NCBI GenBank assembly: GCA_029432815.1
Contig: JAROBA010000026.1
Coordinates: 1-64,000, forward strand
Direction: 5' to 3'
Length of the DNA: 64,000 bases
From: Pontiellaceae bacterium B1224
GTDB lineage: Bacteria; Verrucomicrobiota; Kiritimatiellia; Kiritimatiellales; Pontiellaceae
Part shown: positions 1-64,000 of the stretch, piece after piece
Numbering within the stretch: position 1 is the first letter of the stretch
How the letters are laid out: every line of letters begins with the position of its first letter
Notes under the pieces: generated by a model
Databases searched by the model: none
What the model saw: the letters and a program-made list of their open reading frames with translations, nothing else
What the model was told of the DNA's origin: nothing
Made by a program: the position numbers and the translations under genes

Positions 1-1286
1 CCCCCCGTGCGGGGGGCGACCACCTCGCTTGGCGGGATACCAACGCCTGCACCGGTTTCAATCCACGCCCCCCGTGCGGGGGGCGACTCGCGACCGGAGA
101 TCGAGGAGCTTGGCAGGATGTTTCAATCCACGCCCCCCGTGCGGGGGGCGACCTCAGCTCAACTCCGAGATGCAGCTGGCCAATGTTTCAATCCACGCCC
201 CCCGTGCGGGGGGCGACTTCGGCCAACTCTCCGCAAATTCGCGAGCCGATGGTTTCAATCCACGCCCCCCGTGCGGGGGGCGACAAGAGCGCGGCGCAAA
301 GGGCGTTTTGCTGCACGAGTTTCAATCCACGCCCCCCGTGCGGGGGGCGACTCCGAAAGCTTCGCCCGCTTAACATTGCCAAGCGGTTTCAATCCACGCC
401 CCCCGTGCGGGGGGCGACTCGCCGAACACGGATATGATCGGCGTATAATATTGTTTCAATCCACGCCCCCCGTGCGGGGGGCGACGGGCGAGCAGTACAG
501 CCGGCGCTGCACCTACCGAAGTTTCAATCCACGCCCCCCGTGCGGGGGGCGACTTGAGAATGACTTTGAGGTGCTTTATAAAGTTGAAGTTTCAATCCAC
601 GCCCCCCGTGCGGGGGGCGACTGTAGTAGGCGGCTCACTGTACCTCAACGCTGCGTTTCAATCCACGCCCCCCGTGCGGGGGGCGACCCGGAAAACCTGA
701 GAGAAACAGGAGTTAAACAATGTTTCAATCCACGCCCCCCGTGCGGGGGGCGACAGGCTGCGCGAGAGCTCATGCACGTTATTCGCCTGTTTCAATCCAC
801 GCCCCCCGTGCGGGGGGCGACTTTGAATGAATTGTTTTGTTTGACAGCACAACGGGTTTCAATCCACGCCCCCCGTGCGGGGGGCGACCAACTGCCGCGA
901 GGGATCCGAAGCCTGGATTGAGTTTCAATCCACGCCCCCCGTGCGGGGGGCGACCGATGGTGTCCCAGAGCAGTTCGTGGAGGGTTCTGTTTCAATCCAC
1001 GCCCCCCGTGCGGGGGGCGACAAACATTATGTCTGACATCGGCCTTGAGCTGGAGGTTTCAATCCACGCCCCCCGTGCGGGGGGCGACAATCAGCGCGGA
1101 AATCCACCAACCGTCTACTCAGTTTCAATCCACGCCCCCCGTGCGGGGGGCGACGCACCGCCGACGCAGAAATCCTCGCCCGCATTTGGTTTCAATCCAC
1201 GCCCCCCGTGCGGGGGGCGACTTTGCCGAAACATTCAGGCTGGGCTTGAAAGCGTTTCAATCCACGCCCCCCGTGCGGGGGGCGAC
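1..1286 (-). CRISPR. Type I-C CRISPR array, 20 repeats, 19 spacers, truncated at left edge
   Basis: The 33-bp repeat starts GTTTCAATCCACGCC on the + strand and ends GGGGGGCGAC. Read on the minus strand it begins GTCGCCCCCC and ends GTGGATTGAAAC, the usual type I-C form with a strong C6/G6 hairpin stem. Full repeats start at 55, 120, 185, 252, 319, 386, 453, 521, 589, 655, 722, 789, 856, 922, 989, 1056, 1122, 1189 and 1254; bases 1-20 are the end of another. All copies look identical. The spacers are 32-35 nt and all different. Repeat polarity and the position of cas2 put the leader on the right, so transcription runs leftward and the newest spacer should be 1222-1253. The array continues beyond the window. 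Open frames across it are repeat translations, not genes. Confidence 0.98.
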
Positions 1287-1505
1287 GGTGCTTTTGTAAT
1301 CCGTTGCAGTCAGAGAGTCAACGACTGCAATTGCGCGAACCATTGTTTTTCTGTTCGGTATATTCAGTTTTCAAAGAGCGGGCTGATAGAAGTGCTTCAT
1401 TTTGCAAGGTTTCGACTGATTGCGAACCGACAGGGGTTTGAACGGAGGCTGGGGGTTCGCGGACTGCTTTGCATCGAAAAGCTGGCTGATAGTGCCGTCC
1501 CTCTT
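1287..1505 (-). promoter_or_regulatory. CRISPR leader
   Basis: This is the 219-nt non-coding stretch between the last repeat and the cas2 stop codon. Its position beside cas2 and the repeat polarity make it the leader from which the array is transcribed leftward. On the minus strand a possible TTGACT-17-TACAAA promoter lies a few bases before the first repeat. I see no gene here. Confidence 0.8.
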
Positions 1506-1799
1506 TCAAATAATAAGGGTTCCACTTTCGAGATTTGGGGTTTCTTTACTACCGTGATGCTCGACTTTATTTTCCCAGTTTTTACCGAGAAAGTAGAAAC
1601 GGAGCGAATCGGTTTCCGGTTTATAGAGCCGGAGCAGTTCGGCGCGAAGCGCGGTCCATTGGGCAGGATCGATAAGGCATTCGAAAACCGAATTCTGAAC
1701 GCGCTGTCCATAGTTCAGACAGGTCTTGGCAATGCGGGTGAGTCGCCGCTGTCCGGGTTTGTTGATGGTGGATACGTCATAAGTAATCAATACGAGCAT
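1506..1799 (-). CDS. cas2: CRISPR-associated endonuclease Cas2 (type I-C)
   Basis: A protein of 97 residues beginning MLVLITYDVST, typical of Cas2. It dimerises and, with two Cas1 dimers, forms the spacer-integration complex. The beta-strand with the conserved Asp (ITYDV) is at residues 5-9, and the SLRFYFLGK and SGTLII stretches match the family end. I chose the ATG at 1799 because GGAGG lies six bases upstream; an in-frame TTG at 1820 would add seven residues but has no ribosome-binding site. It follows cas1 by about 30 nt and is the last cas gene before the leader. The length is normal for the family. Confidence 0.97.
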   Translation of the reverse strand: MLVLITYDVSTINKPGQRRLTRIAKTCLNYGQRVQNSVFECLIDPAQWTALRAELLRLYKPETDSLRFYFLGKNWENKVEHHGSKETPNLESGTLII

Positions 1800-1829
1800 G
1801 TTGTCCTCCGGCTTTTTCAAGTTTCCGTC

Positions 1830-2852
1830 TTATTTCCAGATAAACGGCGGGTAGGCTTCGAGATCACCGCGCAGGTGACGGGCGAGCAGCTGGGCCTGCA
1901 GATGCGCAAGCAGACCGACTTTACATTTTTCACCGAGATACGGATGGGTGATCTCTTCCTGCTTCCGCTTCTGCCATGCGGTGAGCAGGGTTTTACGGGC
2001 AGCATCGGACATGGATACCGCACCGCCGGCGGAGTCGTTAAAATCTTTGGATTGGATTTGCTTTCGATTAATTAGCGAGAGCACCAATCGGTCGGCCATG
2101 ACGGCGCGGAATTCTTCCATCAGGTCCAGCGCGAGACTGGGCCGTCCGGGGCGATCGGTGTGGAGATAGCCGACGCAGGGATCGAGCCCGGCACCTTCGA
2201 GCGCGGAACGGCAGTCGTGAACCAATAATGTGTAGGTGAAGGAGAGCAACGCATTGACCGGATCTGTTGGCGGGCGACGGTTCCGTCCGGAAAATTTAAA
2301 CGCCTCATTTTTAGCGGTAATGAGCTCGGGGAAAGCCGCGAAATAGGATGCGGCGGCTTCGCCTTCGTTACCGCGCAGCTCATCGATCGGCATGGGCCTT
2401 TCCAATCGTTGGAGATATTGAGTTAATCGCGACCCCGCAGTTTTGAGCGTGGCATTTTCACCGTGGTCGCGCTGAGCACGGCGCAGGACGGCGCGGGCGT
2501 TGGCCAGTTTGCCAATGAGCATATTCCGGGCAATGGTTGCGGCCGCGCCGGGCTGATCGGCCACACGATATTGCTCGCGGCGCAGCAATACGTTGCCGGA
2601 GACCGGACCCTGAATACGCGCAAAAAATTTTCCGTACTGAGAAAGAAAGCTCACGGCCACATTGCTGTCGGCGCAGTGGTGCATCAGGAACGGACTCATC
2701 GAAATGGCTCCGAAACAGACAATGCCGTCGAGCGTGTGAACCGGCACGCGCAGACGGGTTTCTTTTTCGACATTGACCACCACGGACTGCCCCTCTTTAT
2801 GCAGGTACGCATTTTGGGTGGTGACGTAGAGCGTATTAAGATGCTTCTTCAC
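1830..2852 (-). CDS. cas1: CRISPR-associated endonuclease/integrase Cas1 (type I-C)
   Basis: Cas1 of 340 residues, the metal-dependent integrase that inserts new spacers at the leader end. The N-terminal beta-domain is followed by the helical catalytic domain. Likely metal ligands are Glu163 in NEGEAAASYF, His231 in VGYLHTDRPGRPS, and an acidic residue in the following LALDLMEEF segment. The start is GTG with GGAGG six bases upstream. It overlaps the end of cas4 by 17 nt, so the two are translationally coupled. A one-mismatch copy of the TTCCAA-N3-TTGGAA palindrome lies inside at 2399-2413. Confidence 0.97.
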   Translation of the reverse strand: MKKHLNTLYVTTQNAYLHKEGQSVVVNVEKETRLRVPVHTLDGIVCFGAISMSPFLMHHCADSNVAVSFLSQYGKFFARIQGPVSGNVLLRREQYRVADQPGAAATIARNMLIGKLANARAVLRRAQRDHGENATLKTAGSRLTQYLQRLERPMPIDELRGNEGEAAASYFAAFPELITAKNEAFKFSGRNRRPPTDPVNALLSFTYTLLVHDCRSALEGAGLDPCVGYLHTDRPGRPSLALDLMEEFRAVMADRLVLSLINRKQIQSKDFNDSAGGAVSMSDAARKTLLTAWQKRKQEEITHPYLGEKCKVGLLAHLQAQLLARHLRGDLEAYPPFIWK

Positions 2853-3456
2853 GAAGGGCCTCCTTAAGGTAGGTGGAAACAGAACGGTGTTTTTGCGGCA
2901 TGCAGGTCTCGAACAGGGAACAGGCGGCGCACTTTTTCTCGATGTATTCCGCAGACGGTGTTTTGCCGGATGCCATCAGCTCGTGCAGTCGGCGGGCGGT
3001 TTCCTTGGTTTCGGCGCGCAGTTCGGGCGTAAACTCCACCGGTTGACGGCGGCGCGGCTGCCCGTAGAAAATGGCGCCCTCCCCGATTTCCACATCCAGC
3101 ATTTCCTCAAGGCAAAGCGCCTGTGCACAGAGTTGCACCCAATCGCAATGCGTCGGTTTCGGCCTCCCGCGCTTGTGCTCAACGGGATAGACCTTGTCCG
3201 CATGAAACTCAACCACATCGGCCTTGCCGATCAGCCCCAATTTCAGCGAACGCAACAGCGTGGCATATTCATAGCGAATGCCGTCGCGCGTTTCGTGCTC
3301 CGGCCGATCCACCCGATCGTGCTGCGCACGGCCCTCGGCGGTGAAGCGATTTTCCGTCCACTGCTGCTCCAAATGAATCAGCGCGCACTGGCGCGGACAA
3401 TAAATGTAGTGCTGCAGCGCCGAGAGCGGCAACAGGTCGGAATCGGTGAAGGTCAT
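2836..3456 (-). CDS. cas4: CRISPR-associated exonuclease Cas4 (type I-C)
   Basis: A 206-residue RecB-family nuclease. In type I-C systems Cas4 works with Cas1-Cas2 to choose and trim PAM-containing prespacers. The first cluster cysteine sits in IYCPRQC near residue 20, and the C-terminal iron-sulfur cysteines are in KKCAACSLFETC near residues 176-187. The nuclease core is seen as DVVEFH and YPVEHKRG. Its ATG overlaps the stop of the upstream HEAT/nuclease gene as ATGA, and its 3' end overlaps cas1. This places all four proteins in one coupled translation unit. Confidence 0.96.
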   Translation of the reverse strand: MTFTDSDLLPLSALQHYIYCPRQCALIHLEQQWTENRFTAEGRAQHDRVDRPEHETRDGIRYEYATLLRSLKLGLIGKADVVEFHADKVYPVEHKRGRPKPTHCDWVQLCAQALCLEEMLDVEIGEGAIFYGQPRRRQPVEFTPELRAETKETARRLHELMASGKTPSAEYIEKKCAACSLFETCMPQKHRSVSTYLKEALREEAS

Positions 3457-4319
3457 TTCAACTGCTCCAGTTTTTCGAGCAAGGTTTGCCGCATACGCGG
3501 TTTGTCGTCTGGATAGAGCGAAACCAGTTTCTTGCCCTGTTGCTGATAGAGCTTCTGTTTCTTCAGCATCCCGATCTTGTAGTCAGCCGTATCCATGCCC
3601 CAATACTCCACATAGACATCAAACTCCGGCAGATAAAAATCCGGACGGATGGCATAACCATCCAAAATACGGAAGCGCTCGTCATAGCGGTAGCTGCACT
3701 TTTCCGATGCCAGAATATCGGCAATCATGCGTTCACCTTTCGACTGAACCCACGTGCCATTCTTCGTGCGAATCTTCTTCTGCAGCTCCACCTTGGTTTC
3801 AAAATTGCGCCGATCCAAAAATACCTCGTCGAAACAATGATCGCAAAACGCACGCTGAAACGCCTTTTGCGAACGGACATATTCATCGTGCTCCAGCTCC
3901 ACCCCGCAGCGCTTGCAGCAATGCACCACACTGCGCTCCGCAATTTCCACCGCCGTACGGATCTGCTTGCCCGCCGCTACTACGCTGCGTTTCACATAAT
4001 CCTTCTCCACCGGGCTACGGTAGAGATCGCGCAGATCCGGCAGGGCCTCCTTCGCCGCCGCACCAAATGCGCCAAGCGCCTTCGCCGAATACTGCCGCAC
4101 CTGCGGGTGTTCATCCTGCAGCAACGGGTGCAAAGCCTTCACCGCAGGCGCGGACGGAATAATCTCCGCCAACTTACCCAATGCAGAAGCCGCCAGCCGC
4201 CGCACCAAGGGCGACTCCGAACGCACCAGATCCACCAGCTCACCAAACGCCTCGGCACTCGCACTATTCCCCAGCTCCGTCGCCCGAGCCGCCAGCTTCT
4301 TCTCGTTGGAAATGTGCAT
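3453..4319 (-). CDS. HEAT-repeat, zinc-motif, PD-(D/E)XK nuclease-like protein inside the cas operon
   Basis: A 288-residue protein that is not part of the canonical type I-C gene set. Residues 1-125 are helical HEAT or PBS-lyase-like repeats (SPLVRRLAASALGKL, HPQVRQYSAKALGAFG). Residues 134-162 hold a zinc-type motif, CxxC at 135/138 and 159/162. Residues 190-275 resemble the PD-(D/E)XK domain seen at the end of some superfamily 1 helicases: Glu197 in SKGERMIADIL, Asp227 in RPDFYLP, Glu238 in VYVEYWG, then lysine-rich helices. The start ATG at 4319 has GGAGGGAG upstream. Its stop overlaps the cas4 start (ATGA), while 163 nt separate it from cas7. Domain calls are by eye. The inferred role is adaptation or accessory DNA cleavage; a housekeeping passenger is possible. 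Confidence 0.8.
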   Translation of the reverse strand: MHISNEKKLAARATELGNSASAEAFGELVDLVRSESPLVRRLAASALGKLAEIIPSAPAVKALHPLLQDEHPQVRQYSAKALGAFGAAAKEALPDLRDLYRSPVEKDYVKRSVVAAGKQIRTAVEIAERSVVHCCKRCGVELEHDEYVRSQKAFQRAFCDHCFDEVFLDRRNFETKVELQKKIRTKNGTWVQSKGERMIADILASEKCSYRYDERFRILDGYAIRPDFYLPEFDVYVEYWGMDTADYKIGMLKKQKLYQQQGKKLVSLYPDDKPRMRQTLLEKLEQLK

Positions 4320-4482
4320 TCTATTTCTCCCTCCGACTTATTCCGACTCCCGGGACTCTCCACCGCGTCAGCGATCCCAATCAGACACCGACGCTAAAAA
4401 GGCCATCCACTTTAAACATACCGTTTATTCCCCCGCGCCTGCCGCCGCAATAAGTCGCCCGACGCCATAGAGGTCGCCCGTT
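4320..4482 (-). other. Gap separating effector and adaptation halves of the cas operon
   Basis: These 163 nt between the cas7 stop and the HEAT/nuclease start carry no convincing gene. It is the only sizeable gap in an operon whose other junctions overlap or are under about 30 nt. An internal promoter is possible, but I see no good -35/-10 pair. Confidence 0.6.
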
Positions 4483-5332
4483 TTAAAGCATCTCGATCAG
4501 CTCCACCCCATCCGGTGCATCGCCGACTTTCACATCGTAATCCGCAAACGAACGCGGCGGCTTTTCGCCGCAGTTCTTCTCCACCGTCACCAGATTAAAC
4601 AGCTTCTGCGCCGGGGCATTGCCGAGTTCGGACGCATGCTTGAAGATGATGAGCTTCTGCGGTGCCATTTCGCCGCGCGCGGCCGAGCGATCATGGTCGA
4701 ACATATTAATCAGCGCATTCCAGAACAGTTCGAGGTCGTCCTCGGAAAATCCGGTCTGCTTCGCCAGCGGCGCGGAGATAAAACCGTGCACTTCGTAGAG
4801 ACCGTAGGGAATATAGGTTTTACGCCCCATCGTGCGGTTGTCACCATCTTGGGCCACCGCTTCTTTTCTAGTCTCCACGGCCATTCGCGTAATGCTGGCT
4901 TCCAGTGGGACCACGGGATCGATGCTTTGAGAGAATGCGAATTGAACCGGGCCGCGTACCTGCCCACAATTATTTTCCTTTACACTCATGACAGCTCCAA
5001 ATGTGCGGACATCGAAAAAGTTTTTACACATCCAAGCGCGCGCCTGACTGATTTTTTCCGATTTATCCTTCACGTCCGCCACCGCTTCATATGCGGGCTG
5101 GCGGCGTTCGGTAAGAATGCCCTTTTCCTTTACATAGATATTAAAAGGCGTTTGGTCTTCCTTCACGAGTTCGACATAGTTACGCACTTTGCGTTTGAGG
5201 CAAACATCGGTCGTGATGCCGTGCCCGGTTTCGGGATCAATGCGCGGGAGGTTCCCTCCGTCGGGATCGCCGTTGGGGTTGCCGTTCTTAATATCGAATA
5301 ACAGTACGAATTCATAACGGTTTTTGATGGGT

Positions 5333-5340
<8 letters not shown>
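4483..5340 (-). CDS. cas7: Cascade backbone protein Cas7 (Csd2), type I-C
   Basis: A 285-residue Cas7/Csd2 protein, the repeated subunit that lines the crRNA in the type I-C surveillance complex. The start [27 protein letters not shown] is characteristic, with the glycine-rich [10 protein letters not shown] loop followed by the Pro-Arg-Asp and [14 protein letters not shown] segment of the family. The C-terminal half carries the helix with [27 protein letters not shown]. Its ATG overlaps the cas8c stop by eight bases. The length is normal and nothing is truncated. Confidence 0.96.
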
Positions 5341-9884
<4,544 letters not shown>

Positions 9885-9893
9885 AGATAATCC

Positions 9894-9921
9894 ATTGTAT
9901 CTTTTAAATTATTAATCTCAA
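9894..9921 (-). promoter_or_regulatory. Predicted promoter of the cas operon
   Basis: On the minus strand TTGAGA (9916-9921) and TACAAT (9894-9899) are separated by 16 bp, each matching five of six consensus bases. The predicted transcription start at about 9886-9888 is only a few bases before the cas3 ATG at 9884. The surrounding 9885-9955 is AT-rich and also serves the divergent DUF167 gene. Confidence 0.55.
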
Positions 9922-9955
9922 GCAATACAAATTTTCCTTTTAAAGAAGGTGACTT

Positions 9956-10255
9956 ATGAACTCCTGTTTTGAAGAAAAAGATGACGCGATTATTCTGAAC
10001 GTCCGGGTGGTGCCGCGGGCTTCGCGGGATGGGCTGGCCGGATTGATGGGCGATGCCCTGAAAATCCGGATTCAGGCTCCGCCGGTGGATGGGAAGGCGA
10101 ATGCCTATTTGGTGAAGTTTCTTTCCAAACATTGGAAGATTCCGCGCAGCCGGATTGAGCTGCTTTCGGGCGAGACGGGACGGAATAAACGGATTCGAAT
10201 TTTCAACCCGACGAACGAAATACGGGCCGAGTTGTTGTCTTTTGGCGAGGAGTAG
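9956..10255 (+). CDS. DUF167 (YggU) family protein
   Basis: A 99-residue small protein matching DUF167/YggU: NVRVVPRASRDG near residues 14-25, then LKIRIQAPPVDGKANAYLVKFLS, and the GETGRNKRIRI segment. The molecular role of this conserved family is not established. AAGGTG lies upstream of the ATG. It is divergent from cas3 and lies 16 nt before znuA, so it may share that operon. A perfect palindrome (TTCCAAACATTGGAA, 10123-10137) lies inside and is read as the SKHWK peptide. Confidence 0.9.
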   Translation: MNSCFEEKDDAIILNVRVVPRASRDGLAGLMGDALKIRIQAPPVDGKANAYLVKFLSKHWKIPRSRIELLSGETGRNKRIRIFNPTNEIRAELLSFGEE

Positions 10256-10271
10256 GCTAACAATATCGCCC

Positions 10272-11156
10272 ATGAAAGGTACTATTTTATTTTTATCCGC
10301 AATTTTACTGTTTTCCGGTTGCTCTAAACAGGAGCAGAAAAACGAAAAACCGATTATTTTTGTGAGCATCCAACCGCAGGCCGGTTTACTTAAATCGCTG
10401 GTGGGCGACAACGCCGATGTCCGCACTTTGGTGGGCGAAGGGCAGTCGCCGCATTCGTATGAGCCGACGGCGCGTCAACTGGCCGCATTGGGCGAAGCGA
10501 AAATGTTGTTTACGGTCGGCGTTCCGTTTGAGAAATCGCTCCTGACCAAAATCAAACCGCTCTATCCTCAGCTTCCAATCATTGGAACGGATGCGCAGAT
10601 TGAAAAGCGGTTGATGGGGCAGGAACACCATCACCACGACGAGGACGAAGAAGAAGGCGACCACGATCACGAAGATCATGGCGGGCCAGATCCGCACGTT
10701 TGGCTCAGTGCGGTCAATGCAAAGCTGATTACTGAAACGATGTATGCGGCTTTGGAAGAGGACGGGCTGGCCGATCCAGTGGCTTACACCAACTTGATTC
10801 AAACCTTGGAAACATTGGATTCCTCTATGGCGAAGCAACTCGCTCCCTACAAAGGCAGTCGCATTTATGTCTTCCACCCTGCGTTCGGTTATTTTGCAGA
10901 TCGGTACGGTTTGGTGCAGGTTCCGATTGAACTGGACGGCAAATCGCCATCGCCCCGTCAGTTGGGGGATCTGATTGAAGCGGCGCAGGTGGATGGCGTG
11001 AAGGTGATTTTTGTTCAGAAGCAGTTCCCGGTTGAAAGTGCGGCGGCGGTGGCCGATGCGATCGGCGGTTCGGTGGTGCAGCTTAACCCGCTGGATGAAG
11101 ATGTTGTTGCCAACCTGCAGCAAATCACGGAAGCTATTAAATCTTCCTATCAGTAA
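10272..11156 (+). CDS. znuA: Metal ABC transporter substrate-binding lipoprotein, zinc type
   Basis: A 294-residue cluster A-I solute-binding protein. It has a lipoprotein signal with lipobox LLFSGC (Cys near residue 15), so it should be anchored to a membrane facing the periplasm. The loop HHHHDEDEEEGDHDHEDHGG near residues 118-137 is the His/acid-rich region usual in zinc-binding members, followed by DPHVWLS carrying a ligand histidine. A second ligand is in YVFHPAFGYFADRYG. I take ATG 10272 because it gives a clean signal peptide; an upstream in-frame extension would run through the DUF167 gene. It precedes the ATPase and permease genes. A perfect palindrome lies at 10573-10587, encoding PIIGT. 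Confidence 0.92.
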   Translation: MKGTILFLSAILLFSGCSKQEQKNEKPIIFVSIQPQAGLLKSLVGDNADVRTLVGEGQSPHSYEPTARQLAALGEAKMLFTVGVPFEKSLLTKIKPLYPQLPIIGTDAQIEKRLMGQEHHHHDEDEEEGDHDHEDHGGPDPHVWLSAVNAKLITETMYAALEEDGLADPVAYTNLIQTLETLDSSMAKQLAPYKGSRIYVFHPAFGYFADRYGLVQVPIELDGKSPSPRQLGDLIEAAQVDGVKVIFVQKQFPVESAAAVADAIGGSVVQLNPLDEDVVANLQQITEAIKSSYQ

Positions 11157-11162
11157 GGGTTA

Positions 11163-11224
11163 ACCACGGAATACACTAAATACACGAAAAGACAGTACAG
11201 GAACTCTTTCGTGTATTTCGTGGT
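11163..11224. repeat. Intergenic imperfect inverted repeat, ACCACGnAATACACGAAA family
   Basis: The left arm starts ACCACGGAATACAC at 11163 and ends TACACGAAA at 11189; the right arm TTTCGTGTATTTCGTGGT is at 11207-11224. RNA from either strand would fold into a hairpin. It occupies nearly the whole znuA-znuC gap and is not a typical terminator, since no T-run follows. Confidence 0.75.
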
Positions 11225-11233
11225 CAATATTTT

Positions 11234-11968
11234 ATGAGTCAACCTATCCAAATTGAAAACCTTAATTTTTCCTACGGGCCGGTCTCCGTACTCGAAGACG
11301 CGAATCTGTCGTTGGGCGAACGGGAATTCGTTTCGATTGTCGGGCCGAACGGCGGCGGGAAAACCACCCTGCTCAAAATTATACTCGGATTGCTGGAACC
11401 GCAGTCGGGCTCGGTTTCTGTGTTTGGAAAAGTTCCAGAGATTGGAAGAAAACAAATCGGCTATCTCCCGCAATATACAAGTCTCGATGCTCTGTTTCCC
11501 GTGACGGCATTGGACGTGGTGCTGATGGGACGGCTGGGCATTACGCGCAGCCTGGGTTTTTATACCAAGTCCGATCGGGAGGCTGCACATGCGATGCTGT
11601 CGCGGGTTGGACTGGATAAATTTCACAACCGGCCGCTGAGTGCGCTTTCCGGTGGCCAGAAGCAACGGGTGCTGATTGCCCGCGCACTGGTTTCCGAGCC
11701 GAAGCTGCTGCTGCTCGATGAGCCGTCTTCAAGTCTCGACGATTATGTGGAGCAGGAGCTGTTTGATCTGCTGCAGGAGCTGAATAAAGAGCTGACGATT
11801 GTGGTGGTCTCTCACGACGTGGCCTATGTTTCGCGCTACGTGGAAAAGGTGATCTGTGTGAACCGCGTGGTGCACACGCACCCCGTCAGCGAGATCGACG
11901 AAAACCTGATTCACGATATGTATGGCGAGCATGTGCATGCGGTGCGGCACGATCAGGAGCAGGAGTGA
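11234..11968 (+). CDS. znuC: Metal ABC transporter ATP-binding protein
   Basis: A 244-residue ABC ATPase that powers the importer. Walker A is GPNGGGKT near residues 37-44, the signature LSGGQKQR is near 138, Walker B LLLLDEPSSSLD near 157-168, and the switch histidine is in VSHD. It fits the zinc/manganese importer subgroup by context: a His-rich binding protein before it and an overlapping nine-helix-type permease after it. Its stop overlaps the permease start (TGATG). A one-mismatch palindrome lies at 11433-11447. Confidence 0.93.
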   Translation: MSQPIQIENLNFSYGPVSVLEDANLSLGEREFVSIVGPNGGGKTTLLKIILGLLEPQSGSVSVFGKVPEIGRKQIGYLPQYTSLDALFPVTALDVVLMGRLGITRSLGFYTKSDREAAHAMLSRVGLDKFHNRPLSALSGGQKQRVLIARALVSEPKLLLLDEPSSSLDDYVEQELFDLLQELNKELTIVVVSHDVAYVSRYVEKVICVNRVVHTHPVSEIDENLIHDMYGEHVHAVRHDQEQE

Positions 11969-12798
11969 TGGCTGCATTTTTCCAGGCGTTGCTCCAGCAT
12001 AGTTTCCTCCAGCACGCGCTGCTGGCCGGGCTGCTTGTGAGCATCTCGTGCGGGATTGTCGGCACCTATGTGGTGACGCGCCGCATCACCTATCTGGCTG
12101 GCGGCATTGCTCACTGCGTGCTCGGCGGCATGGGTTTTGCACGATACATGCAGGTGGTTCACGAGTGGACCTTTTTCACCCCGATGCTCGGCGCCCTGCT
12201 GGCAGCCCTGCTGGCAGCCTTCATTATCGGCTGGGTGAATATGAAAGCGAAGGAACGCATCGATACGGTTATCAGCGCCTTCTGGGGCATGGGCATGGCG
12301 ATCGGCATTCTCTTCATTGCCAAAACGCCGGGCTATGGCGAAGACCTGATGTCGTACCTGTTCGGCAACATTCTGCTCGTTTCGCAGCGCGACCTGCTCG
12401 CCATTGCCGGGCTCGACCTGTTTATTGCGGCCACCGCCCTGCTCTTCCATAAACAGTTCGTGGCGGTCTGTTTCGACGAAGAATTTGCGCGCCTGCGGGG
12501 AATCAACACCCAGTTTTTCTATTTTCTAATGCTAGCGCTCACCGCATTGACGGTCGTGCTGATGGTTTCGATTGTCGGGATTGTGATGGTGATTGTGATG
12601 CTGACGCTGCCCGCAGCCATTGCGGGCCGGTTCTGCCTGCGTATGGGTTCGATGATGGCGCTGGCCGCCGGCCTCTGCGCCCTGTTCACCTTCGGCGGAC
12701 TGGCACTCAGCTACGCCCCCGACCTGCCGGCCGGCGCGAGCATCATCGTTCTCACCGGTGTTTCCTATCTGCTTTCTCTGCTGTTTAAAAAGCGTTGA
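11968..12798 (+). CDS. znuB: Metal ABC transporter permease
   Basis: A 276-residue integral inner-membrane permease of the ABC-3 family, with about eight to nine hydrophobic segments. Family features include GIVGTYVVTRRITYLAGGIAHCVLGGMG near the start and the later FDEEFARLRGIN loop that contacts the ATPase. The ATG at 11968 overlaps the ATPase stop codon (TGATG); a GTG three bases earlier is possible. Together with the two preceding genes it makes a complete zinc-type uptake system. Confidence 0.93.
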   Translation: MAAFFQALLQHSFLQHALLAGLLVSISCGIVGTYVVTRRITYLAGGIAHCVLGGMGFARYMQVVHEWTFFTPMLGALLAALLAAFIIGWVNMKAKERIDTVISAFWGMGMAIGILFIAKTPGYGEDLMSYLFGNILLVSQRDLLAIAGLDLFIAATALLFHKQFVAVCFDEEFARLRGINTQFFYFLMLALTALTVVLMVSIVGIVMVIVMLTLPAAIAGRFCLRMGSMMALAAGLCALFTFGGLALSYAPDLPAGASIIVLTGVSYLLSLLFKKR

Positions 12799-12964
12799 TT
12801 TCTCAAATCCGGTAAGCGCGAACGGTCCGGGCGATACGTTATTCCGCTTACTTCCAGTCGACTCCTTGAAAAGATCGATAAAAAACTGCGGAGAGTGAAA
12901 TTAACCGATGAGATGGTACGTCATCTGCTGTATATTTAAGATTGTTAAATAACGGAGATGAAAC

Positions 12965-13327
12965 ATGGCTGATCGAATTGGAAAAAACCGCATTGCTTCC
13001 GCATCGCTCGGATCGCCCTGGTCATTTGAGCTTTCGGGTGATCAGATTGTTGTCCGCTTCCTCGGTTTGATACCCGTTTCCAAAGTACACCTCGGTGCGG
13101 TGCATTATCTGCGGCTGGCCACACGCAACGAAGTGACCCCGCTCTACTTTTTACTAAACTGGCCGCAGATGCTTTTGGCGAGCCATCGCTCGGTCTGCCC
13201 GGTTTATATTCTGCAAACCCGCAAGGGACAGAAGCTCTTTCTGAAGATGGCCGGCGGTGCCCATTTCCGCTTACGTCAGGCCATTTCCCGCCACAGCGAC
13301 CGCCGTTGCCACCAGATGGCCGCCTGA
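12965..13327 (+). CDS. Small protein of unknown function
   Basis: A 120-residue protein with GGAGATGAAAC upstream of its ATG, so it is probably translated. I do not recognise the family. The core (FELSGDQIVVRFLGLIPV, then VHLGAVHYLRLATRNE) looks like a short beta-rich fold, loosely reminiscent of bacterial PH-like domains, and the C-terminus is basic (RLRQAISRHSDRRCH). No signal peptide or clear membrane helix is seen. It stands alone between the metal transporter and a convergent ppdK, and its stop abuts an inverted repeat. The preceding 166 nt (12799-12964) hold no other recognisable feature. Confidence 0.6.
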   Translation: MADRIGKNRIASASLGSPWSFELSGDQIVVRFLGLIPVSKVHLGAVHYLRLATRNEVTPLYFLLNWPQMLLASHRSVCPVYILQTRKGQKLFLKMAGGAHFRLRQAISRHSDRRCHQMAA

Positions 13328-13330
13328 CGC

Positions 13331-13396
13331 GTGTGGCAGACTTTCCTGTCTGCCCACCCGTAACCATAGAAGCGCAGACAGGAAAGTCCGCACCAC
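13331..13396. repeat. Intergenic inverted repeat, GCAGACTTTCCTGTCTGC family
   Basis: The left arm (13331-13353) contains GCAGACTTTCCTGTCTGC and the right arm (13372-13396) contains GCAGACAGGAAAGTC, its near complement. The same element recurs at 24505-24572, so this is a dispersed family. It lies directly after the small unknown gene. Confidence 0.85.
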
Positions 13397-13404
13397 CCTA
13401 TTAA

Positions 13405-13433
13405 AAAAAGCCCGTCACGATGACGGGCTTTTT
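13405..13433. terminator. Bidirectional rho-independent terminator
   Basis: AAAAAGCCCGTCA and TGACGGGCTTTTT form a 13-bp stem around a three-base loop, with A/T runs on both sides. It can end ppdK (leftward) and the small gene (rightward). Confidence 0.85.
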
Positions 13434-13436
13434 CAG

Positions 13437-13451
13437 TTCCAAGGTTTGGAA
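13437..13451. repeat. Iterated palindrome, intergenic copy
   Basis: A perfect TTCCAAGGTTTGGAA six bases past the ppdK stop codon, between it and the terminator. Confidence 0.9.
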
Positions 13452-13456
13452 AAACG

Positions 13457-16210
13457 TTAGCCTTTGATGGCGGCCTGAGCGGCGGCCAAACGGGCAATCG
13501 GAACGCGGTACGGTGAGCAGCTGACATAGTTGAGGCCGGCTTTCGCACAGAACTTCACGCTTTCCGGGTCTCCACCGTGTTCTCCACAGATACCGCACTT
13601 GAGGTCAGGACGGGTTTCGCGTCCACGCTCGACACCGATTTTAACGAGTTGGCCAACCCCCGTCTGATCCAACGTCTGGAACGGATCAGCAGGAAGGATC
13701 TTTTCGCTGAGATAATCAGGCAGGAAGCTGCCGATATCATCGCGGCTGTAGCCGAAGGTCATCTGCGTGAGATCGTTCGTGCCGAAGCTGAAGAATTCAG
13801 CGGTTTCAGCAATCGCATCCGCCGTTAGCGCCGCCCGCGGAATTTCGATCATGGTGCCGACCATATATTTCACTTTAGCTCCGGTACGCTCGATGATCTC
13901 TTCCGCATTTTCACGAACGATCTTTTCGAGGAAGTCCAGCTCGGCTTTGGTTCCGATGAGCGGAATCATGATTTCCGGCAGGACCTTCACGGCTTTCTTC
14001 AGTTTGGACACTTTGCAGGCCGCACCGATGATGGCCTTGGTCTGCATGACGCAGAGTTCCGGATAGGTGATGGACAGACGGCAGCCGCGATGACCGAGCA
14101 TCGGGTTGAACTCGTGCAGTTCCTGTACACGCTCAGATACACGCTTCGCCGGAACGCCGAGGCGTTTCGCCATTTCCTGCTGATCCTTTTTCGTGTGCGG
14201 CACAAATTCGTGCAGCGGTGGATCGAGCAGACGAACCGTTACCGGCAGGCCGTCCATGGCCTTAAAGATGCCTTCGAAATCTTTCTGCTGATGTTTCAGC
14301 AGTTTTGCCAGCGCAGCTTTACGGGCTTTTTCATCGTCCGCCAGAATAAACTCACGGATGGCCCAGATACGGTCACCTTCAAAGAACATATGCTCGGTAC
14401 GACAAAGGCCGATCCCTTCCGCACCGAATGCGCGGGCAGCGATCGAGTCCGCCGGCGAGTCGGCATTGGTGCGCACATTCATCTTTCGGTTGGTGTCGGA
14501 CCATTTGGAGATCTGCTCATACATTTTGAAGATCGGATCTTTTCTGGCCGCAACATTTCCATCGACAACCGCCGCAACTACCGGACTCACCTGGGTTGGA
14601 ATCCGGCCTTCATAGACAGCACCCGTGGAACCGTTCAAGGAAAGCCAGTCGCCCTGCTTATAGACTTTTTTACCAATGGTGACGGTTTTCTTTTTATAGT
14701 CGATCTTCAGGTCGCCGGCACCGCAGATGCAGCATTTGCCCCAGCCACGTGCAACAACCGCCGCGTGGGAAGTCATACCGCCGGTGGAGGTCAAGACACC
14801 CTGAGCCGCCCACATTCCTCCCACGTCTTCCGGGCTGGTTTCATGACGAACGAGAACAATCTTTTCATCCGCATTCTTTTCAATGGCTGCTTCAGCCTCT
14901 TCGGCTTCGAACATGATTTTACCCACCGCAGCACCCGGACCGGCCGGAAGAGCCGAGGTGATGGCTTTGGATTTTTTCTCAGCGGAAATATCGAAGATCG
15001 GGAACAGGAGCTGTTCGAGGTCTTCGCCGGACAGCGACATCAGCGCTTCTTTCTGGTTCAGAATCTTCGGCTGCTTTTCACCGGTGTAGAAGTCAACACC
15101 GGTAGCCATTTCCACCGCCCAGCGAACACCGGCCAAACCGGTACGCTTGGCATTACGGGTCTGCAGCATAAAGAGCTTACCTTCCTGCACGGTGAACTCG
15201 ACGTCCTGCGGATACTTATAATGCTTTTCGAGGCGCCCCATGATTTTAAGGAGATCGGTATACGCCTTTTTCCAGATTGGAGATTCTTCGTTCGGCATGT
15301 CATCGAGATGATTCGGAGTACGGATACCCGCCACCACGTCTTCGCCCTGTGCGTCGACCAGATATTCACCCATCGGCTTGGAATGGCCTGTGCCACCGTC
15401 GCGGGTGAAAGCCACACCGGTACCCGATTTTGCACCCATATTACCAAAGACCATCACCTGAACATTCACAGCCGTGCCCATCAGGCCGCTGATCTTATTG
15501 ATCTGGCGATATTTTTCAGCACGTTCAGAACCCCATGAGCCGAATACGGCGCGGATGGAGAGATCGAGCTGTTCCCATGGATCCTGCGGGAAGGGTTTCT
15601 TCACCTTTTTCTGATAGACCTTTTTATAGATTTCAGTCAGCTCTTTGAGCTGCTCAGCCGTCAGATCGGTGTCTTCTTTGGCTCTGTATTTCTTCTTGAT
15701 GGCTTCGAGTTCAACTTCGAAATCGTGATGGGTCAGGCCGGTATAAGGCCCCATAACCACATCACCGAACATGTCGATGAAACGACGGTAACAGTCCCAC
15801 CCGGTACGCTCGTTGCCGCACTGTTCAATGAAACCGAGAACGGCTTTATCGTTGAGGCCAAGGTTGAGGACGGTGTCCATCATACCCGGCATGGAAACGG
15901 CCGCACCGGAACGGACCGACACGAGCAGCGGGTTCTTGGCATCGCCCAGTTTCTGGCCCATTTCCTTTTCCAGCTTCTGAAGCTGCTCCTTAAGCTGTTT
16001 TTCCATTTCAGGTGCATATTTGCCACCGGTTTTGGAATAGTAACCACATGCTTCAGTCGTGATCGTAAGACCTGGAGGTACCGGGAGATTCGCGTTTGCC
16101 ATCTCAGCGAGGTTTGCACCTTTGCCGCCGAGTACCGCTTTCATAGTCTGATCACCCTCTGTGAGTTCCTTGGAAACTCCGTAGAAGTAGACATATTTTT
16201 TCTGAGCCAT
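13457..16210 (-). CDS. ppdK: Pyruvate, phosphate dikinase
   Basis: A 917-residue cytoplasmic enzyme interconverting pyruvate, ATP and phosphate with phosphoenolpyruvate, AMP and pyrophosphate. The N-terminal nucleotide-binding domain shows GGKGANLAEM and SVRSGAAVSMPGMMDTVLNLGLND. The central phosphohistidine is in GGMTSHAAVVARG near residue 480. The C-terminal TIM barrel shows FGTNDLTQMTFGYSRDD and the CGICGEHGGDP loop with its catalytic Cys. Length matches bacterial PPDK. AAGGAG lies upstream of the ATG and a promoter is predicted further up. It is monocistronic with its own terminator. In an anaerobic fermenter it would serve pyrophosphate-linked glycolysis or gluconeogenesis. Confidence 0.97.
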   Translation of the reverse strand: MAQKKYVYFYGVSKELTEGDQTMKAVLGGKGANLAEMANANLPVPPGLTITTEACGYYSKTGGKYAPEMEKQLKEQLQKLEKEMGQKLGDAKNPLLVSVRSGAAVSMPGMMDTVLNLGLNDKAVLGFIEQCGNERTGWDCYRRFIDMFGDVVMGPYTGLTHHDFEVELEAIKKKYRAKEDTDLTAEQLKELTEIYKKVYQKKVKKPFPQDPWEQLDLSIRAVFGSWGSERAEKYRQINKISGLMGTAVNVQVMVFGNMGAKSGTGVAFTRDGGTGHSKPMGEYLVDAQGEDVVAGIRTPNHLDDMPNEESPIWKKAYTDLLKIMGRLEKHYKYPQDVEFTVQEGKLFMLQTRNAKRTGLAGVRWAVEMATGVDFYTGEKQPKILNQKEALMSLSGEDLEQLLFPIFDISAEKKSKAITSALPAGPGAAVGKIMFEAEEAEAAIEKNADEKIVLVRHETSPEDVGGMWAAQGVLTSTGGMTSHAAVVARGWGKCCICGAGDLKIDYKKKTVTIGKKVYKQGDWLSLNGSTGAVYEGRIPTQVSPVVAAVVDGNVAARKDPIFKMYEQISKWSDTNRKMNVRTNADSPADSIAARAFGAEGIGLCRTEHMFFEGDRIWAIREFILADDEKARKAALAKLLKHQQKDFEGIFKAMDGLPVTVRLLDPPLHEFVPHTKKDQQEMAKRLGVPAKRVSERVQELHEFNPMLGHRGCRLSITYPELCVMQTKAIIGAACKVSKLKKAVKVLPEIMIPLIGTKAELDFLEKIVRENAEEIIERTGAKVKYMVGTMIEIPRAALTADAIAETAEFFSFGTNDLTQMTFGYSRDDIGSFLPDYLSEKILPADPFQTLDQTGVGQLVKIGVERGRETRPDLKCGICGEHGGDPESVKFCAKAGLNYVSCSPYRVPIARLAAAQAAIKG

Positions 16211-16261
16211 TTATATTTCTCCTTATTTTCTAAAAGCCAATACAGAACAAAAAACGGACTA

Positions 16262-16289
16262 TTTTTAGCAGAGCCCCAAACAGAGTCAA
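16262..16289 (-). promoter_or_regulatory. Predicted promoter of ppdK
   Basis: On the minus strand TTGACT (16284-16289) and TAAAAA (16262-16267) are 16 bp apart, placing transcription start near 16255, about 45 nt before the ppdK ATG. Confidence 0.5.
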
Positions 16290-16334
16290 GACCACCGCCT
16301 ATATATTCCCCGCAACACTCGAAATTCCAGTATT

Positions 16335-16349
16335 TTCCAAGGTTTGGAA
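16335..16349. repeat. Iterated palindrome, intergenic copy
   Basis: A perfect TTCCAAGGTTTGGAA in the gap between divergent ppdK and the pseudopilin operon, upstream of the ppdK promoter. It has the same spacer trinucleotide as the copy at 13437, so two identical 15-mers flank ppdK. Confidence 0.9.
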
Positions 16350-16416
16350 CGGGTGCTAGGGAATTAAAAGCAAAATAAATATACCCGCTCAAAACAGCTT
16401 CGGATATGTTAGGTAT

Positions 16417-17163
16417 ATGCAGAATCATCCTGCCCAACCGAATCATTTCAGCGTCTCGCGTTCCGAGCTGCCGGCTTGCCGGCCGAAGCCTTGGCGAAGG
16501 CAGGCGAAGGCAGCGTTTACGCTCGCCGAGCTGCTGGTGGTGATTGCCATCATCGGCATCATGCTGGCTATTGCGATCCCGATGCTCGCGAACATCAGCG
16601 GGGAAACTCCGTTGGAGGCGGCGGCCCATTCCGTACATTCCGCTGCGAAGATGGCGCGGCAGCATGCGGTGGCCAACAAGCAGCCCGCCTATCTGGTTTT
16701 TCACGACGAATTCACCGACCCGGAACTGGCCTACCGGGCCTATGCGGTCTTTACGATCGACATCCACTCCCCGCCCGTTCAGGCGTCTGACGGCTATTTT
16801 ATCAAAGACTGGGAAATACTGCCTGTCGGTGTGGTGTTCGATCCCGACATCAATCCCTCCGAAAATCTATTCAACGTGTCCGGGGCCGAAGGCTGGGAAG
16901 GCGGTTTGAATAAAAACAATCTACTGAAGATTGAAGGCGTTTCAGCACCCTTGGTGGTGTGCGGTTTTAAACCCAGTGGTGAAGTGGCATCGGCCACGCA
17001 CCAGATTCATTTGGCGGAAGGCGCAGTGATCAACGGGCAGCCCCGCATCACCGTTCCCGGCGGTGGCCAGCAAATCCATTTTACAACCCTTGGAAAAAGC
17101 AGGCTGCTGGATACGCGCTATGAGGATTCGGGACAACTCATCATTCTGGATGAGGTGCCATGA
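16417..17163 (+). CDS. Prepilin-like protein (GspH / Verru_Chthon D-like) with extended leader
   Basis: A 248-residue protein with a type IV prepilin N-terminus: FTLAELLVVIAIIGIMLAIAIPML, with the +5 Glu, would be cut before the Phe by prepilin peptidase. The leader is unusually long (34 residues), and -1 is Ala instead of the usual Gly. Residues 19-33 (PACRPKPWRRQAKA region) are encoded by a GC-rich palindromic repeat at 16470-16513, so the leader looks modified by a repeat insertion. The rest is a beta-rich pseudopilin body. Its stop overlaps the next start (ATGA). First gene of a four-gene cassette. The start codon is uncertain because no clear ribosome site is seen. Confidence 0.8.
   Translation: MQNHPAQPNHFSVSRSELPACRPKPWRRQAKAAFTLAELLVVIAIIGIMLAIAIPMLANISGETPLEAAAHSVHSAAKMARQHAVANKQPAYLVFHDEFTDPELAYRAYAVFTIDIHSPPVQASDGYFIKDWEILPVGVVFDPDINPSENLFNVSGAEGWEGGLNKNNLLKIEGVSAPLVVCGFKPSGEVASATHQIHLAEGAVINGQPRITVPGGGQQIHFTTLGKSRLLDTRYEDSGQLIILDEVP
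16470..16513. repeat. Intragenic palindromic repeat within the prepilin leader
   Basis: Contains GCCGGCTTGCCGGC and AGCCTTGGCGAAGGC. The second half also occurs between genes near 27786-27800 as AGCCTTGGCAAAGGC. It adds an in-frame PKPWRRQAK-type peptide to the prepilin leader. Confidence 0.65.
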
Positions 17164-17639
17164 AACAGCCGATTCCAATCTTTGGAAAAAAGCAAAAGCC
17201 GGGCTTCACCCTCATTGAAATCCTGCTCGCCCTGCTGGTGGTTACGATCGGAGTGGTCACGATGGCAGGTCTGCTGGGCAGCTCGCTTGATGCCGGCGAC
17301 AAGGCCAGCAAGGACCTGCATGTCGTGAGCTTCGCGGACATGGTGCTCAACCACTGCCACGCGGAAGATTGGGAAAACCTGATGCCCGGCACACTGACCC
17401 TGAAGGACTATGCCGGCAATTCCACCACCCTGACGACCGGTACGACCGACCATTTCTCCAGCGAAGCTGTCGGCAAGGACGGCCGGTCGATCGAGCGCTT
17501 TACTGTTTCATACCAGCTCAATATTCAGAAAAGCGGTCGCGTGAAAACCGTGACGCTGCGCGTTTGGCCCGGATATGATATTAACGGCACACCGCGCATC
17601 TTCCACACCGAAATCTACGACTGGAAGAAGAGCGAATGA
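17160..17639 (+). CDS. Prepilin-like protein (GspI/PilV / Verru_Chthon B-like)
   Basis: A 159-residue pseudopilin. The leader MKQPIPIFGKKQKPG is followed by FTLIEILLALLVVTIGVVTMAGLL, with Gly at -1 and Glu at +5 as required by prepilin peptidase. The ALLVVTIGVVTMAGLLG pattern is characteristic of GspI/PilV and of the Verru_Chthon B family. The ATG overlaps the previous stop and its own stop overlaps the next start, so the four genes are translationally coupled. A perfect palindrome (TTCCAATCTTTGGAA, 17173-17187) encodes the PIPIFGK part of the leader. Confidence 0.87.
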   Translation: MKQPIPIFGKKQKPGFTLIEILLALLVVTIGVVTMAGLLGSSLDAGDKASKDLHVVSFADMVLNHCHAEDWENLMPGTLTLKDYAGNSTTLTTGTTDHFSSEAVGKDGRSIERFTVSYQLNIQKSGRVKTVTLRVWPGYDINGTPRIFHTEIYDWKKSE

Positions 17640-18433
17640 GCACCATGAAAAACAGACGCGGATTCACCCTGCTCGAGATCGTGGTCTCCATCACCCTGCT
17701 GGCCCTTATGGCATTGATGCTGGCGCGCATCTTCACGGAAAGCACCCGCGCCGTCGGTCAAGGCCGCGAGCGGGCCCTGCTCGATGAAACCGCGCGCTTC
17801 GTGCTCAATAATCTGGAGCAGGACATCAGCCAGGCTCTGATCCGAACCAATGTGGCCTTTCGGGTGGAACCCGGTACCGCCGGCGATACGCTCTATTGCA
17901 TTTCCCCCGGCATTCGCCGGCAAACGGAAACCTATCCGCGCGACACGGCCCCGATCCAGTTCCGGACCGTGCGCAGCACCGTGGGCCTATCCGCCCTGAA
18001 CGACCGGATCGTTTTTGAATATGCTTCATCCGCAACCGCCACCACCAAACGGGCCCTGAAAAAACTGATCGACTACTCCAACATCTATCAACCGCTCGAT
18101 CTGTTGAAATCGTCGGGCCAGGTAAACTATACCGAGCGGCTGGACTCTGATTCCGGCGTGCTGAATCAGGCGAGTCTCACGTTTCTGGATTTCGACATCA
18201 ATGGCGATCCCGACAGTAACTACGGATCGAACCAACTGCCGGACCCAGACGACCCTCCCCGCTTTGTGGATGTGCACATCGGGCTGGTTTCGTCTAAAAA
18301 TATGCAGCAGGCCATGCGGCTCTATTCCGCGCAGGGCGATGCCGTTGCGCTCGATTATCTGAGCAAACGGGAGCAGGTTTATACCCGCCGCATTTTTATG
18401 CCCAATACGGGATTTACCGGAGCGGGGTTCTGA
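17636..18433 (+). CDS. Prepilin-like protein (GspJ / Verru_Chthon C-like)
   Basis: A 265-residue pseudopilin with short leader MSTMKNRRG and helix FTLLEIVVSITLLALMALMLARIF (Gly -1, Glu +5). The following ESTRAVGQGRERALLDETARFVLNNLEQDISQAL segment is an amphipathic continuation typical of GspJ-like minor pseudopilins. A second ATG nine bases downstream (MKNRRG) is an equally reasonable start. It overlaps the previous gene by four bases and is followed within two bases by the large fourth member. Confidence 0.86.
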   Translation: MSTMKNRRGFTLLEIVVSITLLALMALMLARIFTESTRAVGQGRERALLDETARFVLNNLEQDISQALIRTNVAFRVEPGTAGDTLYCISPGIRRQTETYPRDTAPIQFRTVRSTVGLSALNDRIVFEYASSATATTKRALKKLIDYSNIYQPLDLLKSSGQVNYTERLDSDSGVLNQASLTFLDFDINGDPDSNYGSNQLPDPDDPPRFVDVHIGLVSSKNMQQAMRLYSAQGDAVALDYLSKREQVYTRRIFMPNTGFTGAGF

Positions 18434-18434
18434 A

Positions 18435-20735
18435 ATGAGCAGATGTGATTCCAATAAAAGCGGTGCCGCCCTGCTGATTGCATTGGGCTTTCTCGCCCTG
18501 CTGACTTTCCTGATTGTGGCCTTCTCCATCCAGACGCGCAACGAGCGCATTGCCGGCAGGGACTACCTCTCCGATGCCCGCGCCAAACAGCTGCTGCATA
18601 CCGCACTGACCCGGGCCATGCTGGATATCGATTCCACCTTCAGCACAAACTATCCCGACCGCCTCGCCATCGGCTCACTCGGCAACACCGGTGTTCCAAT
18701 GGTTGGAACCATTCATTTCAGCACAGAAGAACAGTATATTCCGCTGGGCAATACGGCCATTGCCTCCGCCTATCAAACCGCACGGGATGCCGCTCAGTGG
18801 GAAACGATTACGGTTTCCGATGCGGCCGATTCGGTGGCTGTCGGCCGCATGGGCTATGTCATCATCAACACCTCCGGGCTGCTGGATGCCAATTCCGTCG
18901 GCGGGCTGAGCGGCACCAGCATGCTCGAGCAACGTACTTCCGGACTTTCACCCCGGGAGATCCAGCTTGATCCCGATCTGCTTCCGGAGCTGACTGCCGT
19001 GGCCGAGCTGATCCAAGCCGATGGAACGAAGATCGAAACCGATGACGGAAATCTGGCGTTTATCCACAACCGGGAAACCGCGTGGCATCGCTTTGAATCA
19101 CTGCGGGATGTTAAAACACTCAACAGCAACGGCCGGGGTGGCGTGATGGAAGGCGATCTTTCGGCCTTCAGCACCTTCTCGCTTTTTCCCTCCAACAACT
19201 TCCAATCTCTGGAACTCACTGAGACGCTTGATCCAGCACTGCTCGAAGCGAAGCTGGTGGTGGACTGCGGCCTAAGCCAACCGGAAGCCCAAGCCGTGGT
19301 TGAAAACTATTTCGACTATATCGATGCCGACGATATCCCGCGCAACCTCCTGGGGTCCAGCCCGGAATCCGTTCCCATGATTAATGAAATATGGATGGAT
19401 GAGCTCAGCTTTTCCCAGACCGCGAACGATGAAACCAATGTGCGATACCGCGTCTCCGGCCGGCTCCATTTTGAAACGTGGTATCCGTTTGAAGACGAAC
19501 CGCCCTCCGATTTTTCACCGGAGGTGAAGGCCTTAGACCCTGAAGTCGGGCCGGATGCCGTTGAAATTATTACCGGAGAAGAATTTATCGGGCAGACCGA
19601 TTACATGACCGTCGTCTGTTCCTACAGCGACAGCTCCTCCAAAGCGTTCATCCTGCCGTTGGCGGAATTGGAAGAAGGCCCCGTGAGCGATGGAAAATTC
19701 AGTACCTATTCGTATGAATTCAGCTATGATGAACGCGTTTTGCTGGAAGTCCCCTTTCAAGTCAATCCGCCCCCCATGCCGGAGACACTGCACTTTATGG
19801 AAGACAGTATAGAGCTCACCCACTCTGTCGGAACACTGGATGCCGTCTACGAGTTCAGCCTATCAACCCCGTTTTTAGAAAACGGCGCGCATCCGGCGAT
19901 TTATGCCAGCTGCGTGGATCCGCGTATCAACTCCGAATTCACCAATACGGATCACTGGCAGCTTTCCGAAACCGACTCGGCAAATGCCATCAACGAACTG
20001 GATGACTGGGGCGAGGAATCTGATCTGAACAACAAAAGCAGCATCCAGTTATACACCCGTAATGCGCCCATGCAGAATGCTGCGGAACTGGGCCACCTTT
20101 CACTTGGCACGCCATGGCGGACCGTACGGTTGTATGGTGGCGACGCTGCTTCGGAGCTGCATCCGGTACTGGATCATTTTCATACGGGCGAAGCCCTCCG
20201 CGATGAGCCGGCACGGCCCGGACTCATTAACCGCAACAGTCCGCACCGTGCGGTGCTGGCCAGCGCCTTCGTCGGCGCCCCGATCCAGCTTGAATTTGAA
20301 ACCGGCCCGACAGACGCACGCATCACGATCGCTCAGGCTCAAGCCCTCGGCGAAAATCTGGCGGCGTATTCGGCCGAACGTATCCGCACCTCGCCCGGCC
20401 AAATTGGAAACGCCCTGTCAAACAATGTGCCGGACTGGGAAAACTGGACCGATGCGCAGAAAGAATCGATCGTGGCCAACACCTACCGGCTGTTCGGCGA
20501 ACGCGACTCCCTTTACACCATTTTTCTTGTGGCGCAGGCCGGAACGGACGCAGATGAAAACGGTCGGATTGCCGACGACGAGGTCCGCGGAACCCAGCAG
20601 GCGGTGGTGACGGTATGGCGCGATCCCGTCGACCAAACCGCCGCCATCGTTTTCTACGGGCTCACGGACACGCTTCGCAGCAGCATCAACGGCGGCGAAA
20701 CCTGGAGCACCCTGCTTGAAGCATTCCATCCCTGA
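18435..20735 (+). CDS. Large GspK-like / Verru_Chthon A-like secretion-cassette protein
   Basis: A 766-residue protein with one N-terminal membrane helix (GAALLIALGFLALLTFLIVAFSI, residues 10-32) preceded by a short polar leader. It lacks the FTLxE motif and starts SGAALL, as in GspK/PilX-type and Verru_Chthon A proteins. The next segment (RNERIAGRDYLSDARAKQLLHTALTRAM) matches the helical region after the membrane anchor in such proteins. The large remainder is probably periplasmic. I could not detect a known catalytic domain. It is the last gene of the cassette. Palindromes are at 18694-18708 (perfect) and 19200-19214 (one mismatch). Confidence 0.8.
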   Translation: MSRCDSNKSGAALLIALGFLALLTFLIVAFSIQTRNERIAGRDYLSDARAKQLLHTALTRAMLDIDSTFSTNYPDRLAIGSLGNTGVPMVGTIHFSTEEQYIPLGNTAIASAYQTARDAAQWETITVSDAADSVAVGRMGYVIINTSGLLDANSVGGLSGTSMLEQRTSGLSPREIQLDPDLLPELTAVAELIQADGTKIETDDGNLAFIHNRETAWHRFESLRDVKTLNSNGRGGVMEGDLSAFSTFSLFPSNNFQSLELTETLDPALLEAKLVVDCGLSQPEAQAVVENYFDYIDADDIPRNLLGSSPESVPMINEIWMDELSFSQTANDETNVRYRVSGRLHFETWYPFEDEPPSDFSPEVKALDPEVGPDAVEIITGEEFIGQTDYMTVVCSYSDSSSKAFILPLAELEEGPVSDGKFSTYSYEFSYDERVLLEVPFQVNPPPMPETLHFMEDSIELTHSVGTLDAVYEFSLSTPFLENGAHPAIYASCVDPRINSEFTNTDHWQLSETDSANAINELDDWGEESDLNNKSSIQLYTRNAPMQNAAELGHLSLGTPWRTVRLYGGDAASELHPVLDHFHTGEALRDEPARPGLINRNSPHRAVLASAFVGAPIQLEFETGPTDARITIAQAQALGENLAAYSAERIRTSPGQIGNALSNNVPDWENWTDAQKESIVANTYRLFGERDSLYTIFLVAQAGTDADENGRIADDEVRGTQQAVVTVWRDPVDQTAAIVFYGLTDTLRSSINGGETWSTLLEAFHP

Positions 20736-20737
20736 TT

Positions 20738-20769
20738 TTCCAACCATTGGAAGTTTCCAATGGTTGGAA
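20738..20769. repeat. Two iterated palindromes forming a nested double palindrome
   Basis: TTCCAACCATTGGAA (20738-20752) and its exact reverse complement TTCCAATGGTTGGAA (20755-20769) are separated by GT. Each is self-complementary, and the two together form a 32-bp near-perfect hairpin directly after the stop of the last pseudopilin gene. It could act as a transcript end signal or a double protein-binding site. Confidence 0.9.
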
Positions 20770-20821
20770 ATTCCCCTATACACGGCGGACATTATTTCAA
20801 TCGATTTTCGCAGGAACCAAC

Positions 20822-21685
20822 ATGTATATTTCCGACTATCTCAAAAACAAGCAGGCGCTGGTCGACCTGGCCATCAAAGATTTTCTTCCGTCTGAACAGA
20901 CGCGCCCCGCCCTGCTGCACGAAGCCATGCGCTATTCCGTGCTGAACGGAGGAAAGCGTATTCGCCCGATCCTCTGCATTGCCGCGGCGGAACCTTTCGG
21001 GCTGGCCGATCGCGACGTGCTGGCCCCGGCTGTTTCGCTGGAGCTGTTTCACTGTTCAACGCTGATTCATGATGACCTGCCGTGCATGGACGACGACGAT
21101 CTGCGCCGCGGGCAGCCGACCTCCCACATTAAATACGGCGAAGCCAATGCCATTCTGGCCGGCGATGCTCTGATGATTCTTGCTTTTCAACTGCTGGCTG
21201 AATATGGAGATAGCGCAATCAGTCTGGAGCTGGCGCGAGCCGCCGGTTCGTGCGGTGTGATCGCCGGTCAGGTGGAAGACCTCGCCGCAGAAGGGTGTAA
21301 ACCCAATGCCGATTTAATTAAATTCATTCACTTGAATAAAACCGCCATCCTGATCCGGGCGGCGGTGCGCATGGGGGCCATTGCCGGCGGAGCCCGCGAA
21401 GATGAACTGGAAAACCTGAGTATCTTCGGCGAAAAAATCGGACTGGCCTTCCAGATTGAAGACGACATTCTGGATGAAACCTCGACTGATGAAGTGCTGG
21501 GTAAACCGGCCGGTTCCGATGCCGAACAACATAAGATGACCTACCCTGCAGTTCATGGAATGGCGGAAGCAAAAGCCATGGTCAGAACGCTAACCAACGA
21601 TGCGATTGCTGCATTAGATCTATTGCAGCGCGAAACTCCGGCACTCCGCGGCATTGCGGAATATCTGATGAACCGGGAATATTAA
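20822..21685 (+). CDS. ispA: Polyprenyl (farnesyl/geranylgeranyl) diphosphate synthase
   Basis: A 287-residue trans-prenyltransferase joining isopentenyl diphosphate units. The first aspartate-rich motif is in DDLPCMDDDDLRRG near residues 81-94 and the second is QIEDDILDE near residue 220; NGGKRIRP near residue 40 binds isopentenyl diphosphate. The form of the first motif (DDxxxxD, two residues inserted) is the bacterial type II FPP synthase pattern. Product length cannot be fixed by eye. I use ATG 20822 (MYISDYLKNKQ) with AGGA upstream; the longer frame to 20747 would begin inside the palindrome pair. Confidence 0.93.
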   Translation: MYISDYLKNKQALVDLAIKDFLPSEQTRPALLHEAMRYSVLNGGKRIRPILCIAAAEPFGLADRDVLAPAVSLELFHCSTLIHDDLPCMDDDDLRRGQPTSHIKYGEANAILAGDALMILAFQLLAEYGDSAISLELARAAGSCGVIAGQVEDLAAEGCKPNADLIKFIHLNKTAILIRAAVRMGAIAGGAREDELENLSIFGEKIGLAFQIEDDILDETSTDEVLGKPAGSDAEQHKMTYPAVHGMAEAKAMVRTLTNDAIAALDLLQRETPALRGIAEYLMNREY

Positions 21686-21704
21686 AGGCAACAGCAGAAA
21701 ATAC

Positions 21705-22961
21705 TTACTCCTCAACCACTTTAAGCTCAAGCATGGGAGGAACGGGCCCTTTGGCCGAGCAGATCCAGAAATCGTTCCTCCCCTTATCCAGGGTCAGAAG
21801 AAACTCATTCTCCCCGCATTCAAGGAGCGATGGATCAAGGTCCATTACTAAATCTTTATTCCTGCCGGCCCCGCCGCTGAAGATCGAAACCTCGACACGC
21901 TGGCCGTTCCCGTTTTTGCCGGGCTGAACCCGGTAAAGCCGCAGATCCCCCGCCCCGCCAATATCCAGCTCGCGTCCCAGCACCCGCATGCGGAGTTTAG
22001 CTTCCAGAATCTTTCCTTGCACGTCTTTAAGATCGAAACTCAGCAATCCGTTATAATTCCGAACCGGATCAACCGCAATCATCTGCGGTTCGACCGGGGC
22101 ATTCAACGATTTCGTTGCTGTTGAGACCAGATGAACCATTCTGTATGGCACCGAAGCCAGAGGCCCGTCTGAGGAATCCACCAGGCAACCGGAGTTGACA
22201 ACGACACTTTGTTCGCTGTTTTTCGAATTAAAACGAACGGCTCCGGATGAAACAGAAAGCCTCGTAATTTTTTCCGCCAGCAGCTCGAAAGTTGTTCCCA
22301 GAACAATCACTTCGGCATCACGGGTAACCAGGCGCATCGGCTTTTCTTCAGCCTGTTTATCGACGTCGGCCATTAAGCGGCCCTGCTCCAGCCGAATCCA
22401 TTTGGCCCCATCGTTATCCGTGATGTATACCCGCGATCCGCCCGCCAGACTGATTTCCGTATTTTCTTCCAGATATTGGAACGAAAGCTGACACCCCGGA
22501 GGAATGACCAATCGGTCGCCTACCCGAATCTTCGAGGCGGCATTGAGCTTGCGCACATGTCCATCGTTCACCACAGAGATGGCCTGGCCTTCATAAACGA
22601 AATAATCCGAAACCCGCGCCAACGCTGTGGCGGAGGGTTTGGAAGCGATCATTTCCGAGATCGTCGCCGATTTGGAAAACAGGACGGTTCCGAGCGTGGC
22701 CACGATGGCTACCGCCGCCGCAATGGCCTGAATTTTTCGTTTCCGGGTTTTCCGGGGATTGAAGGAGATGATTTTTTGCGTCTGAAGATGATGGATGTGA
22801 TGCAACAACCACTCATCACGCCCATGAGCAACAAACTGCAGCCTTGCATCCGGATCAGAGCGGAGCAGTTCCTGCAGCTCATTCAGTTCCACCGGCGACA
22901 GTTCACGCAAATAGTATTCTGAAATCAGATCCGGGGTTTTAGTGGAATCCGGTTTATTCAT
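21705..22961 (-). CDS. FecR-type anti-sigma/transmembrane regulator with C-terminal beta-domain
   Basis: A 418-residue membrane regulator paired with the ECF sigma gene upstream. Residues 1-70 are a cytoplasmic anti-sigma-like region (LISEYYLRELSPVELNELQELL). A membrane helix lies near residues 77-97 (IQAIAAAVAIVATLGTVLF). The periplasmic FecR domain follows near 130-235 (KIRVGDRLVIPPGCQLSFQY, then EVIVLGTTFEL). Residues 290-418 look like a CBM96/DNRLRE-type beta-sandwich (NGLLSFDLKDVQG, then EAKLRMRVLG), suggesting sensing of an extracellular polymer. Its start overlaps the sigma stop by four bases. A one-mismatch palindrome lies at 22467-22481. Confidence 0.87.
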   Translation of the reverse strand: MNKPDSTKTPDLISEYYLRELSPVELNELQELLRSDPDARLQFVAHGRDEWLLHHIHHLQTQKIISFNPRKTRKRKIQAIAAAVAIVATLGTVLFSKSATISEMIASKPSATALARVSDYFVYEGQAISVVNDGHVRKLNAASKIRVGDRLVIPPGCQLSFQYLEENTEISLAGGSRVYITDNDGAKWIRLEQGRLMADVDKQAEEKPMRLVTRDAEVIVLGTTFELLAEKITRLSVSSGAVRFNSKNSEQSVVVNSGCLVDSSDGPLASVPYRMVHLVSTATKSLNAPVEPQMIAVDPVRNYNGLLSFDLKDVQGKILEAKLRMRVLGRELDIGGAGDLRLYRVQPGKNGNGQRVEVSIFSGGAGRNKDLVMDLDPSLLECGENEFLLTLDKGRNDFWICSAKGPVPPMLELKVVEE

Positions 22962-23491
22962 TTGATCGCCTCCAGCTGCTGCAGCTGGAAATCAACACAT
23001 TTTCGGAGGCCGTTTTTCATTCGTTTCAACAGCCCGTAGATACCTTGAATGGAACGGCCGACCGTTTTGGATATCTGTGAACAATCAAGCTCTTCCACAT
23101 AGCGCATCTGCATGATATGGCGCTGTTTCTGCGGCAGTTTTTCAACACATCGTTTCAGAGCAAGCTGTCGCTCGGTAATCTCGTCATTATCATACGAAGT
23201 AAACATGGGCACGAAATCCTCGAGCAACTCATAGCTGATATTCAAAGCGTCTTTACCCTTGGCGCGATAGTGGCGCTGAATCTGGTTGCGTGCAATGCCC
23301 ATAAACCAGGGTAATGCCGGGCGTGAGGTATCATAGACCGAGGCTTTTTTGGCCACAACAATCGCGATTTCCTGCAGAATATCCTCCGTGGCATGATAAT
23401 CCCGCGTGGCGGAAAAAACGTAGCCACGCAGTTTCCCCTGGTTCGCATAGAACCGGCGCAGCAATGTTTCAATGAGTACGGCTTCTGACAT
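22958..23491 (-). CDS. ECF-family RNA polymerase sigma factor
   Basis: A 177-residue sigma-70 family protein with region 2 (GYVFSATRDYHATEDILQEIAIVVAKK, then LPWFMGIARNQIQRHYR) and region 4 (CVEKLPQKQRHIMQMRYVEELDCSQISKTVGRSIQGIYGLLKRMKNGL). The pattern and the coupled FecR gene fit the Rhodopirellula/Verrucomicrobium subfamily. AAAGGTG precedes the ATG. The pair probably controls its targets in response to the FecR periplasmic domain; no TonB-dependent receptor is encoded in the window. Confidence 0.93.
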   Translation of the reverse strand: MSEAVLIETLLRRFYANQGKLRGYVFSATRDYHATEDILQEIAIVVAKKASVYDTSRPALPWFMGIARNQIQRHYRAKGKDALNISYELLEDFVPMFTSYDNDEITERQLALKRCVEKLPQKQRHIMQMRYVEELDCSQISKTVGRSIQGIYGLLKRMKNGLRKCVDFQLQQLEAIK

Positions 23492-23578
23492 CGTTCACCT
23501 TTATTAACACAGCATAATCTACGTTCACACCCTCTTTACGCGAAGAAATTAAGGATTAGTCTAAAAAGGTTGAAAAAT

Positions 23579-23593
23579 TTCCAAGGGTTGGAA
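23579..23593. repeat. Iterated palindrome, intergenic copy
   Basis: A perfect TTCCAAGGGTTGGAA between the divergent sigma-factor and permease genes. Confidence 0.9.
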
Positions 23594-23667
23594 CACAAGA
23601 GTCGGTCACGTTATCAGAAGAGATGTTCTGCTCGCAATCAGCCCATGATATCCGTAGAAATAATTGG

Positions 23668-24477
23668 ATGACGTACTTCGACCTCACCATTGCAGAACTG
23701 CTGCTCCGACTGGGCCTGGGTGCCGCAATTGGATTCTGCGTGGGTTTATCCGGCGTCGGGGGCGGTATACTCGGAATGCAGGCCACCTCGTTTGTACTGG
23801 GCCTTGATCCGATTCGGGCCGTCGGAACCACCAGTCTCTATCTTTTCCTGACGAACATTGCGGCCTCCATTCAGCATATCCGCAATAAAAACGTCTCGTG
23901 GGGCTCCATCTGGCCCGTTCTGCTCGGCGCGCTGCCGGCCGACTTTCTGGTCTCGCGCTGGATCAGCGCACAGGGAACCAATCCCGAACTGAAAGCCGGA
24001 CTCGAAAATCTGATCCTGTTCGTTGTTTTCGTGGCCATCGTTGCCATGGCCGTGAACACCCTGAAAAAAACCGCAGACCCGGATGCGACACCCGGCGGGC
24101 GCATTTCCAATTGCTGGAAACGGAAAGTGATCGGATTTATTTTCGGCATCGCTTTCGGATGTATTGTGGGAGCAACGTCTGTCGGGGGCGGCATCCTGCT
24201 GGTACCGGCGCTGATTCTGCTCGGACTCTCCTCGCACCGCACCGTTGGAAGCGCCATTTTCATTACCATGACGCTCACCTGCATCACGGCTTTCACCTAC
24301 GGCATTGAAGGCGAAGTCGACCGCGTCACAGCCATCACCATGGCCATTGGCTCTCTGGTCGGCGTTTTCTTCGGATGCCGCTGTTCGATGGGCATTCCGG
24401 ATAAAGTTCTGAAAAAAACCATGCTCGTGATTATTTTCAGCATCGCCGTCGCCATGCTTTTCACCCGCACAAAATAG
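23668..24477 (+). CDS. TSUP (TauE/SafE) family permease
   Basis: A 269-residue inner-membrane protein with about eight hydrophobic segments. The duplicated glycine motif is clear: GLSGVGGGILGMQATSFVLGLDPIRAVGTTSL near the start and GATSVGGGILLVPALILLGLSSHRTVGSAIF in the second half. The family moves sulfur-containing or organic anions such as sulfite, sulfonates and sulfoacetate; the substrate here is unknown. An SulP-type anion transporter is encoded convergently next door. The start is uncertain: ATG 23668 gives a clean membrane N-terminus, and ATG 23623 would add 15 polar residues. Neither has a strong ribosome site. A one-mismatch palindrome lies at 24105-24119. Confidence 0.88.
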   Translation: MTYFDLTIAELLLRLGLGAAIGFCVGLSGVGGGILGMQATSFVLGLDPIRAVGTTSLYLFLTNIAASIQHIRNKNVSWGSIWPVLLGALPADFLVSRWISAQGTNPELKAGLENLILFVVFVAIVAMAVNTLKKTADPDATPGGRISNCWKRKVIGFIFGIAFGCIVGATSVGGGILLVPALILLGLSSHRTVGSAIFITMTLTCITAFTYGIEGEVDRVTAITMAIGSLVGVFFGCRCSMGIPDKVLKKTMLVIIFSIAVAMLFTRTK

Positions 24478-24504
24478 GCTCATTATCAGATTCCGAGAGA
24501 GATC

Positions 24505-24572
24505 GTGTGGCGCGGACTTTCCAGTCTGCGCTCCTGTTGCTCGGAGTGGGCAGACAGGAAAGTCTGCCCCAC
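24505..24572. repeat. Intergenic inverted repeat, GCAGACTTTCCTGTCTGC family, second copy
   Basis: The left arm at 24505-24530 (GTGTGG...GGACTTTCCAGTCTGC) and right arm at 24548-24572 (GGGCAGACAGGAAAGTCTGC) are near complements, and match the element at 13331-13396. It sits between the convergent TSUP and SulP genes and could form a cruciform or hairpin. Confidence 0.85.
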
Positions 24573-24607
24573 ATTTTTCAGACATTGCACCCAGAAATGG
24601 CGCGATG

Positions 24608-26323
24608 CTAAATCGTGAAACTGATGTCCGACGGCATGCGTGCGAAGACTTCTTCAATGGCATGCTCGTAGGTCCCGAAAAAGTTTTCCCGGCCCACCCG
24701 CTCCACCAACCCGCTGCTTTCCAGCACTTCGAGCACCTGCTGCTTCACCCCGACAAACATCAGCTGAATGCCTCTGTGCCGCAACTGTCCGTGCAGCTCC
24801 TTGAGCATCTCCGTGCCGGAAGAATCAATTTCATTGATCCCGCTGAAAATGATCGCCACATTCCGGCTCTCCGGAACCCGTTCCAAATGCTGATGAACCT
24901 GATCTTCAAAATAGGCCGCATTGGCGAAAAACAACCGGCCGTCCAGCTGGATCGCCGGCAGATTTCGGTCCACTTCCAATCCATGGAAATCCGCATCGCG
25001 CAGCGCACCGTCCGGGTGCCGACCCAACAGGGAAACATGCGGTCGCATCATTTTATAGAGGTGCATAAAGATAGAAACCGATGCCCCCAGCAGAATGCCC
25101 TTTTCCAGCTGCGGTGCAAAAAACAGCGTACCGGCAAATGTCACCCACGCCGCAACGCCGTCGGCTTTGGTGACCTTTATGAACGACGCAAGCTGCTTGA
25201 AATTCATCAGCTTGATGACGGCCGCAATGATGATCGCCGCCAGCACTGTTTTCGGCAGGTAATAGAAGAGCGGCGTGCAGACCAGCAGAAAAACGAGCAC
25301 AAACAGACCGGTAAAAACGGCGGCCAGGCCGCTACGGGCCCCACTGGCAAAATTCAAGGCTGAACGGGAAAAGGACCCGTTAATCGGCTGCCCGCCGGAA
25401 AAAGCCGCACCGAACGAAGCCAGCGCCTGCCCGACCGCCTCCTGGTTCACATTCAGCTTTTGATGACTGCGCGCCGCAATACCGCGCGCCACGGAACACG
25501 TTTCCATGAAACCGACAAACGCAAAAATCAGCGCCCCCGGCAGCAGCTTCATTGTATTTCCAAGGTCTGGAACCGGCCAGACCGGTTTTGGCAGCCCCGC
25601 CGGAATCGTCCCGACAATCGCCAGCGGATGCGCCGTTTGCACCGGATCGCTCAAACCCAGGAAATAGACCGCCGCCGTGGCCAGCGATGCAATAATGAGC
25701 GCCACCGGCACCCGCGGAAAAAAGCGGCGGCCGACGAGCAGCAGAATTAAGGAAACCGCTCCGATCAGCAGACTGGCGACATTCACAGAATTGAGCTGAC
25801 TGAACAGGCCGGCCAAATCGCCCAGCATATGATCCGAACGCGCCAGCGGAATCCCGAGTATTTTCCCCAGCTGCGAAACGGCAATCAAAATACCGCCTGC
25901 ATTAATGAAACCTTCAATCACCGGGCGCGAAAGAAAATTGATGATGAAGCCCAGCCGGAAAATGGCAATCAGCGCCCAGATGATGCCGACCAGAAAACCC
26001 AGCTGAACGGCCAGTTTCACATATTCGGCCGATCCTGCCGCGGTCAGCGGCATCAGAACAGCAGCCACAATCAGCGCCATCGTGGCACCCGGTCCCGTTT
26101 GAAGATGTTTTGATGACCCCCAGAGTCCTCCAAGAATTACCGGAATGAAGGCGGCATAGAGCCCCGCCCATACAGGAAGCCCGGCCAGTTCGGCATAGGC
26201 CATCGACTGAGGAATCAGCACCAGCGCAACCGTAAGCCCTGCAAGCAGATCGGAACGTATTTCCGCGATCCCCATCGGGAACCACGCAACAAACGGAAAC
26301 CATTTTTTACTCAATAAACGCAC
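24608..26323 (-). CDS. SulP family anion transporter with STAS domain
   Basis: A 571-residue inner-membrane transporter. The first family signature is near residues 27-65 (DLLAGLTVALVLIPQSMAYAELAGLPVWAGLYAAF), followed by GSSKHLQTGPGATMALIVAAVL. After 10-14 hydrophobic segments a cytoplasmic STAS domain (about residues 430-550) shows NVAIIFSGINEIDSSGTEMLKELHGQL. Members carry sulfate, bicarbonate or other anions; the exact substrate cannot be told. The start is GTG with AAGGTG upstream. One-mismatch palindromes lie at 24974-24988 and 25558-25572. Confidence 0.93.
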   Translation of the reverse strand: MRLLSKKWFPFVAWFPMGIAEIRSDLLAGLTVALVLIPQSMAYAELAGLPVWAGLYAAFIPVILGGLWGSSKHLQTGPGATMALIVAAVLMPLTAAGSAEYVKLAVQLGFLVGIIWALIAIFRLGFIINFLSRPVIEGFINAGGILIAVSQLGKILGIPLARSDHMLGDLAGLFSQLNSVNVASLLIGAVSLILLLVGRRFFPRVPVALIIASLATAAVYFLGLSDPVQTAHPLAIVGTIPAGLPKPVWPVPDLGNTMKLLPGALIFAFVGFMETCSVARGIAARSHQKLNVNQEAVGQALASFGAAFSGGQPINGSFSRSALNFASGARSGLAAVFTGLFVLVFLLVCTPLFYYLPKTVLAAIIIAAVIKLMNFKQLASFIKVTKADGVAAWVTFAGTLFFAPQLEKGILLGASVSIFMHLYKMMRPHVSLLGRHPDGALRDADFHGLEVDRNLPAIQLDGRLFFANAAYFEDQVHQHLERVPESRNVAIIFSGINEIDSSGTEMLKELHGQLRHRGIQLMFVGVKQQVLEVLESSGLVERVGRENFFGTYEHAIEEVFARMPSDISFTI

Positions 26324-26483
26324 AGATTAATCACCTTTAAAACGCCTTTAATATGTCTATTCCGATAATATATCAAGCTTTTGATTCCGTATCTTAATCC
26401 CACCCAAGTGATCAGGAGCCGGAAAAAGTTCATGTCCCGATTCAAGGGAATCGGCAACGTGGACGCGCATTCCTTGTTAAATG

Positions 26484-26514
26484 AAAAAGCCCCGCCGAAG
26501 TGGCGGAGCTTTTT
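26484..26514. terminator. Bidirectional rho-independent terminator
   Basis: AAAAAGC-CCCGCC, a short loop and GGCGGAGCTTTTT form a hairpin with flanking A/T runs. It lies past the end of the acyl-CoA dehydrogenase gene. The rest of 26324-26551 holds only this, a palindrome copy and the SulP upstream region. Confidence 0.8.
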
Positions 26515-26534
26515 GCGTTCCTGACCTTGGAAAG

Positions 26535-26549
26535 TTCCAAGGGTTGGAA
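26535..26549. repeat. Iterated palindrome, intergenic copy
   Basis: A perfect TTCCAAGGGTTGGAA two bases past the acyl-CoA dehydrogenase stop; a half-site TTGGAA stands just before it. Confidence 0.9.
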
Positions 26550-26551
26550 GT

Positions 26552-27712
26552 TTATTTCGAGGCGTATTCTTTCACGAGGGCATTGCCGACGATGTCGCGC
26601 TGAATCTGGTTGGTGCCTTCGTAGATCTGGAGGATCTTGGCATCGCGCATCATCTTTTCGACGGGATATTCCTTCATGAAGCCGTAGCCGCCGAGCACCT
26701 GAACGGCATCGGTGGTGACGGACATGGCGACGTCGCCCGCATAGTATTTACACATGGCGGAAATCTTGGAGACATCCTTTACGCCGGCGTCGAGAGTACG
26801 GCAGGCCGCATAGGTAATGGCACGCGCGGTTTCGACTTTGGTGGACATTTCAGCCAGCATCCAGAGCAGGCCCTGGTTGGCAATGACCGGTTTGCCGAAC
26901 TGCTTGCGCACCTTGGCATATTTGACGGCTTCGTCGAGTGCGCCCTGCGCAAGACCCACGCCCTGCGCTGCGATACCCGGACGGGAAACGTCGAACGTTT
27001 TCATGGCGAGCAGGAAGCCCATGCCTTCACGGCCGATTACATTTTCAGCCGGCACTTCGCAATCTTCAAAAACGAGCTCGCGGGTGGCGGAAGCGCGGAT
27101 ACCGAGCTTGTCTTCTTTTTTACCGAAGCTGAAGCCGGGCGTGTCCTTTTCAACAATAAAGCAGGAAACGCCGCGCGAGCCCTTGGCTTTGTTGGTGACC
27201 GCAAATACGGTGTAGATATCCGCTTCGCCGCCATTGGTGATCCACTGCTTGGTGCCATTGAGGATATATTTATCGCCTTTTTTCACGGCCGTCGTCTGGA
27301 TGCCGCCTGCGTCGGAACCGGCATTGGCTTCAGTCAGACCGAAAGCCGCCCATTTTTCGCCGGTCGCCAGCGGAGAGAGGTATTTCTTTTTCTGCTCGTC
27401 GGAACCGCCGATAATGATCGGATCGGCGCCGAGAGCGTTGGCCGCATAGGATACGGAAACGCCGATACAGTATTTAGACATGGTTTCGATGGCCATACAG
27501 AAGCCGAGCTGATCCGCGCCGAATCCGCCGTACTCTTCCGGAATGTAGAGCCCCATCAGATCCATCTGAGCGAGTTCTTTCAGAAGGTCCGCCGGGAAGA
27601 TGCCCTTTTCGTCGAGCTCCGCACGAACCGGAACAATGCGTTCTTTACCGAAATCGTCGATCAGGTCGATGATCTCCTGTTGCTCTTCACTGATTCCCCA
27701 ATTGATAGCCAT
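26552..27712 (-). CDS. Acyl-CoA dehydrogenase
   Basis: A 386-residue flavoenzyme oxidising acyl-CoA and passing electrons to the electron-transfer flavoprotein. Signatures are FGLTEANAGSDAGG near residue 130, WITNGGEADIYTVFA near 160, and the catalytic-base region LQIYEGTNQIQRDIVG near 360-375, with Glu in the position used by short- and medium-chain enzymes. TAGGAG precedes the ATG. The electron acceptor genes etfA and etfB lie just upstream on the same strand, with trxB in between. Chain-length specificity cannot be set from sequence alone; a butyryl-CoA-type role would fit an anaerobe. Confidence 0.95.
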   Translation of the reverse strand: MAINWGISEEQQEIIDLIDDFGKERIVPVRAELDEKGIFPADLLKELAQMDLMGLYIPEEYGGFGADQLGFCMAIETMSKYCIGVSVSYAANALGADPIIIGGSDEQKKKYLSPLATGEKWAAFGLTEANAGSDAGGIQTTAVKKGDKYILNGTKQWITNGGEADIYTVFAVTNKAKGSRGVSCFIVEKDTPGFSFGKKEDKLGIRASATRELVFEDCEVPAENVIGREGMGFLLAMKTFDVSRPGIAAQGVGLAQGALDEAVKYAKVRKQFGKPVIANQGLLWMLAEMSTKVETARAITYAACRTLDAGVKDVSKISAMCKYYAGDVAMSVTTDAVQVLGGYGFMKEYPVEKMMRDAKILQIYEGTNQIQRDIVGNALVKEYASK

Positions 27713-27740
27713 GTCTTTCTCCTAGTTAGTTAACCCATTT

Positions 27741-27825
27741 CCGATTGCCGATTTTTGATTGCCGATTTGTCGCCTTGTCCGCCGGAGCCTTGGCAAAGGC
27801 GGAAGTCCCATAAATCGGCAATCGG
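27741..27825. repeat. Composite intergenic inverted repeat
   Basis: The outer arms CCGATTGCCGATTT (27741) and AAATCGGCAATCGG (27812-27825) are complementary, with a second degenerate copy of the left arm inside. Between them, 27771-27809 contains AGCCTTGGCAAAGGC, shared with the prepilin-leader repeat. One repeat appears to have inserted into another. Confidence 0.75.
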
Positions 27826-27851
27826 CATTCTAAAATCAAAAAATTATTTCC

Positions 27852-28772
27852 CTACTCCCCTTGCGCTTCGAGGAAGCGTTCGGCTTCCAGCGCGGCCGCA
27901 CAGCCGGTACCGGCGGCGGTTACTGCCTGACGGTAGATCGCATCGGAAACATCGCCCGCCGCATAGACGCCTTCATATTTTGTCTTCACGCCGTCAGCAA
28001 TGAGATACCCGACGTCGTCCATTTCCAGTTGTTCAAATGCATCAGTGTTTGGCTTATGGCCGATCGCCGAAAAATATCCAGAGGCTGGAATATCCCTCGT
28101 TTCGCCGGTGTTCACATCTTTAATCCGCACACCGGTCACGCCGGAATCGTCGCCGAGAATTTCGTCGATGGTAGAGTTCCAGGCCATTTCGATCTTCGGG
28201 TGGTTAATGGCCCGATCGGCCATGATCTTGGAGGCGCGAAGCTCGTCTCTACGGTGGACGAGTGTGACCTTTGAAGCAAACTTGGTAAGAAAGGTCGCTT
28301 CTTCACAGGCGGTATCGCCGCCACCGACGACGACGACCGGAACGTCTTTATAAAACGCGCCATCGCAGGTGGCACAGGCGGAAACACCGCGGCCCATAAA
28401 TTTCTGCTCCGATTCGAGGCCCAGGTACTTGGCAGTTGCTCCGGTGGCAATAATCACCGTTTTGGCTTCGATCGGTTCACCAACCATCATTTCGAGCTTA
28501 AACGGACGCTTTGAAAAGTCGGCTTTGGCAACGGCGTCGTATTCCGCAAAGCGGGTTCCGAAACGAGCCGCCTGCGCTTTAAACTTGTCCATCATTTCCG
28601 TGCCGTCGATGCCATCGGGGAAGCCCGGATAGTTTTCGACTTCGGTGGTGGTGGTGAGCTGTCCGCCCGGCTGCATGCCTTCAATAACAAGTGGATTGAG
28701 GTTGGCGCGGGCACAGTAGATTGCGGCGGTCATGCCGGCGGCACCGGCTCCGATAATTACAACATTTTCCAT
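27852..28772 (-). CDS. trxB: Thioredoxin reductase
   Basis: A 306-residue NADPH-dependent flavoprotein. The FAD-binding motif is [20 protein letters not shown] near the start, the redox-active CATCDGAFY near residues 135-143, and the NADPH motif [13 protein letters not shown] near 152. The C-terminal FAD motif [34 protein letters not shown] is complete. AAGGA precedes the ATG. Inserted repeats lie on both sides, so it may be transcribed separately from its acyl-CoA dehydrogenase and etf neighbours. Confidence 0.96.
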
Positions 28773-28790
28773 ATCAGTATCCTTTGTAAG

Positions 28791-28865
28791 TTGGATTATT
28801 GGATGAATGGATTACAGGATTGTTCCAGACAATTCAAACCGCCAATCCACTCAATCAATCATCCA
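28791..28865. repeat. Intergenic inverted repeat, TTGGATTATTGGAT family
   Basis: The left arm TTGGATTATTGGATGAATGG (28791) and right arm CAATCAATCATCCAA (ending 28865) are imperfect complements with central spacing, filling most of the etfA-trxB gap. Confidence 0.7.
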
Positions 28866-28886
28866 AAAGTCCATTGCAGCAGGCTG

Positions 28887-29888
28887 CTATGCTTTCGCTG
28901 CGGCGATCTGCTTCTGGAATTCAGGAACCAGTTCGTGCAAGTCGCCGATCAGGCCGAAATCGGCAATATCGAAGATCGGCGCATCGGGGTCCTTATTGAT
29001 CGCAATAATCATGTCGGAACTCTGCATACCGGCCAGATGCTGAATCGCGCCGGAAATCCCGCAGGCGATGTAAACCACCGGACAAACGGTTTTACCGGTC
29101 TGTCCCACCTGGTGATGGTGCGAAATCCAGCCCGCATCCACCGTGGCACGGGAAGCCCCGACCGCCGCGCCCATTTCAGCTGCGAGGTCGTAGATGACTT
29201 TAAAGTTCTCAGGCTTTCCAACACCGCGTCCGCCGGAAACGATGAACTGTGCCGCGTTGAGGTCGATGCTGTTATCATCGGCTTCGTGAACCGATTCCAA
29301 TCGGCGCATCCGTTCAGGCACGCCGGAAAGGTCGACTTCATATTTGATCTGCTCGCCGGTTTCGTTATCAGACAGCTTGGTCTTTTTGAAAACATTCGAG
29401 CGGACGGTCGACATTTGTGGTCGATGATCGGGACAGATGATGGTGGCCATAATGTTTCCACCGAAAGCCGGACGGGTTTGCAGCAGGTTGCCTGCTTCAA
29501 CATCGTAGTCGAGTTCGGTACAGTCAGCCGTAAGACCGGCATCCACCATAACGGCCACGGTCGGTGCCAGGCTGCGTCCGATCGTGGTGGCTCCGTAGAG
29601 CACGATTTCCGGTTTCACTTCGTTGATCAGCTGAGCAACGGCCCGGGAATAGTAATCGTTCTGATAGTCGGCCAGTTTCGGATCGTCGATGGTATACACC
29701 TTCTTCGCTCCGAAGTTATAAAGCTCCTGACAAAGTTCGGCGCCATTGGCGGAAGGTAGAACCGCACAAAGTGTGAAGCCCGCTTTTTCCGCCAGAATCT
29801 GACCCTGACTGAGAAGTTCCTGCACCACACCGGCAATCTTGCCTTCGCGTTGCTCCGCATAGACCCAAAGTTCTTTTGTGGTGCTCAT
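28887..29888 (-). CDS. etfA: Electron-transfer flavoprotein subunit alpha
   Basis: A 333-residue FAD-binding subunit that accepts electrons from acyl-CoA dehydrogenases. The C-terminal FAD domain shows SGGRGVGKPENF, LAAEMGAAVGASRATVDAGW, VGQTGKTVCPVVYIACGISGAIQHLAGM, and INKDPDAPIFDIADFGLIGD, all typical of the family. The ATG overlaps the etfB stop (ATGA). The subunits and the nearby dehydrogenase make a local beta-oxidation or butyryl-CoA electron-transfer unit. Confidence 0.97.
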   Translation of the reverse strand: MSTTKELWVYAEQREGKIAGVVQELLSQGQILAEKAGFTLCAVLPSANGAELCQELYNFGAKKVYTIDDPKLADYQNDYYSRAVAQLINEVKPEIVLYGATTIGRSLAPTVAVMVDAGLTADCTELDYDVEAGNLLQTRPAFGGNIMATIICPDHRPQMSTVRSNVFKKTKLSDNETGEQIKYEVDLSGVPERMRRLESVHEADDNSIDLNAAQFIVSGGRGVGKPENFKVIYDLAAEMGAAVGASRATVDAGWISHHHQVGQTGKTVCPVVYIACGISGAIQHLAGMQSSDMIIAINKDPDAPIFDIADFGLIGDLHELVPEFQKQIAAAKA

Positions 29889-30667
29889 AATACGTGCTGC
29901 TCCTTCATTTTTCCGATCAGTTCCGCGATCATATCAGCCGGTTCACCGGACAGGATTTCTTTGTTCAGCTTAACCGGCGGAGCGAATACCTTGGCGACCT
30001 TCGTCGGAGATCCCGCCAGCCCAATATTACCTTCTTCAGGTTGCAGCTCTTCAACGCCCCAGCAGGGAATCTCGGCCTTTTTGGCGGCCATCTTTTTCTT
30101 CAGAGAAGGCATACGCAGGCTGTTGGCTTCTTTCACAACGGTGAGCGCACAGGGTTTATCGACATCCCAGACTTCGTAGCCGTCTTCCGTAACCTTATTC
30201 ACCTTAAAGGTATCCCCGGTAACTTCCACCGCTTTGGCATACGTGATCATCGGGAAATCAAGAAAATGCGCCACACCCGGCCCCACCTGCGCAGTATCGC
30301 CGTCAATCGCCTGTTTTCCGAAGAGCACCAGATCGACATCTTCGATTTTCCGAATCGCGAGATTGATAGTGTACGATGTGGCCCACGTGTCGGCTCCACC
30401 GAATTTACGATCGGAAACCAGAATGGCTTCGTCGGCGCCGTGCGACAGTGCGGTACGCAATGCCTGCTCCGCCTGCGGCGGTCCCATGGAGAGCACGATG
30501 ACTTTTCCGCCGTGTAAATCCTTGAGCTGCAGCGCCATTTCGAGCGCGTTTTCATCGAACGGATTAATGATGGACGGAACCCCTGCCCGATTCAGCCGAT
30601 TGGTCTCACGATCGATCGTGACCTTGTCCGAATCCGGTACCTGCTTAATGCATACTACGATGTTCAT
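29885..30667 (-). CDS. etfB: Electron-transfer flavoprotein subunit beta
   Basis: A 260-residue AMP/FAD-binding partner of EtfA. It begins MNIVVCIKQVPDSDKVTIDRETNRLNR and contains NPFDENALEMALQLKD and the LVLFGKQAIDGDTAQVGPGVAHFL signature. I choose the ATG at 30667 because AAGG stands about seven bases upstream and the protein then aligns with the family; an ATG two codons earlier (30673) is possible. Whether this ETF is of the electron-bifurcating type cannot be decided by eye. Confidence 0.96.
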   Translation of the reverse strand: MNIVVCIKQVPDSDKVTIDRETNRLNRAGVPSIINPFDENALEMALQLKDLHGGKVIVLSMGPPQAEQALRTALSHGADEAILVSDRKFGGADTWATSYTINLAIRKIEDVDLVLFGKQAIDGDTAQVGPGVAHFLDFPMITYAKAVEVTGDTFKVNKVTEDGYEVWDVDKPCALTVVKEANSLRMPSLKKKMAAKKAEIPCWGVEELQPEEGNIGLAGSPTKVAKVFAPPVKLNKEILSGEPADMIAELIGKMKEQHVL

Positions 30668-30703
30668 AGACATCCCTTTCCCGAGTTAATAAACAAAAGA
30701 CCG

Positions 30704-30732
30704 ATAGTAGTTAAAAGGGCCAATGCTCTCAA
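30704..30732 (-). promoter_or_regulatory. Predicted promoter of etfBA
   Basis: On the minus strand TTGAGA (30727-30732) and TACTAT (30704-30709) are 17 bp apart, placing transcription start near 30697, about 30 nt before the etfB ATG. Confidence 0.5.
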
Positions 30733-31001
30733 GTGGAATCACGTATCAATAGCACGCATTCCCCGAAAGTTACACTCGTTGAAAAGGGTACTGACATTGA
30801 AAATGCTGAATACAAAACGGACATTCAGGCCGTCGCTGAGTCCACCGCCCCTTCATCCCTAAATCTGACACGGCATAACTCCCGTACCCGACAAAACAAG
30901 AGATGGCATCGTCTTCTTCCAAACATTGGAAATCACTTTCGGTTGACTCGCCTTTACTAAATTACCAATACTCCGATCATTATTTAAGGAGAGCAACTAT
31001 C
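30733..31001 (+). promoter_or_regulatory. lpdA upstream region
   Basis: With the etfBA promoter, this completes the 330-nt gap between divergent etfB and lpdA. I see no credible gene; a 75-codon open frame here lacks a ribosome site and any recognisable sequence. A perfect palindrome lies at 30917-30931, and a weak TTGACT-18-AATACT promoter for lpdA follows at 30943-30972. Confidence 0.4.
30917..30931. repeat. Iterated palindrome, intergenic copy
   Basis: A perfect TTCCAAACATTGGAA, 12 bases before a candidate -35 element for lpdA. Confidence 0.9.
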
Positions 31002-32390
31002 ATGGATTTTGACGTAATTGTTATCGGAGCGGGCCCGGGCGGATATCCGGCGGCCATTAAAGCAGCCCAACTGGGCGCAAAAACAGCCATCATCGAGCGC
31101 GAATGGCTTGGCGGAACCTGCCTGAACTGCGGATGTATTCCCACCAAAACCCTGATTGCCGGCGCGGAAGTCTATCAGAAAATTCTGCACGCCGAGTCGT
31201 TCGGCATTAAGGTCGGGAAACCGAAAATTGACTATCCGGCCATGAAAAAGCGCAAGGACGATGTCATCCAAACGCAGCAGGCCGGTATTGCCTATTTGCT
31301 GAAATCGCACGGCGTCACCCTCTTTGAAGGACTCGGTTCGTTCCGCGATGCCAACACGATTGCCGTTAAGAAGAGCGACGGCTCCACCGAGACCATCACC
31401 GGCAAAAACATTATTATCGCCACCGGCTCCACCTCCACTGTTCCGGGCTTTATTCCGAAACACGAGCGCATTGTGGAAAGCCGCGCCTTTCTGGAACTGG
31501 AAAAACTGCCGAAAACGCTGATGGTACTCGGCGGCGGCTACATCGGCTCCGAGCTGGCCTGCATGGCGGCCGGTCTCGGCGTAGAGGTCACGATTGTTGA
31601 ACTGCTGCCCGACATTCTGATGTTGCTGGATAAAGACATTCGTAACGAGGTTAAAAAGCATATGAAGAGCGAGCTGGGCATGACCCTGCTGACCGGCGAT
31701 GCGATGCAGGATATCCAGGCTTCGGAAAAGAGTGTTACTGCCAAAGCGGGCGACAAAACCATTGAAGCGGATATGCTGCTGGTTTCGATCGGCCGCAGCC
31801 CCGTTCTTGACGGCCTCAACATTGAAGCCGCCGGTGTAGCTGTGAATGAGCGCGGATATGTGGACGTCGATGAACTCAGCCGCACGAATGTTCCGAACAT
31901 TTTCTGCATTGGCGATGTTTCCGGCCGGATGCAGCTGGCGCATGCCGCCACCTCGCAAGCCATGTATGTCTGCGAGCTGATCATGAAGGAAGAAGAGAAA
32001 ATTGAAGAAGTCGTGATTCCGGGCGTAATCTTCACCTCTCCGGAAGTGGCGCTGGTCGGCTATACCGAAGACGAGTGCAAAAAGCTGGGCCGCTCCGTCA
32101 ATGTCGGGAAATTCCAGTTTAAACCGCTGGGCAAGGCGCAGGCGGCTAACGAAACGGAAGGGTTTGTGAAAATCATTGCCGACAAGGAAAGCGACATCAT
32201 TATCGGCGCCCAGTGCGCCGGCCCGCATGCCACCGACCTGATCAGTGAAATGGTTGTGGCCGTTCGCGAGGAGATCACCGCGGAAGAGCTGGGCAACACC
32301 GTTCATGCCCACCCGACCTTCGCGGAGATCTGGATGGAATGTGCGCACGCCCTGCATAAAGGCTGTGTGCACGCGCCGCCCGCCCGCTAG
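31002..32390 (+). CDS. lpdA: Dihydrolipoyl dehydrogenase
   Basis: A 462-residue FAD-dependent oxidoreductase regenerating lipoamide disulfide. FAD motif: VIGAGPGGYPAAIKAAQLG; redox motif GGTCLNCGCIPTK at residues 38-49 with the active pair Cys40 and Cys45 and an extra Cys43; NAD motif VLGGGYIGSELACMAAGLG; C-terminal catalytic HAHPTFAE. I use ATG 31002, with AAGGAG ten bases upstream; an upstream in-frame extension would run through the palindrome and promoter. No 2-oxoacid dehydrogenase or glycine-cleavage gene is adjacent, so the partner complex is elsewhere. Confidence 0.94.
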   Translation: MDFDVIVIGAGPGGYPAAIKAAQLGAKTAIIEREWLGGTCLNCGCIPTKTLIAGAEVYQKILHAESFGIKVGKPKIDYPAMKKRKDDVIQTQQAGIAYLLKSHGVTLFEGLGSFRDANTIAVKKSDGSTETITGKNIIIATGSTSTVPGFIPKHERIVESRAFLELEKLPKTLMVLGGGYIGSELACMAAGLGVEVTIVELLPDILMLLDKDIRNEVKKHMKSELGMTLLTGDAMQDIQASEKSVTAKAGDKTIEADMLLVSIGRSPVLDGLNIEAAGVAVNERGYVDVDELSRTNVPNIFCIGDVSGRMQLAHAATSQAMYVCELIMKEEEKIEEVVIPGVIFTSPEVALVGYTEDECKKLGRSVNVGKFQFKPLGKAQAANETEGFVKIIADKESDIIIGAQCAGPHATDLISEMVVAVREEITAEELGNTVHAHPTFAEIWMECAHALHKGCVHAPPAR

Positions 32391-32396
32391 AAAAAC

Positions 32397-32411
32397 TTCC
32401 AATGATTGGAA
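32397..32411. repeat. Iterated palindrome between convergent genes
   Basis: A perfect TTCCAATGATTGGAA six bases past the lpdA stop, in the 30-nt gap to the convergent transglutaminase gene. No classical terminator is seen here, so the palindrome and the adjoining GCTCGC/GCGAGC hairpin (32414-32433) may end both transcripts. Confidence 0.85.
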
Positions 32412-32420
32412 AGGTGCTCG

Positions 32421-35400
32421 CTACTGTTTGGCGAGCTCTTTTTTATTTTCAGCCTCGATGATCTTGGTTCTCAGATGCGCCGCCTTGATCCCCCGATTCA
32501 TCGAGTCGACATATGCACTGTATTCCTGCGCGGTGAAATTGCCGGATTTCAGTGAGTATTCGGCGACCCCCTGCTCATTAACGCTCCAATTGAGGAATGC
32601 ATCGCCTGCGGCGTCTGCCGGAGGCCGTTGCAATTCCAACCGCATGCCATCGGCCAGCACGATGTCGCTGGTGATTTTCATATTCAGCGGAAACATGACC
32701 TGAAACGGATTTTTCCGATTCTGCACACTGCGCACACCGAGATGATAATGGGCCCAGAGCGGCTGAATATCCAATTCCACTTTTTCAGTTAGATTGGTCG
32801 GCAGCGGATGCCCCTGCGTGTAACTGATGTTCAGCTCCAGATCTTCAGACGGATCAGTCACGTGCTTTGCCGTCATCGACTGGACTTGCACACCAGGAAT
32901 GAGATAGGCCACATTTTGCTGGAACCATTCCGGCCACTTTACCTTTTGCTGATCTTTTAATGCACTGCGCATCCAGGAGGCATAGTAGCCGCTGAGCACA
33001 ACCTGTTCCGTAATTCCAACCGGCGCTCCCGGATTCACGGACACCACTCTTCGAACGGTGCAGCTGCTGGAGCCCGGTTGGTAGTCCGGCACCTTAATCA
33101 GGCGCGGCTCCTCCGAATCCAGCACGAGCACCTGCTGTTTATTCAACCCTTGCGGCACGGAAACAAAGGCATCTGCGTCCTGATCCGTCGGATCCACAAA
33201 CATGCCGCCGCGGATTTCCGGGAGGTAGGCAATCATGTGGTTGAACTGGTCCGTAGTGAATATTTCGGTGTAGATATCGTCACCGGTATTGGCCAATACG
33301 AGCTCGCATTTTACGCCAACGGCTTCGAGCATGACCTTGAGCAGCACGGCAAAATCTTTGCAGTCGCCATATCGGTACGAAAGGGTGTCGGCCGCAGTGT
33401 CGGGAATGTATGCATCGCGCCCGAACTCCAGCGGTTTATAGGTGAACGATGAGCGGATCCACTCCATGACAGCCGCATATTTTTCCTCCGCAGTCTCACA
33501 GCCGGCCACCAGCTCTTCCGCCTTTTCCTGCGGTTCTTTACCCATTTCCAACTGTTCCTGAATCTCTTCCAGATAAGCCATTCCGCAAGCCTGCCAGGAA
33601 TTGGTTTCGCCGCCGAGCGCAACGCCGGGCACAAACCGCTCGACCGGAATCTGCTGAGGCTCCCACTTGTAGGCATAGGCCCCGGGCCCCATCCACAGCA
33701 CGCCGTTTTCCACGCGCGTTTCTTCAACGCCGTTAAAAGCACGCACGGTTACAGCATCCACATCCCCGGCCAGATAAACTCCGGAGTGCAGCACCGGATA
33801 GCCCGCTGCCATGAAGTGGCGTTTGAAATAGAACTCGTCCGCATGGGAAGAATAGCGCCGGGTGACCTCCGCCTTGATGGTGTATCCGGGTTGAAGATTC
33901 GGCACGGGAATCACGAGTTTTTTATCTTCCGAAACCAGGCCATCGGAATCGTCGTCCAGCACATAAAAATCTTTGATCGCACCGCGAGCAACAACCGTCC
34001 CGTTGGTATCCAGCACCTCCAGTTCGTTCACAAAAATTTCCTCCGATGTCGGGTCGAATGAATATTCCAATGAACTGAAGGAGGAGATTCCGGCATCATC
34101 CAGCACTTTAATTTCAAATAACGTGGTGCGCTTCAGTTCGCCCCCTTGCTCATATTTCCAAAGCGTCAGATGAAGCGCATAATAGGCCCCGAACTCTTTT
34201 CCAAAGTCTGGAACAGGTTTCCCGCTCACCTTTTCCGCCAACGCCGCCGGCAGCTCCACGGGGTCGATCGAATCTTTCAGCAGACTGTTGTCACCCTCCC
34301 CTAATTCAGCGGATAAAATCCCCAGCCATTCCTTCGTGGTTTCGTTCCTCGGATTAAGCTTCAACGCTGTTTCCAATGTGGTCTTGGATTCCCGATACCA
34401 TTTGAGCTGATATTCGCAGTACGCCTTTTCCAGATAGGCATCGACGGTGGCATAGCCCTTTTCAATGAGCTGCTCGCTCACTTCCAGCGCTTCATTGTAG
34501 AGCCCCAGTTCCTGACAGGCATCAATCAGCCAATAGGCAATATCGGCTGAGAAGCCCTGACGCTCCAGGAAAGAGCGCGACAGCTCCGCCACGTGCTCAT
34601 AATCCCCTTTTGAATAATACAGATCCAGTTGATGCAACTGCAGTCCCACCCCCGGGTTGGGCTCCATATAATCAGCAAACAGAACATCCAGCCCATCCCA
34701 CATGCCGTTATCCGCTCGCAGCCGTGTCCAGTCCATAAAGTCATCATCATTACGGTAGCCCTTTTCAAACAGAGCCGAATAGGCCGCATCAGCCTCATTC
34801 ACCTTTCCCGCGCCATAGAGCAGCGTCGCTTCCCAGCTTTTAACGATCTCCGTTTCCCGGATTTCCGCCGACACTTCATCCAGCAGCGCCAGTGCTTCTG
34901 CCTGCTGGCCCAACCGATGATGCGACGACAGAATATTGCTGAAATAGAGGGCATTGGTTGCATCGCAACTGAGGCCGGCCGCAAACCAATCAACCGCTTC
35001 CGGAAAACGGCCGGCATTATAAAAACCCAAACCAACCCGATTGATCATTTTCCCCTGCGCCGCACGCCGATCATCCGACAGGTTTTCCAAAGATTGGAAG
35101 TCAAATTCCGGCGGGTTATACACAACCGAACCGAAAACCTTCCGCGCCGCCTCGTCCAAACCATCGGCCTGCCCCGCCGGGCGCCAGACGGCCACCAGAT
35201 AGGCCAGATTGGTCGCAAACACGACCTGCTCAACACAGTCGTTTTCGCCGTTGGAATAGGAATAGACATAAGCAGGCATTCCCTGAATGGTCACCGACTC
35301 CAGCTGATCCTCTTTAAGCGGCTCCTCAAATCCGTAGAGCTCGAGATAGGCTTTTTGTACCATTTCCGGCGGCGCATCCTCCAGCGGCAGCGCCATGGGC

Positions 35401-36527
35401 ACCACGGTGAAACGGGTTCCATCCGGATACAGACCACCGACATCCGCCAGAAAGTCGGACGCATGTATCTCGTTCCAGGCCATCCAATCGCTGTCCCGCA
35501 AATCAACGGCATAGCCGAACTCCTCCGATTGATGCTTTCCGAACGGGCCGCCGCCGGAGCCATAGGCCCGCTTCTCCGCATCGATTTGGCAGAAGCCTTC
35601 CAGGATCTGATCTGCCTGTTCCCGCACCTGCTCCTTGTTTTTCCGACCGGACCAGAACATGAGCTGATAGCAATAGCCGTTCCGCACACCACACCAGAAC
35701 AGATAGCTCATCTTCATTGAACCAACGCTGGCATCCACCTCATAGCGCCGTCCCTCAAACGTTCCAATGCTTGAATGGTCCACCTCTGAAAAAACGGCGG
35801 TGGGATCGCGCAGTTTGATGTTTGCATGAGAGATGCTCACCAACTGATCTGCCGTCATTCCGACTTCAATGCCCGGGCATTCCGCAATAACCGCCATATA
35901 TACTTCAGGATTATGGCGCACGAGCACCAGACAGCTGTCTTCATTGATGGTCGAAGGCTCAAGGCTCATCCAGTTTTTATTCGGCAGAGAGAGCTGAAAA
36001 TTAAGCTCCTCCATCGAATATTCAGTTTCCCTGATTTCTTTTGCCAGATTCTGTGCAGCTGAAAGACGGGTACGGCCCAGCATCCCCCCAACCAGTCCGA
36101 CCATAAAGAGAGAGAGGAATACGCAGTTCAGTCCAATGGCCCAACCGGCCTGCTTACGGCCCTGCTTATATTGCCGACGCGTTCCATCATCATTAAAGCT
36201 ACGGCGATACATCGACAGCCCAACAATCGCCAACGTGACTCCAACCACGGTCAAGAGACAGATCAGCACTGCACCGCCGATTGTCACAACCGAATGAAGC
36301 AACCCCGCCGGCAGAACTGCCTTAAGGATCTGCAGGACCTGCATCAGCAGAAAGCCCACGACAGTAAGCGTCAGGCTGTGAACGCAAAGCGTACTGGAGG
36401 ATTTACGCCGTGCAATGGAGAAACATTTACTGATCCCGATAATCGACATCACGATCCAGAAAACATTACCGAATATTTGTCCATACTCCGTCGGAGTTTC
36501 CACCACCGCTATTACATAACCCAACAT
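32421..36527 (-). CDS. Large membrane protein with TPR, DUF3857 and transglutaminase-like domains
   Basis: A 1368-residue protein. Residues 1-155 hold about four membrane helices. A central region with TPR-like repeats spans roughly residues 490-745. A DUF3857 domain follows (about 775-940), then a transglutaminase-like domain near 1015-1125. That domain has Cys in RYGDCKDFAVLLKVML, His in DQFNHMIAYLPE and Asp in FVDPTDQDAD, the full Cys-His-Asp triad. The arrangement suggests a periplasmic or surface peptide-processing role, but the substrate is unknown. I choose ATG 36527 because GGGGG lies six bases upstream; an in-frame TTG at 36533 would add two residues. Palindromes are at 34199-34213 (one mismatch) and 35085-35099 (perfect, read FQSLE). 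Confidence 0.85.
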   Translation of the reverse strand: MLGYVIAVVETPTEYGQIFGNVFWIVMSIIGISKCFSIARRKSSSTLCVHSLTLTVVGFLLMQVLQILKAVLPAGLLHSVVTIGGAVLICLLTVVGVTLAIVGLSMYRRSFNDDGTRRQYKQGRKQAGWAIGLNCVFLSLFMVGLVGGMLGRTRLSAAQNLAKEIRETEYSMEELNFQLSLPNKNWMSLEPSTINEDSCLVLVRHNPEVYMAVIAECPGIEVGMTADQLVSISHANIKLRDPTAVFSEVDHSSIGTFEGRRYEVDASVGSMKMSYLFWCGVRNGYCYQLMFWSGRKNKEQVREQADQILEGFCQIDAEKRAYGSGGGPFGKHQSEEFGYAVDLRDSDWMAWNEIHASDFLADVGGLYPDGTRFTVVPMALPLEDAPPEMVQKAYLELYGFEEPLKEDQLESVTIQGMPAYVYSYSNGENDCVEQVVFATNLAYLVAVWRPAGQADGLDEAARKVFGSVVYNPPEFDFQSLENLSDDRRAAQGKMINRVGLGFYNAGRFPEAVDWFAAGLSCDATNALYFSNILSSHHRLGQQAEALALLDEVSAEIRETEIVKSWEATLLYGAGKVNEADAAYSALFEKGYRNDDDFMDWTRLRADNGMWDGLDVLFADYMEPNPGVGLQLHQLDLYYSKGDYEHVAELSRSFLERQGFSADIAYWLIDACQELGLYNEALEVSEQLIEKGYATVDAYLEKAYCEYQLKWYRESKTTLETALKLNPRNETTKEWLGILSAELGEGDNSLLKDSIDPVELPAALAEKVSGKPVPDFGKEFGAYYALHLTLWKYEQGGELKRTTLFEIKVLDDAGISSFSSLEYSFDPTSEEIFVNELEVLDTNGTVVARGAIKDFYVLDDDSDGLVSEDKKLVIPVPNLQPGYTIKAEVTRRYSSHADEFYFKRHFMAAGYPVLHSGVYLAGDVDAVTVRAFNGVEETRVENGVLWMGPGAYAYKWEPQQIPVERFVPGVALGGETNSWQACGMAYLEEIQEQLEMGKEPQEKAEELVAGCETAEEKYAAVMEWIRSSFTYKPLEFGRDAYIPDTAADTLSYRYGDCKDFAVLLKVMLEAVGVKCELVLANTGDDIYTEIFTTDQFNHMIAYLPEIRGGMFVDPTDQDADAFVSVPQGLNKQQVLVLDSEEPRLIKVPDYQPGSSSCTVRRVVSVNPGAPVGITEQVVLSGYYASWMRSALKDQQKVKWPEWFQQNVAYLIPGVQVQSMTAKHVTDPSEDLELNISYTQGHPLPTNLTEKVELDIQPLWAHYHLGVRSVQNRKNPFQVMFPLNMKITSDIVLADGMRLELQRPPADAAGDAFLNWSVNEQGVAEYSLKSGNFTAQEYSAYVDSMNRGIKAAHLRTKIIEAENKKELAKQ

Positions 36528-36764
36528 AACCAACCCCCTGAAACCAGATCACACGTATATCAAAAAAGTTTAATGACCTCCCGCCAATTGGCAACCCTCT
36601 ACGAACATAAATTATAAAAACCTGTTCCACAGCAAGTCCCGTCCAAAACAGATCGTTTAATTCGTCCGTTTTATAAAGCGTTTTAAGGTTTGCAGGAGTT
36701 GACCCTCCGAAACCAAACCGATAGCTTCCCTCGCGTTATTCAGGAAACAAGCGATTTTTATTAT
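36528..36764. promoter_or_regulatory. Divergent promoter region
   Basis: These 237 nt between two divergent genes hold no gene that I can see. On the minus strand TTGCCA (36589-36594) and TAAACT (36667-free; at 36567-36572) are 16 bp apart, a possible promoter for the transglutaminase gene. I see no clear promoter for the DUF481 gene. Confidence 0.35.
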
Positions 36765-37793
36765 ATGAAAAAAACACTCTCCATTTTAATTCCCCTACTG
36801 GTTGCAGTACATGCGGGCCTGGCGCAGGACACCATTCTACTCAACAACGGGGATAAGCTGACAGGCACCATCCTGAAGCAAACCCCCGAGCAGATCGATT
36901 TCAAATCCCCCGCGTTCGGGACCGTCAGCCTGAACCCGCATGACATTAAGGAAATCAAGATCGCGGATCCCTCTCTGGAAAAACTGGGCGAAATCACGGT
37001 CCCGGCAGAAGCCATCGCAAAAAATGAAAAAACAACCGGCAATCTTCCTAAGACAAATGCGCCTCCGGCACCGCCTGCCAAAAAAGAACCGGTAAAGATG
37101 AAAAAATGGACCGGCCAGGCCGGATTGGCCATTGCCATTCGCCAAAAAACCAGTTCCAACCAGATCGGAGTCATTCGTGAGGAAAAATATGAAACGTATC
37201 GCCTGTATGGGAATATCCAATGGAAAGGCAAACAGAACAACCTGAACTGGGATTGGGTCTACCGCTACAGCAGCGATGAATATCAAATCCGGGACGATTT
37301 CTTCAGCGTTGCTCAGGTTTACAAACATTCCTTCAATAACAATAATTTATATTCCTCGGCCAAAACCCTCTATCTGCGGGATTATAATCGGCGTATTGAA
37401 AATGAATTTCTGCAGACCGGAGAACTCGGAATAACCTGGTTTGATAAAGACTCAAACATCCAGCTGGAAACCTCAGCCGGCGCGGGTTATCGCATGTATC
37501 AACGCCTGGATCCCGCACGAATCGCAAGCAGCACAATCAGTCAGCCTGAATTTATTTTTGATGCAAATTTCCGTTGGAACCTGATCAATACGTTGGCGCT
37601 GACTCAGAGTTACACGCATTTAGGCAACCTGACCAACTATCAATTCGTCTTCTCCACCGGCTTTGAAAATAAACTGGTGCAGGATCTGTTTGTGCGCATG
37701 GAATATCGGCTCGACCGCGACACAGAAGTCTATTACGACGATAAGGGCTATTACGACAAAGCGCTGCTCACAAGTCTGCTGTATAAGTTTTAA
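36765..37793 (+). CDS. DUF481 (YdiY-like) outer-membrane beta-barrel protein
   Basis: A 342-residue protein. A signal peptide covers residues 1-21 (MKKTLSILIPLLVAVHAGLA). An N-terminal small beta-domain (ILLNNGDKLTGTILKQTPEQIDFKSPAFGTVSL, here in parts GDKLTGTIL and FGTVSL) is common in these proteins in place of a plug. A proline/lysine linker follows, and then a 16-strand-like barrel from about residue 110 ending in LLYKF with a terminal Phe, the signal for outer-membrane insertion. I use ATG 36765 because it gives the clean signal peptide; the frame is open further upstream. Function in the family is unclear (osmotic or salt response in E. coli). Confidence 0.86.
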   Translation: MKKTLSILIPLLVAVHAGLAQDTILLNNGDKLTGTILKQTPEQIDFKSPAFGTVSLNPHDIKEIKIADPSLEKLGEITVPAEAIAKNEKTTGNLPKTNAPPAPPAKKEPVKMKKWTGQAGLAIAIRQKTSSNQIGVIREEKYETYRLYGNIQWKGKQNNLNWDWVYRYSSDEYQIRDDFFSVAQVYKHSFNNNNLYSSAKTLYLRDYNRRIENEFLQTGELGITWFDKDSNIQLETSAGAGYRMYQRLDPARIASSTISQPEFIFDANFRWNLINTLALTQSYTHLGNLTNYQFVFSTGFENKLVQDLFVRMEYRLDRDTEVYYDDKGYYDKALLTSLLYKF

Positions 37794-38085
37794 TTCGCGG
37801 CACCGTTTGGCGGTCAATGGAACAGAAAGAGCTACGCGGATTTCCAAAGTGACAACTTATATCAGGACCGGACAATTCACCTTTTTTCTTTTCCCTGACA
37901 CCGTTCTTCGACTGAGTTACATTGGTACTGAAATTGATCTCCTGGTTAATTTAAAAAAAGTTCGTTCCGCACTGCTAATCCCCTGCAGAAAAAACCGTTG
38001 TTTTAAGGAAGAACTCGTTAGGAACCCGGTCCAGGGCCATCCGGAATCGAGGAAAAACATTAGGTTTATTTAGCATCGCCGCCAA
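37794..38085. other. Non-coding stretch before thrS
   Basis: About 290 nt after the DUF481 stop. I see no gene, repeat or clear terminator in it. It ends at the thrS promoter. Confidence 0.5.
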
Positions 38086-38114
38086 TTGACACCCATGGGG
38101 CAACTCCCTATATT
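38086..38114 (+). promoter_or_regulatory. Strong predicted sigma-70 promoter of thrS-infC
   Basis: A perfect -35 TTGACA (38086-38091) and TATATT (38109-38114) are separated by exactly 17 bp. Transcription would start near 38121, leaving a short leader before thrS. This argues against the most upstream thrS start (38133) and for ATG 38148 or 38160. Confidence 0.75.
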
Positions 38115-38147
38115 CATGCTCTTTTACGGAAGATGCTTTCTACGAGG

Positions 38148-39899
38148 ATGAAATACGAAATGAATGATTTAGATCGTTTGCGCCACTCCACAGCGCACGT
38201 TATGGCAGCTGCGGTTTGCCGACTATTTGAAAATGTACAGCTCGACATCGGCCCTTCAACCGAAGATGGCTTCTATTATGACTTTGATCTGGAAGCCCGC
38301 CTGACGCCGGAAGACTTCGAGCGCATTGAAGCGGAAATGCAGAAAATCGTCGATGAGGACCTCCCTTTCGACTGCAAAACAGTTTCCCGCGACGAAGCCA
38401 AAGAATTGCTGAAAGACCAGAAATACAAGCTCGAACGCCTGGCTGATATTCCGGAAGGCGACGACATCACGTTTTACACCTGCGGCGAATTTATGGATCT
38501 CTGCCGCGGCCCTCACGTGGAAAGCACCGGCAAACTTCGTGCGTTCAAAATCATGAACATTGCGGGATCGTACTATCGCGGCCACGAAACCAACCCGATG
38601 CTGCAGCGCCTTTACGGCACAGCCTTCACCAATCCGAAACAGCTGCGTCTATATTTGAAACAGATCGAAGAAGCCCAGAAGCGCGATCACCGCAAGCTGG
38701 CAAAAGAGCTGGACCTGTTCTCCATTTCCGAGCAGGTCGGTCCCGGCCTGGTGAACTGGCATCCGAAAGGCGGTCGCATCCGTTCGCTGATCGAAGACTT
38801 CTGGAAGAAGGAACACTTCAAGAACGGATATGACATCGTCTACACCCCGCACATCGGCAAAGCCAACCTGTGGGAAACTTCCGGCCATCTGGATTTTTAC
38901 CGTGAAGGTATGTTTGCCGCCATGGATGTGGACGGTCAGGAATATTTCGCCAAGCCGATGAACTGCCCGTTTCATGTGGAGATCTATAAATCAGATCTCC
39001 GCTCCTATCGCGAGCTCCCGCTCCGCTGGGCCGAGTTGGGAACCGTTTACCGCTACGAAAAAGCCGGCACCCTGCACGGCCTCTTCCGCGTGCGCGGCTT
39101 TACCCAGGACGATGCCCACATTTTCTGCACGGTTGAACAGATTGAAGACGAAGTGAAAGAAGTGATCCGCTTCTGTAACTTTATCTGGAAAACCTTCGGC
39201 TTCACCGAGGTGAAAGCCTATCTCTCCACCCGCCCCGAAAAAGCGGTCGGCGAAGAAGCCCGCTGGGATACGGCCACCAAATCGCTCGAAGCCGCTATTA
39301 AAGCTGAAGGCCTGCCTTATGAAATCGACGAAGGCGGCGGTGCATTCTACGGGCCGAAGATCGACCTGAAGGTGAAGGATGCGATCGGCCGCGAGTGGCA
39401 GACCTCGACCATTCAGTTCGACTTTAACCTGCCGGAACGGTTCGACCTTAAATATATCGGCGACGACGGCGAAGCGCATCGGCCGTACATGGTGCATCGC
39501 GCCCTGTTCGGCAGTATTGAACGCTTCTTCGGCATCCTGACCGAACACTATGCCGGCGGCTTCCCCGTCTGGCTTGCACCGGAACAGGTGCGCATTCTTC
39601 CGCTGTCCGACGATCAGCTCGACTATGCGGATGAAGTACTTTCCAAACTTCGGAACGCGGAATTCCGCGTGACGATTGACACAAAACAGGGCAAACTGAA
39701 TGGCAAAGTGAAGAATGCCCAGCTCGACAAAGTGCCGTATATGCTTATTATCGGCAAACAAGAGCAGGAAAACGGACAAGTCGCTGTGCGGCATCGCCTT
39801 TCCGGGATGAAAGGTGCGTGCAGTTTAGACGAGTTCATCGCCCAGCTTAAAGAAGAAGAGCTGGATAAACGAACAGTAGACATGGAGGTATCAGATTAG
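38148..39899 (+). CDS. thrS: Threonyl-tRNA synthetase lacking the TGS domain
   Basis: A protein of about 583 residues charging tRNA-Thr. It starts directly with the editing domain (DLDRLRHSTAHVMAAAVCRLF) and has no N-terminal TGS domain, so it is shorter than the common 640-residue form. The catalytic core shows MNCPFHVEIY with a zinc-ligand Cys, RYEKAGTLHGLFRVRGFTQDDAHIFC in parts (RVRGFTQDDAHIF), and the anticodon-binding domain LAPEQVRILPLS at the C-terminus. Starts at 38133, 38148 and 38160 are all in frame; the promoter position favours the later two. Its stop overlaps the ATT start of infC. Confidence 0.93.
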   Translation: MKYEMNDLDRLRHSTAHVMAAAVCRLFENVQLDIGPSTEDGFYYDFDLEARLTPEDFERIEAEMQKIVDEDLPFDCKTVSRDEAKELLKDQKYKLERLADIPEGDDITFYTCGEFMDLCRGPHVESTGKLRAFKIMNIAGSYYRGHETNPMLQRLYGTAFTNPKQLRLYLKQIEEAQKRDHRKLAKELDLFSISEQVGPGLVNWHPKGGRIRSLIEDFWKKEHFKNGYDIVYTPHIGKANLWETSGHLDFYREGMFAAMDVDGQEYFAKPMNCPFHVEIYKSDLRSYRELPLRWAELGTVYRYEKAGTLHGLFRVRGFTQDDAHIFCTVEQIEDEVKEVIRFCNFIWKTFGFTEVKAYLSTRPEKAVGEEARWDTATKSLEAAIKAEGLPYEIDEGGGAFYGPKIDLKVKDAIGREWQTSTIQFDFNLPERFDLKYIGDDGEAHRPYMVHRALFGSIERFFGILTEHYAGGFPVWLAPEQVRILPLSDDQLDYADEVLSKLRNAEFRVTIDTKQGKLNGKVKNAQLDKVPYMLIIGKQEQENGQVAVRHRLSGMKGACSLDEFIAQLKEEELDKRTVDMEVSD

Positions 39900-40446
39900 T
39901 AAGCAAAACTTCAGAGGACGGCAGCAGCGCGAGCCGCAGGTTCGGATTAACCATCGTATCCGCGTTCCGGAAATCCGCGTCATTGATGCAAACGGCGATC
40001 AGCTCGGCATCATGAAAACAGGCGATGCGTTGCGTCGTGCCCAGGCATATGGAATTGATCTGGTGGAAATCTCCCCCACCGCCAAGCCGCCCCTATGCAA
40101 AATCATGGATTACGGCAAACACAAATACGACCAGGAGAAGAAGAAGAAAGAGCAGAAGAAGCACCAGGTGCAGACCAAGCTCAAAGAGGTCAAATTCCGT
40201 GTCAACGTGGGCGACCACGACTACGACACCAAAATGCGTAATCTTCGCAAATTTATTGAACATGGCGATCGTGTAAAACTGTCGCTCATGTTCCGCGGGC
40301 GTGAAAATGCGCACCGTGAATTGGGATTGGAAGTTCTCCAGCGCGTCATTAAAGACACCGAAGATATTACTTCCGTTGATCAGGCACCGCGGCTGCAGGG
40401 CCGCTTCATCAATGCGGTCCTCGTACCCAAGAAAAAAGTTAAATAA
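39895..40446 (+). CDS. infC: Translation initiation factor IF-3 with ATT start codon
   Basis: A 183-residue IF-3, which keeps ribosomal subunits apart and checks start-codon choice. The full protein begins at the rare ATT at 39895 with GGAGG six bases upstream, giving SKQNFRGRQQREPQVRINHRI before the usual RVPEIRVIDANGDQLGIM. The first ATG in frame (40012) would delete the essential N-terminal segment. The ATT overlaps the thrS stop (ATTAG). An AUU start is the classic basis of IF-3 autoregulation in enterobacteria. IF3-N and IF3-C domains joined by a lysine-rich linker (KKKKEQKKHQ) are complete. Unusually, rpmI and rplT do not follow. Confidence 0.96.
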   Translation: MSKQNFRGRQQREPQVRINHRIRVPEIRVIDANGDQLGIMKTGDALRRAQAYGIDLVEISPTAKPPLCKIMDYGKHKYDQEKKKKEQKKHQVQTKLKEVKFRVNVGDHDYDTKMRNLRKFIEHGDRVKLSLMFRGRENAHRELGLEVLQRVIKDTEDITSVDQAPRLQGRFINAVLVPKKKVK

Positions 40447-40486
40447 ACAACGCACAAAACAACCACCGACCGGGAGTTATTCTACA

Positions 40487-43306
40487 GTGAAAACTCATTT
40501 ATTGCGGTACCCGTTGGTCAGTTGCAAAAAGAAGGTGGTGCTCTTCGCGGCACTCACCTTTTTTTTATGCCTGTCACGGACCCAGGCACAAACAAATACC
40601 GCCACCGGCACGGTGTATGGAAGTAATATCAATGGTCCAGCCATCACCTCCTTCAACGATGGATCAGCGGATCTCGCGGTTCAGAATCCAGCGACCACAC
40701 AGATTACTTTCGACAAGGAAGTCGATGGTTTCATTTCGATCAGTAATAACTTCAGTTCATTCGACCTGCTCGCAACCGGCGGAACGCTTACAGGATCGGA
40801 GACCCCCACGTTACATATAACCGGAGGAACCAACCTGTATATTACAGGAGGCACCTTTACCGGTGGCTCAGAAACGGTTTTTTCCAATGATTGGAACGGC
40901 GCCATTGGCGGTTTGATCTCGGGAACGGCGACCACGGTTGTTTCCGGAACCACGTTCACTGGAGGAACGCTGACCATCATGGACAGTACAACCGGCGGCC
41001 CACCCCCGATTCCCGGCCAAACCAATTCAACGACTTACCAAACGCCGGTTGCCCAGGGCGCAGACGGGTTTTATGTGGAAAACGGCTACCTGCTTCTGAC
41101 GGATGCCTCTTCCATGACCGGCGGGGATGGGCAGGAAGCCGATGCCACGCGTAACGATGTCTTCGCCTCGGGCGGAAACGGGCTCTCATTAATTAACAGT
41201 TCAGCTGTAATCAGCAATGGAACCTATCAAGGCGGGAATGGAGGCATTGCAGAGGTTTCCGCAAGCTACTCCGCTTATGCTCAGGGCGGGAGCGGGCTGT
41301 ATGCCTCCAACTCCACTGCGGTGATTTATACCGGCACCTTCACCGGCGGTGCCGGCGGAGAGGTTAACGGCGAAGTTGCGGCAGGCGGCTCCGGACTTGT
41401 TGGCCTCGACGGCTCCTCTATCACAAACATCGGCGGCTCCTTCACCGGCAGCGCAGATATTCCCGCCGTTCAGCTTTATAACAGTGATCTTACTTCGCTG
41501 GGCGGTCTTTATACGGGCGGCTTACTCAGCTCAACCACGGGAAGCGGCACGAACACACTTAGCCTGCTGGGCGGTACGTTCGATTCTATCTCCTTCATGA
41601 ACGATTCCTCGAATGGTGTGCAATTCGTCACGGCGAGTAATCTGGTCGTTTCTTCCGGGATTTATCAGGATGGAGGAAGGATTGAAATCAACAATATCGA
41701 AGATTCCGGCTTTATGAACCTCGAGGTTGAAAGCGGCTCTATGATCTTTACCGAAGACCTGACTCTGACAGGATCTCTGGCCCTCAACTCCGCAGACAGC
41801 AAAGCTGTTTTTTTCCAGGGGTTGGAAGTTGCAAACAATGCGACGGTCGATCTCGGCATAGGACAAATTGAAACCGCAGGTGCTTTTAATTTAATGAGCG
41901 GGGCTGCGCTGAACCTCACCATCGTCACAAACCTGAGCGGTTCCATCACCGCCGGATCCGCCGACTTTTCAACCAATGCTTCTTTGCTGGTGGATGCCAG
42001 CCTGGCCGGTTTTACCTCCGGCCTATCCACCAACACATTCCTTGTCACCACCGGTGGAGTCAGTGGGTTTAATACCAATGATGTACTGACGGAAGTGCTG
42101 GTTTCGAACAATACCAACGTGCTGGGCAGGACCTCCTTCAGCGGATTCCTGATCAATGCGAACAATCTATCGGCGCTTTTCAGCACGGCCACCCTCAGCA
42201 ACTACTGGAATGCAACCGGCAAACTGGCTGTTCTGGCAAATGAACTGGAAGTCCTCGCACCGGCTGAAATGAATGCTGCCATCAACAGCCTCGGTCCTGA
42301 TGCTTCAAAATCGGCCATCGAGGAAACCTATTTTACTACACCAAATACTTTTCAAGTTGCAAAACAGGGCCTGGATGCCGCCGTCGGTCTCTCTCTCTCC
42401 CGAGGTGCCGAATTCCGTGAGCAGCTCCTGCTGCCCGCCGGAACTAAAGGTCCCGCTTCCGCCGTAAACAACGATTGGCGTTTCTGGGCAAAATTCTATG
42501 GTCAGTTTTACAGCCGCGGGCAGGATGGGCTGAATCCGGAATACGATGCTGACATCCACGGCGGTGTTGTTGGAATGGACAAGAGTTTCGGCAATCTCCT
42601 GGTGGGCATCAGCGGAGGCATGGGAAACTATTCCATCACAGCAGACTCCGACGCCGATCAGGGTATCGATGCCTATCAGGGCTCTCTCTATGCCACCTAC
42701 GGAAAAGGCCATGCGTACATCGATGCCGGTTTGGCCTATGGCATGAATCAGGTGCAATCCCAAACAGCCTACCCATTCATTCTTGACGGCGAATTCGACG
42801 CTCAACTGATCAGCGGCTATCTCGGCGGCGGCTGGGGTTTCGGAGTTCCAACCATTGGAACTCTTCTCACTCCGGTTGCGGCGGTGCGGTATACGCTGTA
42901 CCAGCAGGACCCCTACACCGAAACCAGCACCACGGCCGTCCCCCGCTCCTTCGATGAATTTGATGCCGATTCATTTTCCGGCTCAATCGGTTTAAATGCA
43001 GCCTCGCTGAACAACATTTCGCTCAGCACGTTTGCTTTCAAACTGGAGGGTCGCGCACACTGGATACGCGAATTTAATCCGCAGCCCGGCGATCTCTCCT
43101 ACCAGCTGGTTGGCGGAAACAGCAGCTATCTGATTGCCTATCCCTATCTGGATGAAGATACTATCCAACTCGGTTTCGGCTTCATCTTCTTTAATAATAT
43201 GAAGCGGTCTCAAAAAAATGTGTTGCTACGGTTGGACTTTGATGAGCTGTTCGGCGAAGATTTCAACTCGCATAACCTGTCAGCAAAAGTTATCTACGCG
43301 TTTTAA
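40487..43306 (+). CDS. Autotransporter (type V secretion), first of two
   Basis: A protein of 939 residues. The N-terminal signal (KKKVVLFAALTFFLCLSRTQA, residues 14-34) follows a short basic extension. The passenger, to about residue 655, is rich in Gly, Ser, Thr and Asn with repeated TGGTFTGG-like beta-solenoid units. The C-terminal translocator barrel begins near residue 663 (WRFWAKFYGQFYSRGQDG) and ends VIYAF with terminal Phe. I choose GTG 40487, with GGGAG ten bases upstream, because ATGs further upstream lie inside infC. Passenger function unknown; adhesion is typical. Palindromes: perfect at 40882-40896 and 42846-42860, one mismatch at 41813-41827. Confidence 0.9.
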   Translation: MKTHLLRYPLVSCKKKVVLFAALTFFLCLSRTQAQTNTATGTVYGSNINGPAITSFNDGSADLAVQNPATTQITFDKEVDGFISISNNFSSFDLLATGGTLTGSETPTLHITGGTNLYITGGTFTGGSETVFSNDWNGAIGGLISGTATTVVSGTTFTGGTLTIMDSTTGGPPPIPGQTNSTTYQTPVAQGADGFYVENGYLLLTDASSMTGGDGQEADATRNDVFASGGNGLSLINSSAVISNGTYQGGNGGIAEVSASYSAYAQGGSGLYASNSTAVIYTGTFTGGAGGEVNGEVAAGGSGLVGLDGSSITNIGGSFTGSADIPAVQLYNSDLTSLGGLYTGGLLSSTTGSGTNTLSLLGGTFDSISFMNDSSNGVQFVTASNLVVSSGIYQDGGRIEINNIEDSGFMNLEVESGSMIFTEDLTLTGSLALNSADSKAVFFQGLEVANNATVDLGIGQIETAGAFNLMSGAALNLTIVTNLSGSITAGSADFSTNASLLVDASLAGFTSGLSTNTFLVTTGGVSGFNTNDVLTEVLVSNNTNVLGRTSFSGFLINANNLSALFSTATLSNYWNATGKLAVLANELEVLAPAEMNAAINSLGPDASKSAIEETYFTTPNTFQVAKQGLDAAVGLSLSRGAEFREQLLLPAGTKGPASAVNNDWRFWAKFYGQFYSRGQDGLNPEYDADIHGGVVGMDKSFGNLLVGISGGMGNYSITADSDADQGIDAYQGSLYATYGKGHAYIDAGLAYGMNQVQSQTAYPFILDGEFDAQLISGYLGGGWGFGVPTIGTLLTPVAAVRYTLYQQDPYTETSTTAVPRSFDEFDADSFSGSIGLNAASLNNISLSTFAFKLEGRAHWIREFNPQPGDLSYQLVGGNSSYLIAYPYLDEDTIQLGFGFIFFNNMKRSQKNVLLRLDFDELFGEDFNSHNLSAKVIYAF

Positions 43307-43334
43307 CGGGGAAGACAAAAAAAAGATGGAACCA

Positions 43335-43363
43335 GAGCGAACCTTCGGGTTCGCTCTTTTTTT
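43335..43363 (+). terminator. Rho-independent terminator with UUCG loop
   Basis: GAGCGAACC-TTCG-GGTTCGCTC followed by seven Ts, a stable UUCG-capped hairpin just after the first autotransporter gene. Confidence 0.9.
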
Positions 43364-43369
43364 CATGTT

Positions 43370-45700
43370 CTACTCAACCCGCAACCGAATGAAACCATGC
43401 GATGTAGCGGGAAGAGCGTTTGTAATAACATTAAACGTCTCGCTCAACCGTCCGGTGGAAACGATTCCTGTTAACGGAACCCACGAACCAGCAGTAAGAT
43501 TGTCCGTTCGTTCCGGATGGTAGGTTAATCCATGCTCACCGCTACGTTCGGGGTAGATATAATGTAGACGGTTCGTATTCCCCGCAACGGCGAACTCGAT
43601 CGGATAGCCCGTACTGGCAGCATTTTCAGGATCGCCTCCAAGGGCATATTCCAGAAGATTATTGAAAGAATCGCCGTCAAGATTATCAGTCATATTGGTA
43701 AAGCTCTTCAATCCGGCAAAAGTGGATATCCAATCCCCATATGCGGGATTCAGTGTTGGTTCCGTCGCTATCGGCAGTACCCTGAAACCATATTCAGAGG
43801 ACGGAGATGAATAGGTGATCTCAACATCCAACCGGGTTCTGCCCTGAGTTAAGGATGAAGGGAGAACGACTTCATTAATACCCCAACCGAATGTAGAGTT
43901 GGTATAGTTCAAATCAACGTGACTCCATTGTCCTGCCACCATTCCATCAACGCGGACTATTGCGGCATTCGTGGTTGCACTGAAATTAGATAATGACTGA
44001 AGAATCACTCCATCATTCTCCGGAGGAATACTGACCGAAAAGGCGGACTGCATGATATTTGAAAAGCCGGGAACCGTCATATTTTCCGCATCAATTTCCG
44101 CTTTCGGCGTAATATACTTTGCGGTATTCGTGGCGGGATCCCCATTGCAAACGTAAAAATGGTCCGCCGCATTTGCAACTCCAATCTCAGCCCCGATATA
44201 CGATGCAGCATCTTTTTTCTGATAGCTGTAGGTAACCACGGAATAGTACCCGGAGTCATATACGGGGTATTGTCCATGTTCAATGGTAAACAGCATAGAC
44301 GAGGTCCAGCTAATCGGGTCGGCAATATTAAATCGATACGCCTGCGTCCAACTGTCCGCACCCTGGCAATGATACTTAGCCGGCAAACCATGATAGGGCA
44401 TGCAGAAAAGCTCCGCCTCCTGATTCGCGCCCTTATCCCCGTAGTCATTGTAATAATAGGCCCCGTTAAACCAGTCTTCATTTCCGGTACCATGAATGAA
44501 CGGATGTTTTGTCCCATCGATATAGATGCGGGCATCCCCTTCCAGATAAGCCATCCCATAATACCCGAGTCCATTTCCTTCCATGTAGAGCGAAAGACCG
44601 GCGAACCGGCCTGCACAGCCGGACTCATCAAATAAAACCAGATCTCCGGCCTCAATCGAATACGCGGCAGATCGACGACGCGCATGGAAGTAGCCAGAAT
44701 CAGCTGCATCATACACCTGCGAGTTCGTCGCCACTTCAAATTGGAAATTTGAAAGTACGACTCCAGAGCTGTTGGAAAACAATATTTCGGCACTGTCCCA
44801 ATACGGCATGGGGAAATAGCAATACCAGTTTCCGTTCGTTCTCATGCCGATCGGCAGACTCAAAACCTCCACTTCTCCAACTGCAGAGCCGAAAAATTCG
44901 CCCAGTGGAATTGAATCAACTGTCGTCATTCCATCAAAGTTCATACTGATGAAGCAGTTTGCCAAAACTTCAGCAGGTACGGGGTCGAAATCAAATTCCA
45001 GAGATTGGATCACACCCGCTCCATGAACATTCAATAAGCTCCTGATTTCTCCCGGTTCGACCGCATCGCTGCCAGTAAAATACTGGTTCCCGCTCTTCGG
45101 TTTGGGATCATTCCCCGCCTGATGCAGATAGTCAGCAACAGCATCATACGTATTCGTTCCCATCCAGGATTCCACCGCAGTACCAACAGGATAATCCTCA
45201 TAGGTAATATTGTAGTAGGATATAGGTGAAGCTCCGCAATCCGTTATCAGAAGTGATTTTTCATAAGGAAATGGAATATAGCAAATTCGCCCTCCAGCTG
45301 ATTCCGTCGGCCCCGCAACAAGAGGATAAGGAAACATACCGGATTGAAACAACTCATAAGGCGTTACGGAAAAAGAAGCATTTGTTTCTCCGTCAAAATA
45401 AAAGCTGATTCTCGAATCCTGCTCTTTAGCACCGGTAATCCACAGGCGGGTTACACAACCGGGCCCTTCATCATAAAACATGGTCCGCTCGCCGTTCCGC
45501 TCATATAGCCAGCTCTTATTATCTGCCGCTTCAGCAATCCGCTTGAAAGAGCTGAATTCATAGGTTCGGACCTCGCATTCCAAAATTGGTATCGACTCAA
45601 ATTGAGTCATCCGCTCCAATACTCGGTTTTGAACTCCGAACGCCGGCAGGGCACCGGCGCAAATACACAGAACTATCAGTTGTTGATGAATGACTCGCAT
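43370..45700 (-). CDS. Secreted DUF2961 (GH172-like) protein
   Basis: A 776-residue secreted protein. The signal peptide is residues 1-22 (MRVIHQQLIVLCICAGALPAFG). The body matches DUF2961: SFKRIAEAADNKSWLYERNGERTMFYDEGPGCVTRLWITG, in parts DNKSW and GPGCVTRLW, then IYIDGTKHPFIHGTGNEDWFNGAYYYNDYG, in part GTGNEDWFNGAYYY. DUF2961 proteins include GH172 glycosidases acting on furanose-containing glycans; the substrate here is unknown. The C-terminus has DNLDGDSFNNLLEYALGGDP, a segment common at the end of secreted enzymes in this lineage. I use ATG 45700 (GGGAG upstream); the frame open to 45793 would overlap pyrG. Confidence 0.85.
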   Translation of the reverse strand: MRVIHQQLIVLCICAGALPAFGVQNRVLERMTQFESIPILECEVRTYEFSSFKRIAEAADNKSWLYERNGERTMFYDEGPGCVTRLWITGAKEQDSRISFYFDGETNASFSVTPYELFQSGMFPYPLVAGPTESAGGRICYIPFPYEKSLLITDCGASPISYYNITYEDYPVGTAVESWMGTNTYDAVADYLHQAGNDPKPKSGNQYFTGSDAVEPGEIRSLLNVHGAGVIQSLEFDFDPVPAEVLANCFISMNFDGMTTVDSIPLGEFFGSAVGEVEVLSLPIGMRTNGNWYCYFPMPYWDSAEILFSNSSGVVLSNFQFEVATNSQVYDAADSGYFHARRRSAAYSIEAGDLVLFDESGCAGRFAGLSLYMEGNGLGYYGMAYLEGDARIYIDGTKHPFIHGTGNEDWFNGAYYYNDYGDKGANQEAELFCMPYHGLPAKYHCQGADSWTQAYRFNIADPISWTSSMLFTIEHGQYPVYDSGYYSVVTYSYQKKDAASYIGAEIGVANAADHFYVCNGDPATNTAKYITPKAEIDAENMTVPGFSNIMQSAFSVSIPPENDGVILQSLSNFSATTNAAIVRVDGMVAGQWSHVDLNYTNSTFGWGINEVVLPSSLTQGRTRLDVEITYSSPSSEYGFRVLPIATEPTLNPAYGDWISTFAGLKSFTNMTDNLDGDSFNNLLEYALGGDPENAASTGYPIEFAVAGNTNRLHYIYPERSGEHGLTYHPERTDNLTAGSWVPLTGIVSTGRLSETFNVITNALPATSHGFIRLRVE

Positions 45701-45743
45701 TCCATTCTCCCGAAAAATCAGTGCTGATCCAAGAGCTGGAAAG

Positions 45744-45758
45744 TTCCAAACATTGGAA
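45744..45758. repeat. Iterated palindrome at the pyrG stop
   Basis: A perfect TTCCAAACATTGGAA directly beside the pyrG stop codon, within the 58-nt gap to the DUF2961 gene on the same strand. Confidence 0.9.
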
Positions 45759-47468
<1,710 letters not shown>

Positions 47469-47611
47469 TTATTGGAAAAATCACATTTTCCAATCCCTGA
47501 AAGTCGCTCGAAAGTCGGCAAACCTTATTGTTTTTTAACCTCTCAGAGGCTAGATTGGGCGATCTTTTTTACAGGGGAAGACTCCGGAGCGAATATAAGG
47601 AACTGATTTGA

Positions 47612-50600
47612 ATGAAAATACATAGAATAGACGGACAGACTCTACTCACAATTTCCACGCTATTGACGACCTGCGCCCTGAGCAGCCAGGCTCAGGACCT
47701 TATCTATAATTCACCTACCGGATCGGTCACAACGATTACTTCGCCAACCAATGCCGCGCGTCTTTTTGTCGGAGTTGATGAGGCCAATAATCACCTGCAC
47801 CTCGAGAATGGAGCTCTTCTATCCGTATCCCTTTTAGCAGAAGTCGGCCAGCAATCCTCAGCGACCAACAGTCTGCTTTCTGTTGAAAACGGTGGACAGA
47901 TGGTCGTTGGAAATGCCGACACCAACAATCTGCCTGCCAGCGGAATTCTGGTTGGCGACACCTCCCGAACCGCTGAGATGAAGGTCGATCATGATTCACG
48001 CATCATCACAGATAACCTCTACGTGGGAGCCGGTTCGAACGAAACGGGAAAAGTGAGTGCCGAAAACGGTGGCAGCATTGAAGTGACCGGCGATGTGGTT
48101 GTCGGGGCCATTGACAGCCAAAACAATGTAATTTCGCTTCAAGACAATGGTTCACTGCTCATTGATAATGCCGCCAATCTCCAAATCGTAAATGACCCCG
48201 CTGCAACGGAAGAACTGAATGAAGTTGTTGTCGGCTCGGGCAGTTCTCTACTTATTAAAGGTGATTTGTATGCCCCGGACCTGATCAACAAAGACGGCCT
48301 GAACTTTGAGTCCGGTGCCGCACTAGGTGTTGGAGGCGAGCTGACCACGGTTGATAATGCCATCAATAATGGATTAAATATCCTGTTGGATGATTCCCTG
48401 TCAACCAATCATACCGCCCAATGGACTGCTTCATCGATTGATGTCGGCACTTCCACAGACAGCAATTCTCTCACGGTTAAAAATGGCGCACAGGCAACCT
48501 CTTCCGGTTTTGTATATGTTGGGAAAGACAGCAGTGCAACGGATAACAGCATCATCATCACCGGATCCAATTCCACCTTCACCGCTCAGGAAAAAGTATT
48601 CATCGGAGCCAATGGATCACGGAATGCGCTGGAAATTCTGGAAGGGGCTTCGGCAACAATTCATGCCGACCTGAAGTTAGGCTCATCTGCAGGTGCAGCC
48701 AACAACACGCTGGAGGTTGACGGAACGAACAGCAGCTTGACCGTGAATGCCGATGTATTCATTGGTGTCAGTGGAGCGAACAATGCAATGACCGTATCCG
48801 ATGGTGCATTGGCCACATTCAGCGGGGACCTGGATATCGGCCAAAAAGGAAATGATAATAGTGTCACCGTGAATAACGGTGAACTGACTACTGATACTAT
48901 CACCGTTGGATCTGAAGGCGACAGCAATGACCTCATTGTGACAGGCACCAACGGAGTGTTAAATGCTGCCAGCGTCGTCATCGGCGATGAAGGCGATTCA
49001 AACACCTTTAAGGTGAGCGGCGGAGCGCAGGTCGAAATTACCGATACCCTCTCAATCGGAAATGAAGGCGACAGCAACTACATCCAGCTGAATGACAGCA
49101 ATTCAACCGTTCGGGCTGGCTCCGATGTTGTGCTCGGGGCAAACGGAGATAACAACAAAATCTATATCTATGGAGGAACGCTTGAAGCCGGAGCCGATGT
49201 TTATGTCGGCTATACCAACGAAACCGAAAAGAGCACCGTTCAGATTTCCGGAACCGATGCAAAACTTGAAGTTGCGAAAGATTTATTCATCGGCTCGGAT
49301 GTCAGTTCAAATAACTCGGTGGTTGTTCAAAACGGAGGGGTACTTCAGGTCAACGGTCGCACCAATCTGGTCTTCGGCACCGCCACAAACAACACCATCA
49401 CCATCGGAAACAACGGCTCACTGAAAACAACCGATTGGGATGCTTCCATTATTGAATCCAACCTAACCTTCGAAACCGGTGCGGGGCTTTGGTTAACCGG
49501 TGAATACACGGGGACCAACTCACTTGAAGGAAGCCTTAACCTCACACTGGATGGTACCGGTGCATCATGGGTTACAACCGATATGCTGGTCGGTATCGAC
49601 ACCGATAATAATTCACTCACGATCACCAACGGAGCGTCAGCTCACGCCATGGGTAATCTCACAATTGGCGAAGCTTCCGAGGGAAATTCGATCTCCGTTG
49701 GCGGCTCCGGTTCTTTATTGCAAGTGGACAATAATCTCTCCGTTGGCACAGAAGACAACGGACCAATTTACTCACTGGTTGAGAATGATGTATTTGTGAC
49801 GGCCGGAGCCAGCATTTTGGTTGGAGGCAATGCAGCACTCTATTCGGGAGCTACCCTGACCGTTGACTCCAAATCTCAGATGGATGTCCAGGGTAATTAC
49901 AGCCAGGACCGCTTTTCCTCACTCAATATCGGTATTAGCAGCAATCAAACGGCACCGAATCTCGTGGTGGGCGGCTCCGCTGATTTTACGAGTTCCTACA
50001 ATGCAGAGGAAAATTCAATCATCCGAATCTTTAATGAGGGAATCGGCGAATCCAATACCATTGCAATCGTGCAGGCCAATGAAATCACACTGGATGGAAA
50101 CAAGGCAACCGGCGGTGCATTCGAAGCTAATATTGCATCAAACTCCCTGCTCGGATTCACCGTAACCATCACCAATAATGTGTCAGACTATTTCATTGTC
50201 TTAAGCGACTTTTTGGAACGCAATATCGGAGAAGCAGGAGAACTGAACGGTCAGCTGCTCGATGTTTCCATTGCAATCGAAGACATGGCAACTGCCGGCA
50301 ATTCTAATGCCACGGCCATGATCGACATTATCTCTCAGCTCGACTCCTCCCGGATTCAGCCGGTAATGGATTCCTATTACGGCGAAAAGGAAAGCGCGCT
50401 TCCGGTCCTGAACGTATTCAACCTCGGCATCCAAAATGTTGCAAATCAGGTCACGATGCGGGCCGACAATACCCGCAGCCGCAATGGTATGGCCTCTTCC
50501 ACCGCAGATTTCGACAAACCGGAGGGTCCTTCCGGCCCCCATGAATCCGGGCAGGAACTGCAAGGATGGATCAGCGCTTACGGCACAAAAGGTTCGGAAA

Positions 50601-51364
50601 GTGCAACAGGTGGATATCAGAGCTATGATGTCAACATGAGCGGCTTCATGATTGGAGCCGATGCCGCGTTGAACGAAAACTGGCTTCTGGGCTTCGCCGG
50701 CGGTTCCGGCTCGGCAACTACCGACGAAGCCGATGGCGGGGAAATGGATACCAAAACCATCTATGCTTCCGGCTACGCCTCCCTGGGAACCAAAGAGTGG
50801 TTTGCCGATATGGGCTTCATCTACGGCAACAACAAAGTGGATGCAACCCTCGGAACAACATTCGATACCAAAGCAGATTATTCCTCCCAGAATGTCGCGC
50901 TGTTTTTCGGGGGCGGAAAAGAAATTGCGGGCAGCTATCTGATTTTCACCCCCGAACTTTCCTTCCTCGGAAACTTTTACATGCAGGAAAGTTACGAGGA
51001 AGAATCCTCAAATGCCGTTGGTCGGCAGGTCGACAGTATGAATACATTCAACCTGCAGAGCACACTGGGTTCGAGCATGGCGATGTATCTAGGTATGGGC
51101 AACGTGATATTCAAACCCGAGCTGCGGGCTTACTGGGTGCACGACTGGATGGGCGACGACGAAACGGTCAACTATTCGCTGATCGGCGGAACCTCCTCCT
51201 ATGCCATGCAGCTCCAGGCTCCGGAAGAAGACATTCTGAAACTTGGAATCGGTTCTTCCGCCAAGTGGGGCGATTATCTGGAAATACGACTCGATTTGGA
51301 TGGCCGACTCGGTTCCGACTATCGCGACTACACCCTGCTCGGCTCGCTCCGCTACCAGTTCTAA
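47612..51364 (+). CDS. Autotransporter with T5SS/PEP-CTERM-type repeats, second of two
   Basis: A 1250-residue autotransporter. The signal peptide is near residues 1-28 (LTTCALSSQAQ). The passenger (about residues 30-985) is built from repeats of 35-40 residues of the form VGxxGxxNxLxVxxGA, e.g. VGSEGDSNDLIVTGTNG, IGDEGDSNTFKVSGGA, IGNEGDSNYIQLND and LGANGDNNKIYIYGGT. They resemble the T5SS/PEP-CTERM-associated repeat. The translocator barrel starts near residue 986 (LQGWISAYGTKG) and ends LRYQF. AAGGA stands 11 bases before the ATG. No perfect palindrome lies within its 3.75 kb. Confidence 0.9.
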   Translation: MKIHRIDGQTLLTISTLLTTCALSSQAQDLIYNSPTGSVTTITSPTNAARLFVGVDEANNHLHLENGALLSVSLLAEVGQQSSATNSLLSVENGGQMVVGNADTNNLPASGILVGDTSRTAEMKVDHDSRIITDNLYVGAGSNETGKVSAENGGSIEVTGDVVVGAIDSQNNVISLQDNGSLLIDNAANLQIVNDPAATEELNEVVVGSGSSLLIKGDLYAPDLINKDGLNFESGAALGVGGELTTVDNAINNGLNILLDDSLSTNHTAQWTASSIDVGTSTDSNSLTVKNGAQATSSGFVYVGKDSSATDNSIIITGSNSTFTAQEKVFIGANGSRNALEILEGASATIHADLKLGSSAGAANNTLEVDGTNSSLTVNADVFIGVSGANNAMTVSDGALATFSGDLDIGQKGNDNSVTVNNGELTTDTITVGSEGDSNDLIVTGTNGVLNAASVVIGDEGDSNTFKVSGGAQVEITDTLSIGNEGDSNYIQLNDSNSTVRAGSDVVLGANGDNNKIYIYGGTLEAGADVYVGYTNETEKSTVQISGTDAKLEVAKDLFIGSDVSSNNSVVVQNGGVLQVNGRTNLVFGTATNNTITIGNNGSLKTTDWDASIIESNLTFETGAGLWLTGEYTGTNSLEGSLNLTLDGTGASWVTTDMLVGIDTDNNSLTITNGASAHAMGNLTIGEASEGNSISVGGSGSLLQVDNNLSVGTEDNGPIYSLVENDVFVTAGASILVGGNAALYSGATLTVDSKSQMDVQGNYSQDRFSSLNIGISSNQTAPNLVVGGSADFTSSYNAEENSIIRIFNEGIGESNTIAIVQANEITLDGNKATGGAFEANIASNSLLGFTVTITNNVSDYFIVLSDFLERNIGEAGELNGQLLDVSIAIEDMATAGNSNATAMIDIISQLDSSRIQPVMDSYYGEKESALPVLNVFNLGIQNVANQVTMRADNTRSRNGMASSTADFDKPEGPSGPHESGQELQGWISAYGTKGSESATGGYQSYDVNMSGFMIGADAALNENWLLGFAGGSGSATTDEADGGEMDTKTIYASGYASLGTKEWFADMGFIYGNNKVDATLGTTFDTKADYSSQNVALFFGGGKEIAGSYLIFTPELSFLGNFYMQESYEEESSNAVGRQVDSMNTFNLQSTLGSSMAMYLGMGNVIFKPELRAYWVHDWMGDDETVNYSLIGGTSSYAMQLQAPEEDILKLGIGSSAKWGDYLEIRLDLDGRLGSDYRDYTLLGSLRYQF

Positions 51365-51367
51365 TTC

Positions 51368-51382
51368 TTCCAATCATTGGAA
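51368..51382. repeat. Iterated palindrome beside a terminator
   Basis: A perfect TTCCAATCATTGGAA two bases past the autotransporter stop and touching the terminator stem. Confidence 0.9.
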
Positions 51383-51419
51383 AGCAAAAAGGGATCGCAG
51401 TGCGATCCCTTTTTGCTTT
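51381..51419. terminator. Bidirectional rho-independent terminator
   Basis: A 19-bp perfect stem (AAAGCAAAAAGGGATCGCA and its complement) with A and T runs in both directions, between convergent autotransporter and FAH-family genes. Confidence 0.9.
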
Positions 51420-51443
51420 ATGTCGCCGGCTTCCGTCGTCCGA

Positions 51444-52292
51444 CTACACCACGTTCGACCGTTGCGCCCCGACTCTATCCACTCCCACTTCAACAACGTC
51501 CCCGGCTGCCAACAGCACCTGCGGACTGCGCGCCGACCCGATTCCGGACGGCGTGCCGGTTGCAATAATATCCCCCGGATTAAGCGTCATCCCCTGCGAG
51601 ATGTATTCAATCAGAAACGGCACATCAAACATCATGTCCTTGGAGTTTCCATCCTGTAAAACCTCACCATTATGTTTCTGCCAAACGCGTAGGTTTCCAA
51701 GGACTGGAACTTCGTCCGAAGTCACCAGAAACGGGCCGAGGGGACAAAACGAATCAAAACCCTTCCCGCGGAACCACTGGCCATTAGCCTTCTGAACAAT
51801 CCGTTCGGTGACATCGTTCAGCACCGTATAGCCAGCCACATAATCAAGGGCCTCCGCTTTCCGAACCTTGGAAGTCCTTTTCCCAATGACCACGGCCAGC
51901 TCGGCCTCGCCATCCACCACCTGAGACTCAACCGGTAAATGAATCGGATCGAACGGGCCATTCAATGCTGAGGTGGCTTTCGAAAACAGAATCGGCTCCG
52001 TGGGAATTTCATGCCCGAACTCTTTAGCGTGGTCGGCATAGTTTGCACCCACACAGATGATTTTTGAGGGCCGCGCAACCGGAGGACCAAGCCGTACGCC
52101 CTTAGCAGCAATAAAATTCGCACCCGGATCGGCCAGCAGAAGCTTCAGTTGCTCCACCCCGTAATTCACAAAAAAGTGTTCATTGTAATCCTCGATATGA
52201 AAGGCGAGCGCCCGCACATCCAGAATGCGGCCATCCTCCATCCATACACCCGGACGCTCTTTTCCCTTTTCTCCAAACCGACATAATTTCAT
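51444..52292 (-). CDS. Fumarylacetoacetate hydrolase (FAH) family protein
   Basis: A 282-residue metal-dependent hydrolase or decarboxylase. The family active site is present: VDGEAELAVVIGKR with the paired glutamates, and the later FDSFCPLGPFLVT with Asp. KIICVGANYADHAKEFG in the middle is also typical. Related enzymes act on 2,4-diketo acids, ureidoglycolate or oxaloacetate; the substrate cannot be assigned. The gene is divergent from the SRAP-domain gene. A one-mismatch palindrome lies at 51695-51709. Confidence 0.92.
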   Translation of the reverse strand: MKLCRFGEKGKERPGVWMEDGRILDVRALAFHIEDYNEHFFVNYGVEQLKLLLADPGANFIAAKGVRLGPPVARPSKIICVGANYADHAKEFGHEIPTEPILFSKATSALNGPFDPIHLPVESQVVDGEAELAVVIGKRTSKVRKAEALDYVAGYTVLNDVTERIVQKANGQWFRGKGFDSFCPLGPFLVTSDEVPVLGNLRVWQKHNGEVLQDGNSKDMMFDVPFLIEYISQGMTLNPGDIIATGTPSGIGSARSPQVLLAAGDVVEVGVDRVGAQRSNVV

Positions 52293-52345
52293 GACTGATC
52301 TCCAGAATTTATATTCGCGTACCAGATTAACGTGGTTGCATCGTT

Positions 52346-52370
52346 ACGCAATACGTATTACGAAATACGT
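52346..52370. repeat. Short palindromic repeat in the SRAP gene 5' region
   Basis: ACGCAATACGTATTACGAAATACGT contains the perfect core AATACGTATT and half-repeats ACGAAATACGT, just before the SRAP start. It belongs to the group of intergenic palindromes seen elsewhere in the window. Confidence 0.5.
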
Positions 52371-52374
52371 TCTT

Positions 52375-53007
52375 ATGTGCGGACGATTTACACAAACCAA
52401 AAGCCGGGAAGAAATTCTGGAGCAGCTCGCAGAGATGGAGCTCCCGCCTCTTTTTCATGGGCGCTACAATATTGCCCCTACCCAAACCGTCGCCGTGATC
52501 CGCCAGCAAAATCCGAATACTGTCGACGAATGCATTTGGGGATTCGAAAATCCGCGCTCAGGCGCGACCGTGATCAACGCCCGCTCCGAAACCCTGTCCG
52601 AACGCCCGATGTTTAAAAACCTGTTGTATACCAACCGATGCCTGATTCCTGCCGACGGGTTCTATGAATGGAAAGGCAAACAGCCCTACTATTTCCAAAC
52701 CTTGGAAAAACAGCTCTTCGCCTTTGCCGGACTCTGGCAGAACGGCCGCTGCGTCATCATCACCCGCGCGGCCGACCGAAATATGCAGGGCATCCACGAC
52801 CGCATGCCGATCATCCTTCCAACCAATAAATGGACGACCTGGCTCGCTCCGGATATTAAATCCAAATTGACGATCGTAAGTTTGGATTTAACATATTCAC
52901 CACCGGAGCTCACCGTCCGCCCTGTTTCGCCGCGCGTCAACAAGGTCGCAAATGACGATCCTGACTGCCTCAGTTCAAGCGGGATCCAAACCGATCTGTT
53001 TGAATAG
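52375..53007 (+). CDS. SRAP-domain abasic-site processing protein (HMCES/YedK family)
   Basis: A 210-residue protein. The family forms a covalent bond between Cys2 and abasic sites in single-stranded DNA, protecting them. It starts MCGRFTQT, so Cys2 is exposed after methionine removal. The other active-site residues are present: Asn in INARSET, Glu in PADGFYEWKG, and His in IHDRMPIIL. I use ATG 52375; upstream in-frame extensions would mask the required N-terminal Cys. A perfect palindrome (52693-52707) is read as FQTLEK. Confidence 0.95.
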   Translation: MCGRFTQTKSREEILEQLAEMELPPLFHGRYNIAPTQTVAVIRQQNPNTVDECIWGFENPRSGATVINARSETLSERPMFKNLLYTNRCLIPADGFYEWKGKQPYYFQTLEKQLFAFAGLWQNGRCVIITRAADRNMQGIHDRMPIILPTNKWTTWLAPDIKSKLTIVSLDLTYSPPELTVRPVSPRVNKVANDDPDCLSSSGIQTDLFE

Positions 53008-53015
53008 AAAACCCA

Positions 53016-54041
53016 TCACCTCTTTATCAGATTTCCCCGGTCGTCCTGAATCTCGACACTGATTCGACACATCGTTTTTGTTCCATCCACTTCCGACACC
53101 ATAAACTCGATCGTCTCGACATCGGGAGTAAAGACCAGCAAAATCGGAATAACGGTTTTTGAGACGGAATAGCTGTAGTAAGGAATCCCCTCCAAACTAA
53201 AACTCTCCTGTTTAGGAGCGATGCTCTTTCTTAAAATCGCTACTCCGGAAATATGAATATTTTCACCGACAAACTGACGTTTAATCGAAAATTGAATTCC
53301 AAGATTCGCCAGATCTTCCTGATGGAAATCATCTAAATCAGCATCATAGGGTTTTATTCCGGATTCGTTGGCGACCACCCCCATTTTGGAATAACCCGCC
53401 CGCGGAGCCGAACACTGCCAGGGAGCCGAAAGTACACGTTTATCTCCATTGACATCGATCTCATAGATTTCGGCCGCAACCTTGAGCATTCGCCTATCTA
53501 CAAAAAATAGTGATGAAATCTGCGAACCGGAACCCAAGACACGGCATACCGCCAGTAACTGGCGGTAATTAACCGGCTCATACATGCTCGAATACCCGAT
53601 GCTCACCGGCCTGCCGGAAAGTTGTTCTGCCGTGAGTGCTGAAATATCAATGCTCTCGCCATTAAGCACCACCTTTCCATCGGCATAAAGCACCAGATTA
53701 TCGCACGCTGCGGTTTTTTCCTTGCCGAAGAAATACAAGTTAACGTTAACCAGTTCAGGAGCAATATCGGCGGCATCCATTTGTTCCAAAAAGCGCAGTA
53801 GCGCCTCGGACGAAACCGTCGAAGAATCGCCAGAGAAAGATGCTCCCCGAAAGGCAATGGAAGCGGCATTCTTCAATTTTTCTCCCATCACCTCTGGGGT
53901 AACCGCCTCCCTGTTGAAATAAAGGTTACCCGTATCCAGGTCCATCTCCACGCAATCCTGCGTGAAGTGTGCGAGCTTTTCCTGATCCGGCGCGGCCAGC
54001 ACCGTACTCGTTAACAGACATATAATTCCCAACCACTTCAT
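53016..54041 (-). CDS. Secreted paralogue of unknown function, third of three in tandem
   Basis: A 341-residue protein with signal peptide MKWLGIICLLTSTVLA followed by APDQEKLAHFTQDCVEMDLDTGNLYFN. It shares with the next two genes the N-terminal TQD...DL.TG..YFN motif, a middle segment VVLNGESIDISALTAEQL that recalls ExbD/TolR-type periplasmic domains, a VLSAPW segment, and the block FHQEDLANLGIQFSIKRQFVGENIHISGVAILRKSI, here in parts FHQEDLANLGIQFS and ISGVAIL. The VLSAP element and LGI.FSV stretch recall secretin-type beta modules. GGAG precedes the ATG. Function unknown; a periplasmic location is likely. Confidence 0.72.
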   Translation of the reverse strand: MKWLGIICLLTSTVLAAPDQEKLAHFTQDCVEMDLDTGNLYFNREAVTPEVMGEKLKNAASIAFRGASFSGDSSTVSSEALLRFLEQMDAADIAPELVNVNLYFFGKEKTAACDNLVLYADGKVVLNGESIDISALTAEQLSGRPVSIGYSSMYEPVNYRQLLAVCRVLGSGSQISSLFFVDRRMLKVAAEIYEIDVNGDKRVLSAPWQCSAPRAGYSKMGVVANESGIKPYDADLDDFHQEDLANLGIQFSIKRQFVGENIHISGVAILRKSIAPKQESFSLEGIPYYSYSVSKTVIPILLVFTPDVETIEFMVSEVDGTKTMCRISVEIQDDRGNLIKR

Positions 54042-54083
54042 AACATCACTCCATCATGTAGACTTCAGATCGATCTATTCGGA

Positions 54084-55202
54084 TTATTTTTTCCATGGAG
54101 GTGCAGACCCGCGGACTTTTCTGCGTTGTCCCTTACCCTGTTCATCAACTACGACAGCGCTTAACCGGAACATCGTTATTATATCGTCCACTTCCCCCAC
54201 TTTAAATTCGACCGACTCAACACCGGGAGGGAAGACCTGAGAAAACGGAACAACGGTTTTCGAGACGGAATAGCTGTAGTAGGGAATCCCCTCCAACTGA
54301 AAACGTTCCTGTTTGGGGGATATGCTCTTTGTCAAAATCGCCACGCCGGAAACCCGAACATATTCACCAATAACCACCGGTGTAACCGAAAAGCTAATCC
54401 CCAGTTCAGCAAGATCTTCCTGGTGGAACTGATCCTTTTCCGCTTGATAGGTTGTCCAGCCCGATGCATTTTCCAACGCACCAATTAAAGCCTCATTGCC
54501 TGACTTGGTGGTCAACTTCGGAGCGGTCAGCACGTTTTTTGTTCCGTCCGGGTTGAGCTCATAGATTTCTGCTTCAACCTGTACTTGCGAAAAATCATGA
54601 ATCCTCAATGAAGCGACTTTCACGCTCGGACCGAGGGCGCGCGCCACGGCAAGCAGGTGCCGAAAATCCACGGGCACCCCGAACGTTCCGAACTGAATCG
54701 CAACCCGATCCCCCCTCAACATTTTTGCTGAAAGATCACCGATCAGAACAGACTCACCGCTCGACTCAACCGTTCCATTTGGCATTATCTTGATTACATC
54801 GGTTGTGGGATAGCGGGAATCCGGTTCCATATACATTGCCAAAGGAACCATTTTAGAATCGAGCCCCGCCGCATCGACCGGCTCCAGCACATTAATAATC
54901 CACTGCATAGGAACAGCAGGCGTGCCTTTGTCCTCAGGCTTTGGAGAGTCAGCCGCCCCAAAGAGATCGTCGACACCTGCTCCAATTTCTTCCGACCTAG
55001 GAAATGCGTTTAATGCGATTGAATAGGCCTTGCCAAGACGCTCAACGAATTGCTCAGCATCTACCGGTTCCCCATTGAAATATATCTCCCCCGAACTCAG
55101 ATCGAGCTCCACGTGATCCTGCGTGATATGCGCGAACTTTTCTTGATCTGGCGCGGCCAATACCGAACCTGCTAATAGAAATATAATTCCCAACCACTTC
55201 AT
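54084..55202 (-). CDS. Secreted paralogue of unknown function, second of three in tandem
   Basis: A 372-residue protein, clearly homologous to its neighbours: signal MKWLGIIFLLAGSVLA, then APDQEKFAHITQDHVELDLSSGEIYFNGEPV in parts AHITQDHVELDL and GEIYFNGEPV. The middle has VESSGESVLIGDLSAKML and VLTAPKLTTKSGNEALI, the latter very like the LSAPKVTTLSGQEA signature of secretins. The end has FHQEDLAELGISFSVTPVVIGEYVRVSGVAILTKSI in similar form. It carries an inserted stretch near residues 70-95 absent from the third copy. GAGGAG stands upstream of the ATG, which lies four bases after the first copy's stop. Confidence 0.75.
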   Translation of the reverse strand: MKWLGIIFLLAGSVLAAPDQEKFAHITQDHVELDLSSGEIYFNGEPVDAEQFVERLGKAYSIALNAFPRSEEIGAGVDDLFGAADSPKPEDKGTPAVPMQWIINVLEPVDAAGLDSKMVPLAMYMEPDSRYPTTDVIKIMPNGTVESSGESVLIGDLSAKMLRGDRVAIQFGTFGVPVDFRHLLAVARALGPSVKVASLRIHDFSQVQVEAEIYELNPDGTKNVLTAPKLTTKSGNEALIGALENASGWTTYQAEKDQFHQEDLAELGISFSVTPVVIGEYVRVSGVAILTKSISPKQERFQLEGIPYYSYSVSKTVVPFSQVFPPGVESVEFKVGEVDDIITMFRLSAVVVDEQGKGQRRKVRGSAPPWKK

Positions 55203-55206
55203 CCCG

Positions 55207-56352
55207 TCACTCCTCTATCAGTATTTGATTTACGCTATTCCGGGCGGCGGCGCGGGCCTTTTCCCGGTCCCCCTTTGTCATGCCCCGCTTATCAACTGTA
55301 ATGGCGCTCACACGGCAAAACGTTTCCTGATCGTTGACTTTAACCACGGGAAACTCGATGGCTTCGATGCCCGGCGGAAAAACAACTTCGATCGGCACAA
55401 CCACCTTCGAACAGGTATAGCTGGCAACGGGAATGTCATCATGTAGAAAGAGCCCTTCCCTATCCTTGAGTTTAGTGATTATTACCGCACCGGTTACCCG
55501 AATATAGTCACCAATGATCTGAGCTCTAACAGAGAATCGAATTCCGAGATTCGCGAGATCCTCCTGATGAAATTCGTCCATCCAGGGTTCATATTTCCTT
55601 TGGCCTGTAGCATTTTCCACCACTCGTATCATTGCGGCATTCCCCGGCATGACGTTCACTTTCGGAGCTGAGAGAACATCGCGGGTTCCATCTGAACTGA
55701 TCGTGTAAATCGCCGCCTCTACCTCGAGACGCTCCTCGTTAACAAACTCAAGCCCTGCAAGTTCTGCCTTTCCTCCGATAGCATGAAGGACGGAAAGGAA
55801 CTGTTTGTAATCAACAGGGCTGGTCGCAGACTTCTGATCGATCACACATGGATTTCCTTTTCGATCTGTTTGCGCAAGATCGGTTACCGAAATAGGCGAT
55901 CCGTTTAGAACAACCAGCCCTCCACTCGCCACCTCGATATGATGATATTGGTTTCGTTTCAGCTGTGTAGGAATAAAGAGATTTAGACGAACCAACTCCC
56001 GAGAAAGGTTGGCTGCATTTATTTGCTCAAGTACAGCCAACAAAAGATCAGAAGAACAGGTCGTTGGTCCTTTCGAGGAACTGACCGAAGGAGCTGAGAA
56101 AAGAACATCCGAGGGTGTTATAAAGAGGTCTTCCTTGCTTTCTGAATGAACGCCGGCGCTGAAGGAAACCGAATACGATGATCCGATTCGGGGGGACAGC
56201 TCATCCAAACTGATAGGCTCATCATTGAACAAAATCTCGCCGGTAGCCAGATCGAGTTCAATACGATCCTGTGTGATATGCGCAAGTTCAGATTGATCCG
56301 GCATCGCAAAGGCCACACCGGTCAACAAACAGATTATCCCTATCCACTTCAT
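55207..56352 (-). CDS. Secreted paralogue of unknown function, first of three in tandem
   Basis: A 381-residue protein and the promoter-proximal member. Signal MKWIGIICLLTGVAFA is followed by MPDQSELAHITQDRIELDL and ATGEILFNDEPISLDEL. The shared core appears as VVLNGSPISVTDLAQ, VLSAPKVNVMPGNAAMI, and FHQEDLANLGIRFSVRAQIIGDYIRVTGAVIITKL, the last only in outline. The C-terminus is basic and longer (KGDREKARAAARNSVNQILIEE in part). GAGGG precedes the ATG. No secretin channel domain or membrane helix beyond the signal is seen. I do not recognise the family as a named one. Confidence 0.75.
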   Translation of the reverse strand: MKWIGIICLLTGVAFAMPDQSELAHITQDRIELDLATGEILFNDEPISLDELSPRIGSSYSVSFSAGVHSESKEDLFITPSDVLFSAPSVSSSKGPTTCSSDLLLAVLEQINAANLSRELVRLNLFIPTQLKRNQYHHIEVASGGLVVLNGSPISVTDLAQTDRKGNPCVIDQKSATSPVDYKQFLSVLHAIGGKAELAGLEFVNEERLEVEAAIYTISSDGTRDVLSAPKVNVMPGNAAMIRVVENATGQRKYEPWMDEFHQEDLANLGIRFSVRAQIIGDYIRVTGAVIITKLKDREGLFLHDDIPVASYTCSKVVVPIEVVFPPGIEAIEFPVVKVNDQETFCRVSAITVDKRGMTKGDREKARAAARNSVNQILIEE

Positions 56353-56463
56353 AATTTACCCTCTTCTAAAACCAAAGTTCTAAGAATACTTTCAATCGGC
56401 CGATAATTCAAGGGCGAGGGATGCTTCGATCTTTCTTGTTTCCAAATCGGGAGTCATCTACTT

Positions 56464-56478
56464 TTCCAACCATTGGAG
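56464..56478. repeat. Iterated palindrome (one mismatch) overlapping the aroQ ribosome site
   Basis: TTCCAACCATTGGAG: the mismatch at the last base creates TTGGAGAA, which provides the GGAG used as the aroQ ribosome-binding site six bases before its ATG at 56485. Confidence 0.75.
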
Positions 56479-56484
56479 AACGAT

Positions 56485-56919
56485 ATGAAGATACTTGTGC
56501 TGAATGGACCGAATTTAAACCTGCTGGGAACACGCGAACCGAAAATTTACGGGCGTGAAACATTAGCGGATATTGAAGCCGACATGAGATCCCTCTTTCC
56601 GGAAGTTGAAATCGATTTCCGACAATCCAATTCCGAAGCCGATCTAATTACGTGGATTGGTGAAACACGCGGGCAGTTTGACGGAATCATCATTAATCCG
56701 GCGGCGCTCACCCACACCAGCCTGGGCGTGTGCGATGCGCTTAAAGCAGTGGCAGATGTGGTTCCTGCGGTTGAGATTCACCTGAGCAACACGCACACTC
56801 GCGAAGAAATTCGGCATAAGAGCCTAACGGCTCCGGCCTGCGTTGGTCAGATTATGGGATTCCAGGGTTTCGGCTACACGCTGGCGTTGCGCGCATTGGT
56901 GAATAAACTTAAAAGTTAA
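56485..56919 (+). CDS. aroQ: Type II 3-dehydroquinate dehydratase
   Basis: A 144-residue shikimate-pathway enzyme converting 3-dehydroquinate to 3-dehydroshikimate. Signatures are LNGPNLNLLGTREPKIYG with the active-site Tyr, RQSNSEADLITWIGE, INPAALTHTSLGVCDAL, and the catalytic HLSNTHTREEIRHKS. I use ATG 56485, with GGAG (from the palindrome) upstream; an ATG four codons earlier is not supported. Its last four bases overlap the convergent holB stop. Confidence 0.96.
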   Translation: MKILVLNGPNLNLLGTREPKIYGRETLADIEADMRSLFPEVEIDFRQSNSEADLITWIGETRGQFDGIIINPAALTHTSLGVCDALKAVADVVPAVEIHLSNTHTREEIRHKSLTAPACVGQIMGFQGFGYTLALRALVNKLKS

Positions 56920-57902
56920 CGCCGGACCATCTTGCGAAATGCTTCGTCAAAAATCTGAAGCGCCGGGATATTCCGGTCAAGGCGCCGCGACATCCCTTCA
57001 ATTTCCTGAATGGCCTTCAAAGCCGAACCCTGCGTGTGAAGCTTTGCCTGTTCGGTTAGCGTTTTCCAATCATTGGAAAACAGGAGTTTATCCTGATCAA
57101 CGCCCGATGCGAGCATCAGCACATCACGCTGCCAATCGAGCATCACCCGGAATACATCCGCCTGGACTTCTTTAAGGCGGGAGTTTATGCGTGCTTCCAG
57201 AATCACCTTAAGTTTGGATTCGTCCAATGCTTCATCGTTCTGATCGAGTTCTCCAATAACGGCATCGGAAATACCCTCTTTGACCTCATCCAGAATTCCT
57301 TTGAGCCGGCTGGCCAATCGCGCGGCATCCAACCCGCCGGTCGGCGGCATCTCATGAAGTATATTCATGAGCGGAGCACGCCATACATCGTCCAGAGCAC
57401 CGGCCCGACCTTCGGACAAAACAATTTTCTGACAGCGGGAAATAATCGTGGGCAATAACGACTGCGCGGAATCCGTAACCAGAAGAAGAATACTTTTCGG
57501 GGGCGGCTCTTCCAGCGTCTTCAACAATGCATTTTCTGAACTCTCATTCATGCAATCTGCCGAAAGGATGACCCCTGCTTTCCAGCCTCCATCAAACGAA
57601 GTCTGGCTCATGCGTTTTATCAGCCCGCGCACATCCTCTGCAAGAATCTGCCGGGACTTGCTCTGCGGTTCAATCCAAAGGTTGTCGACATGCTTATGAG
57701 CTTCGACCTGTCGACAGGCCTTACATTCGTTGCACGGTTTTTCTGCACCTTCGCAAAACAGAAGTTTCAGAACAGATTCTGCAAAATGCAGTGCATTCCC
57801 GCGGGGTGACCCGACAATGACGTACGCATGCGCCAAACGCCCGGATTCAAATCCGTTCTTAATGCCTTCCCAAGCCTCGGCATGCATATCGACAGCATCC
57901 AT
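56916..57902 (-). CDS. holB: DNA polymerase III subunit delta'
   Basis: A 328-residue clamp-loader subunit. It resembles HolB: the N-terminal AAA-like domain has HAYVIVGSPRGNALHFAESVLKLLFCEG with a non-functional P-loop (no GKT), the zinc cysteines follow in CNECKACRQVEAHKH, and then SENALLKTLEEPPPKSILLLVTDSAQSLLPTIISRCQ in parts ENALLKTLEEPP and LLPTIISRCQ. Loss of the P-loop is normal for delta'. It starts one base after the tmk stop. A perfect palindrome at 57064-57078 is read as SNDWK. Confidence 0.9.
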   Translation of the reverse strand: MDAVDMHAEAWEGIKNGFESGRLAHAYVIVGSPRGNALHFAESVLKLLFCEGAEKPCNECKACRQVEAHKHVDNLWIEPQSKSRQILAEDVRGLIKRMSQTSFDGGWKAGVILSADCMNESSENALLKTLEEPPPKSILLLVTDSAQSLLPTIISRCQKIVLSEGRAGALDDVWRAPLMNILHEMPPTGGLDAARLASRLKGILDEVKEGISDAVIGELDQNDEALDESKLKVILEARINSRLKEVQADVFRVMLDWQRDVLMLASGVDQDKLLFSNDWKTLTEQAKLHTQGSALKAIQEIEGMSRRLDRNIPALQIFDEAFRKMVRR

Positions 57903-57903
57903 C

Positions 57904-58542
57904 TTAAAGCAACGCCCCTTTTACCGCGTTCCAGACATTGGAAGCCACGTCTTCAACCGACTGATCCGCATCGACAATCACAAAGCGCTCGGGCTCACGT
58001 TCCGCAAGTGTGTGATAGCCATCGCGCACTTTATGATGGAATTCACGGGCTTCGCGCTCAAAGCGATCGTGGGATTCTGCGGAATCGGCATATCGTTTTT
58101 CCAACCGTTGGAAACCGGCTTCAACTTCTAAATCCAGCAGAATGGTCAGATCGGGTTTACGGTCATAGATGGCAAAATTGTTGATGGAATCGAGCGTGCT
58201 GATATCCATGCCCCGGGCAAAACCCTGATAGGCCATGGTGGAATCGATAAAGCGATCGCAAAGCACCCAGTCGCCGTTTCCAAGGGTTGGAAGAATGATC
58301 CGATCCATCAGCTGTGCCCGGCTGGCGGTGAAGAGCAGCAACTCAGCGCGATCGCAAAGCGGTTCGCCGGCCGCATCGTGCTGAAGTAAATTACGAATCT
58401 GCTCTCCGGTTGCGGTTCCGCCCGGCTCGCGGGTACAGGTGATTTCAATCCCCAGTTTTTCCAGTTTTTCAACCAGCAGTTTGATCTGCGTAGATTTGCC
58501 GCTGCCTTCGGGACCTTCAAATGTAATAAACTTTCCACTCAT
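57904..58542 (-). CDS. tmk: Thymidylate kinase
   Basis: A protein of about 212 residues phosphorylating dTMP to dTDP. P-loop FEGPEGSGKST is near the start; DR motif with Tyr is in CDRFIDSTMAYQG; the lid region is LEVEAGFQRLEKRYADSAESHDRFE in part EAGFQRLEKRY. I use ATG 58542 (MSGKFITFEG); an ATG at 58554 would add four residues, and neither start has a clear ribosome site, because an intergenic repeat lies directly upstream. Three palindromes lie inside, each read in a different frame: 57929 (SNVWN), 58099 (FQRLE) and 58278 (LPTLG). Confidence 0.92.
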   Translation of the reverse strand: MSGKFITFEGPEGSGKSTQIKLLVEKLEKLGIEITCTREPGGTATGEQIRNLLQHDAAGEPLCDRAELLLFTASRAQLMDRIILPTLGNGDWVLCDRFIDSTMAYQGFARGMDISTLDSINNFAIYDRKPDLTILLDLEVEAGFQRLEKRYADSAESHDRFEREAREFHHKVRDGYHTLAEREPERFVIVDADQSVEDVASNVWNAVKGALL

Positions 58543-58556
58543 AAACAGAGGCATTC

Positions 58557-58630
58557 AAACACAAAGGCACAAAGGACTCCAAGTAAAAGGACAGATGCAC
58601 TGCTTATTGCACTTTGAGCCTTCGTGTTTA
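58557..58630. repeat. Intergenic inverted repeat, AAACACAAAGGCACAAAGG family
   Basis: The left arm AAACACAAAGGCACAAAGG at 58557-58575 and right arm CTTTGAGCCTTCGTGTTT at 58612-58629 are near complements. It fills the tmk-cysS gap and touches the tmk start, so it may have displaced the native ribosome site. Confidence 0.75.
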
Positions 58631-60031
58631 TTAGATTTTTCGGAGTTTAGGACCTTCGGGTGTGTCCTTGACCGTCCAGCCAAGCTCGGCGAGTCGATCC
58701 CGGATTCGGTCGGATTCGCCCCAGTTTTTTTCGGTACGTGCCACGGCGCGTGCTTCCAGCAACTCGGTGACTTCCGCAGAAACTTCTTCTTCCTGCGGAA
58801 TCAAAAGGCCGAGAACCGTATCGAGTTCTTTCCAAAGGTTGGAAACCGCCAGCGCCTGTTTTCCAGTCATTGGAACTTCAGCCATGGCTTTGTTTCCGGC
58901 ATGGACTGTATCAAATACGGCAGCCATGGCCCCGGAAATATTCATATCGTCATCCATGGCCCCGGAAAATTTTGCACGGGTCTGCTGCGCCCACTCCGGC
59001 AGCTCACCGGCTTCCGTTTCCGAGCCTACTGCCTCTATAATGGTCACATAAAATTCATCCAGCCGTTTGAGTGCGGCGCGATTGGCATCCAGCGATTTGA
59101 ATGCAAAGTTCAGCGACTGCCTATAGTGTGAAGAAAGCAGTTCATAGCGTACTTCACGACCGGTATAGCCCATGTCCAGGATTTCACGCAACGTGTAAAA
59201 ATTACCCAGCGATTTGGACATTTTTTTACCGTCCACAATGAGATAACCGCAATGCATCCAATATTTGGAATACATCTTTCCCGTTGCCGCTTCAGACTGG
59301 GCAATTTCATCCTCATGATGCGGGAAAATATTGTCTACCCCACCGGTATGGATATCAAAACTTTCACCCAGCAACTTCATGCTCATGGCAGAACATTCAA
59401 TATGCCAGCCAGGACGTCCTTTTCCCCAAGGGGAATCCCAGACAACATCGCCGTCTTCCGGCACATAGGCTTTCCACAGCGCAAAGTCAGCGGCATTATC
59501 TTTGTCGTATTCATCCTGGTCAACACGTGCCCCAGACTGCATGCCGTCACGATCGAGACGGGCCAACTTTCCATATTCAGCGAATTTATCGATGCTATAG
59601 TAGACGGAACCATCTTCCGACTGATAGGCATACCCCTTTTCAAACAAGGTCTCGATAATAGCAATCATCTCGGGAATAAAGTCTGTTGCAGCAGGATAGT
59701 GTTCCGCGGGTTCGATATTCAATTTCGCCAGATCTGAAAAAAAGGCATCGATATAGGTCTTGGTGTATTCTTTCAGCGGCATTCCCTGTTCAATGGAAGA
59801 ACGGATCGTTTTATCGTCTACATCCGTCAGATTCTGAACCTGAGTGACCCCGAAACCACAAAACTTTATATAACGTCGTAGCAGATCTTCGAACATATAG
59901 GCGCGGAAGTTTCCGATATGTGCATAATTATAGACGGTCGGACCGCAGGTATACATGCGAACATGTTTTCCATCGGCGGGAACCAACTCTTCTTTTGACC
60001 GGCTCATGGTATTATAAATTTTAAAAGCCAT
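58631..60031 (-). CDS. cysS: Cysteinyl-tRNA synthetase
   Basis: A 466-residue class I synthetase. The zinc Cys and HIGH-type motif are in YTCGPTVYNYAHIGNFRAYMFEDLL, in part CGPTVYNYAHIGN; WHIECSAMSMKLLG and HHEDEIAQSEA follow with further zinc ligands; the KMSKS motif is KKMSKSLGNF. Length and domains are normal. It overlaps the rsfS stop by one base. Two palindromes lie 16 bases apart inside it: perfect at 58830-58844 (SNLWK) and one-mismatch at 58861-58875 (VPMTGK). Confidence 0.97.
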   Translation of the reverse strand: MAFKIYNTMSRSKEELVPADGKHVRMYTCGPTVYNYAHIGNFRAYMFEDLLRRYIKFCGFGVTQVQNLTDVDDKTIRSSIEQGMPLKEYTKTYIDAFFSDLAKLNIEPAEHYPAATDFIPEMIAIIETLFEKGYAYQSEDGSVYYSIDKFAEYGKLARLDRDGMQSGARVDQDEYDKDNAADFALWKAYVPEDGDVVWDSPWGKGRPGWHIECSAMSMKLLGESFDIHTGGVDNIFPHHEDEIAQSEAATGKMYSKYWMHCGYLIVDGKKMSKSLGNFYTLREILDMGYTGREVRYELLSSHYRQSLNFAFKSLDANRAALKRLDEFYVTIIEAVGSETEAGELPEWAQQTRAKFSGAMDDDMNISGAMAAVFDTVHAGNKAMAEVPMTGKQALAVSNLWKELDTVLGLLIPQEEEVSAEVTELLEARAVARTEKNWGESDRIRDRLAELGWTVKDTPEGPKLRKI

Positions 60032-60387
60032 TATTCAGCCTCTTTCAGAGTCAATGTCGGGGCATCCTTCCACAACTGTTCAAGGTCGTAGAACTCGCGC
60101 AGCTCACGTTCAAACACATGAACCATGACGCCATGATAATCCATGATCATCCAACCGCTGTCAGGCACGCCCTCTTTTTGATATCCCTTGAATCCGGCAT
60201 CCTTGAAAAGGCGCTGCAGCCCATCGTATAATGCTTTCAGATGCGGCTTATTGGCTCCGGTTGCAATAATGAAGTAGTCCGCTATATTTGCGTGTTCCCG
60301 TAAATCTATCGTCACGATATCTTCAGCCTTACGCTCATCCAGAAATGTGATGACTTCCTTGATAATTTCCTGATCTGTCTTATCCAT
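60031..60387 (-). CDS. rsfS: Ribosome silencing factor RsfS (Iojap/DUF143)
   Basis: A 118-residue protein that binds ribosomal protein L14 and blocks subunit joining in starvation. Family motifs are ITFLDERKAEDIVTIDLREHANIADYFIIATGANKPHLKAL in parts ADYFIIATG and the later GWMIMDYHGVMVHVFEREL. GAGAGGA precedes the ATG. It sits between nadD and cysS, and nadD-rsfS is a widely conserved pair. Confidence 0.95.
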   Translation of the reverse strand: MDKTDQEIIKEVITFLDERKAEDIVTIDLREHANIADYFIIATGANKPHLKALYDGLQRLFKDAGFKGYQKEGVPDSGWMIMDYHGVMVHVFERELREFYDLEQLWKDAPTLTLKEAE

Positions 60388-60395
60388 AATTCCTC

Positions 60396-61025
60396 TCAGC
60401 CTCGATAGAGACCATGCTCAAAAATATACATTTCAACTTCCGGCGGCACCAGATACTTAATTCCCAGTCCTTCCGCGACACGCATTCGAATTTCGGAAGA
60501 TGAAATTCCCACCATGTGGGACTCAAACGCATGCTGGAGAACACGATCCTTGTGCCGCGCTGAGAGCTGTACTTTTTCCCTGATCTTCATGAGATCACTC
60601 TCCCCTGGTCGCATAAAGGAGGCAACCTCGCACAGCTCAAGTAATTCGTCAACATTGTACCAGTTATGCAGGTCGACCAAAGTATCACTACCCACGATCA
60701 GCAGCAGTTCTGAATTGGAATATTCAGATTTTAAATCACATATAGTATCAAAGGTATAAGATACCCCGCCGCGCTGTAGCTCAATCTCTGAAACTGAGAA
60801 ACGGAGATCCGTTTCCAGCGCAAGGTTCAGCATATTTAAGCGATGCTCGACCGCACTCTGCTGAAGATGTTGCTTATGCGGAGGAATTGCTGCTGGTATA
60901 AAAATAACTTCGGATAATTCGAGTTTTTCAACGGCATCCTGAGCAATTACAAGATGCCCCAGATGAATTGGATCGAAGGAACCTCCGAAAATACCGATCC
61001 TTCTAACCGATGAAAGAGATTCCAT
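60396..61025 (-). CDS. nadD: Nicotinate-nucleotide adenylyltransferase
   Basis: A 209-residue enzyme making nicotinate adenine dinucleotide in NAD synthesis. The nucleotide motif GIFGGSFDPIHLGHLVIAQDA and the C-terminal ISSSEIRMRVAEGLGIKYLVPPEVEMYI match the family. I use ATG 61025 (MESLSSVRRIGIFGG); an in-frame ATG at 61067 would overlap the exopolysaccharide lipoprotein stop. Neither has a good ribosome site, so the start is uncertain by 14 codons. It heads the nadD-rsfS-cysS run. Confidence 0.94.
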   Translation of the reverse strand: MESLSSVRRIGIFGGSFDPIHLGHLVIAQDAVEKLELSEVIFIPAAIPPHKQHLQQSAVEHRLNMLNLALETDLRFSVSEIELQRGGVSYTFDTICDLKSEYSNSELLLIVGSDTLVDLHNWYNVDELLELCEVASFMRPGESDLMKIREKVQLSARHKDRVLQHAFESHMVGISSSEIRMRVAEGLGIKYLVPPEVEMYIFEHGLYRG

Positions 61026-61048
61026 ATTTACTTCAACAGCGTTTTTAT

Positions 61049-61675
61049 CTAGATGACGGATTGCCAAACTTTAACAACATCGCCCGCTTTAATCTTGATG
61101 TCCTTTGACGGATCCTTCTCAAGCTCCTTCATATTGAAGGTATAAACTTTCCCCATTCTAGTAACCGTTACTTTTTTCTTGTTAGCATAAGGGGTATAAC
61201 CGCGAGCACCGGCTATTGCCTGGATAAGAGTTGTCCCGCTAATCAGTTGGAACTGCCCGGGTTGATTCACCTCACCCTGAACGTAATACATCTTCGCTGT
61301 CATCGTGACATTTACAGATACATTCTTATAAATACCGCCATCAACATAAAGTCGCTCAATCTTATTTTCCAAAGCTGAGGTGGTGAGGCCGGCCGCCTTG
61401 ATGGGTTCCTCAATATGTAACAAACCGATTTCACCATTTTCATCAACAACCACTTCCAGTTGCTGCTGCTCCATGATACCATTGAACCGAATATACAGCG
61501 GATCGCCGGCCCTAATAGTGTAGCCACCATAACTGGCAGTATCTCCGGCTTTTTGCATTTCTGTCTGAACACCATCACTGGTTATGGGTTGATTGCTTGA
61601 ATTAACCGGCTGTACTACACAACCCGATAACAGGGATGAAAGAAGCAGAACTGTGAAAATAAGTATTTTGCGCAT
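61049..61675 (-). CDS. Polysaccharide export lipoprotein (Wza-like)
   Basis: A 208-residue protein with lipoprotein signal LLLSSLLSGC (Cys near residue 19). It contains a polysaccharide-export domain (YTIRAGDPLYIRFNG, DENGEIGLLHIEEPIKAAGLT in part) and an SLBB-like domain (MYYVQGEVNQPGQFQLISGTTLIQAIAGARGYT in part). It is much shorter than E. coli Wza (379 residues) and lacks the extra C-terminal part, as is common outside enterobacteria. It should form part of the outer-membrane export channel. It follows the BY-kinase gene by 31 nt. Confidence 0.92.
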   Translation of the reverse strand: MRKILIFTVLLLSSLLSGCVVQPVNSSNQPITSDGVQTEMQKAGDTASYGGYTIRAGDPLYIRFNGIMEQQQLEVVVDENGEIGLLHIEEPIKAAGLTTSALENKIERLYVDGGIYKNVSVNVTMTAKMYYVQGEVNQPGQFQLISGTTLIQAIAGARGYTPYANKKKVTVTRMGKVYTFNMKELEKDPSKDIKIKAGDVVKVWQSVI

Positions 61676-61706
61676 TATATCATTCTCGATGTTATAAAGT
61701 TATGAA

Positions 61707-63806
61707 TTAAACGTTGTCATCCATCGGCACTTCACTCTGCGAACTATGGTAATAATCCGAGTAGTAAGAGTGGTAATAGTAGTAGTAATCATCACGCATG
61801 ACATTGATATTGTTCAATACGGCACCGATTACGTTCACTCCGAGAGCTTCAATCATTCCTTTAGCTTTAATCAGCATGTCTCGGGGATATTTCCGGTATT
61901 GAACAACAATGATCGCTCCATCTGTTTCCTTGGCAATAATCGAGGAATCACTGATACCCACCAAAGGCGGCGTATCAATCAGGACCACATCGTATTTAGT
62001 CTTTAACGATGCAATAAGCTCTCCGATTCGTTTGGGGTCCAAAACCCCCAACGAGGTTCGTGGCAGGCGGCCACTCGGCAGGAAATGAAGATTCGGCACA
62101 CTGGTCGCTTTTATCGCTTCCTCAACAGGAACATCTCGCAGCAGCACATTGGTTAATCCAAAGCGGTTGGATACCCCAAGAATTGTATGCTGCACCGGCC
62201 GGCGCAAGTCGGCATCAACCAAGAGAACTTTCTCTCCCTGCTGCGCACTGACAAAGGCAAGATTGAAACAGGTCGTCGATTTACCTTCACCGGCTCCCCC
62301 GGAAAGTACCGAGAAAGCTCCCCGATGAGATCCGCCTTCAGTAAATGCCAGGTTGGTTCTCAATACTCGATATGCTTCTGCATGTTCACTATCCGGCCCT
62401 TCTTCGATGAGAGGACGTACTTTCTGCGGAATCAGCCCGAGGACAGGTAGTCCAAGTATTCGCTCAACATCATCAGCCGTTTTAATGGAAGTATCCAGAT
62501 ACTCGATAAAGTATGCCAGACCTACGCCGGCACCTAAGCCGACAAAAATACTCAGCAAAACGTTCATAAATAGATTTGGGCTGACCGGACGCAGGTTCGG
62601 TTCAGCAACATCGATAATTTCGACCGGATTACGAGGCACTTGCAACGTAATAATTTCCTGACGATGCTTGGCTTTTAACTGTGTATAAATAAACCGCTCC
62701 GTTTCTAAATCATTCTGTGCATTTCGAAAGGGTCGATATTTGGTGCCCTGAGAAACAATTGTCTCAGAACGGACAGTTGCCAATACGCTATCCAGGCTTT
62801 CAAAATTATTCTTTGCAATTTGGTATTCAGTTTTCAGACCGTTTCGCAAGGCCTGTAAGCGCGCTTTTAATGTGTCTTCTGAAGCTTGTTTCTGAAGTAG
62901 ATAACGCCGCACTTCCGGGTGATTAGGACCATAATCAGCATCCAGCGAACTCAGTTGAATTTCGATATCCTGAAGCTGCTGAATATTATTCATTACAATC
63001 TGGTCGAATGTGATGTAAGACGCACGTTCAATGAGATCCTTATCGTCAAGATCTTCAAGAATTTTAAGTAGCCCTTCTTTTTCAACCATTTCTTTTTGAG
63101 CAACAAGGCGATCTCCCTCCAATTGTTGCAGACGCATTTCACTAACCTCAACCTGACCTTGACTGCCGATTACCGCGATATCCAAATCTGATCGTATATT
63201 CTGGAGCTTTTCTTCAGCTGCTTCCATACGAACTCGCTGTTCTTTCATCGCTTCATCAATCTTATCGATAGCACCACGTGCACTTTTAATAGCTAAATCA
63301 ATTCGGGAATCGCGATACACTTCGGCAAGCTCATTCGCAATAGCCGCAGCTTCTTCAGGACTATCTCGTTTCACGCTGACAACGATCAATGATGTGTCGC
63401 GCTGTTGAAAAACATCGATACTGTTTACGAGAATTTTATGTGCTACTTCCCGCGGCAGTTTTTCCCCTGTATTCTCCCACTCCTCCTGCAAGTTCAGGCG
63501 ATTTATGACTTCATAAAGAATCGGTTTAGACTGCATGATCTCAAACTGAGTCCGCAGAAAGTACGGATTGTATGAAGTGTAGTAGGACTGTTGCTGCATA
63601 GAGAATGGATTAATTTCCGGCGCATCCTCAGAAACCGAAATACGAACAGAGGACGCATATATATTCGGGAGCATCAAGGTATACACCGTTCCGGTAAGAA
63701 CGACGAGAATCGTAACAGCAAGTACAATTTCTTTTCTTGATCGAATTACACGCCAATAGTCAAGAAAGTGTAGGGTGCTCGACTGCTGCTCTGACTCATT
63801 GCTCAT
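61707..63806 (-). CDS. Polysaccharide chain-length protein with BY-kinase domain (Wzc-like)
   Basis: A 699-residue inner-membrane protein. The Wzz domain starts with a helix near residues 28-48 (IVLAVTILVVLTGTVYTLML) and has a long periplasmic coiled coil, then a second helix near 425-445. The C-terminal bacterial tyrosine kinase has Walker A SGGAGEGKSTT near residue 500, Walker A' LLVDADLRRP near 530, and Walker B VVLIDTPPL. The tail DDYYYYYHSYYSDYYHSSQ is the tyrosine cluster whose phosphorylation controls assembly. I use ATG 63806 with GGGAG upstream; an in-frame extension would run through the hairpin. Confidence 0.93.
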   Translation of the reverse strand: MSNESEQQSSTLHFLDYWRVIRSRKEIVLAVTILVVLTGTVYTLMLPNIYASSVRISVSEDAPEINPFSMQQQSYYTSYNPYFLRTQFEIMQSKPILYEVINRLNLQEEWENTGEKLPREVAHKILVNSIDVFQQRDTSLIVVSVKRDSPEEAAAIANELAEVYRDSRIDLAIKSARGAIDKIDEAMKEQRVRMEAAEEKLQNIRSDLDIAVIGSQGQVEVSEMRLQQLEGDRLVAQKEMVEKEGLLKILEDLDDKDLIERASYITFDQIVMNNIQQLQDIEIQLSSLDADYGPNHPEVRRYLLQKQASEDTLKARLQALRNGLKTEYQIAKNNFESLDSVLATVRSETIVSQGTKYRPFRNAQNDLETERFIYTQLKAKHRQEIITLQVPRNPVEIIDVAEPNLRPVSPNLFMNVLLSIFVGLGAGVGLAYFIEYLDTSIKTADDVERILGLPVLGLIPQKVRPLIEEGPDSEHAEAYRVLRTNLAFTEGGSHRGAFSVLSGGAGEGKSTTCFNLAFVSAQQGEKVLLVDADLRRPVQHTILGVSNRFGLTNVLLRDVPVEEAIKATSVPNLHFLPSGRLPRTSLGVLDPKRIGELIASLKTKYDVVLIDTPPLVGISDSSIIAKETDGAIIVVQYRKYPRDMLIKAKGMIEALGVNVIGAVLNNINVMRDDYYYYYHSYYSDYYHSSQSEVPMDDNV

Positions 63807-63830
63807 AAAGTGTACTCCCGTCCAAAAATT

Positions 63831-63860
63831 AAGATGGTGAAGGTAAACCTTCACCACCTT
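63831..63860 (-). terminator. Hairpin before the chain-length gene, terminator or attenuator
   Basis: GGTGAAGG-TTTA-CCTTCACC with flanking pairs, followed on the minus strand by TTAATTTTT, lies between the barrel gene and the chain-length gene. It could end the upstream transcript or act as an attenuator within one operon. Confidence 0.55.
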
Positions 63861-63895
63861 GTCACTCAAATAAAATCTACATTAATTCGCAGGTA

Positions 63896-64000
63896 TTAGA
63901 GACGCAACCGCCAACCAAGATCAACGCGATTTGAATCCCAGTCAACATCTGCAGTCGTGTCTGCACTGCGTGTACGGAAAAGATAACCTGCTTCAATGAA
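63896..64000 (-). CDS. 3' end of an outer-membrane beta-barrel protein (partial)
   Basis: The minus strand from the right edge reads FIEAGYLFRTRSADTTADVD and ends LGWRLRL followed by TAA, an open frame to the edge. Alternating hydrophobic strands near the C-terminus fit an outer-membrane barrel, such as the porin-like proteins found in exopolysaccharide operons. Only 34 residues are visible, so the family is uncertain. Confidence 0.55.
   Translation of the reverse strand, partial: FIEAGYLFRTRSADTTADVDWDSNRVDLGWRLRL

Follow-up and report, generated by a model that had tools for sequence, protein, structure and literature searches.

A four-gene prepilin cassette of a Pontiellaceae bacterium as the probable minor pilins of a MUL2-type pilus-like machine

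Among the systems described so far, two from the Verrucomicrobiota come closest to the gene cluster analyzed here. In Verru_Chthon cassettes, three prepilins are combined with a single large protein resembling GspK. The mul genes of the gut bacterium Akkermansia, in turn, are reported to be needed for polysaccharide or mucin uptake (PMC13174399; PMC12418764). The main text describing the MUL2 system names 1099–1102 together with a channel protein, and no minor pilins, GspE or GspF (PMC13174399). A likeness also exists to the GspH-I-J-K and FimU-PilV-PilW-PilX sets, which share with our cassette the gene order, the prepilin motifs and a putative tip protein devoid of Glu5; for GspK and PilX, the lack of this residue is reported (PMC7541494).

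The window, i.e., the whole stretch of 64,000 nucleotides analyzed from Pontiellaceae bacterium B1224 (contig JAROBA010000026.1), contains four consecutive genes that we term D, B, C and A (Table 1). The genus is most likely Pontiella (Kiritimatiellia). This four-gene cassette is real. Of 43 genomes from the order, 13 contained it, and the 12 cassette-bearing relatives fetched at this level all had the four genes in the order D-B-C-A, a recurrence beyond chance, with A identities of 30–50%; a 13th stretch fetched from the order is a T2SS locus (L076) and lies outside this count. The same gene order is not universal among the loci of the class. According to the ORF list, 4 nt are shared at each of the D/B and B/C junctions while a single base separates C from A, so that the start-to-stop overlap originally claimed for all four genes stands for the first two junctions and fails at the last. 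The Pfam N_methyl prepilin motif exceeded its cut-off (21.2 bits) in D, B and C, and protein A has a single N-terminal hydrophobic helix with Ile15—invariant in 13/13 sequences—in place of Glu at mature position 5. The assignment as a GspH/I/J/K-like minor pilin set is upheld. The window also harbors a tandem of three short ORFs, and a secretin-like stretch is common to two of them.

Table 1. Genes of the cassette, with positions given in the window.
Gene	Position	Strand	Assignment	Length (aa)	Evidence
D	16417..17163	+	GspH/FimU-like minor prepilin	248	Cleavage motif ..KA|AFTLAE; TIGR02596 38.8 bits (below cut-off); N_methyl 26.4 bits
B	17160..17639	+	GspI/PilV-like minor prepilin	159	TIGR02523 (PilV) as best NCBIfam match, 1e-8 (below cut-off); N_methyl 23.0 bits
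C	17636..18433	+	GspJ/PilW-like minor prepilin	265	N_methyl 31.0 bits
A	18435..20735	+	GspK/PilX-like large putative tip protein	766	Predicted structure; N-terminal profile match to GspK

Structure predictions were available for proteins C and A. The AlphaFold2 model of C (pLDDT 76.4) had as its best PDB match Tt1219 of Thermus, a GspJ-like pilin (E 2.4e-3, probability 0.99). The predicted model of A (pLDDT 83.9, pTM 0.78) suggests a pilin helix at residues 9–68, helices within about 205–296, an added β-sandwich at about 312–480 and a further C-terminal part. Profile alignment (hhalign) of A with the GspK proteins of its own and related genomes was confined to about the first 73–75 columns. 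A sequence search of the PDB returned a single chance match (E 0.42), and the fold search gave nothing at E ≤ 0.001, with GspK absent among the matches listed. VIA-align reached a best Z of 5.9, the matches listed falling mostly on residues 312–515 and comprising GH2 side domains, fimbrial subunits and unrelated β-sandwiches; no function is drawn from these model-based matches, and the fold searches revealed no carbohydrate-binding fold in the protein. An EF-hand-like loop near the C-terminus (residues 705–716) was found by a strict pattern in 6 of 31 sequences and is therefore not a defining feature of the protein.

The original prediction likened the cassette to the Verru_Chthon A-D cassettes, an assignment that comparison with the four family models did not support. 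All scores fell far below the respective cut-offs: 38.8 bits for D on TIGR02596 (cut-off 70), 20.7 for B on TIGR02598 (51.4), 28.0 for C on TIGR02599 (256.5) and 18.4 for A on TIGR02600 (332.3), with A aligned over positions 1–50 of 1296. Moreover, the genuine GspH of a T2SS in this genome scored 40.8 bits on TIGR02596, i.e., above D, and the match of D to this model is thus not diagnostic. In seven TIGR02600 loci over cut-off, read with flanks of 1500 bases only, the gene order was A-B-C in five, B-C-A-D in one and A-C-D in one—unlike the D-B-C-A order of the window. The profile of A matched about the first 65 residues in three of these seven loci (in one, L190, with an extra weak C-terminal stretch) and had no match in the other four, so that similarity to Verru_Chthon A resides mainly in the first 50–65 residues. 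Weak N-terminal TIGR02600 matches also occurred in a family rich in species (f36), which may be the Akkermansiaceae. The scores, the length of the A match, the gene order and the GspH control together exclude the cassette from the Verru_Chthon type, strictly defined.

The genomic surroundings of the cassette in relatives lead to another machine. In four of them (L112, L120, L218 and L219), the cassette stands in one run with MUL2 genes, followed colinearly by Amuc_1102-like, PilM, 1100-like, 1099-like and secretin genes—an arrangement akin to Akkermansia MUL2 (Amuc_1098–1102). One such run (L218, genome G056) reads E-PilT-E-F-D-B-C-A-Amuc_1102-PilM-1100-1099-secretin on a single strand, its PilT scoring 457.5 bits (cut-off 319.1). 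In L219, D-B-C-A is followed by the MUL2 set; in L112 and L120, a few small ORFs lie in between, two of them separating A from the Amuc_1102-like gene in L112. Homology to Amuc_1102 is visible at the sequence level, as the L112 gene matched PDB entry 7dsz (Amuc_1102) with E 9.7e-7, and a candidate in the genome of the window (L062:14187-14699) is 27% identical to the L112 protein. The 1100-like and 1099-like proteins are assigned here by place and length, not by match to the Akkermansia 1100/1099 records; the former had no PDB match as a single sequence and chance matches only as a profile (best E 0.87), and its link to Amuc_1100 thus rests on gene order and length. Akkermansia MUL1 (Amuc_0543–0550) was dropped as a counterpart of the cassette, since the pilus is tied to MUL2 in the published account.

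The genome of the window differs from this arrangement in that its MUL2 set lies on another contig than the cassette. The loci are split, with candidate major pilins on C111, the cassette on the window, E-E-F genes on C119 and the MUL2 set on C127. When the genome was searched for the GspF, GspE and secretin families, the contig of the window returned no match, in agreement with the noted lack of secretin, ATPase and platform genes nearby; the suggestion that machinery encoded elsewhere drives the cassette is likewise supported. Relatives connect these pieces. In L110, L116 and L122, the cassette is preceded by a GspF gene whose product is 48–55% identical to the C119 GspF and at most 39% identical to the five other GspF proteins of the genome compared, and in L105, L107, L108, L109 and L115 the pair of pilins encoded ahead of the cassette had its best match in the orphan GspG-like pair on C111. 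Against this connection, only five of the 20 cassette neighborhoods fetched first touch MUL2 or a C119-type GspF. The parts also lie far apart—at 0.40, 3.48 and 3.93 Mb—in G012, a single-contig genome, so that their dispersal cannot be put down to a fragmented assembly.

Co-occurrence across genomes tells the same story. Within the 43 genomes of the order, the 1099-like protein was found in all 13 cassette genomes (one partial) and in G001, and a C119-type GspF, with identities of at least 66%, had the same distribution (elsewhere, at most 39%). The pair is hence present in 13/13 cassette genomes and in 1/30 others (Fisher p 3.8e-10, uncorrected for kinship). The exception, G001, is a 79% complete genome that has the MUL2 set and GspF and in which no cassette was found. 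The association between A and the 1100-like protein—another point of likeness to MUL2—extends to the class, where 97 genomes comprised 75 with both, eight with A only, six with the 1100-like protein only and eight with neither (p 1.6e-4). The genomes with just one of the two count against the link; among the six, G125, G198 and G284 contain a full PilM-to-secretin run, and the stretch fetched from each showed no cassette. Beyond the class, the two are only weakly associated, with an A-like match in 34 of 46 genomes positive for the 1100-like protein vs. 109 of 191 overall (p 0.01).

Other assignments were weighed against membership in a MUL2-type machine. Minor-pilin clusters stand alone in other bacteria, and the cassette could accordingly be the FimU-PilV-PilW-PilX set of the ordinary type IVa pilus (T4aP) encoded at the C139 locus, set apart as in Pseudomonas or Neisseria. 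Both share the H-I-J-K gene order, PilV is the best match of B, and the T4aP loci of the window's genome, G012 and G017 have PilA but no minor pilins in the gene calls. Furthermore, T4aP-type genes lie no more than about 7 kb away from the cassettes of L104 and L117 (pilB-like, 58% identical to that of C139; pilA-like plus pilC-like, 57%), a finding that counts slightly for this alternative and slightly against the MUL2 assignment. The genome of L117, however, also has MUL2 on the same contig (L221), and the cassette does not occur wherever the T4aP retraction ATPase PilT does: of the 35 genomes of the order (among 43) with PilT over cut-off, 22 lack the cassette, out of 30 cassette-free genomes. 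Counting against the MUL2 assignment, the PilT tree is poorly resolved, offering one independent pair on well-supported branches and six on the best tree. G017 combines a T4aP locus (L126) with no cassette match, the T4aP locus of the sister family comes with dedicated minor pilins (L124, L125), and a separate minor-pilin-like trio on contig C122 (L135) is a candidate T4aP partner in the window's genome. The PilT comparison and the MUL2 linkage in relatives disfavor the T4aP assignment, which we regard as unlikely.

A type II origin appears very unlikely. The cassette would then supply surplus minor pseudopilins, and one of the genome's two complete T2SS (C121, C11) would drive them; its members and order are indeed GspH/I/J/K-like, down to a K without Glu5. 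Yet both loci already contain HIJK-like genes, the GspF beside the cassette in relatives is of a type distinct from both T2SS GspF proteins, and G042 has a T2SS locus (L076) and no cassette match. No T2SS operon linkage of the cassette was seen in its own genome or in the relatives read; placement in a standard T2SS operon, which the original prediction named as evidence to the contrary, was thus not observed, and in four relatives the cassette lies in a MUL2-type pilus operon. The cassette also differs from T2SS and T4aP sets in the size of A, with its predicted extra β-sandwich, and in lying outside such operons in the loci read. Quite improbable, too, is an exchangeable tip set usable by several type IV filament machines, as multi-copy Verru_Chthon cassettes of some Verrucomicrobiota might be. 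All seven genomes with TIGR02600 matches over cut-off have two such loci, six of them together with an Amuc_1100-like protein; genomes of the order, by contrast, encode one full-length A each, whose presence or absence follows that of the 1099-like protein and the corresponding GspF except in G001.

We therefore consider it probable that D, B, C and A act as minor pilins in a type IV pilus-like machine resembling Akkermansia MUL2, the other parts of which are scattered over the genome; membership of the cassette in such a machine is well supported. By this assignment, D, B and C would join A in a priming and tip complex on the inner-membrane platform, and GspF and the two GspE/PilB-type ATPases of C119 would insert the candidate major pilins (the GspG-like pair of C111) beneath these four proteins. 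PilM and the Amuc_1100-like and Amuc_1099-like proteins may guide the filament, which could exit through the dedicated secretin of C127. The large, Glu5-less A would cap the fiber and likely contact the substrate. By analogy with Akkermansia, from which the function is borrowed, the fiber probably attaches to polysaccharide and probably also serves uptake, helping to bring the polymer into reach of the periplasm; retraction powered by PilT may be the means. Against a glycan role stand the lack of a recognized carbohydrate-binding fold in A among the fold matches and the fact that two papers on Pontiella-type strains make no mention of pili, secretion or selfish uptake. Pontiella isolates are described as degrading sulfated polysaccharides, a lifestyle that a glycan pilus fits but that is not proof of it.

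A more far-reaching version is possible, though on balance doubtful. Verrucomicrobiota would have long possessed a retractable pilus for harvesting polysaccharides, from which the Akkermansia mucin pilus descends; its GspK-like tip with the added β-sandwich would grip the polymer while PilT retraction pulls it through the dedicated secretin into the periplasm, with Verru_Chthon cassettes as exchangeable tips of the same machine. In Pontiella, the genes of this pilus would have drifted into four loci and so escaped notice.

With the MUL2 assignment, an orphan cassette gains a machine, and the components left unnamed in the description of MUL2 (PMC13174399)—ATPases, platform and minor pilins—gain suggested candidates. 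Multi-copy Verru_Chthon cassettes may have a like explanation. Finally, it becomes testable whether Verrucomicrobiota use a pilus to import large glycans of the sulfated or mucin type.

We found D, B, C and A to be four genes flanked by ordinary ones in the 5.38-Mb, 204-contig genome of strain B1224, the window being part of contig C123 (hereafter, C-numbers denote contigs, L-numbers fetched DNA stretches and G-numbers genomes). D, B and C are prepilins, with Pfam N_methyl above its cut-off, and A is a 766-residue protein with a single N-terminal helix behind a Gly. No Glu occupies mature position 5 of A, which is Ile in 13/13 sequences; PMC7541494 reports GspK and PilX without Glu5. The start-to-stop overlaps expected throughout the cassette were confirmed for D/B and B/C (four bases each), whereas C and A lie one base apart. 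The nearest structure to the model of C (pLDDT 76.4) was Thermus Tt1219 (E 2.4e-3, probability 0.99, TM 0.35-0.37, rmsd about 10)—whose closest kin, according to its authors, is XcpW/GspJ (PMC5131608). The model of A (pLDDT 83.9, pTM 0.78) comprises a pilin helix and a helical part, together with a beta-sandwich spanning about 312-480; it gave no significant match in the PDB, and profile comparison of A with GspK from B1224 and related genomes aligned the first 75 columns only.

Features and loci discussed in the text
Feature	Location	Coordinates	Remarks
Cassette D-B-C-A	C123 (window)	16417-20735	four consecutive genes
Pyruvate phosphate dikinase-like gene	C123 (window)		upstream of cassette, opposite strand; named by eye
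Polyprenyl synthetase	C123 (window)		downstream of cassette
CRISPR-Cas-like run	C123 (window)	1506-9884 (-)
HEAT-repeat protein gene	C123 (window)	3453-4319	within CRISPR-Cas-like run
Autotransporter beta-domain proteins	C123 (window)	40301-43306, 47612-51364 (+)	neighbouring; 1001 and 1250 aa
Three tandem paralogous ORFs	C123 (window)	53016-56352 (-)	341/372/381 aa
Two T2SS with own HIJK-like genes	C121, C11		names partly by eye
D-E-F-G cluster and pilins	C110		names partly by eye
T4aP locus	C139		names partly by eye
Tad locus	C150		names partly by eye
E-E-F run (E, GspE/PilB-type ATPase)	C119		names partly by eye
PilM-to-secretin set	C127		names partly by eye
Second minor-pilin-like trio	C122 (L135)	6927-9483	two prepilins with a third protein of about 500 aa, PilX-like start by eye
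Orphan pilin pair	C111 (L136)	7991-8437, 7481-7984
PilT	G056 (L218)	728-1804	above cut-off
PilT	G001 (L287)	5518-6579	above cut-off
1099-like piece	G008 (C43)	3487-3666	59 residues, uncounted

According to the original prediction, the cassette was a Verru_Chthon-like A-D set, but a search with TIGR02596, TIGR02598, TIGR02599 and TIGR02600 gave matches far below cut-off for all four models, so that strict identity does not hold. TIGR02600 aligned with A at 50 of 1296 positions, and the control, GspH of the C121 T2SS, scored 40.8 bits on TIGR02596 versus 38.8 for D. Among 288 sampled genomes of the phylum, TIGR02600 exceeded its cut-off in seven and reached E <= 0.001 in 156, mostly through the N-terminus only among the matches listed. 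With 1500-base flanks, the seven loci above the cut-off read A-B-C (five), B-C-A-D (one) and A-C-D (one). Given the low scores, the GspH control, the short match of A and the different gene order, the cassette is best classed as a relative of the Verru_Chthon kind and not as a member. Full-text search of the open-licence literature found no paper mentioning Verru_Chthon, which does not by itself show absence from print.

Within the order, A matched at E <= 0.001 in 14/43 genomes; the G042 match spans only 70 residues of a locus (L076) that reads as a T2SS operon, and its exclusion leaves 13/43 cassette genomes. All 12 relatives fetched with A hold the four genes as D-B-C-A, with a polyprenyl synthase-like gene after them in 10 and a PpdK-like gene ahead in 9, both read by eye. 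A profile of A matched 127 of the 288 phylum genomes, including 83/97 of the class. We also inspected 20 neighbourhoods—the 18 top-scoring for A (one tied genome skipped) and two selected as distant, of which one comes from outside the class. The order was D-B-C-A in 15, counting L104, L116 and L122, where D is weak; in L117 and L122 an additional pilin-like gene separates C from A. Four (L105-L108), all of family f7, read B-C-A-D, the fifth sampled f7 member (L114) reads D-B-C-A, and from the contig fragment L113 only A was matched.

In our judgement, it is highly probable that the cassette belongs to a MUL2-type machine. In L112 and L120, a five-gene run containing small ORFs follows the cassette; in L112, two further small ORFs separate A from the start of this run. 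Gene 1 (L112) matches PDB 7dsz, Amuc_1102 (E 9.7e-7), gene 2 is PilM by Pfam, and gene 3 (1100-like, N) has its sole B1224 match on C127, as does gene 4 (1099-like, P), TSP3-repeat pieces aside; against 21 B1224 proteins, the C127 secretin was the best match of the L120 secretin and the sole match of that of L112. This order equals Amuc_1102-1101-1100-1099-1098 in MUL2 of Akkermansia. The MUL2 description covers amuc_1099, 1100, 1101 (PilM) and 1102, with gene order conserved among aquatic Akkermansiaceae and labelled fucoidan taken up (PMC13174399); PMC5332112 describes Amuc_1098 and its gene cluster. Among the matches listed in the open-licence literature (titles and abstract starts), no paper linked MUL2 with such a minor-pilin cassette.

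Moreover, one strand of L218 (G056) carries an ATPase (cut by the stretch end), PilT, another ATPase, GspF of the C119 type, D-B-C-A, then Amuc_1102-like, PilM, 1100-like, 1099-like and secretin genes. L219 (G216) holds the run from D through secretin, and the 7 kb ahead of it contain neither ATPase nor GspF; both stretches were picked for closeness of A to the 1100-like gene, which makes them a non-random choice. In L237 (G190), the MUL2 set stands with ATPases and GspF but without the cassette, while L110, L116 and L122 show GspF, then pilins, then the cassette. L287 (G001) has ATPase, PilT, ATPase and C119-type GspF close to the contig end, and the final 500 bases hold no cassette. Across the 20 neighbourhoods inspected above, the cassette adjoins MUL2 in two and C119-type GspF in three. 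Dispersal of the machine's parts is real, because they lie far apart on the single 4.1-Mb contig of G012 (cassette 0.40 Mb, MUL2 3.48 Mb, GspF 3.93 Mb).

Co-occurrence points the same way. The 1099-like protein—counted only if the match reached past the TSP3 repeat, G004 entering through a C-terminal 78-residue hit—is present in all 13 cassette genomes of the order and in G001, as is C119-type GspF at >=66% identity (best elsewhere <=39%; threshold 1e-30). Fisher's test against the cassette gives p 3.8e-10 for either one, and 2.7e-8 when restricted to the genus, kinship uncorrected throughout. Mapped on a 35-genome PilT tree, the cassette undergoes six or more changes and the 1099-like protein tracks it, G001 excepted; the tree itself is weak and contains three long branches, yielding one independent pair on well-supported branches and six on the best tree. 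Of the 97 class genomes, 75 have A together with N, 8 have A only, 6 N only and 8 neither (p 1.6e-4). The A-only G041 may reflect a match to T2SS GspK; the N-only G125, G198 and G284 have a complete PilM-to-secretin run, and the stretches fetched from them held no cassette. Among the 191 genomes from other classes of the phylum sample, the association is weak, A or TIGR02600 matching in 34/46 N-positive genomes versus 109/191 overall (p 0.01). PilT exceeds its cut-off in 35/43 genomes of the order, 22 of these without the cassette, and so does not track it. G008, which lacks the cassette and C119-type GspF, holds a short 1099-like piece, perhaps a remnant of loss.

Speaking against this assignment, T4aP-type genes lie within about 7 kb of the cassette in 2/20 neighbourhoods (L104, L117), namely pilB-like (58% to that of C139) and pilA-, pilR- and pilC-like genes (pilC-like, 57%); the L117 genome has MUL2 on the cassette's contig, on the other side (L221). 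B1224 has further type IV filament parts besides the tabulated loci, and its C122 trio possibly represents T4aP minor pilins. In the sister family (L124, L125), the T4aP locus has four pilin-like genes between pilM and pilB, the last of which encodes a K-like product of about 596 aa. Two pilin genes precede the cassette in L105, L107, L108, L109 and L115 (two small genes between them in L115), both matching best the orphan C111 pair in identical order, when the 25 residues starting at the motif were trimmed and pilins of nine B1224 loci, excluding those of C124 and C125, were compared. For both C111 proteins, the candidate major pilins of the machine, GspG was the best match (4e-15 and 1e-12), with scores below cut-off.

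Elsewhere in the window, the tandem paralogues are 37-44% identical, have signal-peptide-like starts and gave no Pfam match; two share a secretin-like stretch of about 90 residues with the C127 secretin (36-37%). In the CRISPR-Cas-like run, Cas3 helicase was named by Pfam and the remaining Cas proteins by eye.

In type IV filament systems, prepilins are cleaved by a PilD-type peptidase, HIJK-type pilins prime assembly, K, which lacks Glu5, occupies the tip, assembly is driven by GspE and GspF, and PilM with its partners links the secretin. For the present machine, prepilin motifs, gene set, linkage and co-occurrence are established here, and D-B-C-A probably act as its tip complex. A would contact polysaccharide, and PilT—within the operon in G056 and G001, on C111 in B1224—would retract the fibre; its position inside the E-E-F run (L218, L287) suggests a retractable fibre. 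The polymer would then pass into the periplasm, and the machine may serve glycan attachment or uptake, a role that we regard as evenly balanced.
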